From the NCBI GenBank assembly GCA_016124795.1, contig WGNB01000029.1, positions 1-64,000 of the forward strand: a stretch of DNA of 64,000 bases, in the 5' to 3' direction. A model generated the notes under the pieces. It searched no databases and was not told where the DNA came from. It saw only the letters and a program-made list of their open reading frames with translations. Shown in pieces: positions 1 to 64,000 of the stretch. The translations under genes and the position numbers were made by a program. This DNA is from Rhodopseudomonas sp. (GTDB lineage: Bacteria; Pseudomonadota; Alphaproteobacteria; Rhizobiales; Xanthobacteraceae). Positions within the stretch are counted from its first letter, which is position 1, and the number at the start of each line of letters is the position of its first letter.

Positions 1-136
1 CGGGAAACGCCAAAGCGAGGGAGTTCCCCGCCGCGTTCATCGAGGCCCCGCAGCGGTGGTTAGGTTCGCCTTCGGTAACGAAGGGGGCCTGAAATGTTGG
101 GACCACCGGGGGCGATGCGGAGCAAACCTATAAACG

Positions 137-265
137 CCGCGCGCGGAATGCCGGGGAACCGGCGGTTTCGTGGTGACTATTGCCTGTGTACTTCGTCACT
201 TTCGTACACAGGGCTGCGGGGTCGTTGGGACCCCGGCGTTCCGCGCGCCCTCGGTTTATGAGGGC
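137..265. repeat. Structured intergenic repeat with nested hairpins
   Basis: Non-coding stretch with three nested or adjacent stem-loops. An outer stem of about 19 bp pairs 137-155 with 231-249 (two mismatched or wobble positions). Inside it, CCTGTGTAC at 183-191 pairs with GTACACAGG at 204-212. A third hairpin, GCCCTC/GAGGGC, spans 247-265. The arrangement resembles the dispersed structured repeats common between genes in Bradyrhizobium-like genomes; that family link is from memory, and no second copy is present in this window. No convincing coding frame covers it. Function is unknown; a small structured RNA or a transcription end are possible. Confidence 0.5.
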
Positions 266-362
266 AGATGGGAATGCAGTTTCAAGCGACGGCTCGCCCG
301 GGGCCGCAAACAACACGGGCGATGACGCATGTCCGCAAGATGGAGCGCATGATCTTCATCCC

Positions 363-460
363 GTCATTCCGGGGCGCGCGTTAGCGCGAACCCGGAATCC
401 AGTCCAGTCCGCATGCGCATCCGGATTCCGGATCGCCGCTATCGCGGCGTCCGGAATGAC
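363..460. repeat. REP-like palindromic repeat
   Basis: Non-coding element bounded by perfect 10-bp inverted ends, GTCATTCCGG at 363-372 and CCGGAATGAC at 451-460. Internal GC-rich hairpins include GCGCG-type pairing just inside the left end and CGCCGC/GCGGCG near 434-449. The ends and the 'attccgggttcgcgct' type core resemble repetitive extragenic palindromes of Bradyrhizobiaceae. Only one copy is in the window. It lies between the structured repeat at 137-265 and the MFS gene, so bases 1-594 contain repeats and no gene I can support. Confidence 0.55.
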
Positions 461-594
461 CGACGGACAATGCCGGCCCTCCCCCATCCCGTCACCGCGA
501 AACCGGCAGGGCATGGCCAACCCGCCGGAAACGCACTGGATGGAACAAGCCAACCGGGCCATAGTCCGCGCCAAAACCGGGACGAAACGCCACA

Positions 595-1812
595 ATGACC
601 CAAGCCTCCGAAGCCATCGCGGCGCCTGCCGCCTCGCACACGCGCCTGGTCGGCGTGGTCAGCGCCGCCCACTTCGTGTCACACCTCTACATTCTGATCC
701 TGGCGCCGCTGCTGCCCTTCGTGCGCGACGGCTATGGCGTCAGCTACACCGAACTCGGCCTGGCGCTGGCCGCTTTCAACATCGTGTCGGCTGCCTTGCA
801 GACGCCGGCCGGCTTCCTGGTCGACTGGCTCGGCGCCCGCGTGCTGCTGATCGGCGGGCTGGCGATCGGCGGGGCCGCCTTCATCCTGGTCGGGCTCGTC
901 GATTCGTTCTGGTTCATGGTGGCGATGTTCGCCCTCGCCGGCATCGGCAACACCGTCTATCACCCGGCCGATTACGCGCTGCTGTCGCAGCATGTGCCGG
1001 CCAAACATATCGGTCAGGCCTTCTCGGTGCATACCTTCGCCGGCATGCTCGGCTCGGCCAGCGCGCCGGCCGGCCTGTTGATCCTGCAAAGCCTGGTCGG
1101 CTGGCGCGGCGCTTTCATCGGCGCCGGCCTGCTCGGCCTCGCGGTCGCCGCCGTCATTCTCGCGATCCCGGACCATGCGTCGAAGGACGCCGCCGAAGCC
1201 CCGGCCCGCAAGGCGGCGGATGGCGCGCCGGTCGGCTGGAAATTGCTGCTGTCGGCGCCGATCATGCTCAACCTGATGTTCTTCATGCTGATCGCGCTGA
1301 TGAGCGGCGGCATGTTCAACTATTCGGTGGTCGCGCTCGGCGCGTTGCATGGCACGCCGGTGGCGACCGCCAACGCGGCGCTGACAACCCTGCTGCTGCT
1401 GTCGGCCTTCGGCGTGCTCGCCGGCGGCGTGCTGGTGACCCGCACGATGCGTCACAGTCTGGTGGCGAGCCTCGGCCTGATCGGCATGGCGGTGTCGGCG
1501 GCCCTCGTCGGCCATTTCGACTTCGCCACCTGGCTGCTGGTCGCGGTGATGACGGTGTTCGGTTTCTGCTTCGGCGTCATCTCGCCGTCGCGCGACATGA
1601 TCGTGCGGGACATCACCCCGCCCGGCTCCTTTGGCAAGGTGTTCGGCTTCGTCACCACTGGCTTCAACATCGGCGGCATTGTCTCGCCGATGGTGTTCGG
1701 CGCGCTGATGGATGCCGGCCACCCCGGCCTGGTGTTCTGGGTGGTGGCGGCCTGCGGGCTGGTCGCGGTTCTGACCGTCACCACGCTGCCGAAGCGCCCG
1801 GTGGCGGCCTGA
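595..1812 (+). CDS. MFS transporter, Fsr-like
   Basis: A 405-residue major facilitator superfamily protein of the inner membrane. The sequence shows about twelve hydrophobic segments, with a cytoplasmic loop near residues 195-215 (charged, Ala/Lys-rich) that separates two six-helix halves. The segment 'GNTVYHPADYALLSQ' near residue 120 and the overall layout resemble the fosmidomycin-resistance (Fsr) and related drug or metabolite exporter group. The ATG at 595 was chosen because it opens directly into the amphipathic N-terminus before helix 1; the Shine-Dalgarno sequence is weak (GGGAC about 15 bases upstream). It stands alone, followed by tRNA-Gln on the same strand. The substrate cannot be deduced. 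Confidence 0.85.
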   Translation: MTQASEAIAAPAASHTRLVGVVSAAHFVSHLYILILAPLLPFVRDGYGVSYTELGLALAAFNIVSAALQTPAGFLVDWLGARVLLIGGLAIGGAAFILVGLVDSFWFMVAMFALAGIGNTVYHPADYALLSQHVPAKHIGQAFSVHTFAGMLGSASAPAGLLILQSLVGWRGAFIGAGLLGLAVAAVILAIPDHASKDAAEAPARKAADGAPVGWKLLLSAPIMLNLMFFMLIALMSGGMFNYSVVALGALHGTPVATANAALTTLLLLSAFGVLAGGVLVTRTMRHSLVASLGLIGMAVSAALVGHFDFATWLLVAVMTVFGFCFGVISPSRDMIVRDITPPGSFGKVFGFVTTGFNIGGIVSPMVFGALMDAGHPGLVFWVVAACGLVAVLTVTTLPKRPVAA

Positions 1813-1982
1813 CACCGCCGGCTGCCGGAGCGGCGCAGCGCCCTCCCCACAAGACTGCAAAGAGGACTGGACCGGCGCACGCGATGCCTCTATATCAAGC
1901 GGGCCTTCGGGCCCGATTTGCAAAACCTCGCGGTGGATTTGCAAAACTCGCTGAAATTGCCCTGAAAAATCAGGCGCTTCGG

Positions 1983-2056
1983 TGGGGGATAGTTCAATGG
2001 TAGAACTGCGGACTCTGACTCCGTCAATCTAGGTTCGAATCCTAGTCCCCCAGCCA
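1983..2056 (+). tRNA. tRNA-Gln (anticodon CUG)
   Basis: Full cloverleaf. The acceptor stem TGGGGGA (1983-1989) pairs with TCCCCCA (2046-2052), followed by discriminator G at 2053 and an encoded CCA at 2054-2056. The D arm is AGTTC..., and the anticodon stem GCGGA/TCCGT encloses the loop CTCTGAC, giving anticodon CTG (CUG), which reads CAG. The T arm carries GGTTCGAATCC. The encoded CCA and overall sequence fit alphaproteobacterial tRNA-Gln. Confidence 0.96.
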
Positions 2057-2096
2057 CCTCCCAAGCCGCCCCGTCAAAATCACAGGACGCCGCCGA

Positions 2097-2125
2097 CGCC
2101 CGGCCACCGCCGGGCGCTGCTCTTT
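2097..2125 (+). terminator. Probable terminator after tRNA-Gln
   Basis: An 8-bp perfect stem, CGCCCGGC (2097-2104) with GCCGGGCG (2109-2116), closes a CACC loop and is followed by CTGCTCTTT. It lies 41 bases after the tRNA CCA end, and also 37 bases beyond the end of the convergent hydrolase gene at 2153, so it may serve both. The T run is short. Confidence 0.5.
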
Positions 2126-2152
2126 CGTCACCCGGCGCGGACGCCGCTTGGC

Positions 2153-3844
2153 TCACGCCGCCGGAATGACCGGCATGACCAGGTAGGACTCATGGGCGCC
2201 GCCGGTGGCGATGGTGTTGACGCCGCCGAACTCCTCGGCCGGCCGGTCGGCCGGATGGTTATGCAGCATGCGGCCCGGCACGCCGTCGAATTCGAGATCG
2301 TGGCCCTGCACCGTCAGCACCATCTTGTAGCCCTTCGGGAACACCATGCTGGTCGGCCAGATCTCGACGTCGAGCGGATAGAACTCCCCCGGCATCAGCT
2401 TCTGGATTTCGTCATGCGCGTGGAAGACGCGATGCGGCCGCGACCGCGCCGGATCTTGCTTGCGATGCGACGCCCGCAACCAGCCCTTCGACATCGTGGT
2501 CAGTTCGTGCGCGCCGACGAGTTGCACTTCGACGCCCTGCGGATCGTAGACCCGCAGATAAGCGAAGACATCCATATCGGTGGTCGACGACGATACCCAG
2601 AGCCGCGCGGTGACGAAACCGCAGAACTCGGTGTCGGCCGCGAACGGGGCCGTCTCGAAATTGACGCCTTCCTTGAGCGCCCGATAACTCACGGTCGCGG
2701 CTTTGCCCGGCGCATCCGTTGCAATCGATTTCTTGTCGGCGTCGAGGAAATAGCGCGTCCATTCGGTACGGGCGAGCGGGAACTCCTGCTCCATGCGGCG
2801 TGACGCCCCGTCCGGACGGCGCACCGACATTTGCACCGGTGGCTCCTTGTCCCAGCCGTTTGACTCACCCTTGAGGAAATGACCGAAGAAGCGTTTCTGC
2901 ATAGCGACGTATTCGGGAAGATAGAAGCTCTCCCAATGGGTGCCGATATGCAGCGACAGCCACTTCTGCCGCGATGAAGCGCCGAGATAACCCTCGATAT
3001 TGCCGCGCAGGTGAAGACCCGGACCGCCCCAATTGCCGGCCGACAGCAACGGCACTTGAATCCGGGACAGCATCGGCGTCCGCTCCGCGTACCATTCATC
3101 GTCCAGAGGGTGATTGAGCAGATCGCCCGGATAGTCAGCCCGATTGCCCTTCAGCAGAGCGTCGCTCAACGCCGGTCCGCCGGTCGGCCGTTCGCCAGTG
3201 TCCCGGTCGCGATGATGGGTGGCGCCATTGCCATACTGGTTCGACAACACCTGACGCGGCCACCAGGCCGTGGTGAATCCGTTGGCGAAAATGCCGCCAT
3301 GATGCGTCGAGTCGCGATAGTAGTCGACCATACCTTCCCACGGGCAGATCGCCGCCAGATGCGGCGGCTGCATCGCGGCCACCGCCCATTGGGTGAAGGC
3401 ATAATAGGAAATGCCACAAAGACCGACTTTGCCGTTCGACCAAGGCTGCACGCCGGCCCATTCGATACATTCGTAATAGTCCTGCATCTCGCGCGGCGAA
3501 CGCGGATCGAGATAACCCGGCGACTGACCCGTGCCGCGGGAATCGACCTGGATCACGACATAGCCGTCCGGCACCCAGCGTTCCGGATCGACGGTCTCCC
3601 AGCGCAGATACTGGCCGGTCGAACCGTTGCGGCACAGGTCCGGATAGACCTCGAGCAACTTGTCCCATTGCGGCTTGAAGGCATCGGCGAAATGGATGTC
3701 CTTGCCGTAAACGCCCTGCGCCATCACCACCGGAAAGCGCCCCTCGCCTAACGGCCGGAACACGTTGCAACGCAGGACGATGCCGTCTCGCATCGGGATC
3801 GCGACATTCTTCTCAACCAGCATCTCGTATTGACGGGCGGACAT
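2153..3844 (-). CDS. CocE/NonD family hydrolase
   Basis: A 563-residue alpha/beta hydrolase of the X-prolyl dipeptidyl peptidase (S15)/CocE group, which hydrolyses esters or amides; substrates range from cocaine to acyl-peptides. The nucleophile is in GLCGISYY (Ser146). The preceding block DSRGTGQSPG (about 101-110) is the conserved loop of this family near the catalytic pocket. The C-terminal part from about residue 330 is the jelly-roll domain typical of CocE. No signal peptide, so it is probably cytoplasmic. The ATG at 3844 has GGAGAAG upstream. It lies 96 bases after dctM on the same strand, suggesting that it processes the compound imported by the TRAP system. The substrate is unknown. 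Confidence 0.87.
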   Translation of the reverse strand: MSARQYEMLVEKNVAIPMRDGIVLRCNVFRPLGEGRFPVVMAQGVYGKDIHFADAFKPQWDKLLEVYPDLCRNGSTGQYLRWETVDPERWVPDGYVVIQVDSRGTGQSPGYLDPRSPREMQDYYECIEWAGVQPWSNGKVGLCGISYYAFTQWAVAAMQPPHLAAICPWEGMVDYYRDSTHHGGIFANGFTTAWWPRQVLSNQYGNGATHHRDRDTGERPTGGPALSDALLKGNRADYPGDLLNHPLDDEWYAERTPMLSRIQVPLLSAGNWGGPGLHLRGNIEGYLGASSRQKWLSLHIGTHWESFYLPEYVAMQKRFFGHFLKGESNGWDKEPPVQMSVRRPDGASRRMEQEFPLARTEWTRYFLDADKKSIATDAPGKAATVSYRALKEGVNFETAPFAADTEFCGFVTARLWVSSSTTDMDVFAYLRVYDPQGVEVQLVGAHELTTMSKGWLRASHRKQDPARSRPHRVFHAHDEIQKLMPGEFYPLDVEIWPTSMVFPKGYKMVLTVQGHDLEFDGVPGRMLHNHPADRPAEEFGGVNTIATGGAHESYLVMPVIPAA

Positions 3845-3940
3845 GACAGGACTTCTCCGAGTTACAAATTCGCAGCGAATGGACGCAGCAGGACGCGAGC
3901 CGACACGAACCGCAGCGACGGCTTGCGGCCCGCGTCCGGC

Positions 3941-5248
3941 TTATTTGCTCAATGCATGGCCCGGCAGCCAGGTCACCAGATCGGGAACAGCCACCAGCAA
4001 GGCCAGCACTGCCAGCGCGGTGAGAAAGAACGGCATCACGCCGCGGAATATCCGGCCGACCGGAATTTCGGGCGCGACCCGCGCCATGATGTAGACATTG
4101 AGCCCGATCGGCGGCGTAATCGCGGCCAGTTCGCACATGATGATGAGATAAACGCCGAACCAGACCGCATCGATGTGGTGGGCGACAATGACCGGGAACA
4201 CGAAAGGCACGGTCAGGATCAACATCGCCCAGATATCGAGGATCATACCGAGCACGATGTACATCACCGTGAAACAGAAGATCAGCCCGACCGACGACAA
4301 CTGCATATCGGTGATGAGCTGAACGATCTTCGAGGTGATCTCGGTCAAGACGAGAAAGCGGCTGACCACATGTCCGCCCAGCAGGATCATGAAAATCATG
4401 ACGCTGGTGCGCGACGTCCCCCACAAAGCCTCTTTCAAGGCCGAGAGGCTCAGCCTCCCCATGATGCCGGCGACCGCGAGAACGCCGACCACGCCGATCG
4501 CGGCGGCCTCGGTCGGATCGAAGATGCCGCCGTAAATGCCGCCGATGATGATGCCGAAAATCACGAGGATCGGCAGCAGGCGCAGCAATGAACGTAACTT
4601 CTCGGCAAACGGGAACGACGCGCCGACCGGTCCGAGCGCCGGATTAAGCCGACAGCGGATATAGACCAGCGCCGAAAAAGCCAGAGTCATAATGATGCCG
4701 GGCACGATACCGGCAATGAACAAAGCGCCGATCGACGTCTCGGTCCAAAGGCCGTAAGCCACCATAAAAATGCTCGGCGGGATCAGGATGCCGAGCGTAC
4801 CGGCCGAGGCGATCGAACCGGCCGCCAGCCCACCGTCATATTTGAACTTGCGCATCTCGGGCATGCACATCGGGCCCAGCGTCACCACCGACGATGCACT
4901 GCCGCCGGACACTGCGCCGAAGCCGGCTGAAGCAATCACCGAGGCAATCGCGAGGCCGCCCGGCATGCGCCCCACCCATTTGTAGATGCAATCGTACAGA
5001 TCGGTGGCAAGCCCGGTTCGAAACACCAGTTGCCCCATCAGCAGGTAAAGCGGGATCGCGGTCAAAGCGAAATTGGTGCCCTCATCCCACAGGTTGAGAA
5101 CGAGTTGCGTCTCCGCGAAGACCGAACCGCCCATGACAATCAGGCCGACGGCGCCGGTCGCCAGCAAGGACAAGGCAATCGGAATGCCGAGCGCGATCAG
5201 CGCCAGCATGGCGGCCAGTCCGATGATGCCTACCCACAAAGCTGTCAT
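3941..5248 (-). CDS. dctM: TRAP transporter large permease (DctM)
   Basis: Large membrane subunit of a tripartite ATP-independent periplasmic transporter, which carries out Na+-coupled uptake of organic acids with DctQ and the binding protein DctP. About 435 residues with many hydrophobic helices. Family blocks are visible: 'ALTAIPLYLLMGQLV', 'GFGAVSGGSASSVVTLGPMC', and near the C-terminus 'ITPPIGLNVYIM'. I chose the ATG at 5248, five bases after the dctQ stop (TAA at 5256-5254). An in-frame TTG at 5266 would overlap dctQ and lacks a reason to be preferred. Translational coupling with dctQ is likely. Confidence 0.92.
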   Translation of the reverse strand: MTALWVGIIGLAAMLALIALGIPIALSLLATGAVGLIVMGGSVFAETQLVLNLWDEGTNFALTAIPLYLLMGQLVFRTGLATDLYDCIYKWVGRMPGGLAIASVIASAGFGAVSGGSASSVVTLGPMCMPEMRKFKYDGGLAAGSIASAGTLGILIPPSIFMVAYGLWTETSIGALFIAGIVPGIIMTLAFSALVYIRCRLNPALGPVGASFPFAEKLRSLLRLLPILVIFGIIIGGIYGGIFDPTEAAAIGVVGVLAVAGIMGRLSLSALKEALWGTSRTSVMIFMILLGGHVVSRFLVLTEITSKIVQLITDMQLSSVGLIFCFTVMYIVLGMILDIWAMLILTVPFVFPVIVAHHIDAVWFGVYLIIMCELAAITPPIGLNVYIMARVAPEIPVGRIFRGVMPFFLTALAVLALLVAVPDLVTWLPGHALSK

Positions 5249-5253
5249 CACGA

Positions 5254-5769
5254 TTATTCCGTCCAAGAGACCTGTTCGACTTCTTCGATCTTGTTGCGAC
5301 GTCCGAGCGCCACCTGCACCGCCGCGTTAGCGACGTAGGCAATCACCAGGGCGCTGACGATGCCGATGAAGGCGTAGAAGAGCCAGATGCGCATCTGAAG
5401 CTCGGGCGTCACTTCAGGCAGCGAATAAAGGAAGGGAATTTCGCCCCAGACCTTCGCGATGATCAACACGAAGACGAAAACCAGCATCGCCGCCTGCAGC
5501 AACGAGATGATGCGGTTGACCAGCGGCGAGAATTTCGCGGTCAGCAATTCCATGCTGACGTGCTCGCCGACCCGGAATGACTCGACCAGCCCGAACAGGA
5601 AAAACACCAGCAGCAAATGGCGGGACGCCTCCAGACCCCACGACAAAGGCGCATTGAAGACATAGCGGAGAACGACATCGACCGTGATGAGCAGCGTCAG
5701 CAAGGGCAGCACGACATAGCTGCCAAAGCCGTTCATCAGGCGCGAAACGATGCTGAGCCATCGTGACAT
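5254..5769 (-). CDS. dctQ: TRAP transporter small permease (DctQ)
   Basis: Small membrane subunit of the TRAP transporter, 171 residues, with four hydrophobic helices (about 14-34, 47-70, 86-110, 130-155). The family signature 'DVVLRYVFNAPLSWGLEASRHLLLVFFLFG' region is clear (residues about 25-54). The ATG at 5769 was chosen because AGAGGA lies just upstream and the protein opens with the usual short charged N-terminus; the frame stays open further upstream, but that extension is basic and not membrane-like. It sits between dctP and dctM. Confidence 0.9.
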   Translation of the reverse strand: MSRWLSIVSRLMNGFGSYVVLPLLTLLITVDVVLRYVFNAPLSWGLEASRHLLLVFFLFGLVESFRVGEHVSMELLTAKFSPLVNRIISLLQAAMLVFVFVLIIAKVWGEIPFLYSLPEVTPELQMRIWLFYAFIGIVSALVIAYVANAAVQVALGRRNKIEEVEQVSWTE

Positions 5770-5793
5770 GGCAATATCCTCTGTGCGGACGAA

Positions 5794-5820
5794 GGCCGCC
5801 GGCCATCGAGGCCGGCGGCC
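5794..5820 (-). promoter_or_regulatory. Strong stem-loop between dctP and dctQ
   Basis: Perfect 11-bp stem GGCCGCCGGCC (5794-5804) with GGCCGGCGGCC (5810-5820) and a five-base loop, in the 61-base gap between the dctP stop and dctQ start. There is no T run on the minus strand side, so a complete terminator is unlikely. In binding-protein operons such hairpins usually protect the upstream mRNA and give more binding protein than permease. That role is inferred here. Confidence 0.6.
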
Positions 5821-5830
5821 ATGACGACGG

Positions 5831-7024
5831 CTATTTGGTCGGCGAGACGCCGGCGATCGGATGCTTGACCGCATCCATCATCAGGTCGCCAAGCGGCATC
5901 GCACCGTATTTCTTGACCAGTTCGCGGATGTCGGCGACCAGTTGGCGGGTCGGCAGGCCCTTGGCCTCGCCGTCCTTGATGTAGGACTCGATCACCGGGT
6001 CGAACCGCGCCTGCCACTTCTTCCATTCGTCCGGCGCAATCTGCTCGAATTTCAAACCTTCTTTCTTGAAGGCGACCCGCGCTTCGGCGGACGCCAGCAT
6101 GAAGGAAATCTGGCTGTCGGCCTGATGCAACTGCCGCGACCAGGCATAGAACACGCGCTGCAGATCGGCCGGCCATGCGTCGATCGTGCGCTTGTTCATG
6201 CACCATTCGAGCGGCAGGTTGTTGATCGGCGTGAAGGTGTGGAACTTCGATGCGTCGTCGATGCGGAACGCCTTGGCGGCGGCATCCGATGTGAACACCG
6301 CGTCGAGCAGGCCGCGCTGCAAGGCCGAGAAGAAATCAGCCGAACTGATATTGACCGGGACCGCGCCCAGTGCCTCGAACACGCGCTGGCTGATACCGGT
6401 GCCGGAGCGGACCTTCTGGCCTTTGAGCTGCTCGAGCGTCGTAATCGGGGTATTCGAGAACAGGTTGAAGTTCGAGTTGCCGGTGATGCCGTTGAGGTAG
6501 ACCTGCTGCCGCTCGAACTCCTTGCGGAAATACTTGTCCGCCAGGGATTCGGCGACAATGGTCTGCACCGCCTCGTTCGGGAAAAGACCGGGCAAGGACA
6601 AGGCCTGCGTCAGCGGGAACGCCCGGGCATTGAGGAAGGTGAAACAGGCCGCCATATCGGTGAGGCCGGATCGGTTCGCCTCAAAGCCTTCAGTGACCTT
6701 GTGGACCGTACCGCCCCAGCGCGCCGATACCTTCAGCTTGCCGTGCGACATCTTCTCAAGCACGACGAAGGCCTTTTTCAGGAACTTGGCCTGACCGGCG
6801 ACCTCCGGCAAATGGCTGGTCACCCGGACCGTGATCGGCTCGCCCGCATAGGTGATCGGATAATTGCCGTAATCCTTGAGCTTCCCGTCGGCCCAGTCCT
6901 GGGCGACCTGGGTCGCCTTCATGACCTCGTCTTCGCTTTGCTGCGCGCGCGCGACATTCGGCTGGATAACGGCCGCCGCCAGGACCGCGAACGCGGCGGT
7001 CGCGGCCAGATTGGTACGCTTCAT
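5831..7024 (-). CDS. dctP: TRAP transporter substrate-binding protein (DctP)
   Basis: Periplasmic solute receptor of the DctP family, 397 residues. Residues 1-29 form a signal peptide: MKRT, a hydrophobic core, then a VARAQQ cleavage region. The middle shows the DctP pattern 'ITTLEQLKGQKVRSGTGISQRVFEALGAVPVNIS', with the arginine that commonly contacts the ligand carboxylate, and a following 'SADFFSALQRGLLDAVFTS' block. The ATG at 7024 has GGGAGG upstream. It is first of the transporter genes, 53 bases after the TetR-family gene. The ligand is probably a carboxylic acid, but nothing in the sequence names it. Confidence 0.9.
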   Translation of the reverse strand: MKRTNLAATAAFAVLAAAVIQPNVARAQQSEDEVMKATQVAQDWADGKLKDYGNYPITYAGEPITVRVTSHLPEVAGQAKFLKKAFVVLEKMSHGKLKVSARWGGTVHKVTEGFEANRSGLTDMAACFTFLNARAFPLTQALSLPGLFPNEAVQTIVAESLADKYFRKEFERQQVYLNGITGNSNFNLFSNTPITTLEQLKGQKVRSGTGISQRVFEALGAVPVNISSADFFSALQRGLLDAVFTSDAAAKAFRIDDASKFHTFTPINNLPLEWCMNKRTIDAWPADLQRVFYAWSRQLHQADSQISFMLASAEARVAFKKEGLKFEQIAPDEWKKWQARFDPVIESYIKDGEAKGLPTRQLVADIRELVKKYGAMPLGDLMMDAVKHPIAGVSPTK

Positions 7025-7077
7025 CACAAACCTCCCTTTGATTTCGCTTCTTGTCATTCCGCCGTTGCCGACGTCGA

Positions 7078-7839
7078 TTACGTTTCGGGTCGCGGCTGTT
7101 TCGAGCGAGCATGCGCCAAGGCGTCGTTCACTTCGTCAACAGCGGCGTTGAATTTGACGATATCGGCTGACGGCGCGCGGAAGATCGTCGCCAGCATGGG
7201 CACGTAGAACCGCAGCGCCTCGTCCATATCGTCGGGATTGTAGCGATCGTCGCCCGGGTCGCCGTCGACCGCCTGAACCCGTCCGGCATGGGACATCAGG
7301 TAGATCAGCGTGCCGACCATGTAGTGAAACCGCCATTCGATTTCGCGTTCGGTCAGGGCCGGCAGCATCTTTCTGATAGCCGCGATGAAAAACCGGCCGG
7401 GCTCGCGAAAATGGCGGCGCAAAATGGCGCGCATCGCCGGGTCGGTTTCGTGGCTGAACCGGGCGCGCAGGCGACCGAAATGTTTGCGCAACTCCTGCGA
7501 TTCAAAACAGATCGTCAGCCCCGGCGACACGTAAGCCAGAATGAGCGCCTCGAGACTCGGCAAACCGGGGCCGGCCATCAGCGCTTCCATGCGGCTTAGC
7601 CGCTCCTTGACGACAATCCCTGCCCGGCGGTCGACCACGGCTTCAAGCAGGTCTTCCTTGTGACGAAAATAGTAGTGAACCGCTGCGGTGTTCGCGCCGG
7701 CCGCGGCGGTGATCTCACGCAGGGAAACGCCGTGGAAGCCGTGTTCCGCGATCAAACGCTCGGCCGCGTCGAGAATGCGGGTGCGCGTGTCGATCTCACC
7801 GACACGATCGTTCACCTTGCGCGCGCGGCGGCCCAGCAT
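7078..7839 (-). CDS. TetR/AcrR family transcriptional regulator
   Basis: A 253-residue repressor-type protein. Residues about 17-62 form the TetR helix-turn-helix: 'RILDAAERLIAEHGFHGVSLREI' followed by 'AGANTAAVHYYFRHKEDLL'. The C-terminal ligand domain includes 'RAILRRHFREPGRFF', like the PsrA/DUF-type TetR regulators of fatty acid or related genes. I chose the ATG at 7839, 18 codons before the domain; the frame is open back to a GTG/ATG region near 7905. It is the first gene of a same-strand series with dctP-dctQ-dctM and the CocE hydrolase and probably controls them, perhaps through the palindromes at 7910-7942. Confidence 0.87.
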   Translation of the reverse strand: MLGRRARKVNDRVGEIDTRTRILDAAERLIAEHGFHGVSLREITAAAGANTAAVHYYFRHKEDLLEAVVDRRAGIVVKERLSRMEALMAGPGLPSLEALILAYVSPGLTICFESQELRKHFGRLRARFSHETDPAMRAILRRHFREPGRFFIAAIRKMLPALTEREIEWRFHYMVGTLIYLMSHAGRVQAVDGDPGDDRYNPDDMDEALRFYVPMLATIFRAPSADIVKFNAAVDEVNDALAHARSKQPRPET

Positions 7840-7909
7840 CGACGATTCCGTTCCCTGCTTTTTTCGAACTTGCCGAACCCTAGGGGATGGCGGACCGCCT
7901 GACAATTAA

Positions 7910-7942
7910 ATTCAGTCGTTTGCTTTAATCATTCAACTGAAT
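7910..7942. promoter_or_regulatory. Candidate TetR operator
   Basis: AT-rich patch upstream of the TetR-family gene. ATTCAGT (7910-7916) and ACTGAAT (7936-7942) are a perfect inverted pair. Within the right part, ATTCA-AC-TGAAT (7931-7942) is a tighter palindrome. A separate CCCTAGGG lies at 7878-7885. Autoregulation by the adjacent TetR protein is an inference. The rest of 7840-8236 (397 bases) shows no supportable gene; its left half is AT-rich as a promoter would be. Confidence 0.4.
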
Positions 7943-8236
7943 CAAAATTTTCCATAACCCTCTGGTATAAATATCGTTTTCCCGACATCACAACTTTGCC
8001 GAGGACAATCCAGGGGTTAACGGCGGCAATGTGCGTCACCGTGAAGCGGCGGTGCGTCGTGAACGCATCGGCCAACGCGCGGCTCCAGGCTGGACGCGGG
8101 ACAGCGCGAAGCCAGCGCCCGGCCGGTCACGCCGCGCAAACCTTGCGGCAAATGCGCAACGCCGCGGGCGCTGATTTACGCAACGCCCACGGCGATCGAT
8201 GAAACCGATAAAAACAGAAGACCGCGCGGCGGCGGG

Positions 8237-9817
8237 CTAACTGGGATCGCCGGCCAGCATCTTGGCCAGCATGAAACCGGAGCCGGCGCCGACGCCCGCC
8301 CCCGGCCAGGTCGGCGCGCCGCAGATATAAAGACTCGTCACCGGGGTCTTGTAACGCGACCAGCCGAACACCGGCCGGAACATGAAGTTCTGATCGAGGT
8401 GGTGACTGCCGGACAGGCTATCGCCGCCGATCAAGTTCGGATTTTCACGCTCGAGATCGAGCGGCGAGAACACCGCCTTGCCGAGAATCTTGCCCGACAA
8501 TCCCGGCGCGTAGCGTTCGATGAGTTCGAGCATCCGCGCCGCATAAGGCTCCTTGGCGTCATCCCAATGCGTGGCGGCGATGCTGCCCGCGGCGTCGCCG
8601 GCAATCGTGCCCGGCAGGACCCGCACCTGAACCCACAGAACATGCTTGCCGTCCGGCGCGCGCGACGGATCAATGGCGGTCGGCTGGCCGACCACCAGTA
8701 CCGGCTCCCGCGGCAACAGGCAGGCGCTCGCCTGCGCGAAAGCCGAAGCCATGGTCTCGAAGTCGGGCGCGAGATGGACATAGGCAAAACGCTTGAGCGC
8801 CTCGCCGGCCGTCCAATCCGGCAGACCGGACAACGCCAGATGAATCATCATTGTCCCGGGACCGGCGCGGAACGCGGCGACCTTCCGGTCGAAATCGGCA
8901 CGCGCGGCATCGGCGGCCAATAGCCGGCCGAACACCAGTTTCGGATGCGCATTGGCGATCACCGCGCGCCGCGCCGACATCGCCTCGCCGCCGGCCAACC
9001 GCACGCCGGTCGCACGCCCCCCCGACGTCTCGATCCGATCCACGGCTCGGCCGAGATGCACCTCACCACCGAGCGAGCGCAGCGTCGCCACCATCGCCTT
9101 GATGATGGTATCGGCGCCACCCCGCCCCAGCGCCATGCCGAAACTCTGGTTGGCCATCGATTCCAGATAAGGAAACAGCGCACCGCCGGCGACATCGGGC
9201 GCGAAATCGAGATGCATGCCCCAGGTCGCCATCATCGCCTTGAGCTTGGCGTTTTCGAACCGACCGTCGAGAAATTCGCGCGGCGACGACAGCACCAGCC
9301 GCGCCAGATCGCCAAGCCAGGCGGCGCCCTTGGCGCGATAAGCCTTGTAGACGATCTTGGCGGTCGCCCATGACGGCATCGGCGCGCCGAGCAATGCGAA
9401 GATATGCGGCGCGTCGCCGGCAAAATCGGCCACCATCTGGCGCCAGCGTTCGGCATCCGCCGGCGACACGGCGGCGATGCGCTGAGCAGTCGCATCGAGA
9501 TCGGTGCTCACGCCCAGCCAGGTCCCGTCGGGAAAGGCCGACGAGAAGCAATCGCTGGCGCCGACGATGCCAAGACCATTGGCGAACAGCTTGTCCTTGT
9601 ACGCGGCAAAGAACGGCGAGCCGGCGAACAGGCTCAGGTTCATCGCAAAGAGGTCGTGCCGGAAGCCGGGCAGCGTCACTTCGCGCGTCTTGACCGCACC
9701 GCCGGCTTCGGCCGCCTGCTCGACCACCGCGACCTTCCAGCCCTTGGCGGCGAGATGAACGGCGGCGGCCAGGCCATTGTGACCGGCCCCGATGACGATT
9801 GCGTCGTAACTGCTCAT
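8237..9817 (-). CDS. FAD-dependent oxidoreductase, phytoene desaturase-like
   Basis: A 526-residue flavoprotein of the amine oxidase/carotenoid dehydrogenase superfamily. The N-terminal Rossmann motif 'DAIVIGAGHNGLAAAVHL' (residues 5-22) with 'VVEQAAEAGG' binds FAD, and the C-terminal block 'YICGAPTWPGAGVGAGSGFMLA' is the typical second FAD-contact motif of the CrtI-like group. No carotenoid genes are nearby, so the role is probably oxidation or desaturation of a pathway intermediate. It is last in a seven-gene operon, 14 bases after the acyl-CoA synthetase. A clear paralogue is at 33582-35189, also beside a cyclase gene. Confidence 0.87.
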   Translation of the reverse strand: MSSYDAIVIGAGHNGLAAAVHLAAKGWKVAVVEQAAEAGGAVKTREVTLPGFRHDLFAMNLSLFAGSPFFAAYKDKLFANGLGIVGASDCFSSAFPDGTWLGVSTDLDATAQRIAAVSPADAERWRQMVADFAGDAPHIFALLGAPMPSWATAKIVYKAYRAKGAAWLGDLARLVLSSPREFLDGRFENAKLKAMMATWGMHLDFAPDVAGGALFPYLESMANQSFGMALGRGGADTIIKAMVATLRSLGGEVHLGRAVDRIETSGGRATGVRLAGGEAMSARRAVIANAHPKLVFGRLLAADAARADFDRKVAAFRAGPGTMMIHLALSGLPDWTAGEALKRFAYVHLAPDFETMASAFAQASACLLPREPVLVVGQPTAIDPSRAPDGKHVLWVQVRVLPGTIAGDAAGSIAATHWDDAKEPYAARMLELIERYAPGLSGKILGKAVFSPLDLERENPNLIGGDSLSGSHHLDQNFMFRPVFGWSRYKTPVTSLYICGAPTWPGAGVGAGSGFMLAKMLAGDPS

Positions 9818-9831
9818 GCCCTTCGCCTCGT

Positions 9832-11451
9832 TTAACGCTTCAGCACGACGCCGGCGGCCTCGCGGTCCCAGGTCGCTTCGCCGCGGCCTTGATCGCGCAG
9901 CTTGAATTTCTGCACTTTGCCGTTTTCCGTCCGCGGCAAGCTTGCCACGAATTCGACAAAACGGGGAATGGCAAAATACGACATCTTGCCTTCGCAGAAA
10001 CGCACCAGCTCTTCATGTGTCGCTTGCGCATCATCCTTTAGCACGATGGCGGCCATCACCTCGTCCTCGGCCATATCGGCCGAGACCGGAAACACCGCCG
10101 CCAGCGCCACCGCCGGATGACGGATGAGCACCTGCTCGACCTCGAACGAGGAAATGTTCTCGCCGCGCCGCCGGATCGCGTCCTTCATGCGGTCCATGAA
10201 ACGATAATAGCCGTCCGGATCGCGGATCACCCGGTCACCGGTGTGAAGCCAGAGATTGCGCCAGGCTTCGACCGTCTTTTCCGGCATCGCGAAGTAGCCG
10301 GTGGCGAAGGCGAAGGGCTGGTCGGCGCGCAGGATCAACTCCCCCGCCTCGCCGTCCGGCACTTCGTTATCGTTATCGTCAACGATCCGCGCCTGCATAC
10401 CAGGCACGAGCCTGCCCATGGTGCCGGGCTTCCGGTCGTCCACATAAGACGCCATGATGAGATTGCTCTCGGTCGAACCATACCCGTCGAGCAGGACGAC
10501 GCCGGTGCGTTCGGTGAACTCGGCGTGATACTGACCGGGCACGCCCGGCGCGAGCGCCACCCGCACCTTGTGACTCTGTTCGACCGGCGACGGCGGCCGC
10601 GACAGCAGCATCGGAACCATCGCCCCGAGCAAATAAGTCACCGTCGCGCCCGACTGCGCCAGCGCCGGCCAGAACCCCGACACCGAGAATTTGGTTTCGG
10701 CCACCAGCGTCGCGCCATGCAGCAGCGCCTGAAAAAACGTATTGAGCGCATTGGTGTGAAACAGCGGCAACGGCGTATGCAGCACGTCGCCGTCGCGGAC
10801 GCCGAGTTGCCAGCCGGTATAGGCCGCCCACCAGAAATATTGCGCATGCGGGCAGCAAACGCCTTTCGACAGGCCGGTTGTGCCGGACGTATAGAGGATC
10901 GTGAACAACTCGCCCGGCCCCGACACGGCGGCCGGAGCTTCGACGACGCCGACGGGCGGCAAGGCTTCAACCGGAACGGCTGCCGACCGCGCAACGGGCC
11001 CCGCCGCGCCAATCACCCAGACCCGTTCCAGCGCCAGCGCCGTCAGATCGATGGCATCAAGCGCATCGATCAGCTCGGCCTCGATCGCCAGAATTTTAGC
11101 GCCTGAATTGCTCAACATGTGCTGAAGCTGAAACCCGCGCGAGGCCGCATTGATCGGCACCGACACCGCACCGATCCAGCCGCAGCCCAAAATCAGTTGC
11201 ATGATCTCGGCGCGATTGCCGCACAGGATCGCAACCCGGTCGCCGCGCGCGATGCCATTCGCCATGAGCAGCGTGCCGGTGCGGGCGGCCAGACCGCAGG
11301 CTTCGCGATAGCTCCAGCGTTCACCGCCGCAGGCAAACAACGTGCGATCGCCATAGCGATCGGCCTGTTGCCGCAGCATGTCGGGAATATTGCGGCGCTC
11401 AGGCGGAAATTCGGTCGTCAGCACCGTGTTGAATTCGCGGGAAGCGGACAT
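9832..11451 (-). CDS. AMP-dependent acyl-CoA synthetase
   Basis: A 539-residue member of the ANL superfamily, which activates a carboxylic acid with ATP and joins it to CoA. Motifs seen: P-loop-like YTSGTTGLSKG (187-197), the A5 block GYGSTE, the hinge 'YRFMDRMKDAIRRRGENIS', and the C-terminal catalytic lysine block PRTENGKVQK. Some frames extend the N-terminus, but the ATG at 11451 matches the normal length and begins two bases after the cyclase stop. It is the probable entry to the CoA-bound part of the operon's pathway. Resemblance to CaiC-type and aromatic or alicyclic acid ligases does not fix the substrate. Confidence 0.9.
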   Translation of the reverse strand: MSASREFNTVLTTEFPPERRNIPDMLRQQADRYGDRTLFACGGERWSYREACGLAARTGTLLMANGIARGDRVAILCGNRAEIMQLILGCGWIGAVSVPINAASRGFQLQHMLSNSGAKILAIEAELIDALDAIDLTALALERVWVIGAAGPVARSAAVPVEALPPVGVVEAPAAVSGPGELFTILYTSGTTGLSKGVCCPHAQYFWWAAYTGWQLGVRDGDVLHTPLPLFHTNALNTFFQALLHGATLVAETKFSVSGFWPALAQSGATVTYLLGAMVPMLLSRPPSPVEQSHKVRVALAPGVPGQYHAEFTERTGVVLLDGYGSTESNLIMASYVDDRKPGTMGRLVPGMQARIVDDNDNEVPDGEAGELILRADQPFAFATGYFAMPEKTVEAWRNLWLHTGDRVIRDPDGYYRFMDRMKDAIRRRGENISSFEVEQVLIRHPAVALAAVFPVSADMAEDEVMAAIVLKDDAQATHEELVRFCEGKMSYFAIPRFVEFVASLPRTENGKVQKFKLRDQGRGEATWDREAAGVVLKR

Positions 11452-11453
11452 GA

Positions 11454-12236
11454 CTACCTTGAGGCAATAAGCGCCAGAACGCGCAACGGGCTGCCGGAGC
11501 CCTGACGGATCTTCAGCGGCGCGGCAATGATCACCGCGCCGGTCGGCGGCAACAGATCGAGGTTGGTCAGGCACTGCAGGCCATAACGACCCTTGCCATG
11601 CATATAAAAATGGGCGGGAAACGGCGGATTGAAATGGTGCCCCTGCCCGGCGTCGGTGCCGATGGTCTCGGTGCCGAAGCCGAGAATGTCGCGCTCCTCG
11701 ACCAGCCACTTCACGACTTCCGGCGCGGGGCCTGGCGTATGCGCGCCATCTTCCTTCAGATTGGCGTAAGCGCGCGCATCGCGCTTAGACCAATCGGTCC
11801 GCAGCAGCAGCCAGGACCCGGCCGCGACCCGGCCGTGTTTGCCCTCCCAGGCTTCGACAAAGGGAATGGTCAGCGTGAAATCGGCATCGGCAGCCGATTC
11901 CGCTGAGCAATCGACGACGCAAGCCGGCGCGATGAAATTGCGCGGCGGAATGCTGTCGACCGCGTTATCCGGGAGGTCCTTGCCCGACACCCAATGGATC
12001 GGCGCATCGAAATGCGTGCCGGTATGCTCCCCCATTGAAAAATTGTTCCAGTACCAGGCCGGACCGCGCTGGTCGTAGCGCGAGATTTCCTCCAGCCGGA
12101 ACGGCGCGCATTGGCCGAGTTCGGGCGGCAGCGCGATGATCGGAAACTCCGGCGTCAGCGTCTGGGTCAAATCGACGACGCGGATCGCCCCGGACGACAC
12201 CGCCGTGGCAAACGACAGAAGATCGGGTGCATTCAT
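11454..12236 (-). CDS. Cyclase family protein (metal-dependent hydrolase)
   Basis: A 260-residue protein of the cyclase/kynurenine formamidase superfamily, which uses divalent metal to hydrolyse amides, lactones or ring bonds. The metal-binding signature HTGTHFDAPIHW is at residues 71-82, and later 'GTDAGQGHHFNPPFPAH' carries the downstream histidines. The ATG at 12236 gives the usual family length. It sits 10 bases after the DUF35-SDR gene and 2 bases before the acyl-CoA synthetase. A paralogue of similar length and with the same motif positions is at 35193-35975. Ring opening or hydrolysis before CoA activation is a reasonable inference. Confidence 0.88.
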   Translation of the reverse strand: MNAPDLLSFATAVSSGAIRVVDLTQTLTPEFPIIALPPELGQCAPFRLEEISRYDQRGPAWYWNNFSMGEHTGTHFDAPIHWVSGKDLPDNAVDSIPPRNFIAPACVVDCSAESAADADFTLTIPFVEAWEGKHGRVAAGSWLLLRTDWSKRDARAYANLKEDGAHTPGPAPEVVKWLVEERDILGFGTETIGTDAGQGHHFNPPFPAHFYMHGKGRYGLQCLTNLDLLPPTGAVIIAAPLKIRQGSGSPLRVLALIASR

Positions 12237-12246
12237 CGCCGTTGCC

Positions 12247-13488
12247 TCACTCGCCCAGTTCGCGCTCGAGCGCTTTCGGATTGATGTCGAGACGCGCGCG
12301 AATGTCTTGCGCGACGTCGCCGACATAGACGTCTTCGATACCCTGGCGCAGCGCACCAACGACCGCCTTGGCCAAAGCGGCCGGCGCGACTTTCGGCGGC
12401 GGCACGGTCTGGAACCACTCCGTTTCGAGCGGCCCGGCAAATACGTTGAGGACCTTGACGCCGCCCGGCCGCAATTCGGCGCGCAGGCTTTGCGCAAGCG
12501 ACAGACACGCGGCTTCGGCCGCCGAATAAACACCATAAGCCGGCCAGTTCGCCAGCGCATGAACCGACAGCAAGTTGACGAAAGCAGCCGATGAGTTGAC
12601 GCCATCGGCGCCGCGCATCCGCAAGCCCGGACCGAAGGCTTGCGCCAGCCGCATCAGTCCGAGATAGCGCAACTCCATCGCCTCACGCGCGACCGTTACG
12701 CCATCGCCGCCGATGACGCCGCCAGGCCGAACATGCTCGGCCGTGTTGACGACAATGTCGATGCGGCCGCCGTTCTGCGCCGCGAGCTTGTCGACGCTGG
12801 CGGAGTCAGTCAGGTCGAGCGGCACGATCTCAACGCCGGCGATTGCTTTCAATGCGGCTTCGCCGGCAAACGGCTTCCACGGATCGGCAATGCCGACAAA
12901 GATCGCTGACGCACCGGCATCAGCGAAAGCCTTAGCCATCGCCTGCCCGACCGCATTGCGACCGTCGGTTATGAGGATGCGGCGGAATTTCGGGTCACAG
13001 GTCAATTCACGCAAGATCGGGTCGTCTGCCATATGCGGCGTATCCTTCTCGGGCAGTGCCAGCATGACGGGCGCGCCGCTGCGGTCGAGCTTGAGCGCAA
13101 GGCAAACGACCTCGCCTTCGCGCGTATCGCCATGCAAATGCGCGACAACCATCGGGCCGACGTCAAGTTTCACCAGACCGACGCGCCACGGCACCCGCTC
13201 ACGGAAATAAGGCTCCGGCGAAACCCGCACGGTCGTTTCGACTGTCAGCTTGCCACGCGGATCGACATCGCGAAACGGCAAGCGCGCCGAGAGGCACGAC
13301 GGACAGGCGTCGCGCGGCGGATAAACCACCGCTGCGCAGTCCTGACAGACCTGCAAGGCAAAGCGCCCTTCGGCGGCCGCCGCCGTCAAGCCATGCGCTG
13401 TGCGACTGCGGGCCGCCGGCGGCAACAGCGGCAGCCGGGTGCGCGCCAGCGGGTCCTTGCGCGGCGGTTTGATCAGGGGCGTCGTCAT
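12247..13488 (-). CDS. Zinc-ribbon/OB (DUF35) - SDR fusion protein
   Basis: A 413-residue two-domain protein. Residues about 30-150 are a DUF35/ChsH2-like unit: a zinc ribbon with Cys48, Cys51, Cys62, Cys65 followed by an OB-fold. DUF35 proteins bind acyl-CoA and partner thiolase-fold enzymes. Residues about 167-400 are a short-chain dehydrogenase fold. Its active site is altered: Ser308 and Tyr321 have the canonical 13-residue spacing, but the lysine of YxxxK is Glu325, and the NAD motif reads TDGRNAVG with two glycines replaced. The SDR half may be structural or have changed chemistry. It overlaps the thiolase-fold gene by four bases (ATGA), which fits a physical complex. Confidence 0.85.
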   Translation of the reverse strand: MTTPLIKPPRKDPLARTRLPLLPPAARSRTAHGLTAAAAEGRFALQVCQDCAAVVYPPRDACPSCLSARLPFRDVDPRGKLTVETTVRVSPEPYFRERVPWRVGLVKLDVGPMVVAHLHGDTREGEVVCLALKLDRSGAPVMLALPEKDTPHMADDPILRELTCDPKFRRILITDGRNAVGQAMAKAFADAGASAIFVGIADPWKPFAGEAALKAIAGVEIVPLDLTDSASVDKLAAQNGGRIDIVVNTAEHVRPGGVIGGDGVTVAREAMELRYLGLMRLAQAFGPGLRMRGADGVNSSAAFVNLLSVHALANWPAYGVYSAAEAACLSLAQSLRAELRPGGVKVLNVFAGPLETEWFQTVPPPKVAPAALAKAVVGALRQGIEDVYVGDVAQDIRARLDINPKALERELGE

Positions 13489-14681
13489 GACGGCCTCGCC
13501 AGAACGGCGGCACAGGACGACAGGCCGCGATCGTAATTGATCATGCCAAAGCCCGACACCAGCCCGATATCGGCATGCGCCAACGGATTGCCCAGCGCCG
13601 TGCCGGTCAATTGCCGCATCGCCTCGACCAAGCCGAGGTAGCCGCCAGCGGCACCGGCCTGTCCAACCGACAGTTGCCCGCCGCTGGTGTTATGCGGGAA
13701 GTCGCCGTCATTGGTGAAACTGTGCGCGCGAACGAAGTCCGGCCCCTCGCCCTTGGCGCAAAAGCCAAGGTCCTCGAATTGCATCATCGAGATCACCGGA
13801 TAGTCGTCATAGGTCTCGACGAAATCGACGGCATCGGGCGTAACGCCGGCCATCGCCCAGAGTTCGTCGACATCCACCGCCCAGCCGCCGCGGATCTGCA
13901 CCGGATCGTCGGGGAAAGCATGATGGCGTTCGATGGTCGCCAGCACCCGCACGCCGGGCAGTCCGAGCGAGCGCGCCGTATCTTCCCGGCAGACCAGAAA
14001 GGCTTCGGCGCCGGCGCAGGGCATCACGCAATCGAACAGATGGATCGGGTCGGCGATCGGTCGCGCCGCCATATAAGCGTCGAGCGTCAACGGACTTTTC
14101 ATCAGCGCATGCGGGAAGTTCAGCGCGTTGGCGCGCTGCGCGACGCAGAGTTTGCCAAAATCCTCGCGCCGCGCGCCGAACGTATTCATGTAATTTTTGG
14201 CGATCAGCGCGAAGCTGGCATTGGCGCCGCCGGCGCCATAGGGATAAACCGCGTCCTGGGCGAAGCGCGAAAAATGCGCCAGCGTCTTGCGGAAACTGTC
14301 GACATGATTGGTGTCGCCGGCCACGCAAGCCACCAGATCGGCATCGCCGGCCTGCACCGCCCGCGCCGCGCGCCGCAAGGCGACCACCGCCGACGCACCG
14401 CCGAGCGGGACGTTATCGAGCCAACGCGGCGACAGACCGTAATGCTGGGTCAGACCGATCGCGCTGTCGGGGGCCATCGTGAAGCTCGAGACCGACAGGC
14501 CGTCGATATCCTTCGGACGCAAGCCCGCGCCTTTGATGAGATCGTGCAGCGCGCGCCCAACCCACCATTGCGCGCCGTTGACGGAATATCGTCGATAGGG
14601 AATCGTGACCGGCAGACAAGCCACGACGCCATCGTAGGAACGACGCAAGGAGGACCGCGCGGACGCCGGAGGGGCCGTCAT
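13485..14681 (-). CDS. Thiolase-fold protein lacking thiolase catalytic residues
   Basis: A 398-residue SCP2-thiolase/lipid-transfer-type thiolase-fold protein. The nucleophile cysteine position is occupied by glycine (LGGAS, 93-97). The usual GH near the C-terminal active site is GQ (Gln341), and the final CxG motif is replaced by GMINYDRG (379-386). Similar losses occur in Ltp2-like enzymes, which are retro-aldolases that need a DUF35 partner; such a partner is encoded by the next, overlapping gene. By that analogy it may cleave a beta-hydroxyacyl-CoA, but it could also be a scaffold. The ATG at 14681 is 22 bases after the flavin reductase stop. Confidence 0.85.
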   Translation of the reverse strand: MTAPPASARSSLRRSYDGVVACLPVTIPYRRYSVNGAQWWVGRALHDLIKGAGLRPKDIDGLSVSSFTMAPDSAIGLTQHYGLSPRWLDNVPLGGASAVVALRRAARAVQAGDADLVACVAGDTNHVDSFRKTLAHFSRFAQDAVYPYGAGGANASFALIAKNYMNTFGARREDFGKLCVAQRANALNFPHALMKSPLTLDAYMAARPIADPIHLFDCVMPCAGAEAFLVCREDTARSLGLPGVRVLATIERHHAFPDDPVQIRGGWAVDVDELWAMAGVTPDAVDFVETYDDYPVISMMQFEDLGFCAKGEGPDFVRAHSFTNDGDFPHNTSGGQLSVGQAGAAGGYLGLVEAMRQLTGTALGNPLAHADIGLVSGFGMINYDRGLSSCAAVLARPS

Positions 14682-14703
14682 GGGTGGCGTGCGATCGTCG
14701 GCA

Positions 14704-15216
14704 TCAGGCGGGCTCGCTCTTGCTCTGTCCCGGTCCACGCAAGGTATCGAACCGCCCGTCGTGATAGACCAGCGGGACAAACTCGCTTTGCCATAACTCG
14801 ATCGCCTTGACCCGGCCGATGAACACCGTGTGCGACTGCACGTCAACCGCCTCGACCACCTCGCTGTCGAAACTGGCCAGCGATCCGACCAGAGCCGGCG
14901 CGCTGGTCGTCAGCGTCGTCCATTGACGGTCGTCGAAACGCTGGTCGCGGCCGACCGGCGTGCTGAATCGGCGCGCCAACTGGTCGTCCTGCTCCGCCAA
15001 AAGATTGACGCAGAAGAAACCGGCGCGGCGGATCGCGGCATGACTGGTCGCGCTGCGGTTGACGCAAACCAGCAGCGTCGGCGGCTCGGCCGATACCGAA
15101 CAGACCGAGGTCGCAACCATGCCGTGACGCTCGCCAGCATCGACCGTCGTGATAATCGACACGCCGGACGCCAGCCGCCGCATGCCGCGTTTGAACAGAT
15201 CGGGCTCAAGCATCAT
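14704..15216 (-). CDS. Flavin reductase family protein (second copy)
   Basis: A 170-residue member of the HpaC/flavin reductase-like FMN-binding family, which makes reduced flavin with NAD(P)H for a partner monooxygenase. The split-barrel start 'FKRGMRRLASGVSIITTV' and the FMN-binding 'VATSVCSVSAEPPTLLVCVNRSA' (residues about 34-57) are typical. It overlaps the preceding reductase by four bases and is followed by the thiolase-fold gene. It is not a close copy of its neighbour, so the two reductases may serve different oxygenases or differ in cofactor preference. The divergent LLM gene at 16596 is the obvious client. Confidence 0.87.
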   Translation of the reverse strand: MMLEPDLFKRGMRRLASGVSIITTVDAGERHGMVATSVCSVSAEPPTLLVCVNRSATSHAAIRRAGFFCVNLLAEQDDQLARRFSTPVGRDQRFDDRQWTTLTTSAPALVGSLASFDSEVVEAVDVQSHTVFIGRVKAIELWQSEFVPLVYHDGRFDTLRGPGQSKSEPA

Positions 15217-15725
15217 CGATAGCCACCGCGAAAGAACTGCAAAGGTTCGCCGTCGTCGCGACTGGTGAAATCGACCAGCCGGCCGATGGCGATCACGGTC
15301 CCGAACCGTTCAAGCGCGTCCTCGAGGACGCAATCGAGCGCGCCAATGGCGTCGCGCAGCACCGGCGCGCCGGTCGTCAGCCGGTCCCAGCGGCCCGCCT
15401 CGAAACGGTCGGCGCCGCGGCGGTCGGTCTTGCCGCCAAACATGTCGGCCAGCGCCTCGTCGCCGCGCGCCAGATAGTTGATCGCGAAATGCCCGGCCTC
15501 GCGCATCGCACCGAGCGACGCGGTGCGTTGATCGACACTTACCATCAGCATTGGCGGGTCGGCGCACAAATGGGTCGCCGACAATGCCAGAAAGCCGGAA
15601 GGACCGGCGGCGCCCTGCGCGGTCACCACCGCGACCGGAGAGGCGCGCATGCCAAGCGCGCGCCAGAACGTCCTGGCATCGATAGCCTTTGGCTGCCGCG
15701 AATTGGGGTTCGGCTCGTCAGTCAC
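15213..15725 (-). CDS. Flavin reductase family protein (first copy)
   Basis: A 170-residue HpaC-like flavin reductase: 'FWRALGMRASPVAVVTAQGAAGPSG' then 'ALSATHLCADPPMLMVSVDQ', the FMN-binding strand-loop. It is the first gene of the seven-gene operon. The start is GTG at 15725, with no upstream in-frame ATG that fits better; GGATGG lies upstream. It faces the GntR gene across about 170 bases that contain palindromic sites. The function inferred is supply of FMNH2 to a two-component monooxygenase. Confidence 0.87.
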   Translation of the reverse strand: MTDEPNPNSRQPKAIDARTFWRALGMRASPVAVVTAQGAAGPSGFLALSATHLCADPPMLMVSVDQRTASLGAMREAGHFAINYLARGDEALADMFGGKTDRRGADRFEAGRWDRLTTGAPVLRDAIGALDCVLEDALERFGTVIAIGRLVDFTSRDDGEPLQFFRGGYR

Positions 15726-15803
15726 GTCGTATCCATCCGCTGTGCCGTCCTCGGGAGCCGAATTCCCCGCTTGACCCGATCCATTCGGCCGTTAAGATAA
15801 AAT

Positions 15804-15826
15804 AGTATACTGTCGACAGTCGACAA
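15804..15826. promoter_or_regulatory. Candidate GntR operator in divergent promoter
   Basis: Overlapping palindromes in the 171-base gap between the reductase operon and the GntR gene: AGTATACT (15804-15811) and the 12-bp perfect palindrome ACTGTCGACAGT (15809-15820), with a further GTCGAC reaching 15823. GTATAC-centred palindromes are typical of FCD-group GntR regulators. The position suits control of both directions by the adjacent regulator. Confidence 0.5.
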
Positions 15827-15896
15827 ATGCAATGTGCCGGGCGCCCGCGATGCTGACGCCGGACACTTTGCAGCTCCCAGACCGAAGTCCCGCGAC

Positions 15897-16568
15897 ATGT
15901 CATTGCCCGCCCTTTCCGACATCCAGCGCGCGCCATCGCTGTCCGAGCAGATCTATCAGCGGCTGCGTTTTCAGCTGCGCGCCGGCAGCTTCGCGCCGGG
16001 CGAACGGCTCGTGGAATCGAATCTGGCGCAGCAACTGGCCGTATCCCGCTCGCCGGTACGCGAAGCCTTGAGCCGCCTGACGGCGGACGGGCTCCTGGAA
16101 AGCCACGGCAACGGTTTCCGGGTGGCAATGCCGACGGCCGAGGACATGCAGGAAATCTTCGAAATGCGCCGGCTGCTCGAACCCCCGGCCGCGCGCCAGG
16201 TTGCGCGCGCCACGCCGGCCCAGTTGACCGGCGAATTGACCGAGGCGCTGGCGCGCGCGCGCGCCGCCGATACGAACGACGACTTCTCGTCCTTTGCCGA
16301 CGCCAATTACGTCTTTCGCGCGGCCTGGGTCGCGCATGTTCCAAGCCGGAGGTTGCGCGAAACCATCCTGCGTTTCGACGATCAGGCCGGACTGGTCCGC
16401 CGCACCACCCTGATCCTGCCGGCGGCCCGCGTCGAAGCGCTTGCTCTTCTCGAACGCTTCATCGCCGCCTTTCAATCCGGCAACGAAGACGAAGCCGCCG
16501 CCGCGACCGAGGAATTCATCAATGCCGCCGCGCTCTATTACGGGCGCGTCGGGCGTAACCCCGAATAG
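15897..16568 (+). CDS. GntR family regulator, FCD type
   Basis: A 223-residue regulator. The winged helix-turn-helix occupies about residues 12-75: 'SLSEQIYQRLRFQLRAGSFAPGERLVESNLAQQLAVSRSPVREALSRL' is split here only for description. The C-terminal FCD ligand domain follows, with 'EIFEMRRLLEPPAARQ' and an all-helical remainder. The ATG at 15897 puts the domain at its usual distance from the N-terminus; the upstream open frame is arginine-rich and not homologous-looking. It is 27 bases ahead of the LLM gene and divergent from the reductase operon; it probably senses a pathway acid and represses both. Confidence 0.88.
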   Translation: MSLPALSDIQRAPSLSEQIYQRLRFQLRAGSFAPGERLVESNLAQQLAVSRSPVREALSRLTADGLLESHGNGFRVAMPTAEDMQEIFEMRRLLEPPAARQVARATPAQLTGELTEALARARAADTNDDFSSFADANYVFRAAWVAHVPSRRLRETILRFDDQAGLVRRTTLILPAARVEALALLERFIAAFQSGNEDEAAAATEEFINAAALYYGRVGRNPE

Positions 16569-16595
16569 CTCACCGCCACCATCACAGGCAGCACC

Positions 16596-17693
16596 ATGAC
16601 CAATACCCATCCGATGCACGGACCGAACAAGTTCAAACTCGGCGTCTTCTCGATGAACTCGGACGGCGGTCTGACGCTGACCAAGGTGCCCGAGCGCTGG
16701 CCGGCGACCTGGCCCGACATTGTCGCCGCCGCGCAAATGGCCGACAAAGCCGGCTTCGAATTCCTGCTGCCGATCGCGCGCTGGAAAGGCTTCGGCGGCG
16801 AGATGAACAGCCGCGAATGGTCGCTCGAAACCTTCACTTTCGCGGCCGGCCTCGCCGGCGTCACGCAGAACATCGCGGTGTTTTCCACCGTGCATGTGCC
16901 GATGGTGCATCCGGTCTTCGCCGCCAAGGCGCTGACCACCATCGATCACATTTCGAACGGCCGCTCCGGTCTCAATATCGTCTGCGGCTGGAACCCGGAA
17001 GAATTCTCGATGTTCGGCCTCGGCCTGCAAGCGGTCGACGACCGCTATGGCCAGGGGCTGGAATGGTTCGACATCATGCAGAAAATTTACAACTCGAGCG
17101 AACCGTTCGACTATGACGGCAAGTTCTACCAGCTCAAGGGCGTGTCGGGAAAACCCGCGCCGATCCAGAAGCCGCGCCCGGTCACGCTCAACGCCGCCTT
17201 CTCGCCGCCGGGTCGTGATTTCGCCGCCAAGGCCGCCGACTACCTGTTCACCACTTTTGTCGAGATCGACAAAGGCCGCGAACACATCGACGACATGAAG
17301 CAGCGCGCCGCAGCGCAAGGACGAAACGTTGGCGTTTACACCACCTGCCACGTCGTCTGCCGGCCGACCCAGCAGGAGGCCGAGGACTATTACGAACTTT
17401 ACGCCTCGACCATGGCCGACACCGCCAGCGTCGATCATTACATGGGACAAAAGGAAAAGTTCTCCGGCTCGCACGATCCGGACGCGTATCGGCTGCACCG
17501 CAAGCGCTTTGCCGGCGGCGCCGGCACCTATCCGTTGATCGGAACGCCCGAACACATCGCCTCCGAATTGGTCAAAATGCAGGCCATCGGCTTTGCCGGC
17601 ACCACCGTGTCCTTCGTCAACTTCAAGAACGAGCTTCCCTACTTTATCGACAAGGTCCTGCCGCTGTTGCGCGAAGCGGGCCTGCGTCACTGA
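16596..17693 (+). CDS. LLM class flavin-dependent monooxygenase
   Basis: A 365-residue bacterial-luciferase-like TIM-barrel oxygenase that uses FMNH2 and O2. The blocks 'FEFLLPIARWKGFGG' (about 48-62), 'LESTF-like ETFTFAAGLAGVTQNIAVF' and 'HISNGRSGLNIVCGWNPEE' resemble RutA (pyrimidine ring opening) and SfnG/SsuD monooxygenases. It therefore could insert oxygen to open a ring or break a C-N or C-S bond. Reduced flavin is probably provided by the divergent reductase pair. Its stop overlaps the end of the convergent quinone oxidoreductase gene by seven bases. The substrate is unresolved. Confidence 0.88.
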   Translation: MTNTHPMHGPNKFKLGVFSMNSDGGLTLTKVPERWPATWPDIVAAAQMADKAGFEFLLPIARWKGFGGEMNSREWSLETFTFAAGLAGVTQNIAVFSTVHVPMVHPVFAAKALTTIDHISNGRSGLNIVCGWNPEEFSMFGLGLQAVDDRYGQGLEWFDIMQKIYNSSEPFDYDGKFYQLKGVSGKPAPIQKPRPVTLNAAFSPPGRDFAAKAADYLFTTFVEIDKGREHIDDMKQRAAAQGRNVGVYTTCHVVCRPTQQEAEDYYELYASTMADTASVDHYMGQKEKFSGSHDPDAYRLHRKRFAGGAGTYPLIGTPEHIASELVKMQAIGFAGTTVSFVNFKNELPYFIDKVLPLLREAGLRH

Positions 17694-18625
17694 ACGATCT
17701 GCAGCACGGTCTTGCCGCGCGCATGACCGCTTTCCGACGCGCGCTGCGCGGCGACGAAATCGGACAGCGGCAAGACCTGCTCGACGATCGGCATCATGCG
17801 TCCGGCCTTGATCAAGGCTACGAGGTCGGTCAGCGCCGCCGGATCGGGCAGCACTTTCGCAACGCGGACGTTGACGCCGAACTCCGCACCACGATCCGTG
17901 AACGGCGCGGCCGTCAAACAGGCCAGCGTGCCGCCTTCGCGCAGCACAGCGTAACTGCGATCGTGAACCTCGCCACCGATCGGGTCGAACACCACATCGA
18001 GCCCGGACAGCCGCTCGTCGAACCGCTCGCGGTCATAGGCAATGGCCTCGTCGACGCCGAGCGCACGAACGTAATCGACATTGCCCGACGAACAGGTCGC
18101 ATAAACCTGCGCGCCGCGATCGCGGGCGATCTGCACCGCCAAAGTGCCGACGCCGCCGGCGGCGGCATGAATCAGAACTCGCATGCCGGGTCCAAGATGC
18201 GCTTCCGTCACCAGGGCCGCCCAGGCGCTCAAACCGGCCAGCGGCAGAGCGGCGGCATCGACAAAGGACAGGGTCTCGGGAAATGGCACCGCGAGCGTGG
18301 CCGGCAACACGATCTGCTCGGCCCAGGTGCCAACGCCACGCGACGCCAGAAAGCAGACGCGCTGGCCGATCATCGCACCATCGACGCCGTCGCCGACCGC
18401 CGTCACGATACCGGCACCGTCGCGCCCCGTGGTCATCGGGAAAGCGACGGGAAACACCTGACTCAAAAGACCGGCGCGCACCTTCCAGTCGATGGGATTA
18501 ACGCTTGCCGCATGCACCGCGATCGAGACTTCGCCGGCGCCAGGCAATGGCATGGCCACCCGACGCGCCGACAGGACCTCCGGCGGACCATAATTGGAAA
18601 ATTGAATGGCGGTGATTTCGCTCAT
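17687..18625 (-). CDS. Quinone oxidoreductase-like zinc-independent MDR
   Basis: A 312-residue medium-chain dehydrogenase/reductase of the NADPH:quinone reductase group. The N-terminal GroES-like fold begins 'AIQFSNYGPPEVL'; the nucleotide-binding motif is 'VLIHAAAGGVGTLAVQIARDRGAQV' (about residues 143-167). No catalytic zinc cysteines are visible, as is normal for this branch. The ATG at 18625 was chosen over a long arginine-rich extension. It lies 28 bases after the ABC ATPase and probably is the last gene of that transporter operon, reducing an unsaturated carbonyl or quinone intermediate. Confidence 0.85.
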   Translation of the reverse strand: MSEITAIQFSNYGPPEVLSARRVAMPLPGAGEVSIAVHAASVNPIDWKVRAGLLSQVFPVAFPMTTGRDGAGIVTAVGDGVDGAMIGQRVCFLASRGVGTWAEQIVLPATLAVPFPETLSFVDAAALPLAGLSAWAALVTEAHLGPGMRVLIHAAAGGVGTLAVQIARDRGAQVYATCSSGNVDYVRALGVDEAIAYDRERFDERLSGLDVVFDPIGGEVHDRSYAVLREGGTLACLTAAPFTDRGAEFGVNVRVAKVLPDPAALTDLVALIKAGRMMPIVEQVLPLSDFVAAQRASESGHARGKTVLQIVQ

Positions 18626-18653
18626 GTCCACATCACTCGCTTGCGCCAATCGC

Positions 18654-20519
18654 TCACAGGCCCGCGCCAAGCGCCAGGGCCGGTTCGGCATCGCGCGACC
18701 GCGGCGCCCAGGCCGCCGACGGATCGTCCGGCGGCACGGCCGCCAACAAGGATTTCGTATAAGGATGCGAGGGCGCATCGAAGACCGCGGCGGTCGGCCC
18801 GCTTTCCACGACCTCGCCGCGATACATCACCAGCACCCTGTCGCACAGATAACGCACCACCGACAGGTCGTGCGAAATGAACAACATGGCAAAGCCGCGC
18901 TGACGGCGCAGACGCAACAGCAAATTCAACAACTGCGCCTGGACCGACACGTCGAGCCCCGACACGATCTCGTCGGCGATCAGGATGCGCGGCTCGGCGC
19001 AGAGCGCGCGCGCGATATTGACGCGCTGGCGTTGACCGCCGGACAATTGCGACGGAAAGCGCAGCGCCATTTCCGGCGACAGACCGATCTCCGATAACAG
19101 GGCTTCCGCCCGCGCCAGCCGTTCCGCGCCGGTTCCGGTCCCGGCCGCCTCCAGCGCCTGGGTCACAATGCTGGCGACACGCCGGCGCGGGTTGAGCGCC
19201 GATTGCGGGTCCTGAAACACCATCTGAACATAGTCGCGACGGTAGGCCCTTGTCGCCGCACTGTCGTCACTGACATCGCGGCCGGCAATCGCCACCGCGC
19301 CCTCGCTCGGCCGTTCCAGCCCGCACAGCATGCGCGCCACCGTGCTTTTGCCGCTGCCACTCTCGCCGACAATTCCGATGAACTCATTGCCATGCAAGGC
19401 AAAGCTGACATCCTTGACCGCGGCAAACTCGCTGCGCTGAAACAAGCCGTGGCGGGTGGTGAACGTCTTCGACAGCCCGTCCACCGTCATCAACGGCGTA
19501 CCCAGCCCTGACGCATCGATCGCGGCCGGAACAGGCGCCGCGATCGCCGCGGTGCGGTCCGGATGAATGCAAGCCGCGCGATGACCGGCGCCAACATCGA
19601 TCACCGGCGGCGGCGCCGCGTTGCACCCCTCGGTCACGTTGGGGCACCGCGGCGCGAACAGACATCCTTCGATGCCCTTGATCGCGCTCAGGCCCGGCAT
19701 CCGTTCCGGCAAGGTGTAAAGCCCGCGCCGCGCGCCGCTCATCGCCGGATTGGAGAGTTGCAGACAGCGCGTATAAGGGTGCGCCGGCTCGCTGAAAACC
19801 GCGCGCGCCGGGCCATATTCCGCCGGACGACCGGCATAGAGCACCAGGATTTCATCGCAGATCTGTGCCGCCAGCCGCAGATCGTGGGTGATGAAGACGA
19901 CGCTGGTGCCTTCGTTGCGTTGCAGTTCGGCGATCAGTTGGACAATGCGAGCCTGAATGGTGACGTCGAGCGCGGTAGTCGGCTCATCCGCCACCAGCAG
20001 CTTCGGCCGGCTGGCAAAGGCCATAGCGATCAACACGCGCTGACACATGCCGCCGGACAACTGATGCGGATACTTGCCCAGCAAGCTTGCGCCTTGCGTC
20101 AAATGCACGGCATCGAGCATTTCAAGCGCGCGGTCGCGCCTGACCTTGCGATTGCCGAAGTCGAGCCGTGCCAGATGCTCGTCGATCTGCTGACCGATGG
20201 TCAGGACCGGGTTAAGCCCCGACAACGGCTCCTGCGGAACGAAGGCAATATCGCGGCCCAGCAGTTCGCGGCGGGTTTCGAACGGCATCCGCACGAGGTC
20301 CTGGCCGTCGAACATCAGTTCGCCGCGCGTCACCGCAAAACCCGGCGGCAAGAGCTGCGCGACGGTCCGGCCGATCATCGACTTGCCGGCGCCCGACTCG
20401 CCGACCAGACCGAGCACGCGGCCCGGCGCCACCGAGAAATTCAATTCGCGGATCACTGGGACACGCTCGCCATGAAGCGAGGCGCTCACCGTCAGATCCT
20501 TGGCGATCAACATATCCAT
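18654..20519 (-). CDS. Dipeptide-type ABC transporter, fused double ATPase (DppD-DppF)
   Basis: A 621-residue protein with two complete ABC ATPase units. Unit one: Walker A GLVGESGAGKS, signature LSGGMCQR, Walker B 'LLVADEPTTALD'. Unit two from about residue 345: Walker A GIVGESGSGKS, signature LSGGQRQR, 'ILIADEIVSGLD'. Each is followed by the cysteine-bearing oligopeptide-transporter tail ('GCLFAPRCP' around 280). This equals DppD and DppF joined, as in GsiA-type proteins. It powers import through the two permeases encoded just upstream; the gap to the permease stop is two bases. Confidence 0.92.
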   Translation of the reverse strand: MDMLIAKDLTVSASLHGERVPVIRELNFSVAPGRVLGLVGESGAGKSMIGRTVAQLLPPGFAVTRGELMFDGQDLVRMPFETRRELLGRDIAFVPQEPLSGLNPVLTIGQQIDEHLARLDFGNRKVRRDRALEMLDAVHLTQGASLLGKYPHQLSGGMCQRVLIAMAFASRPKLLVADEPTTALDVTIQARIVQLIAELQRNEGTSVVFITHDLRLAAQICDEILVLYAGRPAEYGPARAVFSEPAHPYTRCLQLSNPAMSGARRGLYTLPERMPGLSAIKGIEGCLFAPRCPNVTEGCNAAPPPVIDVGAGHRAACIHPDRTAAIAAPVPAAIDASGLGTPLMTVDGLSKTFTTRHGLFQRSEFAAVKDVSFALHGNEFIGIVGESGSGKSTVARMLCGLERPSEGAVAIAGRDVSDDSAATRAYRRDYVQMVFQDPQSALNPRRRVASIVTQALEAAGTGTGAERLARAEALLSEIGLSPEMALRFPSQLSGGQRQRVNIARALCAEPRILIADEIVSGLDVSVQAQLLNLLLRLRRQRGFAMLFISHDLSVVRYLCDRVLVMYRGEVVESGPTAAVFDAPSHPYTKSLLAAVPPDDPSAAWAPRSRDAEPALALGAGL

Positions 20520-20521
20520 CG

Positions 20522-21382
20522 TCAGGCCCGTTGCGTTTCCGTCAACCGCACATCGAGCGTGCGGCGCAGGCCGTCGCCGAGAATGTTAAACCCGAACACG
20601 GCCAGGAAAATCGCCAGGATCGGGATGATAAGCCCCCAGGGAGAATCGTAGATATATTGCCGAGCATCGGCGATCATCTGTCCCCAGGCCGGCGTCTCCG
20701 CGCTGACGCTCATGCCGACGAAGGACAGAATGGCTTCAACGATCACCGCGATTCCCATTTCCAGACTGATCAACGTAATCAACAGCGGCAAGCTCGCCGG
20801 CACGATCTCGCGCACGATCGTGCGCCAATGCGAGAAACCGAGCAGACGGGCCGCCGCGACATAATCCTTGCGCGCCACCACCAGCACCTCGCTGCGCATC
20901 ACGCGGCAAAAGCGGGTCCAGTCGACCAGAATGATCGCCAGCACGACATTGCGCAGACCGACTCCGAGCCCCACCATCAGGATCAGCGACAGTACGACCG
21001 GCGGAAACGACATCCACACATCGACCGCCCGTCCGATCACCGCATCGGTGCGCCCGCCAAAATAGCCGGCGATATAGGCCAGCACCGCGCCAATCGCCAT
21101 CGCACCAAGCGAGGCAAATACCGCCACCAGCATGGCGACACGCGCGCCATAGATCAGCCGCGACAGCACATCGCGTCCGAGACTGTCGGTGCCCAGCAGG
21201 TAAGCGACGTCCCCGCCCTTCGCCCAGATCGGCGGCACGAAAGTCGAGATCAGATTCTGCTCGTTCGGATCGTGCGGCGCCAGCACCGGCGCGAAGATGG
21301 CGCAGAACAAAATGGCCGAGACGACCGTCAGCCCGATCAAGACGCGGCCGGAACGCAGCCAGGCAGGCCATCGACGCATCAT
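20522..21382 (-). CDS. ABC transporter permease (DppC-type)
   Basis: A 286-residue inner-membrane permease of the dipeptide/oligopeptide/nickel family. It has an N-terminal helix (about 12-34), the periplasmic 'HDPNEQNL' and 'LLGTDSLGRDVLSRLIYG' motif typical of DppC/OppC, then five more helices. The EAA loop region 'AARLLGFSHWRTIVREIVPAS' contacts the ATPase. It starts at the first of two tandem ATG codons; the A of the start (21382) is the last base of the upstream permease stop. Confidence 0.9.
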   Translation of the reverse strand: MMRRWPAWLRSGRVLIGLTVVSAILFCAIFAPVLAPHDPNEQNLISTFVPPIWAKGGDVAYLLGTDSLGRDVLSRLIYGARVAMLVAVFASLGAMAIGAVLAYIAGYFGGRTDAVIGRAVDVWMSFPPVVLSLILMVGLGVGLRNVVLAIILVDWTRFCRVMRSEVLVVARKDYVAAARLLGFSHWRTIVREIVPASLPLLITLISLEMGIAVIVEAILSFVGMSVSAETPAWGQMIADARQYIYDSPWGLIIPILAIFLAVFGFNILGDGLRRTLDVRLTETQRA

Positions 21383-22437
21383 CACCGCACCCTCAACTTC
21401 GGGTTCAGGACGAGATAAAGGCTGTCCACCACCGTGTTGATGATCAGCACCACCACACAATACGCGAGACCGACGGCCTGAATGATCGGCAAATCCGCGT
21501 TCCGCACCGCGTCGACCATCAGATTGCCGAGTCCGGGATAGGAGAAGATGACTTCGACCAGCAGCGTGCCGCCGAACAGAATGCCGAATTGGACGCCCAT
21601 CAGGCTGAGCGTCGGCAGGATCGCGTTCTTGAGCGCGTGGCGGATGAGAATGCGGCGCTCGCTTAAACCGCGCAGCCGCGCCAGATGGATGTAATCTTCC
21701 TGATAAACATCGATCAGGCTCGACCTCAGCACCCGCATGATCGCCGGCGAAAAGGCGATGCCGAGCGAGAAGCACGGCAGGATCATGTGCTTGAAGGCGC
21801 TCCAGAAGATATCCAGCCGGCCCGCGGCCAGCGCGTCGAACAACAGAAAGCCGGTGCCCTGCGGCAAGCGGAACTGCGGATCGAGCCGTCCGGTGAACGG
21901 CAAGGCCTGCAAGGCGACGCCGAAAATCAGGATGAAAAACAGAGCCCAGAGAAATTCCGGAATCGACAGCAGCATGATCGAGCCGAGATCGGCGATCGGC
22001 TCCTTGCGGCTGCCCCGCACATGGAACATCACCAGGCCGCCGACGATGCCGAGCGCGGCGGCGATGATCATCGACAGGACGGCAAGCTCGATGGTCGCCG
22101 GCAAGGTTTCGCCGACCAGACTGAGCACGCTACGGCGGAAGTGAATCGAATTGCCGAAGTCGGCGTGAATGACGTGCGACAGCCAGATCAGATATTGCTG
22201 CGGCAGCGGCAGATCGAGCCCCATCTCACGACGCATCGCCTCGATATCGGCGATGGTCGCGGTCGGCGGCAGGGACATGGCCGCCGGATCGACCGGCAGC
22301 ACATGCAGCACCAGAAAGAGCAACAACGAAACGATCAGCAGGATCAGCACCGACATGACCAGACGGCGGCCGATCAACGGCAGGATGGTCGCAATCAACG
22401 GCCCCGCCTCCCGCAAGACCGAGCTGCGCCGGCGCAC
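21382..22437 (-). CDS. ABC transporter permease (DppB-type)
   Basis: A 351-residue permease. The N-terminal 'RRLVMSVLILLIVSLLLFLVLHVLPVDPA' is the DppB/OppB first helix and following proline motif; 'ARLRGLSERRILIRHALKNAILP' is the ATPase-contact loop. The start is GTG at 22437, 37 bases after the binding-protein stop; a later internal ATG at residue 28 would remove the normal N-terminal arm, so I prefer the GTG. Works with the adjacent DppC and double ATPase. Confidence 0.88.
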   Translation of the reverse strand: MRRRSSVLREAGPLIATILPLIGRRLVMSVLILLIVSLLLFLVLHVLPVDPAAMSLPPTATIADIEAMRREMGLDLPLPQQYLIWLSHVIHADFGNSIHFRRSVLSLVGETLPATIELAVLSMIIAAALGIVGGLVMFHVRGSRKEPIADLGSIMLLSIPEFLWALFFILIFGVALQALPFTGRLDPQFRLPQGTGFLLFDALAAGRLDIFWSAFKHMILPCFSLGIAFSPAIMRVLRSSLIDVYQEDYIHLARLRGLSERRILIRHALKNAILPTLSLMGVQFGILFGGTLLVEVIFSYPGLGNLMVDAVRNADLPIIQAVGLAYCVVVLIINTVVDSLYLVLNPKLRVR

Positions 22438-22474
22438 CTTTCGAAATCGGACCGATGGCGCCGGCGCAACGTGA

Positions 22475-24010
22475 TCATCCCCACTTCATGGTGTTGGCGA
22501 GAATCCAGCCATTGCCGAACTTCTCATATGAAAGCTTCTTCTTGCGCACCACCGTCACAACGCTCTGCAGCAGCGGAATCGTGGCGCCGTATTCGACCGC
22601 GAACTTCTCGGCTTCCTTGTAGCCGGCGATCCGCTTGTCGTAATCGGTCTGGCCGAACAGCGCACCGAACTTGTCGCTGACGATCGGATCCTTGAAGGCC
22701 GAGAACGGCATCTTGGCGTTGAGCAGATAACCGCCGAAAATTTCCGGATCGGCGGTGGCGTTATCCCAGCTATAGAGCGTCGCGTCCGGCAGCTTGCCGC
22801 CGCGATTGAGCTGGAAATACTTGGAATACTCGATGGTCTCGATCTCGGCGTCGATGCCGACCTTCTTCCACATCTGCTGGATGGCGCGGGCAATATCGAA
22901 ATCGCTCGGGAAGTGGCCGTTGGTCGCGCCGAAAGTGATCTTGGCCGGCTTCGACGTGCTGTAGCCCGACTTGGCGAGCAGCTTCTTGGCCGCTTCCGGA
23001 TCGTAGGCGAACTTGAAATCCGGCAGCGCGCCCGGCGTACCCGGCGTCACCGGCACCGACAGCGGCACGGCCGCGCCGCCGTAGAAAGCCTTCGACAAGG
23101 CCGCCTTGTCGATCGCGTGGTGGGCGGCAAGCCGCACGTTCTGATCGGCAAAGCCCTGATCGTTGCGACACTGCAAGAGCACGACGCGGGTAATCGGATT
23201 GATTTCACCGACAAGGTTCGGATCGTGCGCCAGCCGGGTCACTTCGCGCACCGGCACGTTGACGGTGATATCGACCTGCCCGGACTGCACGGCAGCGACG
23301 CGCGCCGACGGGTCCTTGATGATCTCGAAGGTCACCCGCTTGATCGCCGGCTTGGGTCCCCAGAACTTGTCGTTGCGCTCCAGCACGCTGCGGGCATTGA
23401 GTTGGTAATCGACCAGCTTGTAGGCGCCGGTACCGACCGGCTTCTCGGCGAAAGCCTTTTCGCCGACCTTTTCGACATAGGCCTTCGGCACGATGTAGCT
23501 GCCGAGGAAGGCGAGCCACTGCGGCGCGGTCGGATAAGGCGCCGAGAAATGCATCACCGCCGTGGTCGGCGATTTGACCTCGATGTCCTTGACCTTTTTC
23601 CACGAATTCTTGATGTCGAGCTTCTCGGGCGACTTGAGCCGCTCGAAGAAGGTGAAGCGGAAATCGTCCGCCGTCATCTTGCTGCCGTCATGGAACGTCA
23701 CATCGTCGCGCAGTTGCGCGGTCAGCGACAGGCCATCCTTGGCCATTTCCCACTTGGCGATCAGATTGGGGATGAGCTTGAGATCGGGCGCCTGGGTGAG
23801 CGGCTGGTTGAACACCAACTTGTAAAGCGGCTGCGCATCCGGCGTGAAATGAAGATTGGGATCCCAACCGGGAACGTCGCTGGGCCAGCCGATGGTCACC
23901 GCGTCGGCGCCGTCGGCATAAGCCACCAGGCTGTCGGCGAATACACCACTTCCGACCACGCCAAGGCCGAGCATCTGCAGCAAAGTGCGGCGTTCGATTT
24001 CGTGCGTCAT
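22475..24010 (-). CDS. ABC transporter substrate-binding protein (SBP family 5), first system
   Basis: A 511-residue periplasmic binding protein of the peptide/nickel (family 5) group. The N-terminus has a twin-arginine-like motif, ERRTLLQML, then a hydrophobic stretch and VAYADGAD, so export by Tat is likely. Family features: 'PDLKLIPNLIAKWEMAKDGLSLTAQLRDDVTFHDGSKMTADDF' region at about 75-117 and 'NVRLAAHHAIDKAAL' around 300. First gene of the transporter operon. Such proteins also bind non-peptide ligands, for example sugars, opines and aromatic acids, so the ligand is open. Confidence 0.9.
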   Translation of the reverse strand: MTHEIERRTLLQMLGLGVVGSGVFADSLVAYADGADAVTIGWPSDVPGWDPNLHFTPDAQPLYKLVFNQPLTQAPDLKLIPNLIAKWEMAKDGLSLTAQLRDDVTFHDGSKMTADDFRFTFFERLKSPEKLDIKNSWKKVKDIEVKSPTTAVMHFSAPYPTAPQWLAFLGSYIVPKAYVEKVGEKAFAEKPVGTGAYKLVDYQLNARSVLERNDKFWGPKPAIKRVTFEIIKDPSARVAAVQSGQVDITVNVPVREVTRLAHDPNLVGEINPITRVVLLQCRNDQGFADQNVRLAAHHAIDKAALSKAFYGGAAVPLSVPVTPGTPGALPDFKFAYDPEAAKKLLAKSGYSTSKPAKITFGATNGHFPSDFDIARAIQQMWKKVGIDAEIETIEYSKYFQLNRGGKLPDATLYSWDNATADPEIFGGYLLNAKMPFSAFKDPIVSDKFGALFGQTDYDKRIAGYKEAEKFAVEYGATIPLLQSVVTVVRKKKLSYEKFGNGWILANTMKWG

Positions 24011-24153
24011 TGAGAAATCCCCCTGTCGTTGCCGTTATCGCTCAATCTCCGATCGGGACCGGAAACGAGACGACACCGTGCCAGACGCCGCGCGGCTTAC
24101 GCCCGGCGTTTCGCGGTGAGGTCGCGTGCCCAGAGGGATCGGGCAACTCGTTA

Positions 24154-24174
24154 CACGGCCGTCGCGCGGCCGTG
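24154..24174. promoter_or_regulatory. Hairpin in leader region
   Basis: Perfect 8-bp stem CACGGCCG (24154-24161) and CGGCCGTG (24167-24174) around a five-base loop. It lies between the EthD-like gene end (24301) and the binding-protein start (24010). It has no T run in either direction, so it may be an mRNA leader element or a weak terminator. The rest of 24011-24300 has no gene and holds the motif TGGATAC at 24212-24218. Confidence 0.3.
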
Positions 24175-24300
24175 GCCTCGTCTTGGCGAACCAATTATTT
24201 GAAGCTTAAAATGGATACTGTTTACACGCAACAGCCAGAAGGCCCCTGCACCGGAGATTCTTCAGGCACTCGCTGGCGCAAATTCCGGCAACCTGGCGCT

Positions 24301-25017
24301 TCAGCCGACCAGCCGGGTGCGCGTCATCGGGAAGTGCGTGTTCGCCCCCGTGAACCGGGGAAACTCATGATAATGCTCGCGCAATTCCTGACGCACCGGC
24401 GATGCCATGGCGCCATTGAAGGCCGCGATGTCGTCGAACACAACCTCATTCCCGATCATGTAGTTCGCAGTTGCGAGATCGGTGACGCGCAAATCATCAA
24501 GCGGCAGATAACACATGATGCTGCGGATGGCGGGCAGCCGGGCCTGGGTCACCGGATGGGTGTCGAGATAATTGCGGATGAACGCCGCCTCGTCGTCGGC
24601 CGGACGATGATAACGCACCACATAGGAGAACGGCGCTTCCAATGGCGCAGGCCGCGGATCGTCGCCCACCGGATAAAAGCGGCGTTCAAAAGCCGCGCCG
24701 GTCACAGCGATGCCAACCGGCAATGTTCCAAGAGCGGCGGCGATCGCGCCGCTTGTAACAGCAGCGGCCAGTTGCGCGCGATCGGCGAAATCGAGCATCA
24801 ACATCATCGCCGGTCCGGCGCCATCGTGATTATAAGGATCGTGCGACGGTCCCTGCGCCGGCGTATAGAGGTCAAAGCTGGCAAGCCCGGCCAAAGCCGA
24901 CAAAGCCTGACGCGGACCGGCGACAAACCAGGTCTGAGCCGCCACCCTCGAATCCCGAACGGCATCCGCGTCGCCGTCGGACGACGCGCGCAGCGCGATC
25001 TCGCAAGTCCAGCTCAT
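24301..25017 (-). CDS. EthD-like dimeric alpha/beta-barrel protein
   Basis: A 238-residue soluble protein. The second half, from 'FSYVVRYHRPADDEAAFIRNYLDTHPVTQARLPAI' onward, looks like an EthD-type dimeric alpha-beta barrel; the first half may be a second diverged barrel. EthD-like proteins accompany ring-modifying oxygenases and some act as cyclases or decarboxylases. The ATG at 25017 has GGGAGA upstream. It is divergent from the FAD oxidase gene at 25179. No catalytic residues can be asserted. Confidence 0.7.
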   Translation of the reverse strand: MSWTCEIALRASSDGDADAVRDSRVAAQTWFVAGPRQALSALAGLASFDLYTPAQGPSHDPYNHDGAGPAMMLMLDFADRAQLAAAVTSGAIAAALGTLPVGIAVTGAAFERRFYPVGDDPRPAPLEAPFSYVVRYHRPADDEAAFIRNYLDTHPVTQARLPAIRSIMCYLPLDDLRVTDLATANYMIGNEVVFDDIAAFNGAMASPVRQELREHYHEFPRFTGANTHFPMTRTRLVG

Positions 25018-25178
25018 GCCGAAATCTCCCGACCCATAGCTCCCATTCCGGCCCGGCGCGGCACAGCGTGTCGACAAAGCTGGATATTTAATGTTTAAAA
25101 TAATCCCCATTGGCTGCCAGCCGTCAAGCGCCAAGCCGCGCGTTGCCGGATGGCGGCAGCTAGAATTCGGAGGCCATC

Positions 25179-26582
25179 ATGCCGGGCGCACCGGTCGTCA
25201 AGTTGCGAGAGACAGCGATCGCACCGGTTATCGATGCCCTGAAGGCGCGCTGGCCCGAACGCACCTCGGTCGCCGAGGCGGTCCGCCTGCATCATGCCAA
25301 CACCTTGTCCTGGCACCGGCCGCAGCCGCCAGACGCGGTGTTCTTCGCCGAGACCACCGCCGAGGTTCAGGACGTCGTCAAGCTGTGCGCCGACCACAAA
25401 GTGCCGCTGATTGCCTTTGGAGCCGGCACGTCTCTGGAAGGCCATATCAACGCGCCGCATGGCGGCGTGTGCATCGACCTGTCGCGAATGAATGCCATCG
25501 TGTCGGTCGAAGCCGAAGACCTGACCTGCACGGTGCAGGCCGGGGTCACCCGCAAGCAACTCAACGATCATTTGCGCGACCAGGGCCTGTTCTTTCCGAT
25601 CGATCCCGGCGCCGACGCCAGCCTCGGCGGCATGGCGGCCACGCGCGCGTCCGGCACCAATGCCGTGCGTTACGGCACCATGCGTGAAAACGTCGTGGCG
25701 CTGACCGCGGTGATGCCGGACGGTCGCGTCATCCGCACCGCGCGGCGCGCGCGCAAATCGGCCGCCGGTTACGATCTCACCCGGTTGCTGGTCGGATCGG
25801 AAGGCACGCTCGGCATCATCACCGAAGTGACATTACGGCTGCACGGCATTCCGGAAGTCATCGCCGCCGCGATTTGTCCATTCTCGACGATCGAGGATGC
25901 CTGCAACACGGCAATCATGGCGATGCAGACCGGATTGCCGCTGGCGCGCGTCGAACTGCTCAACGAGTTGCAGATCCGCGCCTGCAACATCTACTCCAAG
26001 CTCACGCTTGCCGAGACGCCGACTCTGTTCGTCGAATTTCACGGCAGCCAGAACACGGTCGACGAACAGGTCGCGCTGTTCAAAGCCATCACCGCCGACA
26101 ATAACGGCGGCGAATTCCAATGGTCGACGCGGCCCGAGGAACGCTCGAAGCTCTGGCAGGCGCGGCATGACGCCGCCTATTCCTGTCTGGTGCTGCGCCC
26201 CGGCGCCCAGGTGGTGGCGACCGATGTCTGCGTGCCGATTTCACGGCTGGCCGAATGCGTCACCGCGACCAAGCAGGATCTCGCCGACAGCGGCTTGTTC
26301 GGTCCGATCGTCGGCCATGTCGGCGATGGCAATTTCCATGTCGCCGTCCTGTTCAACCGCGACGATCCGGACGATGTCGCCCGGATGAAAGCCTTCACCG
26401 AACGGCTGGCGATGCGCGCCATCGCGATGGACGGCACCTGCACCGGCGAACACGGCGTCGGCCAGGGCAAGATGTCCTATCTCGACGCCGAATACGGTAA
26501 CGCGCTTGATTTCATGCGCCAGATCAAACGCACTTTCGACCCCGACAACATCATGAACCCGGGGAAGATTTTCACACTCTGA
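25179..26582 (+). CDS. FAD-binding oxidoreductase, D-lactate dehydrogenase/glycolate oxidase type
   Basis: A 467-residue flavoenzyme of the VAO/PCMH family, oxidising a 2-hydroxy acid to a 2-oxo acid. The FAD domain shows 'VPLIAFGAGTSLEGHI' (about 71-86), 'DPGADASLGGMAATRASGTNAVRYG' (147-171) and 'LLVGSEGTLGIITEVTL'. The C-terminal domain has 'GPIVGHVGDGNFH' and 'GEHGVGQGKM', metal/substrate blocks of the GlcD/LDHD group. Position beside the aldolase and the 2-oxoacid:ferredoxin oxidoreductase suggests it produces a 2-oxo acid for them; that is inference. Confidence 0.9.
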   Translation: MPGAPVVKLRETAIAPVIDALKARWPERTSVAEAVRLHHANTLSWHRPQPPDAVFFAETTAEVQDVVKLCADHKVPLIAFGAGTSLEGHINAPHGGVCIDLSRMNAIVSVEAEDLTCTVQAGVTRKQLNDHLRDQGLFFPIDPGADASLGGMAATRASGTNAVRYGTMRENVVALTAVMPDGRVIRTARRARKSAAGYDLTRLLVGSEGTLGIITEVTLRLHGIPEVIAAAICPFSTIEDACNTAIMAMQTGLPLARVELLNELQIRACNIYSKLTLAETPTLFVEFHGSQNTVDEQVALFKAITADNNGGEFQWSTRPEERSKLWQARHDAAYSCLVLRPGAQVVATDVCVPISRLAECVTATKQDLADSGLFGPIVGHVGDGNFHVAVLFNRDDPDDVARMKAFTERLAMRAIAMDGTCTGEHGVGQGKMSYLDAEYGNALDFMRQIKRTFDPDNIMNPGKIFTL

Positions 26583-26656
26583 CCGCGGCGGCGGGGCCGG
26601 CCGACCGGCCAAAGTGAAGGCCGGAACGCAGGCCGCGCTTGGCTCCGCCGGGATAC

Positions 26657-26695
26657 TGGATACAATATACAGAATCGCAATCACAAGTTTTAAAC
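26657..26695 (+). promoter_or_regulatory. Candidate operator upstream of GntR gene
   Basis: AT-rich promoter region with TGGATACAATATACAG (26657-26672) and GTTTTAAAC (26687-26695) ending four bases before the GntR ATG. Related strings occur upstream of the first binding protein (TGGATACTGTTTACAC, 24212-24227 region), in the EthD-like/FAD oxidase gap (TGGATAT at 25081 and GTTTAAAA at 25093) and upstream of the second binding protein (TAGATACTTTAAAC, 33475-33488). A shared binding site of the adjacent regulator is inferred. Confidence 0.4.
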
Positions 26696-26698
26696 ATC

Positions 26699-27415
26699 AT
26701 GACCAACAGTCTTGCCGTGTCGGCACCCCTGCCCCTGCGGCCCAATTCGCTCCGCGAGCAAATTCGCGAGTCCATTCGACGCCAGCTGCAGCACGGCGAG
26801 ATCGGCCCGGACGAACGGCTGGTCGATGTCGAAATCGCCAACAAGCTCGGTGTGTCGCGAATGCCCGTGCGCGAGGCTTTGTTGCAGCTCGTCAACGAAG
26901 GCTATCTGGTCAGCACGACGCGCGGCTTCATGCTGCCGACCCTGTCGTTGCAGGACATCAAGGATATCTTTGAAGTCCGCAAGCTGCTGGAGCCGCCGGC
27001 CGCCGCCAACGCGGCGCGCAATCTTACGCCCGAAGGCGCGGCAACCTTGCGCCAGGCACTCACAAGCGCCCGCAAGGCGCACGCCGCGCGCGACGTCGAC
27101 GAACTGGCCGCCGCCAACCGGCTATTCCGCGCCACATGGCTCGCCGCCGAATCCAACTGGCGCATGGCCGCGACCATTCAACGCTTCATCGACCAGGTTC
27201 AGGTGGTTCGGCTCGGCACGCTCGACGATCCGCGCACCCAGGACATCGTGCTCGACGGCCTTGAAAAGCTGGTCAGCGCCTTCGAGCGGCACGACGCGGC
27301 CGCCGCCGAGACCTTCATGATGGCGTTTATTCTCGACGCCGAACGCTGCTTTTTCGCCGGCCATGAAAAGCGCCAGCGCGAAGGCAAGGCGCCCGCACTC
27401 AAGGTGGGCGCCTGA
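26699..27415 (+). CDS. GntR family regulator, FCD type (second)
   Basis: A 238-residue regulator with a GntR winged helix (about 15-80; 'ERLVDVEIANKLGVSRMPVREALLQL') and an FCD domain ('DIKDIFEVRKLLEPPAAANAARNL', then helices to about 225). It parallels the regulator at 15897 in length and in the phrase RKLLEPPAA. The ATG at 26699 keeps the domain near the N-terminus. It lies between the FAD oxidase and the aldolase gene (32 bases to the latter), so it probably controls this catabolic block and maybe the two ABC importers. Confidence 0.88.
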   Translation: MTNSLAVSAPLPLRPNSLREQIRESIRRQLQHGEIGPDERLVDVEIANKLGVSRMPVREALLQLVNEGYLVSTTRGFMLPTLSLQDIKDIFEVRKLLEPPAAANAARNLTPEGAATLRQALTSARKAHAARDVDELAAANRLFRATWLAAESNWRMAATIQRFIDQVQVVRLGTLDDPRTQDIVLDGLEKLVSAFERHDAAAAETFMMAFILDAERCFFAGHEKRQREGKAPALKVGA

Positions 27416-27447
27416 ATGGCGATCGCCGTCGGTCGGGAGCTTCAGCC

Positions 27448-28206
27448 GTGAATTTGCAAGAGATGACGTTGCGCCGCCGTCTCGGCCAACAGCCAATCGC
27501 CGTGCTATGGATGTCCGTCGGTTCGACCACCGTCATCGAACTGGCGCGATCGGCCCAGGCCGACGCCATCGTCATCGATATGCAGCACGGTCTTTGGGAT
27601 CGGGCCACGCTGGAACAAGCCGTCGGCGCGGTCGCGCCGGGCGCTTCGGCGCTGGTGCGGGTTGCCGAGAATTCACCGATCGCCATCGGCCAGGCGCTCG
27701 ATAGCGGCGCCGAGGGCGTCATCATTCCCCTGATCGAAAGCGCCAGCGAGGCCGCGCAAGCCGTCGCCGCCGCGCGCTTCCCGCCGGACGGCAACCGCTC
27801 CGGCGGCGGCGTCCGGCCGTTGGCCGGCGACTTCATGGCCTATCTTGCGACCGCCAACGAACGCACCGTGGTCGGCGTCATGATCGAGACCGCGCGCGGC
27901 GTCGAGAATGCGGCCGCCATTGCGGCAACGCCCGGTGTCGACTTCGTGCTGATCGGCACCGGCGATCTGTCGCTGTCGCTCGGCGCCGCGGACAACGAAA
28001 AGGCCTGCCGCAAGATTTTGAAGGCCTGCGGCAAGGCCGGGATTGCCTGCGCGATCTATACCGGGAACGCCGACCAGGCCGCCGCCCGCGCCAACGAAGG
28101 CTATGCCATGGTGATCGCGGCCAACGACATCGGCGTCGTCGCCCAGGGCTTCAGCGACGCGATGCGACGCTTCCGCGACGCCATCAAGACCCCCGCGGCC
28201 ACCTGA
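27448..28206 (+). CDS. HpcH/HpaI aldolase family protein
   Basis: A 252-residue class II (metal-dependent) pyruvate aldolase-like protein. The usual residues are present: His47 in DMQHG, Arg71, Glu147 in MIETARG, Asp173 in GTGDLSLSLG. The family cleaves 4-hydroxy-2-oxo acids to pyruvate and an aldehyde, typically after aromatic ring opening. Start is GTG at 27448 with GGGAG upstream; an ATG six codons later is possible. Ends seven bases from the convergent ABC ATPase gene. Confidence 0.88.
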   Translation: MNLQEMTLRRRLGQQPIAVLWMSVGSTTVIELARSAQADAIVIDMQHGLWDRATLEQAVGAVAPGASALVRVAENSPIAIGQALDSGAEGVIIPLIESASEAAQAVAAARFPPDGNRSGGGVRPLAGDFMAYLATANERTVVGVMIETARGVENAAAIAATPGVDFVLIGTGDLSLSLGAADNEKACRKILKACGKAGIACAIYTGNADQAAARANEGYAMVIAANDIGVVAQGFSDAMRRFRDAIKTPAAT

Positions 28207-28213
28207 CCCGTCG

Positions 28214-29068
28214 TTACGTCGACCGCTGGCCGCGCCCGAGCCATTGCGGATCGATCACCGGCAGCGGGATCGCATCGATCAGGACCTTTGTGTAGTCGTG
28301 GTGCGGCGACGCAAAGACCTGTTCGCAGGCGCCCTGTTCCACCACCCGGCCGCCGGACAACACATAAACCCGGTCGCACACCGCCCGCACCACCGACAAA
28401 TCGTGGCTGATGAAGGCCATCGACAAATTCATGTCGCGCTTGAGCTCGCCGAGCAATTGCAACACCTGCGCCTGGGTCGACACGTCCAGGCCGGAGACGA
28501 TCTCGTCGGCGAGGACGAAATCCGGCGCCAGCACGACCGCGCGCGCAATACCGACCCGCTGACGCTGACCGCCGGACAATTCGTGCGGATAGCGCTCGAG
28601 CGCCGAAGCCGGAAGGCCGACGCGATCGAGCACGGCGCGCACCTGCACCTCCGCCTCGCGGCGGTCGCGCGCCAGACCATGTAGCAATAACGGCGCGATC
28701 AGAATGTGCCGAATATCGTGACGCGGATTGAGCGACGACATCGGGTCCTGGAAAATCATCTGCATCCGTTTACGCAACGGCCGCAGCGCGTCTTCCTTGA
28801 GCCCGACGATCTCGTGGCGATCGAAGCGGATCGATCCATCGGCGACCGGCACCAGGCCGAGCAAGGCGCGCCCGAGCGTGGTCTTGCCGGAGCCGGACTC
28901 GCCGACAATGCCGACGGTCTGGCCACGCCCGATGACGACATCGACGCCGTGCAGCACCCGCTTTTCCGGCTTCGCCCGTCCGAAGGCGCTGCGCTGACCG
29001 CCATAGGCCACGACGACACCACGGGCGTCGATCAAGGCCTGCTCGGAGATCGTCAGTGGATCAGACAT
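28214..29068 (-). CDS. ABC transporter ATP-binding protein (DppF-type)
   Basis: A 284-residue ATPase of the second dipeptide-type importer. Walker A GIVGESGSGKTT (about 58-69), Q-loop, signature LSGGQRQRVG, Walker B 'FVLADEIVSGLD' are in order. The oligopeptide-type C-terminal extension is short. The ATG at 29068 overlaps the end of the upstream ATPase gene by eight bases. Last gene of the SBP-B-C-D-F operon. Confidence 0.9.
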   Translation of the reverse strand: MSDPLTISEQALIDARGVVVAYGGQRSAFGRAKPEKRVLHGVDVVIGRGQTVGIVGESGSGKTTLGRALLGLVPVADGSIRFDRHEIVGLKEDALRPLRKRMQMIFQDPMSSLNPRHDIRHILIAPLLLHGLARDRREAEVQVRAVLDRVGLPASALERYPHELSGGQRQRVGIARAVVLAPDFVLADEIVSGLDVSTQAQVLQLLGELKRDMNLSMAFISHDLSVVRAVCDRVYVLSGGRVVEQGACEQVFASPHHDYTKVLIDAIPLPVIDPQWLGRGQRST

Positions 29069-29945
29069 GGCCGGCCCTTTCACGATCGAAGGCGGCGATC
29101 TCGGCGCGGCAATCCGCGAAAACCGTTTCCGGCACGGGCGCCAGTCCACGGCCCGGCTGATCATAACGCGGGCAGGCATCCATCAGCGCGCGGGTGTAGG
29201 GATGGCGCGGCGCATCGAGCAGGTCCTTGACGCGGCCCTGCTCCATCGTCTTGCCCATATAAAGCAACGTGGCGCGGTCGCAGATCTGCGCCACCACGCC
29301 GAGATCGTGAGTCACGAAGACGACGCCGGTGCCGTGGCGCTCCTGCATGGCGCGAATGAGCCGCAGAATCTGTTTCTGTACGGTGACGTCGAGCGCCGTC
29401 GTCGGCTCGTCGGCAATCACCAGTTTCGGCTCGAGCGCGAAAGCCGCGGCGATCAAGACACGCTGGCGCATTCCGCCGGACAGCTCATGCGGGAAGGCTT
29501 TCATCACCCGCTCGGGTTCGGCCATCTGAACTTCATCGAGCAATTGCAGCGCGCGCAGGCGCGCGTCCGCGGCCGACAGACCGCGCCACAGCCGCAATCC
29601 ATCGGTCAGTTGCGCTTCAATCCGGCGACCGGGGTTCAGCGCGGTCAAGGGATCTTGCGGGATCAGCGAAACGGTCGCGCCCAGCAATTTCCGGCGCGAC
29701 GACGCATCGAGCGTCAGCAGATCGACGCCTTCGAGTGCGATCGAGCCGCTCGCAATCCGGATACCGCGCGGCAGGATGCCGAGGATCGCCTTGGCAATGG
29801 TCGATTTGCCGGCGCCGCTTTCGCCGACCAGACCGTGAACCTCGCCGGCCGCGATATCGAGCGAGACGTCGCGCAGGATCGGCGTTTCGCCGTTGCGCCC
29901 GGTTACCGCGTTGAGGTGAGAGATCGATAACAGCGGCGCGGTCAT
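29061..29945 (-). CDS. ABC transporter ATP-binding protein (DppD-type)
   Basis: A 294-residue ATPase: Walker A GLVGESGAGKS, signature LSGGMRQRVL, Walker B 'LVIADEPTTALD', H-loop 'FVTHDLG'. The C-terminal part continues as 'DACPRYDQPGRGL', but the clear iron-sulfur/cysteine tail seen in many DppD proteins is only partly present. The ATG at 29945 gives a four-base overlap with the DppC-type gene. It pairs with the next ATPase. Confidence 0.9.
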   Translation of the reverse strand: MTAPLLSISHLNAVTGRNGETPILRDVSLDIAAGEVHGLVGESGAGKSTIAKAILGILPRGIRIASGSIALEGVDLLTLDASSRRKLLGATVSLIPQDPLTALNPGRRIEAQLTDGLRLWRGLSAADARLRALQLLDEVQMAEPERVMKAFPHELSGGMRQRVLIAAAFALEPKLVIADEPTTALDVTVQKQILRLIRAMQERHGTGVVFVTHDLGVVAQICDRATLLYMGKTMEQGRVKDLLDAPRHPYTRALMDACPRYDQPGRGLAPVPETVFADCRAEIAAFDRERAGHV

Positions 29946-30838
29946 CGCTGCATCACCGGGTCGAGCGCGCGACGCAGGCCATCGCCAAGCTGGTTGAACG
30001 CCAGAACGGTCGCAAACAGCGCCGCCAGCGGCGCGGCGAAGACCCACCAGGCCTGATAGATGATCTGGCGGCCCTGCGCGATCATGCCGCCCCAGGTCGG
30101 GGTATCGGACGACACCGACAGGCCGACAAAGGACAAGATCGCCTCGACGATCACCGCGATGCCCATTTCGAGTGTGATCAACGCCAACAGGACCGGTGCG
30201 ACATTGGGCAGAATCTCGCGAAACAATATCGTCCAGCGGCCAAAGCCAAGCGTGCGGGCGGCGGTCACGTAATCGCCCTGCGCCTGCGCCATCGTCTCGG
30301 CGCGCACCACCCGGGCAAAGCGGGTCCAGTCGATAATGGCGATGGCGGCGATGACCGAGGTGACCCCCGAGCCCATGATGGCGACGACGAGAATCGAGAG
30401 CAGCACCGGCGGGAACGCCATCCAGATTTCGATCAGGCGCGACACCACGGTATCGGTCACGCCGCGAAAATAGCCGGCGAGCAACCCGAGCAGCGTGCCG
30501 ACCAGCGCGGCCAGCGTGGCGGCGACAAAGGCCACCGTCAGCGCGATCCGGGTGCCGTAAATCAGACGCGACAGCACATCGCGACCGAGATCGTCGGTAC
30601 CGAGCAGGAAACCCGGGTCGTAATCGGCAAAGCCGAGGGGCGGCAGCGTGCCCGACATCAGGTCCTGCGCCAGCGGATCGTGCGGCGCGATCAGCGGCGC
30701 GGCCAAGGCAACGACAACCAGAAACAGGATAAAGCCACCGCCCCAGACCACTTTGGGCTGGCGCGCCAGCGCCTGAAGCCGGCGGCGGCCGCGTGACGGC
30801 GCACCGGTCGTCGCAATGATGGTTGCGCTATCCGCCAT
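29942..30838 (-). CDS. ABC transporter permease (DppC-type), second system
   Basis: A 298-residue permease with the N-terminal arm and helix (about 32-52), 'HDPLAQDL', the DppC motif 'LLGTDDLGRDVLSRLIYG', and five further helices. The ATPase-contact loop reads 'AARTLGFGRWTILFREILPNV'. It is closely similar in pattern to the permease at 20522, supporting a common origin of the two transporters. It overlaps the upstream permease by 11 bases. Confidence 0.9.
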   Translation of the reverse strand: MADSATIIATTGAPSRGRRRLQALARQPKVVWGGGFILFLVVVALAAPLIAPHDPLAQDLMSGTLPPLGFADYDPGFLLGTDDLGRDVLSRLIYGTRIALTVAFVAATLAALVGTLLGLLAGYFRGVTDTVVSRLIEIWMAFPPVLLSILVVAIMGSGVTSVIAAIAIIDWTRFARVVRAETMAQAQGDYVTAARTLGFGRWTILFREILPNVAPVLLALITLEMGIAVIVEAILSFVGLSVSSDTPTWGGMIAQGRQIIYQAWWVFAAPLAALFATVLAFNQLGDGLRRALDPVMQR

Positions 30839-31844
30839 GACGAAGCCGCGGATTGAGGGCGACGGCGCCGAGATCGACCGCCAGATTGACCAGGATGAAC
30901 AACGCGCCGAACACCAGCACCAAGCCTTGAATAAGCGGCAGGTCGCGATTGATGACGGCGTCGATCGCCATCGCGCCGATGCCGGGATAAGCGAAAATGC
31001 GCTCGACGATCACGGTGCCGCCGATCAGGAAGGTGAACTGCACGCCGGTCAGCGCCAGCGTCGGCCCGACCGCGTTGCGCAACGCCTCGCCGATCACCAG
31101 CCGCGATTCCGAAAAGCCCTTGACCCGGGCGACCAGCACGTAGTCCTGCATCATCGCCTCGCTCAAGGCTTCCTTGAGAATACGGACGATGACGGCGGCC
31201 AGCGGCAAGGCCAGCGCCAGCACCGGCATGACCATATGGGCGACAATGTCGCCGGCGATGGCGAAGCGTCCGCGCAGCAGGCTTTCAATCAAATAGAAAT
31301 GGCTGACGAAGGGTACGCCGACGCTGGGGTCCATCCGGCCGGACAGCGGCAGCACCGGCCACAACACGCCGAGCACCAGCACGAAAGCCAAAGCCCAGAC
31401 GAAATCCGGCACCGCCAGCATCAGTCCGTTGACGCCGTCGACCGCCGCTTCGGCTTTGCGGCCCCGCACCAGTGTTCCGGCTATGGCGATCGCACCGCCG
31501 AGGCCGACCGCCACCGCACAGGCGGCGGTCGCCAGTTCGAGCGTCGCCGGCAGACGCTCGCTCAGCAATTCAAGGACGTCACGATGCAGCGAAATCGACA
31601 CCCCGAAATCGCCGCGCAGCACGCCGGCCAGCCAGATTCCGAATTGCACCAGCAAAGGCTGATCGAGACCGTAGCGGGCGCGCAGTTCCGCGACGTCGGC
31701 GGCGCTCGCGCCGGCGCCGATCATCATCGCCACCGGATCGCCCGGCGCGACCCGCAACAGCAGGAACACGACCACCGCGACGCCAAACAGCGTCACGATG
31801 GCCATGCCAATACGTTTGGCCAGAACCGCGGCGATCACCCGCAT
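30828..31844 (-). CDS. ABC transporter permease (DppB-type), second system
   Basis: A 338-residue permease: first helix 'MAIVTLFGVAVVVFLLLRVAPGDP' (about 14-37), long periplasmic region, and 'ARVKGFSESRLVIGEALRNAVGP' as the ATPase-contact loop. It starts with ATG at 31844, 46 bases after the binding-protein stop, and ends inside the start of the DppC-type gene. Confidence 0.9.
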   Translation of the reverse strand: MRVIAAVLAKRIGMAIVTLFGVAVVVFLLLRVAPGDPVAMMIGAGASAADVAELRARYGLDQPLLVQFGIWLAGVLRGDFGVSISLHRDVLELLSERLPATLELATAACAVAVGLGGAIAIAGTLVRGRKAEAAVDGVNGLMLAVPDFVWALAFVLVLGVLWPVLPLSGRMDPSVGVPFVSHFYLIESLLRGRFAIAGDIVAHMVMPVLALALPLAAVIVRILKEALSEAMMQDYVLVARVKGFSESRLVIGEALRNAVGPTLALTGVQFTFLIGGTVIVERIFAYPGIGAMAIDAVINRDLPLIQGLVLVFGALFILVNLAVDLGAVALNPRLRHGG

Positions 31845-31890
31845 CGCATCAAACCAGGTTCGTCAATCGCCCCAGCCGGCCGTCGCACCC

Positions 31891-33432
31891 TCACGCCTTC
31901 TTCGACACGAGCGTCGGCTGGAGCGCGCCCGAGATATTCGGGATCACCTTCAGCTCCGACTTGTACACCACCGGCTGGGCATATTGCAGCAGGCCGATCA
32001 CATCGCCCTGCTCGGCGACGTATTTGCTGACCGCTTTCCAGCCGGCGATGCGCTTCTTCTCGTCGGTCTCGCCCCACAGCGGGCCGATCATCGCGTCGAC
32101 GTCCTTGCTCTTCCAGCTCGAGTGCGGCGACGGTCCGAACATGGCGAAGCCGGTCGAGGTGGTCGGATCGCCGATCGCGTTGCCCCAGTTGTAAAAGGCG
32201 AAGGGCGCCAGCTTGTGGCTGGTGCGCAGCTGGAAATGCTTGGCGACCTCGTAGACTTCGATCTCCGCGTCGAGGCCGATCTTGCGCCACATGCCGACGA
32301 TCGCCTGGATCATCTCGTAGTCTTTCGGCTTGAGACCGCGGGTGGTCTGGATCTTGGTCTTGAGCGGCTTTTCCGGCGAATAGCCGGCCGCCTTCATCAA
32401 AGCCGCCGCCTTCTTGGGATCGTGGACGACCTTGATCGACGGATCGAAGGCTTCGTATTCCGGCGCTTCCAGCGTCGCCAGCGGCACGCCATAGCCGCGC
32501 AGCAGCCGCTTGACGATCGCCTGCTTGTCGATGGCGAGATTGGCCGCCAGACGGACGTCCTTGGTCAGGGTCTTGGCGTCATCGGAATTAATGAAGATCA
32601 TGCCGATGTCGGTGATCGGGGTCGCCACGCCGGTCAGGCCCTTCTTTTTCTTCAGCCGGTCGAATTCCTCGTAAGGAATTTCCAGCGTCAGATCGGACGA
32701 ACCGCTTTCGATTTCGGCGACGCGGCTGGTGGCGTCGGTGACGAATTTGAACACCACGGTTTGGAAGGCCGGCTTGCCGCCCCAGTATTTCGGATTGGCC
32801 TTGAGCCGCAGGAAGGCGTTGCCCTGATATTCGTCGACCATATAAGGCCCGGTGCCGATCGGTTTCTTTTCGAAGCCTTCCGCGCCGACCTTGGTGTAAT
32901 AGGCCTTCGGCAGGACGTAGCCGGTCAGGAACGCCATCCACTTGAACAGCACCGGATCGTATTGCTTGGCGTCGGCCGTCACCCGCTTGCCGTCGATCTT
33001 GAAATTGCTCAGCTCCGACCAGACGAAGGTGATCGGGTTGCCGGTCTTGGGATCGGCGGCGCGCTCCAGCGACCAGACGACGTCCTCCGGCGTGAACGGC
33101 GAACCGTCATGCCAGGTCACGCCTTCGCGCACGTCCATCCAGACTTTCTTCTTGTCGTCGCTCCAGCCCCAGGCCGTCAGCAGGCCGGGCTCGAACGCCA
33201 AATTCGGCTTCTGGCCGACGAACTGATCGAACACCGAGCGATAGATCGCCTGGATGCTCGGGTTGACCGCCGACGGACCGACCGTCGGGTCGAAGGCCGG
33301 CAGGTTGACGTTGAAGGCGATGGTCAGCGTATCGCCGACAGCGGCCTGGGCGACACCACCCGGTCCGATCAGACTGGTAATCAACGCGCCCGCGCCAAGC
33401 GCAAGCGTATCACGACGGGTCGGCGTAAACAT
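31891..33432 (-). CDS. ABC transporter substrate-binding protein (SBP family 5), second system
   Basis: A 513-residue periplasmic binding protein. N-terminal TRRDTLALGAGAL followed by a hydrophobic stretch and VAQAAVG suggests a Tat-type signal peptide. The family block 'GVTWHDGSPFTPEDVVWSLERAADP' is at about 105-130 and 'KDVRLAANLAIDKQA' near 290. It shares many positions with the binding protein at 22475 (for example LPKAYYTKVG versus VPKAYVEKVG), so the two importers probably take related ligands. First gene of its operon; a TAGATAC motif is 43 bases upstream. Confidence 0.9.
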   Translation of the reverse strand: MFTPTRRDTLALGAGALITSLIGPGGVAQAAVGDTLTIAFNVNLPAFDPTVGPSAVNPSIQAIYRSVFDQFVGQKPNLAFEPGLLTAWGWSDDKKKVWMDVREGVTWHDGSPFTPEDVVWSLERAADPKTGNPITFVWSELSNFKIDGKRVTADAKQYDPVLFKWMAFLTGYVLPKAYYTKVGAEGFEKKPIGTGPYMVDEYQGNAFLRLKANPKYWGGKPAFQTVVFKFVTDATSRVAEIESGSSDLTLEIPYEEFDRLKKKKGLTGVATPITDIGMIFINSDDAKTLTKDVRLAANLAIDKQAIVKRLLRGYGVPLATLEAPEYEAFDPSIKVVHDPKKAAALMKAAGYSPEKPLKTKIQTTRGLKPKDYEMIQAIVGMWRKIGLDAEIEVYEVAKHFQLRTSHKLAPFAFYNWGNAIGDPTTSTGFAMFGPSPHSSWKSKDVDAMIGPLWGETDEKKRIAGWKAVSKYVAEQGDVIGLLQYAQPVVYKSELKVIPNISGALQPTLVSKKA

Positions 33433-33581
33433 GACAGTCCCCTCCGGTTACAATCCAACTGATGACGACAAGCCTAGATACTTTAAACCTAAAACAAACC
33501 CGCGAACCCGCCAAGGTGCATTTCGCGCCATTTGAACGGCCGCGCGCATCAATCTGAGGCAGACAAAACGTCGCCGTCAAT

Positions 33582-35189
33582 TCAGCGCAGACGTTGCGCC
33601 AGCAAATAGCCCGACCCGCCGCCAAGCCCCGGTCCGGGATGGGTCGACGCGCCGATATGATAGAGGCCCGGCACATGGGTCCGGTGATTGACCGAGGACT
33701 TGAACGGCCGCCAGATAAAGAACTGATCGAGGCCGCAATAGCCGCCGTAAGGATCGCCGCCCACCAGATTGACGTTCATGGCTTCGAGATCGGCGGGCGA
33801 ATAGACGCGCCGGGCGATGATGCTATCGCGGAAACCGTCGATCTGGCTGGCAAGGATGGCCTCGACACGATCGGCATAGGCTTCACGCAGCGCCTCGCTC
33901 CATCGGCCGTCGCCCGGCGCGGCAAGCTCGCCGGCGGCATCGCCTTTGATGAAGCGCGGCATCTCCGGCAATTGCAGCCACAGGGTCGCCTTGCCGTCCG
34001 GCGCGCGCGACGGGTCGAGCGCGGTCGGTTGACCGACGCAGATCGTCGGCACCGCCGGCAGCAGTCCGCGTTCGCATTCGTTGCTGGCGCGCGATACGCC
34101 GTCCAGGCCGGGCGTTAGATGCAACAGCGCGACCTTGCTTAATTCGCCGCGCGGATCGTGTGTCCAGCGCGGCGGCGCCGAAAGCGCGTAATGAATTTGC
34201 ATGTCGCCCTTGCCATGACGAAAGCGGCTCAGGCCGATGCTGACATCGTCCGGCAAAGGCCGGTCCTTCAGCAAACGGCGATAGAGCTGGTCCGGCGCCA
34301 CCGAGCATATCACGCCTTGCCGAGCCGACAGGACCGAGCCATCGGCAAGCCGAACGCCACGGGCCTTGCCCTGCCCATCGAGCTCAATCCGCTCGACATC
34401 GGCGGACGTAGCAATCGTCCCACCGCGCTCGGCGATCAAACGTTCGAATGCGGAAATTATGTTTTGTGCGCCACCCTTGACGATCGGCGCACCGGCGGCC
34501 TCCAGCGCGAAGCCGATGACCTTGACCATCTCGCCGCCATAGGCGCTTTCGGGCGACAGCCCACAGTGCAATACCCACGGCGCAAAGAGCGCCTGTGTCA
34601 CGTCGGAACGATAACGGGTCTCGAGGTGGGCGCGGCCGGATGACAGAGCCTCGCCGAAGAAGCCGGCCAGACCGCGCAAGCCGCGCCGCCAGGCTTCTCC
34701 GACAATCAGCTTCAGCGTCGCCGTCGACCACAGCGACCCGCCGAGCAGACCAAACACCAGACCGGCATTGCCGCCGAAGGCCTGCATTTCGCCGTCGAAA
34801 GTCTTGCCATCGCCGGGCGACAGCGCGTCGAAACTGGCGATATTCCGGGCTCGATTTTTGTCCAGCACCGTATAACGGCCATCCGGCAGCAGCACGCCGG
34901 TCGGCGTGTCGCTGTCGGCGAATTCAAGCCCATGCCGCGCCAGGTCTGCGCCGAGCGCGGCAAAGGCCGGCGACGTCACGAACAAAACGAACGTGGTCGC
35001 CATGACATCGTGGATAAAGCCCGGCGCGGTCGCCGCCTCGGTGCGAATGCAGCCGCCGATCCGGTCGTTGCGCTCCAGCACAGCGACCTTATGGCCCTTG
35101 CCGCCCAGCATGGCGGCACAGACCAGAGCGTTAATGCCGCTACCGACGACAATATAGTCCGCGTCGCCGGCGCGACCGGACGGCGCCAC
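33582..35189 (-). CDS. FAD-dependent oxidoreductase, phytoene desaturase-like (second copy)
   Basis: A 535-residue paralogue of the flavoprotein at 8237. It has FAD motif 'DYIVVGSGINALVCAAML' (about 10-27), 'VLERNDRIGGCIRTE', and C-terminal 'GLYHIGASTHPGPGLGGGSGYLLAQRL'. Both copies carry 'QPTALDPSRAPDGKATLW'-type sequence near residue 380. The start is GTG at 35189, three bases after the stop of the cyclase gene, so the two are translationally coupled. Probable oxidation of the product of the cyclase or of a CoA intermediate; not a carotenoid gene by context. Confidence 0.86.
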   Translation of the reverse strand: MAPSGRAGDADYIVVGSGINALVCAAMLGGKGHKVAVLERNDRIGGCIRTEAATAPGFIHDVMATTFVLFVTSPAFAALGADLARHGLEFADSDTPTGVLLPDGRYTVLDKNRARNIASFDALSPGDGKTFDGEMQAFGGNAGLVFGLLGGSLWSTATLKLIVGEAWRRGLRGLAGFFGEALSSGRAHLETRYRSDVTQALFAPWVLHCGLSPESAYGGEMVKVIGFALEAAGAPIVKGGAQNIISAFERLIAERGGTIATSADVERIELDGQGKARGVRLADGSVLSARQGVICSVAPDQLYRRLLKDRPLPDDVSIGLSRFRHGKGDMQIHYALSAPPRWTHDPRGELSKVALLHLTPGLDGVSRASNECERGLLPAVPTICVGQPTALDPSRAPDGKATLWLQLPEMPRFIKGDAAGELAAPGDGRWSEALREAYADRVEAILASQIDGFRDSIIARRVYSPADLEAMNVNLVGGDPYGGYCGLDQFFIWRPFKSSVNHRTHVPGLYHIGASTHPGPGLGGGSGYLLAQRLR

Positions 35190-35192
35190 GGC

Positions 35193-35975
35193 TTAGCCCG
35201 CCACCAGCGCCAGCACCCGCAACGGCGAGCCCGAACCTTTTTCGATCTTGAGCGGCGGCGTGATCAGCAAGGCACCTGTCGGCGGCAATTGATCGAGATT
35301 GCACAGGCTGGCGAGACCGAGCTTCTTGGCGCCATGCATCAGATGATGCGCCGGGAACGCCGGCTCGAAAGCATAAGCCTGACCGTGGTCGGTGCCGACC
35401 GCCTCGACGCCCCAGCCGTTAACGTCACGCTCGTTGACCAGGAAGGTCACCGCCGCCGTGCTCGGGCCAGGCGAATGCGGACCGTCTTCCTTGCCATTCA
35501 GGAAGGCCGGCGAGTCGCCGCGCTTCGACCAGCCGGTCCGCATCAGCACCCAGGCGCCGGCCGGGATCTTGCCATGCTGCTTTTCCCAGGCCTCGATATG
35601 CGAGGGCTCCATGACAAATCGTTCGTCGGCTTCGACTTCCTTGGTGCAGTCGATGACACAGGCCGGCGCGACGAAACGCTGGACCGGCAGCGTGTCGGTG
35701 AAGCCGTCGGCGTAATGCTGACCGGTGACCCAATGCACCGGCGCGTCGAAATGGGTCCCGGTATGCTCGCCCATCGACAGGTTGTTCCAGTACCAGCCCG
35801 GGCCGCGCTCGTCGTAATGGGAAATCTCGGTGATGGTGAAGGGATTGGACGGCGCGAACGGCGGCGGCAATTGAATGACCGGCGTCGAGGGCCGCAGGGT
35901 CTGCGTCAGATCGACGACCCGAACCGCGTTGGTGGCGATGGCTTCGGCCAGTTGTGTCAAGAGCGTCGCGGACAT
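35193..35975 (-). CDS. Cyclase family protein (second copy)
   Basis: A 260-residue metal-dependent hydrolase with HTGTHFDAPVHW at residues 71-82, exactly as in the paralogue at 11454. They share much of their length, including 'VVDLTQTL' at the start and 'GSGSPLRVLAL' at the end. First gene of a two-gene operon with the FAD oxidoreductase; divergent from the indolepyruvate oxidoreductase-like operon. Amide, lactone or ring hydrolysis is likely; the substrate may differ slightly from that of the other copy. Confidence 0.88.
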   Translation of the reverse strand: MSATLLTQLAEAIATNAVRVVDLTQTLRPSTPVIQLPPPFAPSNPFTITEISHYDERGPGWYWNNLSMGEHTGTHFDAPVHWVTGQHYADGFTDTLPVQRFVAPACVIDCTKEVEADERFVMEPSHIEAWEKQHGKIPAGAWVLMRTGWSKRGDSPAFLNGKEDGPHSPGPSTAAVTFLVNERDVNGWGVEAVGTDHGQAYAFEPAFPAHHLMHGAKKLGLASLCNLDQLPPTGALLITPPLKIEKGSGSPLRVLALVAG

Positions 35976-36105
35976 GGGCTACTCCTCGGAGTGTGGGTCG
36001 AACCGTTTCATGATGCACGGGACGCACGATGCACGGCAGACGCATTATGCATAGCGGAGGCATCGCGTGAATTGCAGTATGGGCAAACTTGAGGCCCCGG
36101 CTGCA

Positions 36106-36127
36106 ATTATTTTAGAGTTGAAATAAT
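36106..36127. promoter_or_regulatory. Candidate operator in cyclase/IorA divergent region
   Basis: Perfect 7-bp inverted repeat ATTATTT (36106-36112) and AAATAAT (36121-36127) with an 8-base spacer, in an AT-rich patch between divergent genes (35976-36357, no gene seen). A hairpin GG-A-CCCGCT/AGCGGG-A-CC at 36184-36211 lies nearer the IorA-like gene. The inverted repeat could be a GntR or other dimer site. Confidence 0.4.
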
Positions 36128-36357
36128 ATCGGCGCCGGGCGTAGTGTCAATCATCGGTTCCGACATATGCAATCGTGACAACAGGACCCGCTTCCTTGAA
36201 CGAGCGGGACCGGTGGTGCCGATGGCGCGTTTGTTTTATGCTTGGATGATCGAGAAGTTGTGAAGTCGCGGCGGCCGCCCCGGCGACCGCCGGTCCGCAA
36301 AGCCCTTCGATCGGGGGGCCGGGCCGATCCGGCGGCATCAGTGAAGCGGAGCGCGCG

Positions 36358-38508
36358 ATGGCGGAACGATCATTTGCCAAGGAAGTACGCGATCTGGAGC
36401 TCGGCGCCGGCGAGGAATTTCGCGGCGAAGGCATCCTCGCCATTACCAAGGCGCTTTTGCAGTCCGGAGTCGGCTATGTCGGCGGCTATCAGGGCGCGCC
36501 GATTTCCCATCTGATGGACGTCCTGAACGATGCCCAGGACACGCTCGACAAACTCGGCGTCCAGTTCTCAAATTCAGCGTCGGAAGCCGCCGCCGCCGCG
36601 TCGCTTGCCGCTTCGGTGATGTATCCGATCCGCGGCGCTGTCACCTTCAAGGCGCCGGTCGGCGTCAACGTCGCCTCCGACGCGCTGGCCAACCTGACTT
36701 CAGGCGGCGTCACCGGCGGCGCACTGATCATCATCGGCGAGGATTACGGCGAAGGCTCCTCGATCATGCAGGAGCGGTCTCATTCATTCGCGATGAAATC
36801 GCAGATGTGGCTGCTCGATCCGCGCCCCAATCTGGAATCGATCGTGCGCGCGGTCGAGGAAGGCTTCGAACTGTCCGAGGTGTCAAACACGCCGGTGATG
36901 CTGGAAGTGCGCATTCGCGCCTGCCACGTCCACGGCAGCTTCATCGCCAAGGACAACAAGCCGCCGCCATTCACTTTGCGCCAGGCGCTGGAAAGCCCGA
37001 AGCGCGACACCGGCCGCATCGTGCTGCCGCCGGCCTCCTACCTACACGAAAAGGAAAAGATCGAGCAGCGCTGGCCGGCCGCCGTCAACTTCATCAAGAC
37101 GCGCAAGCTCAATGAGTTCTTCGACGGCGACCTGACCGATGTCGGCATCGTCACGCAGGGCGGCATGTACAATGGCGTGATCCGCGCGCTGGAGCGGCTT
37201 GGCCTCGCCGACGTCTGGGGCCAGAGCCGGGTGCCGATCTACGTGATGAACGTCACCTACCCGGTCATCGACGACGAAGTCGCCGAGTTTTGCGCCAGCA
37301 AGAAAGCGGTGCTGATCGTCGAGGAAGGCCAGCCCGAACATATCGAGCAGGCGATCGCCACCATTCTGCGCCGGCGCGACATCAACACCAAGATCTATGG
37401 CAAGGGCGCCTTGCCGATGGCCGGCGAATACACCGCCGATGTCATGCTCAAGGGCGTCCGCAGTTTCCTCGCCAGCGCCGCGCCGGATGCCCTGACCGAT
37501 CAGGTCCGCGCGCCGAACGCGCCCAACATTAACGACGACAGCCGGGTTCAGGCGCTGGCCAGCGCGGTGCCGCCGCGCCCGCCGGGTTTCTGCACCGGCT
37601 GCCCGGAACGGCCGATCTTCGCCGCCATGAAGCTGGTCGAAAAGGAAACCGGATCGCACCACGTCGCCAGCGATATCGGTTGCCACCTGTTCTCGTGCCT
37701 GCCGCCTTTCAATCTCGGCGCCACGACGATGGGTTACGGTCTGGGTCCGGCATCGGCGGCGGCCTTCAACGTCAAGACCGACAAGAAGTCGATCTCGATG
37801 ATCGGCGATGGCGGCTTCTGGCACAACGGTCTGACCTCCAGCGTCGGCAATGCCGTCTACAACAAGCACGACGGCGTGATCATCGTCATCGACAATTTCT
37901 ATTCGTCGGCGACCGGCGGCCAGGACATTCTGTCGTCGCGGGCCGATACTGAATCGCGTTCAACCCAGCATCCGATCAAGAAGGCGGTCGAAGGCGTCGG
38001 CGCCACCTGGGTCCGGCAGATCGACAACACCTACAACGTCGGCAAGATGCGCGACACGCTCAAGGAAGCGCTCGCCAATAACGAGCCGGGTCCGAAGGTG
38101 ATCGTGGCCTCGTCGGAATGCATGCTTAACAAGCAGCGCCGGGTCAAACCGCTGTTCAACAAGGCGGTCAAGGACGGCGAGCGCAAGGTGCGCGAGCGTT
38201 TCGGCGTCGATGAAGACGTCTGCACCGGCGACCATGCCTGCATCCGGCTGTCGGGCTGCCCGTCCCTGTCGGTCAAGCACAGCGCCGATCCGCTCAAGGA
38301 CGATCCGGTCGCGGCGATCGACAACAGCTGTGTCGGCTGCGGCAATTGCGGCGAGGTTTCGGAAGCGGCGGTGCTGTGTCCGTCGTTCTACCGCGCCGAC
38401 ATCATTTACAATCCGACCGGCTTCGACCGGTTCATGGCGCGGATGCGCGGCGCGGTGATCGGCTTCCTGCAACGCCGCCGGGCACGCCGCCGTGTCGCCT
38501 TCGCTTGA
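36358..38508 (+). CDS. iorA: Indolepyruvate ferredoxin oxidoreductase alpha-like subunit
   Basis: A 716-residue thiamine-diphosphate enzyme that would oxidatively decarboxylate aryl- or branched 2-oxo acids to acyl-CoA, passing electrons to ferredoxin. N-terminal pyrimidine-binding domain about 15-190 ('GYVGGYQGAPISHLMD', 'NSASEAAAAASLAASV'), a 'FCTGCPERP' block near 410, the TPP motif GDGGFWHNG near 482, and a C-terminal ferredoxin-like cysteine cluster (about 621-675, including CVGCGNCGE). The ATG at 36358 follows an AGCGGAG ribosome site. The partner gene begins 16 bases downstream. Preference for aromatic versus other 2-oxo acids is not decided by sequence. Confidence 0.88.
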   Translation: MAERSFAKEVRDLELGAGEEFRGEGILAITKALLQSGVGYVGGYQGAPISHLMDVLNDAQDTLDKLGVQFSNSASEAAAAASLAASVMYPIRGAVTFKAPVGVNVASDALANLTSGGVTGGALIIIGEDYGEGSSIMQERSHSFAMKSQMWLLDPRPNLESIVRAVEEGFELSEVSNTPVMLEVRIRACHVHGSFIAKDNKPPPFTLRQALESPKRDTGRIVLPPASYLHEKEKIEQRWPAAVNFIKTRKLNEFFDGDLTDVGIVTQGGMYNGVIRALERLGLADVWGQSRVPIYVMNVTYPVIDDEVAEFCASKKAVLIVEEGQPEHIEQAIATILRRRDINTKIYGKGALPMAGEYTADVMLKGVRSFLASAAPDALTDQVRAPNAPNINDDSRVQALASAVPPRPPGFCTGCPERPIFAAMKLVEKETGSHHVASDIGCHLFSCLPPFNLGATTMGYGLGPASAAAFNVKTDKKSISMIGDGGFWHNGLTSSVGNAVYNKHDGVIIVIDNFYSSATGGQDILSSRADTESRSTQHPIKKAVEGVGATWVRQIDNTYNVGKMRDTLKEALANNEPGPKVIVASSECMLNKQRRVKPLFNKAVKDGERKVRERFGVDEDVCTGDHACIRLSGCPSLSVKHSADPLKDDPVAAIDNSCVGCGNCGEVSEAAVLCPSFYRADIIYNPTGFDRFMARMRGAVIGFLQRRRARRRVAFA

Positions 38509-38524
38509 TCGGCAGACTTATCCA

Positions 38525-40096
38525 ATGACAGCAGCGCCATCCACCCAGTCCCGTCTCGACACCACCCGCCCGCTCGCCATCGCCGTCATGGCCATGGGCG
38601 GTCAGGGCGGCGGCGTTCTCGTCGACTGGATTGTCGCCCTGTGCGAGAGCCAAGGCTGGTCGGCGCAATCGACCTCGGTGCCCGGCGTCGCGCAACGGAC
38701 CGGGGCCACGGTCTATTTCATCGAGGCGATGCCGATCCCGCAGGACGCCCCGCGCGGTCTCAAGCCGGTGCTGTCGCTGATGGTGGTGCCCGGCGAAGTC
38801 GATATCGTGATCGGCGCCGAATTGATGGAAGCCGGCCGCGCGATCCAGCGCGGCTTCGTGACGCCCGACCGCACGACCCTGATCGCCTCGGCGCATCGCC
38901 ATTATGCGGTCGCCGAAAAACAGGTCCCGGGTGATGGCATCGGAAGTTCCGAAGCGGTCTATGCCGCGGCGTCGGTCGCCGCCAAGCGCTTCATCGCCTT
39001 CGACATGGCCGTGCTCGCCGAACAGGCCGGCAGCGCCGTTTCGGCGGTCCTGTTCGGCGCGGTGGCGGCGGCCAACGTCTTGCCGTTCGCCCGCACCGCG
39101 TTCGAAGAAACGGTACGCGCCTCGGGCGTCGGCGTCGCCGGCAGTCTGCGCGCCTTCGCGCTCGGCTACGAACGGACCCAATCGAACGCCACGTCGGACG
39201 CCCCGCCGCTGGTGCCGGCCGCCAACGCCAAGACCTATCCGGCGCTCACGCCGGTCGGCCACGCCGGTTATGACGCCTTGGTGGCGCGCGCGCTCAAAGC
39301 CTTTCCACCCGAAACCTACGACATGGTCGGCGCAGGCCTGCAACGCACGGTGGACTTCCAGGACGTCGCCTACGGCGGCGAATATCTCGACCTTTTACGC
39401 GGCCTGTTGGCGCTCGATCAGGAAACCAACGGCGCGGCGCGCGGCTTTGCGTTGACCCGCACGGCCGCCAAGTATCTCGCCGTCGCCATGGCCTACGACG
39501 ACGTCTACCGCGTCGCCGATCTCAAGACCCGCGGCACGCGCTTCGAACGTGTCCGCAATGAAGTCGCGGCCGCGCCCGATCAACTGGTCTACATGACCGA
39601 ATACATGCACCCGCGCATGGACGAAGTCTGCGGCTCGCTGCCACGCTGGCTCGGCCGCTTCATCGAAAACCGGCCCGGCCTGTTCAAGGCGCTCGACAAG
39701 ATCGTCAACAAGGGCCGGCGGGTGCAGACCGGCACCATTCGCTGGTTCCTCGTGCTCTATATGCTCGGGGGAATGCGGCGATTCCGGCGCGGTACGCTGC
39801 GTCACTTCAATGAGGTGCAGCACCGCGATGCCTGGCTCGATCGCGTCAGAGCGGCGGCGCCGAAGGACTACGGCCTGGCCGTCGAATTGTTGGCGACGCG
39901 TCGTCTCGTCAAGGGCTATTCGGACACCCATGCGCGCGGTCAGTCGAAATTCGACAAGGTGATGGCCGGCGCCGCCAAACTCGAAGGCCGGCCGGATGCC
40001 GCCGATTGGGTCCGCCGCCTGCGCGAGGCCGCGCTCAAGGACGAAGACGGCATCGCGCTATCCGGCGCGCTCAAGACCGTCGACAGTTTCGTCTAG
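38525..40096 (+). CDS. Indolepyruvate oxidoreductase beta-like subunit, long form
   Basis: A 523-residue protein. Residues about 15-200 are the 2-oxoacid:acceptor oxidoreductase gamma/IorB domain, beginning 'AVMAMGGQGGGVLVDWI'. The remaining ~300 residues are an extra C-terminal region like that of long IorB and fused IorAB proteins, so it is about 2.5 times longer than classic IorB (about 200). I chose the ATG at 38525 after the alpha stop; an in-frame GTG at 38492 overlaps it. It completes the enzyme with the alpha subunit. Confidence 0.86.
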   Translation: MTAAPSTQSRLDTTRPLAIAVMAMGGQGGGVLVDWIVALCESQGWSAQSTSVPGVAQRTGATVYFIEAMPIPQDAPRGLKPVLSLMVVPGEVDIVIGAELMEAGRAIQRGFVTPDRTTLIASAHRHYAVAEKQVPGDGIGSSEAVYAAASVAAKRFIAFDMAVLAEQAGSAVSAVLFGAVAAANVLPFARTAFEETVRASGVGVAGSLRAFALGYERTQSNATSDAPPLVPAANAKTYPALTPVGHAGYDALVARALKAFPPETYDMVGAGLQRTVDFQDVAYGGEYLDLLRGLLALDQETNGAARGFALTRTAAKYLAVAMAYDDVYRVADLKTRGTRFERVRNEVAAAPDQLVYMTEYMHPRMDEVCGSLPRWLGRFIENRPGLFKALDKIVNKGRRVQTGTIRWFLVLYMLGGMRRFRRGTLRHFNEVQHRDAWLDRVRAAAPKDYGLAVELLATRRLVKGYSDTHARGQSKFDKVMAGAAKLEGRPDAADWVRRLREAALKDEDGIALSGALKTVDSFV

Positions 40097-40177
40097 TCTG
40101 AATATCATGGACCGAAGCAGCGACACCCTTCTCCGGGCCATCGCGTCATTCGGACAATCAATATTGAAATACGACCG

Positions 40178-40213
40178 GCGACGGTCTCGGGTCTTGCGAG
40201 GCCCGGACGTCGC
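40178..40213 (-). terminator. Possible terminator of the polysaccharide operon
   Basis: Two-part stem: GCGACG (40178-40183) with CGTCGC (40208-40213), then CGGGTC (40188-40193) with GGCCCG (40200-40205, one wobble) and a 6-base loop. It lies between convergent genes. On the minus strand it is followed by a modest T-bearing stretch (GTATTTC), so it may end the rfb transcript. Nothing else is seen in 40097-40231. Confidence 0.35.
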
Positions 40214-40231
40214 AGAAAATGAAATGACCTG

Positions 40232-41092
40232 CTAAAACAGCGTCCGCAGATAAGCCCCATAGCTGCTTTTGCCGAGCGCGTCCGCCAGCCTGATGAGCTG
40301 GTCGGCGTCGATGAAGCCCAGTCGAAACGCGATCTCCTCCGGACAGGCGATCTTGAAGCCTTGCCGCTTTTCCAGCGTGCGCACGAACTCCGCCGCCTCG
40401 AGCAGACTGTCCGGCGTGCCGGTGTCGAGCCAGGCAAAACCCCGCCCCATCCTCTCCACCGAAAGCTCCCCGCGCTCAAGATAGGCGCGATTGACATCCG
40501 TGATCTCCAGCTCGCCGCGCGCCGAAGGCTTCAGACCGGCGGCGATGTCGACGACCGTTTCATCGTAGAAATACAGACCGGTCACCGCCCAGGACGATTT
40601 CGGCCGCAGCGGCTTTTCCTCGATCGACAGCGCCTTCATGGCTTCATCGAACTCGACGACGCCATAACGCTCGGGATCATTGACATGATAAGCGAAGACC
40701 GTAGCCCCGTTCGATCGCCTGACAGCCCGCTGCAATAACTCCTGCAAGCCGGCGCCGTAATAAATATTGTCGCCGAGGATAAGACAGGACGGCTGCCCGG
40801 CGACGAAATCGGCGCCAATGGTATAAGCCTGCGCCAATCCGCCGGGGTTGGGCTGTTCGGCATAAGTGAAAGACAAACCCCATTTCTGGCCGTCGCCCAG
40901 AAGCCGATGGAAATGCGGCAGGTCCTGCGGCGTCGAAATCACCAATATGTCGCGTATGCCAGCGAGCATCAGCGTCGACAACGGAAAGTAGATCATCGGC
41001 TTGTCGTAGACCGGCATCAATTGCTTCGAAGTCACGAGCGTCATCGGATGCAAGCGGGTGCCCGCGCCGCCTGCCAGGATAATCCCCTTCAT
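40232..41092 (-). CDS. rfbA: Glucose-1-phosphate thymidylyltransferase
   Basis: A 286-residue nucleotidyltransferase that makes dTDP-glucose from dTTP and glucose-1-phosphate, first step of dTDP-L-rhamnose synthesis. The signature '[16 protein letters not shown]' with the catalytic Arg, '[15 protein letters not shown]-like' block, 'LGDNIYYG' and 'LDTGT' are as in RmlA. The ATG at 41092 gives the standard length; an upstream in-frame ATG adds six residues that do not match the family. Last in the order rfbC-rfbB-rfbD-rfbA. Confidence 0.96.
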
Positions 41093-41113
41093 CGCGTCAC
41101 TTCCTTCCAACCC

Positions 41114-42028
41114 CTAGCTACGCCCGGTCGAACCGGTATCGATGCGCGGACCGACAAGCCGGTCGAGAACCTTTTCAAGCGACCCACGCCATTCCGGCAG
41201 CGCGATGCCATGCACGTCCTTGAGCTTTCGGCTCCCGAGCTGCGAATTGGCCGGGCGACGCGCTGGCGTCGGATAATCCGCAGTCCGGATATGTTTGACC
41301 GCAACCGGCACCCGCCCCCGCGCCGAACAGCCGGAAAAAATAGCTTCGGCAAAGCCTGCCCACGATGTCGCTCCCACAGCCCCCATATGAAACGTGCCGG
41401 CCAGATCCCGAACGCGCGGGCGATCAAGCAGGTTCGCGGTCACCGCCAGAATGCCGTCGGCAATATCATGCGCCGACGTCGGATTGCCGATCTGATCGTC
41501 CACGATCCGCAGCACGTCCTGGCTATCGGCCAGGCGCAACATCGTCTTGACGAAATTCTTGCCGAACGGCGAATAAACCCAGGCCACCCGGAGGATCACG
41601 CTCTCCGGCAGGATCGCGCGCACGGCCTGCTCGCCCGCGAGCTTGGTCGCGCCGTAAACTCCGAGCGGAAGCGTCTCATCGCCTTCGAGCCAGGGCGTCG
41701 GCTTGGCGCCGTCGAACACATAATCGGTCGACAAGTGGATCAACGGCACGCCAAGCTCCGCCGCCGCGGTAGCGACGGCCGCGGCGCCATCGACATTAAC
41801 CCGGCGCGCCACCTCGGGCTCGCTTTCGGCCAGATCCACCGCGGTATAGGCAGCGGCCGAGACGATAGCGTCCGGCGATACGGCGCCGAACAATTGCACC
41901 GCATTTTTCGGGTCCGCCAGGTCGAAATCCGGACGACCGATCGGAAGAACCGATATGCCCTTGCCGGCGGCCTGTTCGCCGAGCGCGAGCGCGACCTGGC
42001 CCGAATGCCCGGTAACGGCTATCCTCAT
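41114..42028 (-). CDS. rfbD: dTDP-4-dehydrorhamnose reductase
   Basis: A 304-residue SDR-fold enzyme for the last step to dTDP-L-rhamnose. It has the NAD(P) motif 'IAVTGHSGQVALAL' at the N-terminus, 'HLSTDYVFDG', and catalytic 'YGATKLAGE' (YxxxK). The ATG at 42028, two bases before the end of rfbB, gives the usual length; a longer frame upstream is not family-like. Confidence 0.95.
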   Translation of the reverse strand: MRIAVTGHSGQVALALGEQAAGKGISVLPIGRPDFDLADPKNAVQLFGAVSPDAIVSAAAYTAVDLAESEPEVARRVNVDGAAAVATAAAELGVPLIHLSTDYVFDGAKPTPWLEGDETLPLGVYGATKLAGEQAVRAILPESVILRVAWVYSPFGKNFVKTMLRLADSQDVLRIVDDQIGNPTSAHDIADGILAVTANLLDRPRVRDLAGTFHMGAVGATSWAGFAEAIFSGCSARGRVPVAVKHIRTADYPTPARRPANSQLGSRKLKDVHGIALPEWRGSLEKVLDRLVGPRIDTGSTGRS

Positions 42029-42030
42029 GC

Positions 42031-43089
42031 CTAACCGACCTTCGCCACGATGCCGAGGCGCTCGCCGCGATAGACTTTCTCGCGTAACGGCCGCCACCAA
42101 GGCTCGTTCGCGATATACCAGGCCACGGTCTTTTCGATGCCGGTCTCGAAGGTCTCCTGAGCGCGCCAGCCCAACTCGGCTTCGAGCTTGGTCGCGTCGA
42201 TCGCATATCGGTGATCGTGCCCCGGCCGATCGGCGACAAACGAGATCAGATCGGCATAGGGTTTCGGCGACGGCCGTATCCGATCGAGGACGGCGCAGAT
42301 ACCTCGCACAACGTCGATGTTCCGGCGCTCATTGCGACCGCCGACGTTATAAGTCTCGCCAGGCCGGCCTCGGCTTCCGATAAGATGCAAGGCGCGAACA
42401 TGATCCTCGACGTAAAGCCAGTCGCGCACATTCGAGCCATCGCCATAGACCGGCAAGGCCAGGCCGTGCATCGCATTCAGGATCACCAGCGGAATGAGCT
42501 TTTCGGGAAAGTGGTAAGGCCCGTAATTATTCGAGCAATTGGAAATGATCGCGGGCAAACCATATGTCCGGTGCCATGCCACCACGAGATGGTCCGAGGC
42601 GGCCTTGGAAGCGGAATATGGCGAGCTCGGATCGTAGGCCGTCTCCTCGGTAAACAAGCCATCGGGCCCGAGCGAGCCGTAGACCTCATCGGTCGAAACG
42701 TGAAGGAAGCGAAATCCGTCGCGCTGCCCTTCGGGTAATGCCGCCCAATACTCACGCGCCGCCTGCAAAAGCGTGAAGGTGCCGACAACGTTGGTTCTGA
42801 TGAAATCGTCGGCGCCGGTGATCGATCGGTCGACATGACTTTCCGCGGCAAGATGATAGATGCGATCGGGCTGAAACGACGCCATTGCGTCCCTCACGGT
42901 CGCGCTATCGCAGATATCGACCTTCGCAAAACGATAATTAGAGCGCCCGTCGACCACGGCAAGATTGGCGAGATTGCCGGCGTAAGTCAGCTTGTCGAGG
43001 TTGAGGACCTCGGCTCCGACATCGAGCACCAAATGACGTACCAGGGCCGAGCCGATGAAGCCAGCCCCGCCGGTTACAAGAATACGCAT
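42031..43089 (-). CDS. rfbB: dTDP-glucose 4,6-dehydratase
   Basis: A 352-residue extended SDR. Motifs: '[18 protein letters not shown]' for NAD+, '[11 protein letters not shown]', 'STDEVYG' and catalytic '[11 protein letters not shown]'. It converts dTDP-glucose to the 4-keto-6-deoxy intermediate, second step of dTDP-rhamnose synthesis. ATG at 43089; 51 bases after rfbC. Confidence 0.96.
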
Positions 43090-43140
43090 TGTCTATCCCT
43101 TTGACGACCGACGCCGGATACAGAGCCGACCGGTCGGAAC

Positions 43141-43704
43141 CTATGCGAATTTCGCGACATCGTCGGCAAGCGCCGATAGATAAGGCTGGATCGCGTCTTT
43201 CGGCGACAGGACCGCATCCGCTTCCGATACCGGCCAATCGATCGCAAGCGCCGGATCGTTCCAGCGCAAACCGCGATCGTGCTGCGGGCTGTAGTAAGAC
43301 GTCACCAGATAGCCGACCTCGGTATCGGCCTCGAGCGTGCAAAAGCCATGCGCGAAACCCTCCGGGATCCAGAGTTGCGCGCCGCTTCGGCTGTTCAATT
43401 CGACGGCGACATGCCGACCGAAGGTCGGCGAAGCCGGCCTGATGTCGACCGCGACATCGAGGATGGCGCCACGCAGGCAACCGATCAATTTGCCCTGAGC
43501 GGCCGGCGGCATCTGGAAATGGAGCCCGCGGATCGTTCCAACATGGCGCGAAAGCGACTGATTGTGCTGAACAAACGCCACGTCGGCGACATTCTTGCGG
43601 AACAGATCGGCGCGAAATACTTCCGAGAAATAGCCCCGATCGTCGACGATCCGGCCGGGCAAGACCAGAACGACATCGGGGATCGCCAGAGCCTCGAATT
43701 TCAC
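43141..43704 (-). CDS. rfbC: dTDP-4-dehydrorhamnose 3,5-epimerase
   Basis: A 187-residue cupin-fold epimerase. 'RGYFSEVFR', 'GTIRGLHFQ' with the catalytic histidine, 'DVAVDIRPASPTFG' and 'GFAHGFCTLE' are typical of RmlC. The start is GTG at 43704 with a strong GGGGAGG eight bases upstream. It lies just after the beta-helix gene (30 bases). Confidence 0.95.
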   Translation of the reverse strand: MKFEALAIPDVVLVLPGRIVDDRGYFSEVFRADLFRKNVADVAFVQHNQSLSRHVGTIRGLHFQMPPAAQGKLIGCLRGAILDVAVDIRPASPTFGRHVAVELNSRSGAQLWIPEGFAHGFCTLEADTEVGYLVTSYYSPQHDRGLRWNDPALAIDWPVSEADAVLSPKDAIQPYLSALADDVAKFA

Positions 43705-43734
43705 GACCGGGCCTCCCCGCCACGCGACATGGCT

Positions 43735-45528
43735 TCAGTTCCTGCAATCGTTGTCGGCAACGACATTGGGCGCACTTCCCGGCTTGATCACATAAATCGA
43801 CGGCACGCCCGTGACACAGATCGAATTGGCCTTGATGACATTGCCGGATGAAATGTGCAGCGCGATGCCCGCGTTCTTGACGTCGGAAATCCGGTTACCC
43901 TCCACGATCATCCCCGACGATCCACGATCGAGATACATGCCGAAACCGCCGTACCTGGCGGCGCTAATATGGCTGATGCTGTTATTCCGGATCACGGTGC
44001 CGTTGAGATCCGCCAAAGTGTAGATGCCGCCGAGATCGGACAATCCGCCATAGCCGATATTGTCGATGACGTTGCCCTCGATCAGATTGTTGCGCGAAAT
44101 CTTCATGCCGCCCCAGTTCCAACCCACCGATATTCCGGTGTAGGCAAAATTCGAAATTCGATTGCCGGTCACCCGATTGCCGCCGACATCGCCGACCCAG
44201 ATCGCAACGGCATCCTGACGGATCCGGCCGCCGTCGCGGATCGTATTGTGCGCGATGTCGTTACCGGCATTGATATCCTCGGACTGGGTTGATCGGGTAT
44301 AGGCACCGGCCGGCTCACCGACGGCGACGGCCCCGGCACCGAGATCCCGGAACGTACTGTTGGCTATTGTCGCCCGGCGGGTGCCCCTGTTCAGCAGAAT
44401 GGCAAGATCCGCCGTGCCGCTGACGTCGATATGCGTCATAGCCACGTGCGACGCCGAACGTAGTTCGATTGCGGCGGAAGTATCCGGCCCGATCCCCGCT
44501 TGCGCCGGCGTGATCCGGTAACCGTCGCGGCCGCGACCGCTGTAAGCGAAGCGCAACCCTTCGACCGTAATGTCATGGGCGCCATCGGTCATCTCAAGTA
44601 AACGCTCGGTGCAAGGCAGCACGACCGTCGCGTCGCGCGTCGCCTCCTGCCCGGTTGGCCGGTACGCGATGCGCGAGCCGGTCTGCAACCACTCTCCCGG
44701 CTGCAAACCGCCGGCGACGTCGACATTCTCCAGATAGAATTTCTCGCCTTTGCCAAAACGCGCCCAGACGTCCGGATGACTGGCCATGCCATTCAGCGTG
44801 ATCATGCCCTGCCCGCGATCCATCGACCTGACGTTGAGCCGCGACATAGACCAGTAATGATAGGCGATCACCTCGGACGCATCGTTGACAGCGAGAGCGT
44901 CCGGGATCGCGGCCTGATCGTAACGGAAGGCATCGACCCTCACCCCCCGGTCCAGCCGCCGGGGGACCTCGCCGGCTATTGTCAGGAAACCTTTCGCCGG
45001 AAACCGCGCACGCATCCGTCGCTGACCATCGACGAACAAAGAACGCGGGCGAAGGTCGCGACAGACGCCGGCGATATCGAAAAGCCAACGATCCCGGGTC
45101 GAACCCTTGAGCGTCCTGAGCCTGACACCCCCACTGATCGTCACCGGGCCGGCATCATACGGTTGCAAAACGGTCGCCGCGCCGGGCCCACCGCTTTCCG
45201 CAAGCCCGATCCGGATCGGCGACGTCACATCGTAGGTACCGGCCCGGAACGACAGGCAAACATGTTCCGCGGGATGCGCGGCCCGGATCTGTCGCAGCTT
45301 CGCCATCGCCGCCGCGATCGAACGCGACGCGATGGATTCTCCCGCACCCGCGGCGGGGCCCGAGACAGAGGCGCCGCCGGCCGATACGACAATTTCGGTG
45401 CAATTCCGTACACGCGCCTGCGCGATGCCCGACCACGGCAACAGCAGAACAAGAGGAAGCGCGATACGACACCAGGAAAGCCGCGCAACCCCGCGCGCAG
45501 CGGATTTGAAAGCCATTCCGAAGGTCAT
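43735..45528 (-). CDS. Secreted right-handed parallel beta-helix protein
   Basis: A 597-residue protein with an N-terminal signal peptide (hydrophobic 'RIALPLVLLLPWSGIAQA', cleavage after about residue 37). The C-terminal half, about residues 330-590, repeats short 'NxIxxxG' rungs (for example 'GNRVTGNRISNFAYTGISVG', 'NNSISHIS', 'GNRISDVKNAGIALH') and so is a pectate-lyase-like beta-helix. Such proteins in polysaccharide loci act as lyases, epimerases or binding proteins. No catalytic residues can be assigned. ATG 45528 chosen; ATG at 45516 is equally possible. It lies between the polymerase and rfbC. Confidence 0.8.
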   Translation of the reverse strand: MTFGMAFKSAARGVARLSWCRIALPLVLLLPWSGIAQARVRNCTEIVVSAGGASVSGPAAGAGESIASRSIAAAMAKLRQIRAAHPAEHVCLSFRAGTYDVTSPIRIGLAESGGPGAATVLQPYDAGPVTISGGVRLRTLKGSTRDRWLFDIAGVCRDLRPRSLFVDGQRRMRARFPAKGFLTIAGEVPRRLDRGVRVDAFRYDQAAIPDALAVNDASEVIAYHYWSMSRLNVRSMDRGQGMITLNGMASHPDVWARFGKGEKFYLENVDVAGGLQPGEWLQTGSRIAYRPTGQEATRDATVVLPCTERLLEMTDGAHDITVEGLRFAYSGRGRDGYRITPAQAGIGPDTSAAIELRSASHVAMTHIDVSGTADLAILLNRGTRRATIANSTFRDLGAGAVAVGEPAGAYTRSTQSEDINAGNDIAHNTIRDGGRIRQDAVAIWVGDVGGNRVTGNRISNFAYTGISVGWNWGGMKISRNNLIEGNVIDNIGYGGLSDLGGIYTLADLNGTVIRNNSISHISAARYGGFGMYLDRGSSGMIVEGNRISDVKNAGIALHISSGNVIKANSICVTGVPSIYVIKPGSAPNVVADNDCRN

Positions 45529-45613
45529 GAGCAGCCACTCGCGATAGCAACAACGCCGAGGACGCAACAGTTCACGACCAGCCGCGACGGCCCGATGCGC
45601 GCGACCGGAGACG

Positions 45614-46864
45614 TCAATAGCGCAGCCGCCGAGGCCGCCAGTCGGCCCGCATGACCGATGGCCCGACCGACGTGATTTTCCGGGTCCATAACCGCCCTCG
45701 CCGCCGGTCCGCCAACAGGCAACTGCACATGATCATCAACCAGAAGAGCGGCCAGGAGAAGGCATAAACATTGAAGAACGACACATTGACGGCCGAAATC
45801 AGGAGCAGTGCCGATACGCCGCCGCCACATACAAAATAGAGCACGGCGACAAATCCGATAATGCCGAGAAAGCCAAGATCGTAAAAATAAGCCGCCCCCA
45901 GACTCTTCGGATCGAGCAGCGCCCCTTGCGAACGCAAACTCAACAGGGGAATCGGCGGCATACTGACGGTTGGCGCGTACTCGCGATAATTCGAAACGCC
46001 GATGAAGTAATCCAGCGTGCTGAGGTGATTACCTTCCTTGATCCATATGATCGGGGCGGTACGCGAAAATACCGAAATATCCTCCAGCATCATTTTGCGA
46101 TAATCGACGACCTCGTCACTGCGGAACATGATTGCAGCGGGAAGGATCACAAAAGAACATAGATACATTCCGACGGCGGACACCGTCATCAATGTCCAGC
46201 TTCGCAAACTCATCACGACCGAACAGGCGACAAGCCAGATATAGGAAAAAAACGAGGTGCGCGAATTCACCAGGACCATAATGACAAGAAACAGGTAGAT
46301 GCCATAAGGCCCGGTAAGCGTGCGCTTCTTCTGCACCAGCAACCGATAGGAGGCCGCGGCGATCATCAAGGTGCCCAGATAGGCCGGCTCATTGGCAAAG
46401 CCGGATACGCGCGGCCAAACCAAAATCATGCCGCCCGGCGGATTGTAGTGCCACAGCGACGGATTCCAGGATCGCACCGGGAATATGGCGTCGAATAGTC
46501 CGGTCAAAAGTCCAAACATCTGTATACAGGCAAATGCGACATTACAGATCAGGCCAACCTCGAAGCCGGCAAATATCTCGTCCAGCCGCTTTCTTCTGAG
46601 GCCCGCCGCAGCAGCCGCAACGAAGGCGATATAGACAATATATCGGACAATGGCTTCGACATTGAACACCGCGATGAATTTGATCGCCGCGATCGCGAGA
46701 AAAGCCATGATCAAGAAAGCCGATTTCTCGGGGAAATCGGCGCCATAGATCAATGGCGTAACGAGGATCAAAACCCACAACAGCGATAGATTCGTCCCGA
46801 CGTAGACCTGATTAAAAATCGGAAAAGCAGCGAAAAAGCCAATAAAATTGGCGTAAGAAAACAT
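45614..46864 (-). CDS. Polysaccharide polymerase, Wzy/O-antigen ligase type
   Basis: A 416-residue integral membrane protein with about ten to twelve hydrophobic helices and one large periplasmic loop (about residues 255-320), the layout of Wzy/O-antigen polymerases and ligases. 'PRVSGFANEPAYLGTLMIA' before a helix and 'VNSRTSFFSYIWL' are weak family-like marks. I chose ATG at 46864; a GTG at 46909 would add 15 polar residues. Base composition is AT-richer than flanking rfb genes. It probably links repeat units in the periplasm. Confidence 0.75.
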   Translation of the reverse strand: MFSYANFIGFFAAFPIFNQVYVGTNLSLLWVLILVTPLIYGADFPEKSAFLIMAFLAIAAIKFIAVFNVEAIVRYIVYIAFVAAAAAGLRRKRLDEIFAGFEVGLICNVAFACIQMFGLLTGLFDAIFPVRSWNPSLWHYNPPGGMILVWPRVSGFANEPAYLGTLMIAAASYRLLVQKKRTLTGPYGIYLFLVIMVLVNSRTSFFSYIWLVACSVVMSLRSWTLMTVSAVGMYLCSFVILPAAIMFRSDEVVDYRKMMLEDISVFSRTAPIIWIKEGNHLSTLDYFIGVSNYREYAPTVSMPPIPLLSLRSQGALLDPKSLGAAYFYDLGFLGIIGFVAVLYFVCGGGVSALLLISAVNVSFFNVYAFSWPLFWLMIMCSCLLADRRRGRLWTRKITSVGPSVMRADWRPRRLRY

Positions 46865-47210
46865 TACAACTCGGATGTCATTTCCGAATCTCTTGCCGCC
46901 CGTCAACACTAGATTGTCGTCCTTCGATGCGAATTCGCAGGGCCCGAACCGACTCGGATTGACCCCAGGTCACTAAACTCCGCTCGAGCAACGCAATAGA
47001 TGCCCGCCCTGGAAACCCAGGCAGGCATCGAAAATAAAATCACCATAAATTTCCGTGACGCCGTCAGAAGAATTAATTCACACAAAGACGATTCGTCAAA
47101 CGCCAATCCCCTCTGAAAGCATCAAATTAAATGCTGCCAGCGCCCCTATTTAAACGCCAAGGAATAAATCCATTGCCAATCTCCCAAACCGCGCCCCGCT
47201 CCACAACACG
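46865..47210. other. AT-rich intergenic region without gene
   Basis: A gap of 346 bases between the polymerase and a methyltransferase gene. It is clearly AT-richer than the rfb side, with poly-A tracts such as GAAAATAAAAT near 47030. No frame longer than about 65 codons in it looks coding. It may hold an internal promoter or be scar sequence from exchange of genes in the locus. Confidence 0.45.
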
Positions 47211-47921
47211 CTACGCGGTCGCAACAAATATCTTTTCGCCACGCCACAAGCCGTACTCGGAAACCAACGGCTCGACGGCAGTAAATTCCCGAAGTGAAAA
47301 TCCAACACCTCGAATATCGTCCCGAACCCGACGCCCGAACATTCGAGTATGATCGCTTTGTCCGAAGTGCAATTCAGCCTCGCGCGCGCCGCTGATATTG
47401 GAATTCAGATATGTCTCATCCCAACCTTCAATGATCGGAAACAACAAGAGAGCGATGCCACCCGGCCGGATTATCCGCTTGAGTTCCGCAAGCGCTTTCC
47501 AATGATTCACATGCTCCAATACGTGACTACAAATGGCGACATCCACCGATGAATCCGGGAGATCGATTGCCTCGATATTGAGCGCGACATCGACCGAAGC
47601 CGGATTCAAATCAGTCGTCCGATACGAGCCTGCCATGGGCCGCAAAATCTGCTTGAGAACGGGTTCGGGCGCAAAATGCAGAATTTCTTTCCCAGAGATA
47701 AGATTCTTATGCTGATCAAGCCACAACCCAAACAATCGGTGTCGCTCCAAGGATCCGCATTTTGGACAACTGGCATCGAAGCGTGGCGGCGAGCCGGATG
47801 CCATAAAATACCCGCTGAAGTCGCAGAGATTACAACGTCGCGGGTAAACACCAAACATCGCCTTTGATTGCCTGACAATATAAGGAACCATCCGCAGATA
47901 TGATTTTAGAGGCTGGCGCAT
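47211..47921 (-). CDS. SAM-dependent methyltransferase with zinc-ribbon start
   Basis: A 236-residue class I methyltransferase-like protein. Residues about 30-60 have CNLC and CPKC pairs, a probable zinc ribbon. The SAM-binding region is weak at motif I but 'SVDVAICSHVLEHVNHWKALAELKRIIRPGG' (about 130-160) is a typical methyltransferase segment. Probably methylates a sugar of the repeat unit. ATG 47921; an internal ATG at 47891 also possible. AT-rich like its neighbours. Confidence 0.78.
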   Translation of the reverse strand: MRQPLKSYLRMVPYIVRQSKAMFGVYPRRCNLCDFSGYFMASGSPPRFDASCPKCGSLERHRLFGLWLDQHKNLISGKEILHFAPEPVLKQILRPMAGSYRTTDLNPASVDVALNIEAIDLPDSSVDVAICSHVLEHVNHWKALAELKRIIRPGGIALLLFPIIEGWDETYLNSNISGAREAELHFGQSDHTRMFGRRVRDDIRGVGFSLREFTAVEPLVSEYGLWRGEKIFVATA

Positions 47922-48046
47922 TCAACACTCCATCCAAGGCGACTCTCCCACGTAGCGAGAGTCACGGGAGGCAACCATCATTTATATTGGCTCGAATTCC
48001 GATCACGCCGTCAAGGCTGTCGCTTAAACGTTGCGCAATCCAAAGC

Positions 48047-48901
48047 CTACGGCGAATCAGCCTTGACAACCGAGGAACGAATGAACAAAGGCAGACATTT
48101 CAGGGCCGAGACTACACATACTGCTAGAGACTTAAATTCGCCTCTTCGCAAAGCGCGTTTGGCCATTGAGTAATATTGCCACAACAAAAGCGATGGCCTC
48201 CGCTCAAAAAGGCTCTTTTGCTTTTTTATTATGCATAATCGCGCTGGTAGATCGTTCGCCACTATGCTCGAAATATTGCCAGCTGTTTCATACACGTCGA
48301 CCAGCGGCCGATCTATCAATCCGAAAGAAGTCCTGGCGGCCAATCTTAATACAAGGTCCCAATCCTGAAATCGCGGCAAATCGGGATCAAACATGCCGAT
48401 TTCCTCCAGGAGCGCCTTACGAACCAAAATTGTCTGAGTGCTGACGAAATTTTCCCTCAACAGCGAGGGCAATATATCGCCTTGCCGCAAGGCGATGCTC
48501 TCCGGCGGGATATATTCGGCGCTGCCGTTTCTGTTGAAACGTTTCATCCCCGTGTAAACAACCGCGTCAGCGGCATGCAAATTCATATACTCAATCTGCG
48601 CCTGCAACTTCTCGGGCAGCCAGGCATCGTCGCTGTCCTGAAAGGCGACGAGGTCGGCCCTGGCCGCAACAATGCCGGTGTTCCGCGCGGCAGCGCCGCC
48701 TTTGCGCGCGTCATGGCGCAGATAACGCAGACGGTTGTCGGCGTAACCGGCGATCACATCCCGCGAACCATCGGATGAGGCATCGTCAACCACGATCAAC
48801 TCGAGATCGCGCCAGGTCTGGGCCAGCACGCTATCGATCGCGCGAGCCAACGTGCCGGCGCGGTTATAGGTTGGAATAATGACCGAGACGACAGGCGTCA
48901 T
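48047..48901 (-). CDS. Glycosyltransferase family 2
   Basis: A 284-residue GT-A enzyme: 'VSVIIPTYNRAGTLARAIDSVLAQ' at the N-terminus, 'LIVVDDASSDGS', and the DXD-like 'AFQDSDDAWLPEKL' near residue 90. It transfers a nucleotide-activated sugar to the growing lipid-linked repeat unit in the cytoplasm. The C-terminal half carries no membrane helix of note. Donor and acceptor unknown. Confidence 0.88.
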   Translation of the reverse strand: MTPVVSVIIPTYNRAGTLARAIDSVLAQTWRDLELIVVDDASSDGSRDVIAGYADNRLRYLRHDARKGGAAARNTGIVAARADLVAFQDSDDAWLPEKLQAQIEYMNLHAADAVVYTGMKRFNRNGSAEYIPPESIALRQGDILPSLLRENFVSTQTILVRKALLEEIGMFDPDLPRFQDWDLVLRLAARTSFGLIDRPLVDVYETAGNISSIVANDLPARLCIIKKQKSLFERRPSLLLWQYYSMAKRALRRGEFKSLAVCVVSALKCLPLFIRSSVVKADSP

Positions 48902-49028
48902 CTAGCGTGCTTCACCCAGAACTAAATACATAACCCGCGAATAACCATCAGACGGATCAAATGGGGCACAACGAACCAACATCCGTCGCATCGGCAACAA
49001 AGCGCTGCGATAAATTCCAAGCATCACT

Positions 49029-50450
49029 TCAACGAAAAACAGAATGCCGGATCTCATTTAAAAAATCCCGCATGAAAATAGCCAACAAAACAACATATAA
49101 CGCCGCCCCTACAAGAACCAACAACCCGACCCGTATAGTCGAGGGCAAAGCGTCCCCCAATTCAATATTGGCGAACCTAACCACAAAAGCCATAACAAAC
49201 GCGAAGAATGCCGGAAAGAATAGCCTACGCAAAAGAAGGAATATATTCGACCCAATCAAGTCAAGCGTTACCTGCAAGGAGATAACGGTCACAAGGCCTG
49301 TCGCAAAAAAGTACGCGGCAACCATCCCGATTAGACCGTGTTGCAACCCCAGCCAAAAAGCCAACAACACGATCGACGTATTAGCGACGCCAAGCGTCCT
49401 CAAAACGTCGGCCCTCCCTATCGCCAGCAAAATAATTCCAGTGGTGGATGTTAGCGATTGGAAATATCCCATAGGCGCAATCCAGGCAACAATTTCAGAA
49501 ACAGGCAACCATTTTGCACCGAGGAAGACTACTACAAACGGCTCGCGTAATGCCCATAAACCGAACATCAAGGGCGCTGTAACGACTGAAATGAGCGACA
49601 GTGTTTGAAAATACAGGCGAACGACCCGCTCCAAGTTAGCTTGCTCCCGGCTATACACCGGCAAGAGCGCGCGATTTGTAACTGCGGTCACATTTTGGAG
49701 GGGAAACAACAACATTCTATTCGCAATGCTGTACAAGCCGAGACTATCGGCCCCTAAGACCTTGCCAACGAGCGCGGAATCGACATTTCTCGCGAAGTAA
49801 TTAATGAGGTTGAAAAAAACTAGATTTCCACTGAAAGAAAGGAGACTCTTCAACTCGTCACGACTGAACGCGAATGTCGGACGCCATTTAGAAAAACATA
49901 TAAATTGAATCGATGATACTACTGCATTAACGATGGCTTGAATTGCGAAACTATAAACGCCATAGCCATTGTAAGCTGCCAGTACACCGCTTGAAAGGCC
50001 TAAAAGGCCCGATGAAATTTCAACTGCTGCAACTTTTCTAAATTCGCCATTTCTCTCCAAAAAAGCTAGCTGGACGGCTCCGCCGGCCATAACAGGAAAA
50101 ACCAGCGCAAGCATCATCAAGACGGGCGTCAATCGCACGGAGTCAAAAAACCAACCCGCGGCTGGAGCCGAAATCGCGACACCTACCCCAACTAAGACAC
50201 CAAAAGCGATATTCAACCAGAAAACCGTATCGAGAACTACGCCCGTCAGCTTTGGGTTCTGTATCAACGCAGTCGATAGCCCCATATCCCGAAATAAGGT
50301 CCCAAAATTTATAATAACAGCAGCCATCGCCATGACGCCGTAATCGGATGGATCCAATAACCGTGAATAAGCGAGAATTGACAAAAACTGGAAACAAACG
50401 CGCGCTATCTGACCAACGCCAACCCAACGCACATTAGATGCTGCTGACAT
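49029..50450 (-). CDS. Lipopolysaccharide/exopolysaccharide flippase (Wzx)
   Basis: A 473-residue membrane protein with about twelve to fourteen helices, of the polysaccharide transport (MVF/MATE-like, WzxC) family. 'SILAYSRLLDPSDYGVMAMA' at the N-terminus and 'FSGNLVFFNLINYFARNVDSALVGKVLGADSLGLYSIANRM' (about 205-245) are characteristic. It would move the lipid-linked repeat unit across the inner membrane. Strongly AT-rich for this window. Confidence 0.88.
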   Translation of the reverse strand: MSAASNVRWVGVGQIARVCFQFLSILAYSRLLDPSDYGVMAMAAVIINFGTLFRDMGLSTALIQNPKLTGVVLDTVFWLNIAFGVLVGVGVAISAPAAGWFFDSVRLTPVLMMLALVFPVMAGGAVQLAFLERNGEFRKVAAVEISSGLLGLSSGVLAAYNGYGVYSFAIQAIVNAVVSSIQFICFSKWRPTFAFSRDELKSLLSFSGNLVFFNLINYFARNVDSALVGKVLGADSLGLYSIANRMLLFPLQNVTAVTNRALLPVYSREQANLERVVRLYFQTLSLISVVTAPLMFGLWALREPFVVVFLGAKWLPVSEIVAWIAPMGYFQSLTSTTGIILLAIGRADVLRTLGVANTSIVLLAFWLGLQHGLIGMVAAYFFATGLVTVISLQVTLDLIGSNIFLLLRRLFFPAFFAFVMAFVVRFANIELGDALPSTIRVGLLVLVGAALYVVLLAIFMRDFLNEIRHSVFR

Positions 50451-50622
50451 ATAGAACTAACTACGAACAATCTTCAGAGGAATGCGAAGAACTAATCCAT
50501 TCAAGGAAATGAATAGATAATCTCTCGGGCTATCAAACATACTTGCGTGACCTCTTCGGCCACTCCCCGCAGAAAATCTTCGTCACTTTACAGCCTATCC
50601 GGAAAAATCAGATGAGACATAG

Positions 50623-51363
50623 TCAGCCGGAACGACTGTTCCTTACGCGAAAAAAGTAAAAATCGGCCCAAGAGGTTTCGTCCGGATCGCAAATATCGAA
50701 AGGAAATCGATTCTCGATCTTGCAGAGAAACTCCCATGCTGGAGCATAGGTTTCAATCCACCTGGTAAAGCGACGATGCCTAATATGAGGAACATGACCT
50801 GGCAGATCGACGTTACTGCTATATATGCAAATAAAGCGCTCTGCCGATTGGACCAAGCGATGCATATACGCGTTATAAACATCGTCTTCCACGAGATGGT
50901 ATAGAACATCTAACGACATCGACAACTCGGCAGACACTGATTTTTCTTCAGCGCTCCCCGAGACAAAGAACGCCTTGGTCTTATCCGATGAGAAATCTCG
51001 GCGGCAGCGCTTCACCGCTTCGACCGAAACATCGATCCCCGTATATTTTTTATACCTCGCAAGATTTAATTGAGCGCCATCGCCACAACCAAACTCGACG
51101 ACACTTTCGATGTTATTGTCATCCACGAACTGATTTATAATTTCCGATTTGAATAGCGCCAGGCGGCCATACGAGCCTGGGCCGGATGTACCGCCATGAC
51201 GATAGCGCGCATCCCAATAAGACGACGAAGTCTTAAAATTCTCTGGCTTACGTACGAGCCGCAAAAGAAGGCGGATCATTGCCCCCAATATTGGGACAGA
51301 GACCAAACGCCGCTTAACGGGCCGTAGGGCCTCTATAAGACGAGATACAGATTTTGAGGGCAT
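50623..51363 (-). CDS. Class I SAM-dependent methyltransferase
   Basis: A 246-residue methyltransferase. SAM motif I is 'SVVEFGCGDGAQLNL' near residue 90; 'MSLDVLYHLVEDDVYNAYMHRL' near 155 follows the usual fold order. The ATG at 51363 is preferred because GGTGA lies just upstream; an ATG at 51375 overlaps the upstream glycosyltransferase and has no such site. Likely decorates a sugar of the polysaccharide. 172 bases without a gene separate it from the flippase start. Confidence 0.8.
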   Translation of the reverse strand: MPSKSVSRLIEALRPVKRRLVSVPILGAMIRLLLRLVRKPENFKTSSSYWDARYRHGGTSGPGSYGRLALFKSEIINQFVDDNNIESVVEFGCGDGAQLNLARYKKYTGIDVSVEAVKRCRRDFSSDKTKAFFVSGSAEEKSVSAELSMSLDVLYHLVEDDVYNAYMHRLVQSAERFICIYSSNVDLPGHVPHIRHRRFTRWIETYAPAWEFLCKIENRFPFDICDPDETSWADFYFFRVRNSRSG

Positions 51364-51364
51364 A

Positions 51365-52519
51365 TCAGTCACCATCTACAATTTTATCGTACAGGCTTTC
51401 CAAAAGCCTCGTGCAGTCGCGTATATCGAACCGACCTTTCACGAACTCTCGCGCTTCGTAGGCCATTGTTTGATTCAATTCGGGGTTTGAGAGAACCCTG
51501 ATCAAGCATTCGGATAAGGCCTTCGAATTTCGTTCTTCAAATTTGAAGCCTGTCACGCCATTGATAATTCCTTCGTCGGCGCCCCCGAGCGCCGAAGTGA
51601 CTACCGGCACACCCGCAGCCTGTGCCTCGAGCAACACAAGACCAAATCCTTCTGCGTCACCATTTTCCGCCCTGACACTTGGCAAACAAAAAACGCGTGA
51701 ACTGCCCAGTTCCGCCTTAATCTGCGCGTGAGGCATGCCCCCCATAAATCTCGCACAAACCCCAAGCTCTCGCGATTTCTGCTCTAGGCTATACCTCAAC
51801 GGGCCATCACCAATGACGGTCAACTCGGCGTTCGGAATTACTCGCTGAACGCTCTCCATCGCGCTTATGAGATACTCGCAGCCCTTCTTTTCGACCAATC
51901 TTCCTACAAAGAGAACACGCAGGGGACGATTTGAAAGCAGGATTTCGCCTGGTCGAAAGTTTTCGGAATCAACTCCAATATATTTTGTCGCGATCTTTTC
52001 AGGAGGAATTCCATAAGAAATGGCCTTGTCCCGGATAGCATCCGAAACGGCAATAAAATGACGATTCTCACGCTGCGCTAACTGTAGCAATTGACGCGGA
52101 TATGCGCGCATAAAAGGCGCATGCTCTTTCCGCTCCCACCAATCGCGACGGATGTTCACGTCGTATCCATGGAGCGTGGTCACCATTGGTATCCCGAGAG
52201 ACACTGCGATCGGTTCTGCAGCAACGGCATCCATGCCGAAATGCGCGTGCAATAGGGCTGGCGCTTCACGTTTAAAAGCATTGATTCCCGGAGGACGGCC
52301 GATACGCCATCCGATCTTGCACAGCAAGTGAGCGAAACTTTTGCTTCGGGGAGCGTCCAGCAACCGATAGTCTAGTCCATCAAGCGGCAATTGATCGATA
52401 TATCGCCTGCCGACAAGAGTTCCTTTCCAAGAACTATAGGCTAGCATCTGCTCTTTAATGAATGTTTCCGAATATGGAAGGAGGTCGGATCTGAAAACAA
52501 GAACAGTACGCAAGGACAA
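51365..52519 (-). CDS. Glycosyltransferase family 4
   Basis: A 384-residue GT-B enzyme: 'YSETFIKEQML', 'ALLHAHFG', 'LHGYDVNIRRDWW', and the C-terminal nucleotide-sugar motif 'SVRAENGDAEGFGLVLLEAQAAG' with the E-x7-E pattern. Retaining transferase that adds one sugar to the repeat unit. Start is TTG at 52519 with AGGA upstream; no ATG near the domain start fits. The gene is AT-rich; the sequence turns GC-rich just above 52560. Confidence 0.87.
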   Translation of the reverse strand: MSLRTVLVFRSDLLPYSETFIKEQMLAYSSWKGTLVGRRYIDQLPLDGLDYRLLDAPRSKSFAHLLCKIGWRIGRPPGINAFKREAPALLHAHFGMDAVAAEPIAVSLGIPMVTTLHGYDVNIRRDWWERKEHAPFMRAYPRQLLQLAQRENRHFIAVSDAIRDKAISYGIPPEKIATKYIGVDSENFRPGEILLSNRPLRVLFVGRLVEKKGCEYLISAMESVQRVIPNAELTVIGDGPLRYSLEQKSRELGVCARFMGGMPHAQIKAELGSSRVFCLPSVRAENGDAEGFGLVLLEAQAAGVPVVTSALGGADEGIINGVTGFKFEERNSKALSECLIRVLSNPELNQTMAYEAREFVKGRFDIRDCTRLLESLYDKIVDGD

Positions 52520-52649
52520 GTTCCTATTAAGCTCTACGTTCTAGTATGCGCGCATGTAATTCTTGCCAGACGCATCGCCGGCAGATTTCCACCGGATCGC
52601 CGAGATCGTGACCGAAAAGCCTGGGCGACATATCAACGCTCCTGAGACA

Positions 52650-53696
52650 TCACGCGGCAACGCCGGCCGCGCGCGCCAAACGCGGGCCGGTCTTTCGCCG
52701 CCGCAACGAGAAATCGGCGATCGCACCGAGAACGACCGCGGCGCCGGCCATGTCGCCGCGCGCCGCCATCTTCAGCGATTTCAGCCCGGTATAGATCCAG
52801 GCGAAGGGCAACAAGGCGTTATGATATCGCCGCGTGAAGCGCAGAAAATTGACATTGTAATAATACAGCGCCGTGTCGCTCATCCGCCCCCGCGAGTTCG
52901 TGCCGATCGAGCCGCCCTCCTTGTGATAGACAAGCGAGTCCCGGGCCCAGACCTGCCGATAGCGGCCGGCGTTGCGGCGGCTCCAATCGAGCTCCTCGAA
53001 ATACAGGAAATAGTCTTCGTTCATCAGGCCGACGGTCTGCAGGAAGCCGCGCGACACCAGCATCGAGGCGCCGACGATATAATCCAGCGCACCCTCGATC
53101 TCCGATGACGCGGGCAGTTCCGACGCCGGCCGGCCCATCGCCAGATTGCGCCCCCGGCCGATGAAACGGTTATAGGTGCCGCCAAGGCTCTGGATACGCG
53201 ACGGCGTATCGTAATAGAGCAAGGTCGAGCCGCAGATGCCGATGCGCGGGTCGGCTTGCGCCCGCTCGCACAGCCGCGCCAGCGCCTGCGGGTCGACCAC
53301 CGTGTCGTTGTTCAGGAGCCAGCACCAGCCGCAATCCGGATCGCCCAGCGCCGCCCGGATGCCGACATTGTTGCCGGCGGCAAAGCCGAGATTGTCGGCG
53401 CAGCGGATGACCGTCACCAGCGGCGCCGTCGCCGGATCGAAGCGGGCGGCGGACGAGAGCACCTGAAAGGTTGGCGACCTGACGCGCCCGGCCGGCAGCG
53501 CCGCCCAGGGCGCACCGCGCCGGTCGGCTTCGCTCCGGCCGCCGGCCCAATCGGCCAGCTTCGCCACGCCCTCGTCCCGGCTTTCGTTGTCGACGACGAT
53601 GACACGGAATTCCGGCGCCGCGATCCGCAACAGCGATTCAAGACACTCGATGGTGTCGGCGTAACCGCGCCAGTTGACGAGAATGATGTAGACCAT
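52650..53696 (-). CDS. Glycosyltransferase family 2 (rhamnosyltransferase-like)
   Basis: A 348-residue GT-A enzyme. 'VYIILVNWRGYADTIECLESLL' start, 'VIVVDNESRD', 'NLGFAAGNNVGIRAAL', 'LLNNDTVVDP' and 'NEDYFLYFEELDWSRR' are the marks of the RfbF/WbbL-like rhamnosyltransferases. With a dTDP-rhamnose pathway encoded nearby, rhamnose is the likely donor. ATG 53696 preferred over the GTG at 53723. An extra insertion around residues 58-95 (Arg/Ala/Pro-rich) is unusual. Confidence 0.86.
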   Translation of the reverse strand: MVYIILVNWRGYADTIECLESLLRIAAPEFRVIVVDNESRDEGVAKLADWAGGRSEADRRGAPWAALPAGRVRSPTFQVLSSAARFDPATAPLVTVIRCADNLGFAAGNNVGIRAALGDPDCGWCWLLNNDTVVDPQALARLCERAQADPRIGICGSTLLYYDTPSRIQSLGGTYNRFIGRGRNLAMGRPASELPASSEIEGALDYIVGASMLVSRGFLQTVGLMNEDYFLYFEELDWSRRNAGRYRQVWARDSLVYHKEGGSIGTNSRGRMSDTALYYYNVNFLRFTRRYHNALLPFAWIYTGLKSLKMAARGDMAGAAVVLGAIADFSLRRRKTGPRLARAAGVAA

Positions 53697-53786
53697 GGCG
53701 CGCCCGTCAGTCCCGTCTTGCACGGCAAGGCCGGCGCGATCCGCACGCCCGCCGGCGATATTGATGACGGGATCGGCCCGGTGTCG

Positions 53787-54569
53787 TCATCGGTGCCTGA
53801 GGTACTTCGCTTTCAGGAAAGCCCCGAGCAGCGCCGCCGACCAGGCACCGATATGGCCGTCGGCCCTGAAACGCCGCACCGTCGCGAGATGCGCGTCGAG
53901 GAGCGCCTGGACATTGCCGGAAAGCCCCCGGCCCTTGATATGGCCCTCGTCGCGGACCGACAGGAACGCCGTCGACTTCCAGAGCGGATAGCCGCGAAAC
54001 ACCAGTTCGCCCCACAGCCGGTAATCCTCGGACCGGCGAATGGTCTCGTCGAAACGGACCGGGATGCGCCCCTTGCGGAACACCACGGTTGTCGGCGCGA
54101 ACTGGCTGGTGGCGATGTAGACGTCAAGCCGGTTCATGCGATACAGCGGCGCGCCGCGATGCAGACGGTCATTGATCGTCGGCGCCCGGCTCCCGGCGAC
54201 AATATTGTTGTGACCCAGAAAGTCGATCGCCTTGTCGCGCATGAGCGTGACGGCGTGTTCGAGCTTTTCCGGCAGCCAGTAATCGTCGGAATCGAGAAAC
54301 GCCACGAATTCGCCGCCGGCCGCGTCGATGCCACGGTTGCGCGCCACCGCCGGCCCGCCATTCGACGGCAGATCGAGGACGCGGACATTGGCAAAGCCTC
54401 CGGCGATCCGCTGCGCTTCGGCCCGTTGCGCCGCCGCCGAGGCATCGTTGACGACGATGACCTCGAAGGCCGGCAGCGTCTGCTGCGCGACCGACCGCAG
54501 GGCCCGCGCCAGCGTATCGGCGGCGTTGAAGAACGGTATGACGACCGAAACCGTTCCGTCACCCGCCAC
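53787..54569 (-). CDS. Glycosyltransferase family 2
   Basis: A 260-residue GT-A enzyme: 'VSVVIPFFNAADTLARALRSVAQQTLP', 'VIVVNDASA', and 'FVAFLDSDDYWLPEKLEHA' with the metal-binding aspartates at about 92-94. GTG start at 54569, since no ATG lies at the domain start. High GC, like genes to its right. Donor sugar unknown. Confidence 0.87.
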   Translation of the reverse strand: MAGDGTVSVVIPFFNAADTLARALRSVAQQTLPAFEVIVVNDASAAAQRAEAQRIAGGFANVRVLDLPSNGGPAVARNRGIDAAGGEFVAFLDSDDYWLPEKLEHAVTLMRDKAIDFLGHNNIVAGSRAPTINDRLHRGAPLYRMNRLDVYIATSQFAPTTVVFRKGRIPVRFDETIRRSEDYRLWGELVFRGYPLWKSTAFLSVRDEGHIKGRGLSGNVQALLDAHLATVRRFRADGHIGAWSAALLGAFLKAKYLRHR

Positions 54570-54652
54570 GGGACCCGCCGCGATAAGGTTGGGGCATGAT
54601 CGCGAAATCCGCCTTGCCGTCTCGCGGCCGGCGGGCGCATGCGGCGACGATG

Positions 54653-55948
54653 TCAGGGTACGGCATGCGCCGGTCCGCCCTTCGCCAGCGTCGTCAGGAT
54701 CTCCTCGAACCGCGCCATGGCCGCGTCGCGGGACAGCTCGTTCGCCAGCGCCAGCCGCCGTTCGCTGCCGCCATCCGGGTCATCCACCAGATGGGCGCGA
54801 ATGGACGCGACAAGGGCATCCGGGTCCTCAGGCGTGATGACCGCCGCGGCGCCGTCGAGAAAACGCCCCAGTTCGGTGTCCTTTTCGGCCATCACGATGA
54901 TCGGCCGTCCGCTGGCCAGCATGCCGCCGAGCTTCGAGGGAAGTACAAGATCGCCAGCCGCGGCAAGTTGCGGCAAAACATGCAGGTCGCATAACCCGAG
55001 AAAATCGCCGAGCCGCTCATAAGGCTGCAGCGGCAAGAACCGGACATTGCCGAGCCCCGCCGCCGCCGCGACAAGCGACATCCTGGATGGCCCCTCACCG
55101 GCAATGACGAAGGTCACGTTCGACAGATCCTTAAGCCGGCGGGCCGCCTCGATCACAACGTCGAGCCCCTGCTTGGGCCCGAGATTGCCGGAATACAAAA
55201 CGACGAAGGCGTCATCGGCGAGGCCGAGTTCCGCGCGATAGCTCCGCGACCGAGCCGCGGGCTTGATATGCGCGAGGTCGACCCAGTTCCGCACGATCGA
55301 CACCCGCCCGCCCGCGATACCCTTGCATTCGATCTGTTCCGCCATCCGGCCCGAAATCGTGACAAAATGATCAACGCCGCGCCAACATAGCCGCTCGAAC
55401 AGACTCGCCAGCGACATCAGCCAGCGCTTCGGCGATACGTGGCCGACAGCAAAAGCCGCGTCAATCTCGAAGTCCTGAACATGCAGCAGCGTGCGGGCGC
55501 CCACCAGTTTCGCCGCCAGCAGGGCGACAGGCGCGACGAACAAGGTCGGCTCGACGCAGAAGACGACCGCAGGCCGCATCCGCAGGATGCGCCAGAACGC
55601 CACTGGCGCCGACGTGATGGCGAAGGTCAAGGGCGCCAGCAGCCGCCAGATTCCGCCCATGCCGGATTTCAGCAATAGCGGACAACGACTCAACGTCACG
55701 CCGCCGATCGACCCGGTGCTGTAACGATTGCGGAAACTATCGAAGACTTTCCAGCCGGGATAATGCGGCGCCGCCGTCACCACCTCGACGGCCACGCCGC
55801 GCCCGGCCAGATAGCTGCCGATATCCCCGGTATAACGGCCGACGCCGGTCGGCTCCGGGCTGTAATTCATGCAATAGAAAAACACCCGCAGCGAAAGCCC
55901 GTCGCCCTTCAACACCGACGTCAGCGGATAAGACCCGCTCAACGCCAT
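54653..55948 (-). CDS. Glycosyltransferase family 4, WcaI-like
   Basis: A 431-residue GT-B enzyme. The N-terminal 'YCMNYSPEPTGVGRYTGDIGSYLAGRGVAVEVVTAAPHYPGW' resembles WcaI of the colanic acid locus, and the C-terminal half has 'LYSGNLGPKQGLDVVIEAARRL' and a 'LPSKLGGMLASGRPII' nucleotide-binding segment. In Enterobacteria wcaI also lies close after fcl. Here it starts at the last base of the fcl stop codon. It probably transfers fucose or another sugar. Confidence 0.87.
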   Translation of the reverse strand: MALSGSYPLTSVLKGDGLSLRVFFYCMNYSPEPTGVGRYTGDIGSYLAGRGVAVEVVTAAPHYPGWKVFDSFRNRYSTGSIGGVTLSRCPLLLKSGMGGIWRLLAPLTFAITSAPVAFWRILRMRPAVVFCVEPTLFVAPVALLAAKLVGARTLLHVQDFEIDAAFAVGHVSPKRWLMSLASLFERLCWRGVDHFVTISGRMAEQIECKGIAGGRVSIVRNWVDLAHIKPAARSRSYRAELGLADDAFVVLYSGNLGPKQGLDVVIEAARRLKDLSNVTFVIAGEGPSRMSLVAAAAGLGNVRFLPLQPYERLGDFLGLCDLHVLPQLAAAGDLVLPSKLGGMLASGRPIIVMAEKDTELGRFLDGAAAVITPEDPDALVASIRAHLVDDPDGGSERRLALANELSRDAAMARFEEILTTLAKGGPAHAVP

Positions 55949-56955
55949 CAGATCGCCGTCGGCGCGAATGATCGAGCTCCGAATTTCAGCGCGACGTCCC
56001 CCGCCCTAGCCTGCCAATGGGACAGATACCAGCGATACGTGCTGGCCAAACCGTCTTTCAACGAGATCGACGGCGTCCAGCCCAAGGCCCTGATGCGGTC
56101 AGCGCTCATCAGCTTGCGTGGCGTACCGTCATGCTTCGATAGGTCGTGGACAATCCGGCCGGACAAACCAACCGTCTCGCAGATCAACTTGGTCAGGTCC
56201 AGAATGGTCAGATCGCTACCGCTGCCGACATTGACATGCCCATCCCCGGAATAGACTTGCATCAGAAAGACGCAGGCATCAGCGCAATCGTCGACATGCA
56301 GAAATTCCCGCCGCGGCGCGCCAGTGCCCCAAACGATAATTTCGTCGTCGCCGCGCGACTTTGCTTCATGAGCCTTGCGCAACAAAGCCGGAATGACGTG
56401 GCTGGTATCGAGATCGAAATTGTCGCCGGGGCCATATAGATTGGTCGGCATCGCCGAGATGAAATCGCTGCCATATTGCTTGCGATACGCCTGACAAAGC
56501 TTAATGCCTGCAATCTTGGCAACGGCGTACCATTCATTGGTCGGTTCGAGCGGCCCCGTCAACAAAGCGTCTTCCGGAATCGGCTGCGGCGCGAATTTCG
56601 GATAGATGCAGCTCGAGCCCAAAAACAACAGCTTCGACACCTCCGCGCGGTGAGCGGCCTCAATGACATTGGTCTCGATCACGAGGTTGTCGTAGAGGAA
56701 GTCGACTGGATAGGTTTCGTTGGCCAAGATGCCGCCAGCCCGCGCCGCGGCCAGAAAGATCGCGTCAGGCCTCGCGTCGCGGATCCACGCACGCGTTGCC
56801 GCCTGATCCTTCAGATCGACGTCCCTCCGGTCAACCGTCAGGATTTCACAGTTCTCAAGGCCAAGCCGACGTACCAGCGCGGAGCCGACCATACCCTTAT
56901 GCCCGGCGACCCAGACTCGCTTGCCCGCGAGCGGGAAGATCACGTCATTCGGCAT
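55948..56955 (-). CDS. fcl: GDP-L-fucose synthase
   Basis: A 335-residue extended SDR catalysing epimerisation and reduction of GDP-4-keto-6-deoxymannose to GDP-L-fucose. '[18 protein letters not shown]' binds NADP; '[18 protein letters not shown]' and '[20 protein letters not shown]' carry the catalytic Ser, Tyr, Lys. It overlaps gmd by 11 bases. Confidence 0.95.
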
Positions 56956-58021
56956 TATGCCGCTTTTCGCTGGCGACGGTTTTCAGGTCGGCGCGGACCA
57001 TCTCCGCACAGAGAGCCCGGGCCGACGTTTCATGCTTCCAGCCAAGACGGGTCTGGGCTTTTGTCGGATCGCCCAGCAGCAATTCAACTTCCGTCGGACG
57101 AAAATACCGCTTATCGACTTCGACCAGGCAGCGCCGGGTGCCAACCTGATAACCCTTCTCATCGGCGCCAACGCCTTCCCACACCAGCTTGATACCGACT
57201 TCCTCAAAGGCCCAGTCGACAAATTCGCGAACCGTGGTGGTCTTGCCTGTCGCCAGAACAAAATCGTCCGGCTCGTCCTGCTGCAACATCATCCACATGC
57301 CGCGCACATATTCGCGCGCATGTCCCCAATCACGCTTGGCGTCGAGGTTGCCAAGAAAAAGCTTATCCTGAAATCCGAGATGGATGGCCGCGGCCGCCCG
57401 CGTGATCTTGCGGGTAACGAAGGTCTCACCGCGCAACGGGCTTTCGTGATTGAACAGAATGCCGTTCGAGGCATGAATGCCGTAGGCTTCGCGATAGTTG
57501 ACGACGATCCAGTAGGCATAGATCTTGGCTGCGGCATAAGGACTGCGCGGATAAAACGGCGTCGTCTCGCTCTGCGGGGTCTCCTGCACTTTGCCGTAAA
57601 GTTCGGATGTCGAGGCCTGATAGAAGCGGGTCTTTTTTTCGAGTCCGAGAATCCGAATGGCTTCGAGCAGCCGCAGCGTGCCGATAGCGTCGGCGTTGGC
57701 GGTGTATTCGGCGGTTTCGAAAGAGACCTGCACATGGCTCTGGGCGGCAAGATTGTAGATCTCGTCCGGCTGCGTCTGCTGAATAATGCGGATCAGGTTG
57801 GTCGAATCCGTCATATCACCATAATGCAAGACAAAACGCAGATTTTCTTCGTGCGGGTCCTGATAAAGGTGCTCGACCCGACCGGTATTGAACGACGACG
57901 AACGCCGTTTGATACCATGAACGGTGTAACCCTTCTCCAGCAGGAACTCGGCGAGGTAAGCGCCATCCTGACCCGTCGCGCCGGTGATCAACGCGACTTT
58001 CCCGTTACTCTTGATCGTCAT
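56945..58021 (-). CDS. gmd: GDP-mannose 4,6-dehydratase
   Basis: A 358-residue extended SDR. '[24 protein letters not shown]', '[15 protein letters not shown]', and '[20 protein letters not shown]' with catalytic Tyr and Lys are Gmd hallmarks. First step of GDP-fucose synthesis. The ATG at 58021 follows GGGATGGA. It is the first gene after the ops-type leader at 58068-58152, in front of a minus-strand gene series running to rfbA. Confidence 0.96.
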
Positions 58022-58067
58022 TCCATCCCAGCCTTGGACACCACATATGATTCGAGATCGATTTCAA

Positions 58068-58079
58068 CACGCTACCGCC
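58068..58079 (-). promoter_or_regulatory. ops element (JUMPstart core) in gmd leader
   Basis: On the minus strand this reads GGCGGTAGCGTG, identical to the 12-base ops core of enterobacterial JUMPstart leaders that recruits the NusG paralogue RfaH to pausing RNA polymerase and lets it transcribe long polysaccharide operons. It lies 46 bases upstream of the gmd ATG, in leader position, directly after a hairpin. No RfaH gene is in the window. Identity of the 12-mer is seen directly; function is inferred. Confidence 0.7.
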
Positions 58080-58083
58080 ATCA

Positions 58084-58152
58084 GGGTGAAACGATGTTTC
58101 GCCCGGCCACCAGCTTTGCTTTGCGGCGTGAATTTATAGCCTCTCACGCCGC
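58084..58152 (-). promoter_or_regulatory. Two leader hairpins ahead of ops
   Basis: Hairpin one: GCGGCGTGA (58123-58131) with TCACGCCGC (58144-58152), perfect 9 bp. Hairpin two: GGGTGAAAC (58084-58092) with GTTTCGCCC (58096-58104), nine pairs with one wobble and a 3-base loop. In the gmd transcript they come in the order one, two, then four bases later the ops core. They could favour pausing, or end transcription read through from the wzc side. Confidence 0.5.
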
Positions 58153-58707
58153 CCTTGATCGCACCCCGCACGGCGAAGCGACAGCGAACCAGTCCCCAGC
58201 GCGCACCGGGTCCAGCGAAGAACCTTGCCTTACATTTTTAGTGGGTACGGAGAACCGAGGCTCGCTTTGGCCAAATCGGATAATATCCGCCGCGTCATTT
58301 ATGTCGCGGCCTTGGCCACCGTCGATGCCTTGCGATGTTAATACACCAAGATCAGCGAGCATGGGGGCGCCCCTGAAGGTCAGCGATCCGATGACTTTGC
58401 ATGGCAGCAAACCCAACCCCGCCTTCACTGTCTCCCCGGCCTTTGGTCCGACCCGAAACACCAACGGTCGCACCTGTCTGCACGTCACCGGCGCATGTCA
58501 GGCCGCCGCGTCCTAACGCGCCGACCGATACCCTGCTGTTATCGCAGCCGGCAAACCCATGCTTTTAACTCACGGATATACAATCATGCTGCGCCGCAAC
58601 ATTCAAGCCTTATCAAACAATCAGGCTTAACGGCCCCAGACAAAACGGCCAGGTACGGCATAACAAACAAGTGACGGAACCCGACCAGAGTCCGGCTCGC
58701 AGGCTTG
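58153..58707. other. Long intergenic region upstream of gmd
   Basis: The remainder of a 686-base gap between gmd and the 168-residue protein gene. It holds adjacent palindromes TTTGGCCAAA (58266-58275) and CGGATA-A-TATCCG (58277-58289), candidates for a regulator site in the promoter of the polysaccharide operon. A 114-codon minus-strand frame (58144-58488) covers them, but I do not recognise it and do not call it. AT-rich patches at 58560-58630 are promoter-like. Confidence 0.4.
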
Positions 58708-59205
58708 CTAGAATTTTTCCTGAAACGAATACTTGAAATATTGCATGTGCGGCCGGACGCCCAGGATAGCGTCCTTACGCTGCCCCCCCATCACTTCCAC
58801 ATTGATGCAGCTATCCGTGTTGAAATAACAGATTTTCACCCGGATGGTCAGGCTGCACCTATTTTCGATGCTGACAACATTGTCATAGACATCGGGATTG
58901 ATGACATGCGCGCGCGAGGCCGCCTCGATATCCAGACAAGGCTTGCCGAACGGGTTGCGGTGGACGGTCAAGGCCGCGTTGACGCCACCGTTTTGAATCG
59001 TCAGGCGCGACTGATACGGCGTAACGGGATTCACGAGCTGCGCCCGCACGGGCTCCGGCGCGAAGGCGGCGACAATGACGCCGAGTAGCGCCATGGGCCA
59101 GGCTGCCCGGATCAGGTGTGAAGACCGGCTGCCACCCAGCACCGACCGCCGGTTCGGACCCGTTTCCAATAACAACCGGCGCGCCCCTGTCCTGTTCAAT
59201 GCCAT
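58708..59205 (-). CDS. Exported protein of unknown function
   Basis: A 165-residue protein (from ATG 59205). A hydrophobic segment 'AAWPMALLGVIVAAFAPEPVRAQ' is a signal peptide preceded by a long basic arm; an ATG at 59094 would give a conventional short signal. The mature part has conserved-looking cysteines in 'NRCSLTIRVKICYFNTDSCINVEV' that could form disulphides. I do not recognise the family. It overlaps the upstream unknown gene by about ten bases and belongs to the wzc-side operon, so it may serve polysaccharide export. Confidence 0.65.
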   Translation of the reverse strand: MALNRTGARRLLLETGPNRRSVLGGSRSSHLIRAAWPMALLGVIVAAFAPEPVRAQLVNPVTPYQSRLTIQNGGVNAALTVHRNPFGKPCLDIEAASRAHVINPDVYDNVVSIENRCSLTIRVKICYFNTDSCINVEVMGGQRKDAILGVRPHMQYFKYSFQEKF

Positions 59206-59978
59206 GGCCGCCACTCCGGACGGACGACGCCGGGAACCTCAACGTCGAGCCCCCGGCGATAGACGTAACGCGCAAAGGTTTCACGGCGGTCCTGATCGAC
59301 ACCGGCAAGTCCCGCCATCAGTTCCTTGCGTACCGGCCAGCCGGGTCCGCTCAGGATCTCGTAGGCCTCGTTCATGTAATTCGAGTCGACCAGCCGGGCG
59401 AACTCGCCGACCACGTCACTGGCGAGCACAGCTGGCAGCGTCGGATACAACGCCATCGCGAAACGGTTGCGCTTGATCGCGATCCAGCCCTCGTTCGGGC
59501 CGAGCCGATAGGACATGTCAAGAAAGGCCAGACGCGACCGCTTGAATCCGTCCTTGGTATTCTCGAGCCAAAACAGGACGGTCCAAAGAAACGGATCGGC
59601 CGGCGCATTGGCGAGCGACGCGCGGACCAAGGCGTCAGTCTCGCCCATCAGCCGATCCAGCCCCGCGGTTTCACCACGCGCTATTGCCGCCTCGAGCAGC
59701 CGCAGATCGACCACCGCGGCGGCGGCGAGCACCGACGGCCGCGTCCACTTGCCCTCACCCAGATCGCCAATCGCATCCTTGAACGGCGTCAGGACATCCG
59801 GCCGGTAAGGGTCGCCAGCGATGATGTGCCGCTTGATCTCGGAAAACGGCGCCTGCCGCCAGAAAATCGGAAACGTATAAAACCCCCAGGCCATCGCCGC
59901 AACGGCTAAGCCAAACACCGCAAAACGCAGCGCCACCGGCGCCTCGCTCGACGACCGATACGCCGCTACGGCCGTCAT
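59196..59978 (-). CDS. Membrane-anchored protein of unknown function
   Basis: A 260-residue protein with one N-terminal membrane helix (about residues 18-38) and a helical remainder rich in Ala, Leu and Arg ('LLEAAIARGETAGLDRLMGETDALVRASLANAPADPFLW'), like tetratricopeptide-type or similar all-alpha domains. Its ATG overlaps the stop of the tyrosine kinase gene by four bases, which suggests that the two proteins work together. Not recognised otherwise. Confidence 0.7.
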   Translation of the reverse strand: MTAVAAYRSSSEAPVALRFAVFGLAVAAMAWGFYTFPIFWRQAPFSEIKRHIIAGDPYRPDVLTPFKDAIGDLGEGKWTRPSVLAAAAVVDLRLLEAAIARGETAGLDRLMGETDALVRASLANAPADPFLWTVLFWLENTKDGFKRSRLAFLDMSYRLGPNEGWIAIKRNRFAMALYPTLPAVLASDVVGEFARLVDSNYMNEAYEILSGPGWPVRKELMAGLAGVDQDRRETFARYVYRRGLDVEVPGVVRPEWRPWH

Positions 59979-62248
59979 TCCGTATATCCGTAACGGGCGT
60001 AATATTTATTGTGATAGTAATTGCTGTGATAGCCCTCGTAACGACCGAGGACTTCCGTATCGGCCTTGTTCAGGACCACGCCGATCATATGGTCATAAAC
60101 GCCGGACGCCACCGACAGATTGTGCTCGACCACGTCGATCTTGGTGCGGCCCCACTCGATCACATAAACATAGGAATCGATAATGTTGGTGGTCGAGCGC
60201 ACATCGACGACGGGCGCCAATGGCGGCAGATCGACGATCACGTAGTCATAGACCGTCCGCAGGTGATCGAACAAGCTCTTCATCGCCGCCGACGCGATCA
60301 CCTCGTTGGTATGCATCATCTTCGGCGTGGCGCCACTCGGCAGGAATGACAGGTTGGTCGCCCGGTCCGCCCAGACCGCATCCGTCAGCGTGACCTTGCC
60401 GGCGATGACGTCGATCAGCCCGCGCGCCTCCGGCGCAAGCGATCGCGACAGCGACGGGTTCCGCAGATCGAGGTCCATCAGCAAAACCCGGCCGCCGGCG
60501 TGAGCGATCAACTCGGCCAGATTGGCCGACACCGTCGACTTGCCCTCATTCGGCAGCGACGACGTGATACCGATGATCCGGCTCTCCTTGACCACGCCGT
60601 TCAGATCGATCGCCACCTTCAACGAACGCACGGCCTCGGTAAAACGCGAAAACGGCGCATCCACCACATGCCAGAACAGCTTCTCCGCACGCCTTATATT
60701 GCGCGAATTGGGCGGCTCGACACGCTTGCGCTCCTCTTCGCCCGGCGGCTTGACGGATGACACCTTGACCACCGGCAGAATTGCCAGGCAATGCGTGCGC
60801 AACTGTGTCTCGATCTGGCGGCTGGTTCGGAACACATTGTCGGACAATTCGCGGAACAGCGCGATGCCGAGACTTAGCATCAGACCACCGGCAATGGTCA
60901 GGGCGAGCACGACGATCGTCTTGGGCTTGCTCTTGCTCAAAGGCCGAGACGCAGGACTGATCAGGCGCGCCTCGGTAATTGGAAAGGATTGCTGCTGGGT
61001 GGCCTGCATATAAGCTTGCAGGAAGTTATCGTACATCGCCTGGTACGTCTGCGCACTACTGTCGAGCTCACGCAATTGCACCTGCGCCTGATTGGTCAAC
61101 TGGTTTTCCGAGACCACGTTCGCGAGGCTGTTCTTGATGCTGTGTTCGCGCGTCAGGGCGATATCGTAATCGCTCTTGTAAGCCTGCTGAATACGCTCAA
61201 GTTCGCCGGCGATATTCCGGCGAATTTCTTCCATCTGGCTGCGCAGGCGAATGACGGCAAGATGGTTCGGACCGTAACGGCTCGCGAACTCCGCCGCCTT
61301 GGCGGCGATATCGACATATTGGCCACGCAGCTTGATGATGGTGTCATTTTTCAACGCATCCGTGACCGAAGCATCGGGAATGTCCTGCTTCATGATCTCG
61401 TTGATGCGATCGAGCCGCGCCTTGGCCTCGGCGGTCGCGGCGCGCTGCATGATGAGCTGGCTGTTGACTTCCGCCAGCTGCTGCTCGGTCATCAGACGAC
61501 CGCCGGTATCGACAATATTGTTCTTCTGCTTGAAGGCCACGACCGCACGCTGGGCCGCCGTTGCCTGAGTGCGCAGCTCCTTGATGCGATCCTGCAACCA
61601 GATTGAGGCGCGCTTGGTCGACTGATACTTTGCTTCAAGCTGATCGACGATATAGGCGTCGGCGATCGCGTTCGCGATACGCGCGGCCTTTTCGGCGTTG
61701 ACCGATGTGAACTCAATATCCATCACATAGGTCAGGCCAACGCGCTTGATGTCGCGTTGCTTCTCGAAGCGGGCCAGCGCACGCCGCGTCAGTTCGAATT
61801 CGGAGGCCGAATGCTCGGGCCCCGAAAACAGACTTGTTACCGCGCCGAAGACGGCGCCGATCAGACCGCCGCCGGAGCCGACGAATTCCGGATCGTCGGT
61901 CAGGTGCAGGTCCTTGATCACCGACAGACTGATGTTTTCGGATTTCAGGATTTCGACCTGGGTTTCGGTCATCGCCGGGTCGGCCGCCAGATCGCCGAGC
62001 GACGACTGCTGCTGGAACAGCTGGACCTTATGGGTGTCGATCACCATCCGCGCGGTAGCCGAGAACTTTGGCGTCGCGGTAAAAAGGTAGATCATCCCCA
62101 AAGCCGTCGTGCAGGCAATAACAAGGAGAATGATCGGAAACTGCCGGCGAATGATATTGATATAGACTGAGAGATCCTGCGGTGGCGGCGTATCGTCGAA
62201 CTCCGACTCCCTGCCGGGCGCGATCGATTGTTTGTTGATCTCCAGCAT
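59975..62248 (-). CDS. Polysaccharide co-polymerase/tyrosine autokinase (Wzc/ExoP-like)
   Basis: A 757-residue inner-membrane protein controlling chain length and export. N-terminal Wzz domain with helix about 34-56 ('FPIILLVIACTTALGMIYLF'), a long periplasmic coiled-coil (about 190-420), a second helix near 445-470, then a BY-kinase domain: Walker A around Asn567 (PNEGKST), Walker A' 'VLLMDLDLRNP' (about 587-597), Walker B 'YVIVDLPP'. The C-terminus has an eight-tyrosine cluster (737-755), the autophosphorylation tail. All parts of a fused Wzc are present. Confidence 0.93.
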   Translation of the reverse strand: MLEINKQSIAPGRESEFDDTPPPQDLSVYINIIRRQFPIILLVIACTTALGMIYLFTATPKFSATARMVIDTHKVQLFQQQSSLGDLAADPAMTETQVEILKSENISLSVIKDLHLTDDPEFVGSGGGLIGAVFGAVTSLFSGPEHSASEFELTRRALARFEKQRDIKRVGLTYVMDIEFTSVNAEKAARIANAIADAYIVDQLEAKYQSTKRASIWLQDRIKELRTQATAAQRAVVAFKQKNNIVDTGGRLMTEQQLAEVNSQLIMQRAATAEAKARLDRINEIMKQDIPDASVTDALKNDTIIKLRGQYVDIAAKAAEFASRYGPNHLAVIRLRSQMEEIRRNIAGELERIQQAYKSDYDIALTREHSIKNSLANVVSENQLTNQAQVQLRELDSSAQTYQAMYDNFLQAYMQATQQQSFPITEARLISPASRPLSKSKPKTIVVLALTIAGGLMLSLGIALFRELSDNVFRTSRQIETQLRTHCLAILPVVKVSSVKPPGEEERKRVEPPNSRNIRRAEKLFWHVVDAPFSRFTEAVRSLKVAIDLNGVVKESRIIGITSSLPNEGKSTVSANLAELIAHAGGRVLLMDLDLRNPSLSRSLAPEARGLIDVIAGKVTLTDAVWADRATNLSFLPSGATPKMMHTNEVIASAAMKSLFDHLRTVYDYVIVDLPPLAPVVDVRSTTNIIDSYVYVIEWGRTKIDVVEHNLSVASGVYDHMIGVVLNKADTEVLGRYEGYHSNYYHNKYYARYGYTE

Positions 62249-62340
62249 CTCGAATGCGTTTTCTCTAAACCTCGGACCCGAGGCGATATTTCACCGGCAA
62301 ATTCCGGAGATCTGAAACGACGACCGAATCGTCACCACGG

Positions 62341-62949
62341 TCAGTAGACGCTGACGCTGCCCGACGACGTCGTCCCGCCGCCGCCCCCAGTAAAGGTTTG
62401 CGTCGACGTCGTGGTGGTGGTCGAGCTCGTCGTCGTCGTTCCGGTATTGCTGCCGCCGCTCGGTGCGCCTCCGCTGCCAGTACCAGCGCCGGTGGTGCCA
62501 CCGCTACCGCCGCCGGCATCACCGCCGCCGCCACCGGTCGACGTAATCGAACTATTGCCGGTCGCACTGGCATACGCGGTCTGGACTTCCGCCGCGGAGC
62601 CAACCGCTGCGGCCGCGATCTGCGCGGCGTAAACCTGATCGGTCTTGATCACGATGTTATAGGCCTGCCCCAGTCCGCTGCCGATGGCGGCTCGTTGGTC
62701 GGGATTCGCGCCGGAAACCAGACCGATAATGGTTTGCAGCGCGGACGGGTTCGAGACCGCAACGTCACGGATCAAAGATATGAAGGTGGCGCCGCCCGCT
62801 TGAAACTGGGCCATCACCTGCGTCGGATTTGCCAGAAACTGGGCGACGGTCGGAGAGGTCTGGGCAATGGCCAGGCCCGGAAACATCGACGCCGAAATAA
62901 ACACCAAAGCGGCGCCGCGCATGAAACAACGACGACCTGAGGACAGCAT
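62341..62949 (-). CDS. Secreted protein with Gly/Ser/Thr-rich tail
   Basis: A 202-residue protein. N-terminal signal peptide ('RGAALVFISASMFPGLAIAQT', cleavage after about residue 30). Residues 30-130 are alpha-helical-looking with Ala-rich 'DQVYAAQIAAAAVGSAAEVQTAY'. The last 65 residues are low-complexity Gly/Ser/Thr runs ending in VSVY. The ATG at 62949 has GGAGG at ideal spacing. The family is not recognised; position just ahead of wzc suggests an accessory in export or a surface protein. Confidence 0.7.
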   Translation of the reverse strand: MLSSGRRCFMRGAALVFISASMFPGLAIAQTSPTVAQFLANPTQVMAQFQAGGATFISLIRDVAVSNPSALQTIIGLVSGANPDQRAAIGSGLGQAYNIVIKTDQVYAAQIAAAAVGSAAEVQTAYASATGNSSITSTGGGGGDAGGGSGGTTGAGTGSGGAPSGGSNTGTTTTSSTTTTTSTQTFTGGGGGTTSSGSVSVY

Positions 62950-63038
62950 CGGAACCTCCACGATTATAAACAAAATACCATGCCGTTAACGGTCTGCCAA
63001 CCAAACTTCGCTGCTCTGCAACAATATGGTAAAATCGA

Positions 63039-64000
63039 CTATGAGTTGGAACCGCGCGACTTGCCGGCTGTTCCGCCGCAGCCGACGTCCACTACGGATG
63101 AACCGCTTGCGAAGGATTGCGACAGGCCGGCTCCGAGGATGCCGAAGGCCACAATGGCATAGCCGGGAACTTGCAATGTGAAATCGACACAGGAATGCAG
63201 AACCGCGATCATCGACACTGAAAATGCTGCCAGCGGAATAATGCGGTCGCGTTGACGTATTAGAATACCGCGTATCAAAACAGCGAACATCACCAGCCAG
63301 CCCAAAGCGACGACAAGCGTCAGCGGCAAACCGACCTCCGCGGCTAATTGAAGCGGGGTGTTATGCGCCATGTCCCAGACGCCCCACATCGAAATATCGG
63401 GACTTCGATACGCTGGAAACGCCCAGGCAAAAGTTCCAAGCCCGGTGCCGAACCAGGGATGGTCGGCGATCATCCGCAAAGTCGAGCGATAGGCTTCGAT
63501 CCGCCCCTCGTCGGCCAGGCCCTGGACATCGAAGCGGTTACTGACGACGCCGCCCATGAACTGCAGCAGCGCCAATACGAACAATGCGCTGCCGCCGATC
63601 GCCATCCAAAGCCCGGAACGCGGTGGCAGATCGCGCCGGAAATAAACGACAAAGGTGGTCGCGAGCGCGAACAACGACAGCACCACGCCTGCCCGCGATC
63701 CGGTCAGGAACATCGCGATCAAACAGACGAACAACATCGCGAAGGATACGACGACCGCTTCTGGCGTCCGCGTCAGCAGCCGCGCAGGCACCTTCCGCCA
63801 GACGATCCGGTCGCCCTTCAAATGCCGACGCAACGGCTCGAGCAACAAGGCAAGCCAGATCACGGCACACGAGCCAAAATAGGCCGCGGCCGTATTCCGG
63901 TTGACGAAAGTGCCTGTCACATTGCCGACATAAGCACGCTTGTCCTGCCACAATAAAACGGTCGGATCGACCAACAGCGATATGACGCCGTAAATCGCAT
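63039..64000 (-). CDS. O-antigen ligase family protein (partial)
   Basis: C-terminal portion (about 320 residues) of a membrane protein; the frame stays open to the right edge, so its start lies outside the window. 'GTFVNRNTAAAYFGSCAVIWLALLLEPL', 'LTGSRAGVVLSLFAL' and the periplasmic-loop 'GTGLGTFAWAFPAYRSP' with 'AHNTPLQLAAEVGLPL' are the Wzy_C (WaaL/ExoQ) domain hallmarks, including the conserved His-Asn. It probably polymerises or ligates polysaccharide. It lies 89 bases before the 202-residue protein gene, same strand. Confidence 0.88.
   Translation of the reverse strand, partial: AIYGVISLLVDPTVLLWQDKRAYVGNVTGTFVNRNTAAAYFGSCAVIWLALLLEPLRRHLKGDRIVWRKVPARLLTRTPEAVVVSFAMLFVCLIAMFLTGSRAGVVLSLFALATTFVVYFRRDLPPRSGLWMAIGGSALFVLALLQFMGGVVSNRFDVQGLADEGRIEAYRSTLRMIADHPWFGTGLGTFAWAFPAYRSPDISMWGVWDMAHNTPLQLAAEVGLPLTLVVALGWLVMFAVLIRGILIRQRDRIIPLAAFSVSMIAVLHSCVDFTLQVPGYAIVAFGILGAGLSQSFASGSSVVDVGCGGTAGKSRGSNS

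Follow-up and report, generated by a model that had tools for sequence, protein, structure and literature searches.

The gmd locus and its leader

The window, meaning the whole stretch of 64,000 nt analysed here, carries on its minus strand a gene for GDP-mannose 4,6-dehydratase, gmd, with a hairpin and an exact copy of the ops sequence in its leader. The features of the locus are as follows:

58068..58079, minus strand: ops 12-mer GGCGGTAGCGTG, exact match
58084..58104, minus strand: hairpin GGGCGAAAC-ATC-GTTTCACCC, 8 pairs and one mismatch (from the sequence and folds)
58065..58117, minus strand: the whole hairpin-ops element, as matched by the covariance model R2 (29.9 bits)
56945..58021, minus strand: gmd, GDP-mannose 4,6-dehydratase, the first gene behind the element (PF16363, GDP_Man_Dehyd, 521 bits)
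55948..56955, minus strand: epimerase/dehydratase gene, fcl-like (PF01370)
42031..55948, minus strand: the remaining same-strand run (from Pfam and ORFs)
58022..58707, minus strand: 686-base stretch without a scored gene, from the upstream ORF to gmd, containing the element (from ORF scoring)
59975..62248, minus strand: Wzc-type chain-length/tyrosine kinase gene, upstream (PF02706, PF13807, AAA_31)

The scored same-strand genes from gmd to position 42031 span approximately 16 kb, somewhat less than the 18 kb of polysaccharide genes noted in the initial annotation, and are mostly devoted to glycan synthesis. The fcl-like epimerase/dehydratase gene is followed by the run at 42031..55948, where Pfam matches identify glycosyltransferases, methyltransferases and a Wzx-type flippase, as well as a beta-helix protein and a second sugar dehydratase, next to an ORF without a Pfam match. 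Upstream of the leader, two ORFs without Pfam matches and the Wzc-type gene lie on the same strand, and the promoter-like site found within the 686-base stretch, at 58307-58280, is weak.

The ops core had been described as perfect and as situated at leader distance from the first gene, and both statements hold: the 12-mer at 58068-58079 on the minus strand is exact in 12 of 12 bases and lies 46 nt from the gmd start codon at 58021. All bases with a role in RfaH recruitment (C3, G4, G5, T6, A7 and G8) are present; changes at these positions weaken or abolish the recruitment, according to excerpts of PMC5995543. The 12-mer follows the hairpin (58104-58084) at a distance of 4 nt, in agreement with the original description, while the stem given there as nine pairs consists of eight standard pairs and one C·A mismatch, closed by a 3-nt loop. 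The fold of the entire gmd leader is no better than that of shuffled sequences (z 0.07). Two minor features adjoin the element: a second stem of 10 pairs at window positions 58123-58152, just upstream and with no T run behind it, and an imperfect palindrome, TTGAAATCGATCTCGAA, noticed by eye at 58051-58067 directly behind the 12-mer, which may be an operator or have arisen by chance.

The 12-mer and the composite hairpin-ops element

By itself, GGCGGTAGCGTG is not beyond chance. The window holds a single exact copy (0.03 expected; 3 of 100 shuffles contain one), and the whole genome holds two, the second of which appears by eye to lie antisense within a phage-type gene. The 12-mer is not enriched in the source genome or its relatives either: over 60 genomes (the source and 59 relatives) it occurs at 32 places, compared with 107 for a reversed-pattern control. 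It is present in 102 of 385 alphaproteobacterial genomes, the source among them. The weight placed on the 12-mer alone in the initial annotation is not supported. Classification was possible for 30 of the 32 places, with 21 located inside coding-like frames; for four of the nine others a crude caller identified the next same-strand gene, and among those four only the gmd of the window is a recognisable glycan gene. The chance-level counts, the many copies in coding-like frames and the 24 other gmd leaders, none of which has GGCGGTAGCGTG within one mismatch, are all in line with a chance match without function before gmd. A chance match was favoured at first, and this reading was dropped once three class-level 12-mers proved to be located near RfaH-like genes and to have a similar hairpin.

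The three exact copies (in genomes G527, G620 and G511 of the class set described below) share their strand with an RfaH-like gene no more than 10 kb away, and each is preceded by a hairpin whose last bases, CACCC, lie 4-5 nt ahead of the 12-mer, as in the window. In the sequence that follows the RfaH-like gene, read for as many as 300 bases at 53 loci, that of the source included, TTCACCC..TGCGGTAGC appears repeatedly, with nothing in many loci, and in relatives TCACCC-N4-GGCGGTAGCGTG with up to two mismatches is found at several places just behind RfaH-like genes. It is this composite of a hairpin, TCACCC, about 4 nt and GCGGTAGC, recurring across genomes, that exceeds chance. Two covariance models were built, R1 from eight elements and R2 from 32, with the source genome contributing to neither; their E-values are rough. 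With R2 and stricter filters, the whole 5.1-Mb genome gives three matches at E<=0.1, here designated by contig:

C8:7250-7301: between the RfaH-like gene and neuB (R2 E 5.8e-12)
C49:58065-58117: the gmd leader (R2 29.9 bits, E 1.7e-5; R1 28.5 bits)
C18:28442-28494: before the wzy-wzc genes (R2 E 1.2e-3)

Glycan genes, as identified by Pfam, follow all three elements, namely neuB, gmd and wzy-wzc. Between the matched end of the RfaH-like gene and the C8 element there are 62 nt. The neuB ORF, as called mechanically, opens at 7222, ahead of the element, but its NeuB domain is not reached until residue 60, and an ATG farther on, near 7315 and behind the element, would fit as the neuB start. Downstream of the C18 element are a Wzy_C gene, the mechanical ORF start of which overlaps the element, and a Wzz/tyrosine-kinase gene, with polysaccharide-export and beta-barrel genes upstream. 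The gmd element ranks second of the three by score and its outer stem pairs are broken; as an R2 match in the intergenic leader (the 686-base gap) of glycan genes, it falls within the class as defined. The simpler pattern TCACCC-N4-GGCGGTAGCGTG, again with up to two mismatches, occurs in the source genome in the gmd leader, behind the C8 paralogue, at C18:28445 and at C66:28969, and the last of these does not reach E 0.1 with R2. Measured against shuffled sequences, hairpin stability gives a z of -3.51 at C8, and of -1.06 and -0.43 at gmd and C18, respectively, neither of the latter being beyond shuffles.

In the alignment of the 32 elements (A3), which was fitted to the structure and hence leans towards it, 83.9% of the cells are paired, compared with 37-50% when slid, and the covariation score of 0.262, against 0.152 for shuffled alignments, is reached by none of 500 shuffles. 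The count of pairs changed on both sides is not above shuffles (373 of 500), and the only hairpin that RNAalifold predicts from A3 has two pairs and lies within the ops core. On these counts, pairing gives the stem good support and covariation gives it moderate support. The core positions 2-9 read GCGG[T/C]AGC in 32 of 32 elements, a conservation that is partly built in because some members were gathered by patterns demanding CGGTAGC; the first base is T in 24 elements, and in 27 the stem base lies 0-2 nt from ops position 1. Such a distance fits a pause hairpin: with the polymerase paused at ops position 11, about 10-12 nt would separate the hairpin from the RNA end, a spacing at which pause hairpins act. 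Among 18 element loci, three of the source genome and 15 of others, there is no match to an Rfam family at its cut-off.

An RfaH-like paralogue in the source genome

Three NusG-domain proteins are encoded in the source genome. First, the housekeeping NusG is found on contig C57 next to an rplK-like gene (PF02357, 107.7 bits). Next, a second, more distant NusG-like protein of 225 aa is encoded at C57:42206-42547 (42.2 bits), in what by eye appears to be a phage-like region. Finally, a 167-aa protein encoded at C8:6703-7206 (PF02357, 77.8 bits) is distinct from the housekeeping NusG and resembles RfaH, scoring 124.7 bits with TIGR01955 (RfaH) and 62.3 with the nusG model; its best solved relative is the RfaH in the PDB (1.9e-13). 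The curated TIGR01955 cut-off of 144.5 bits is missed, as it is in all 385 alphaproteobacterial genomes, the best of which reaches 141.8 bits, and the protein is also below the cut-offs for UpxY (78.8 of 100 bits) and LoaP (48.7 of 125 bits). The gene overlaps that of a 212-aa MarR_EPS-matching protein (61.1 bits, cut-off 88) and precedes neuB, and the gmd locus on C49 is at least about 42 kb away on another contig. The NusG-paralogue system postulated in the initial annotation did not fall for want of a paralogue, and it gains support from this RfaH-like protein together with the recovery, by a model free of source sequences, of the gmd leader and two more sites.

The side chains K10, H20, R23 and R73, by which E. 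coli RfaH contacts ops according to excerpts of PMC5995543, correspond to Q, H, R and V in the C8 paralogue, so that two of the four are kept. Of E48, I93 and F130, listed as autoinhibition residues in the accessible part of PMC7593976, only I93 is retained, the counterparts being V, I and I. The C-terminal domain is predicted as a beta-barrel in one AlphaFold2 run with 28 sequences, with a pLDDT of 62-72 in the domain and a mean of 80.1.

Co-occurrence of the element with RfaH-like genes

The class set comprises 385 alphaproteobacterial genomes, the source included, in which proteins were counted as RfaH-like from 86 bits upwards, a line that we set at a gap in the list. The element is present at E<=1e-5 in 49 genomes, 15 of which supplied training sequences, and the element counts in the class are lower bounds because stricter search filters were used. 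An RfaH-like gene is encoded in 46 of the 49 element-positive genomes and in 41 of the 336 element-negative ones; with the training genomes and the source removed, 30 of 33 element-positive genomes have it. Among the held-out genomes, 30 of the 71 with an RfaH-like gene have the element, compared with 3 of the 298 without (odds ratio 72). The correspondence is incomplete in both directions: no RfaH-like gene reaches 86 bits in three element-positive genomes, and no element reaches E<=1e-5 in 41 of the 87 RfaH-like-positive ones. Nearly half of the elements at this E-value (24 of 50, 13 of them in held-out genomes) follow an RfaH-like gene on the same strand, at 29-118 nt from its matched end. 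Of 36 genomes of the genus, 21 have the paralogue (E<1e-10), and the element (E<1e-5) occurs in 14 of these and in none of the other 15, an association that is not independent because 13 of the 14 element genomes gave training sequences. A scan of the genomes of 84,980 species for TCACCC-N3-5-GGCGGTAGCGTG yielded 98 stretches, 38 of which reach 24.5 bits, the line that we set for an element. An RfaH-like gene lies in the same stretch in 27 of these 38 and in 3 of the other 60; one of the 38 (L248) is probably a training locus. Element and RfaH-like gene share a stretch in, for instance, Rhodopseudomonas sp. AAP120 (L275) and Magnetospirillum fulvum (L311). The label is Alphaproteobacteria for 26 of the 38, and for the other 12 it is Gamma-, Beta-, Delta- or Zetaproteobacteria, Desulfobulbaceae, Deferribacteres or nothing closer.

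A chance match before gmd is very improbable in the light of these numbers, as any match at E<=1e-5 is so rare in held-out genomes without an RfaH-like gene, the source-blind R2 recovers the gmd composite at an E of 1.7e-5, rough as this value is, and the two further matches in the source genome likewise precede glycan genes. The counts also bear on the possibility that the element works through its RNA hairpin, as a LoaP-type antiterminator, a pause or an attenuator, without being read on the non-template strand by an RfaH-like protein. The stem pairs and partly covaries, its base adjoins the ops core at 0-2 nt in 27 of 32 elements, and the C8 paralogue has lost the ops-contact residues K10 and R73; however, the core, which contains the bases required by E. 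coli RfaH, is present in 32 of 32 elements, partly by selection, and the usual partner of the element is an RfaH-like gene. On balance, a mechanism based on the hairpin only appears unlikely.

Leaders of other gmd genes

Across the 60 genomes, the gmd most similar to that of the window is 83% identical and comes from another family; within the genus the highest identity is 73%. A close orthologue of the window gmd leader was not found in the 60 genomes, so the comparison of orthologous leaders is a weak test here; conservation of the gmd leader was not seen within the genus. R2 was applied to 51 of 55 gmd loci, with four omitted as repeats of the same places, and among the 50 loci other than that of the window the element is present in one (L135, from another family) and absent in 49. 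The gene order at L135 is RfaH-like, element, gmd; the locus is in the R2 training set, and R1, which was built without it, also finds its element (32.5 bits). Conservation in other gmd leaders is thus not seen for the 12-mer, absent within one mismatch from all 24 of those compared, and for the composite it is limited to a single other locus. With the element at one of 50 loci, gmd may be a target but is not a usual one.

The distance of gmd from its counterparts in the genus and elsewhere, as well as the decayed outer stem of its element, would also be expected of a relic that was brought in with an acquired glycan cluster and is now unused. Such a history is highly unlikely, however, as the ops core is intact in 12 of 12 bases and the genome also has an RfaH-like gene with an intact element of its own.

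A proposed model for loading at the gmd leader

Most likely, the element in the gmd leader serves the C8 paralogue as an ops-type site, at which the protein acts in trans on gmd, given the restricted set of elements, their co-occurrence with RfaH-like genes and their position behind such genes. Building on the observed sequences, the set of three sites, the co-occurrence and position relative to RfaH-like genes and the pairing with some covariation in relatives, the reading favoured here, with a probability of roughly three in four, is that of a composite loading site which is read by the RfaH-like paralogue and suppresses polarity over the gmd operon. The leader would act as a composite antitermination-loading site, with a nascent-strand hairpin followed by the ops-type sequence. 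RNA polymerase would pause at the ops core, probably with the help of the hairpin, and the C8 paralogue, presumably rather than another factor, would load via the non-template GCGGTAGC and then travel with the polymerase across the long gmd glycan operon with polarity suppressed. The same protein would serve the neuB operon in cis, with gmd and the wzy-wzc genes as its targets in trans. Counted against this explanation are the loss of K10 and R73, the broken outer stem at gmd and the 49 of 50 other gmd loci that have no element.

Comparison with known systems

The arrangement shares with the enterobacterial ops/JUMPstart elements and RfaH the identical GGCGGTAGCGTG, the position in a leader, a long glycan operon and an RfaH-like protein. 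The hairpin, in contrast, is of another sequence, T is the first base in 24 of 32 elements, two E. coli K-12 leaders (L205) score just 13.4 and 11.5 bits with R2, and the paralogue gene, unlike that of the enterobacterial RfaH, adjoins one of its presumed targets. The JUMPstart family RF01707 scores 16.5 bits in the window, where the Rfam cut-off is 35, and the JUMPstart identity originally proposed for the gmd-leader element is accordingly not supported. PMC2864571 notes a conserved stem-loop among JUMPstart elements, which its table places under gammaproteobacteria.

Among the cis-encoded NusG paralogues (UpxY, TaA and LoaP), UpxY is similar in that its gene is near the head of a glycan operon (PMC7593976, in part), as is that of the C8 paralogue. 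The C8 protein, however, scores lower with UpxY and LoaP (78.8 and 48.7 bits) than with RfaH (124.7 bits), and an ops-type signal follows its gene. For paralogues encoded beside their targets, the mode of recruitment is stated to be unknown in the excerpts of PMC7593976, and the element represents a candidate recruitment signal for such proteins. According to the same excerpts, 18% of rfaH genes are in Alphaproteobacteria, where RfaH homologues were thus already known. 'Monomorphic' RfaH homologues, as described in the available portion of a 2026 preprint (PMC13015549), are located beside long operons and are argued to load in cis without ops. The C8 paralogue resembles these in its position near a long operon, the loss of E48 (V here) and possibly, given the AlphaFold2 prediction with a pLDDT of 62-72 there, a beta-barrel C-terminal domain; it differs in having an ops-type element beside its gene and two more elsewhere in the genome. 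The finding casts doubt on whether RfaH homologues that have lost autoinhibition can dispense with ops. In a literature search thin on subscription journals and with supplements outside its reach, neither ops elements in Alphaproteobacteria nor the pairing of an alphaproteobacterial RfaH homologue with a hairpin-ops element was found.

The look-alike signal behind RfaH-like genes suggests an unrecognised branch of RfaH control. The element is present in at least 49 of 385 sampled alphaproteobacterial genomes (E<=1e-5) and, going by their labels, in a few other lineages. It is a proposition with about as much for it as against it that Alphaproteobacteria have an ops-RfaH branch of their own, consisting of a module of a MarR_EPS-type regulator, a probably non-autoinhibited RfaH-like protein and the hairpin-ops composite, in which a nascent-RNA hairpin at the position expected of a pause hairpin is joined to an ops sequence. 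Loading would be in cis at the operon of the module itself and in trans at a small number of further operons, as at gmd; specificity would then come from the composite and not from autoinhibition or the K10/R73 contacts. With R2, RfaH-like regulons of surface glycans can be predicted by sequence search, and the source genome offers three candidate sites.

Additional observations

In 15 of 17 loci (C8 and 16 relatives), a palindrome, GTTCA-N5-TGAAC, is found ahead of the MarR_EPS gene, often twice. By eye, it is positioned in the spacer of a TTGAC-type promoter; it occurs at one place in the whole genome and is probably a MarR operator. The palindrome is missing from the gmd leader, even when one mismatch is allowed, and a MarR operator common to the paralogue locus and the gmd leader is thereby out. 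The very short leaders ahead of the MarR genes in the genus, inspected by eye, contain no ops, the element being located behind the paralogue. In genome G620 (L207, near 12889) GTTCA-N5-TGAAC is also found before a second glycan operon with a hairpin-ops element.

In three genomes of the class set (G490, G782 and G611; loci L153, L168 and L393) element and RfaH-like gene are on opposite strands, 855-885 nt apart, and the element may therefore serve a divergent operon. Six of the scanned stretches belong to Natronospirillum operosum (L231, L259, L266, L277, L291 and L306) and share CACCCGG..-GGCGGTAGCGTG with a similar upstream part, possibly representing a multi-operon ops regulon or a repeat family.
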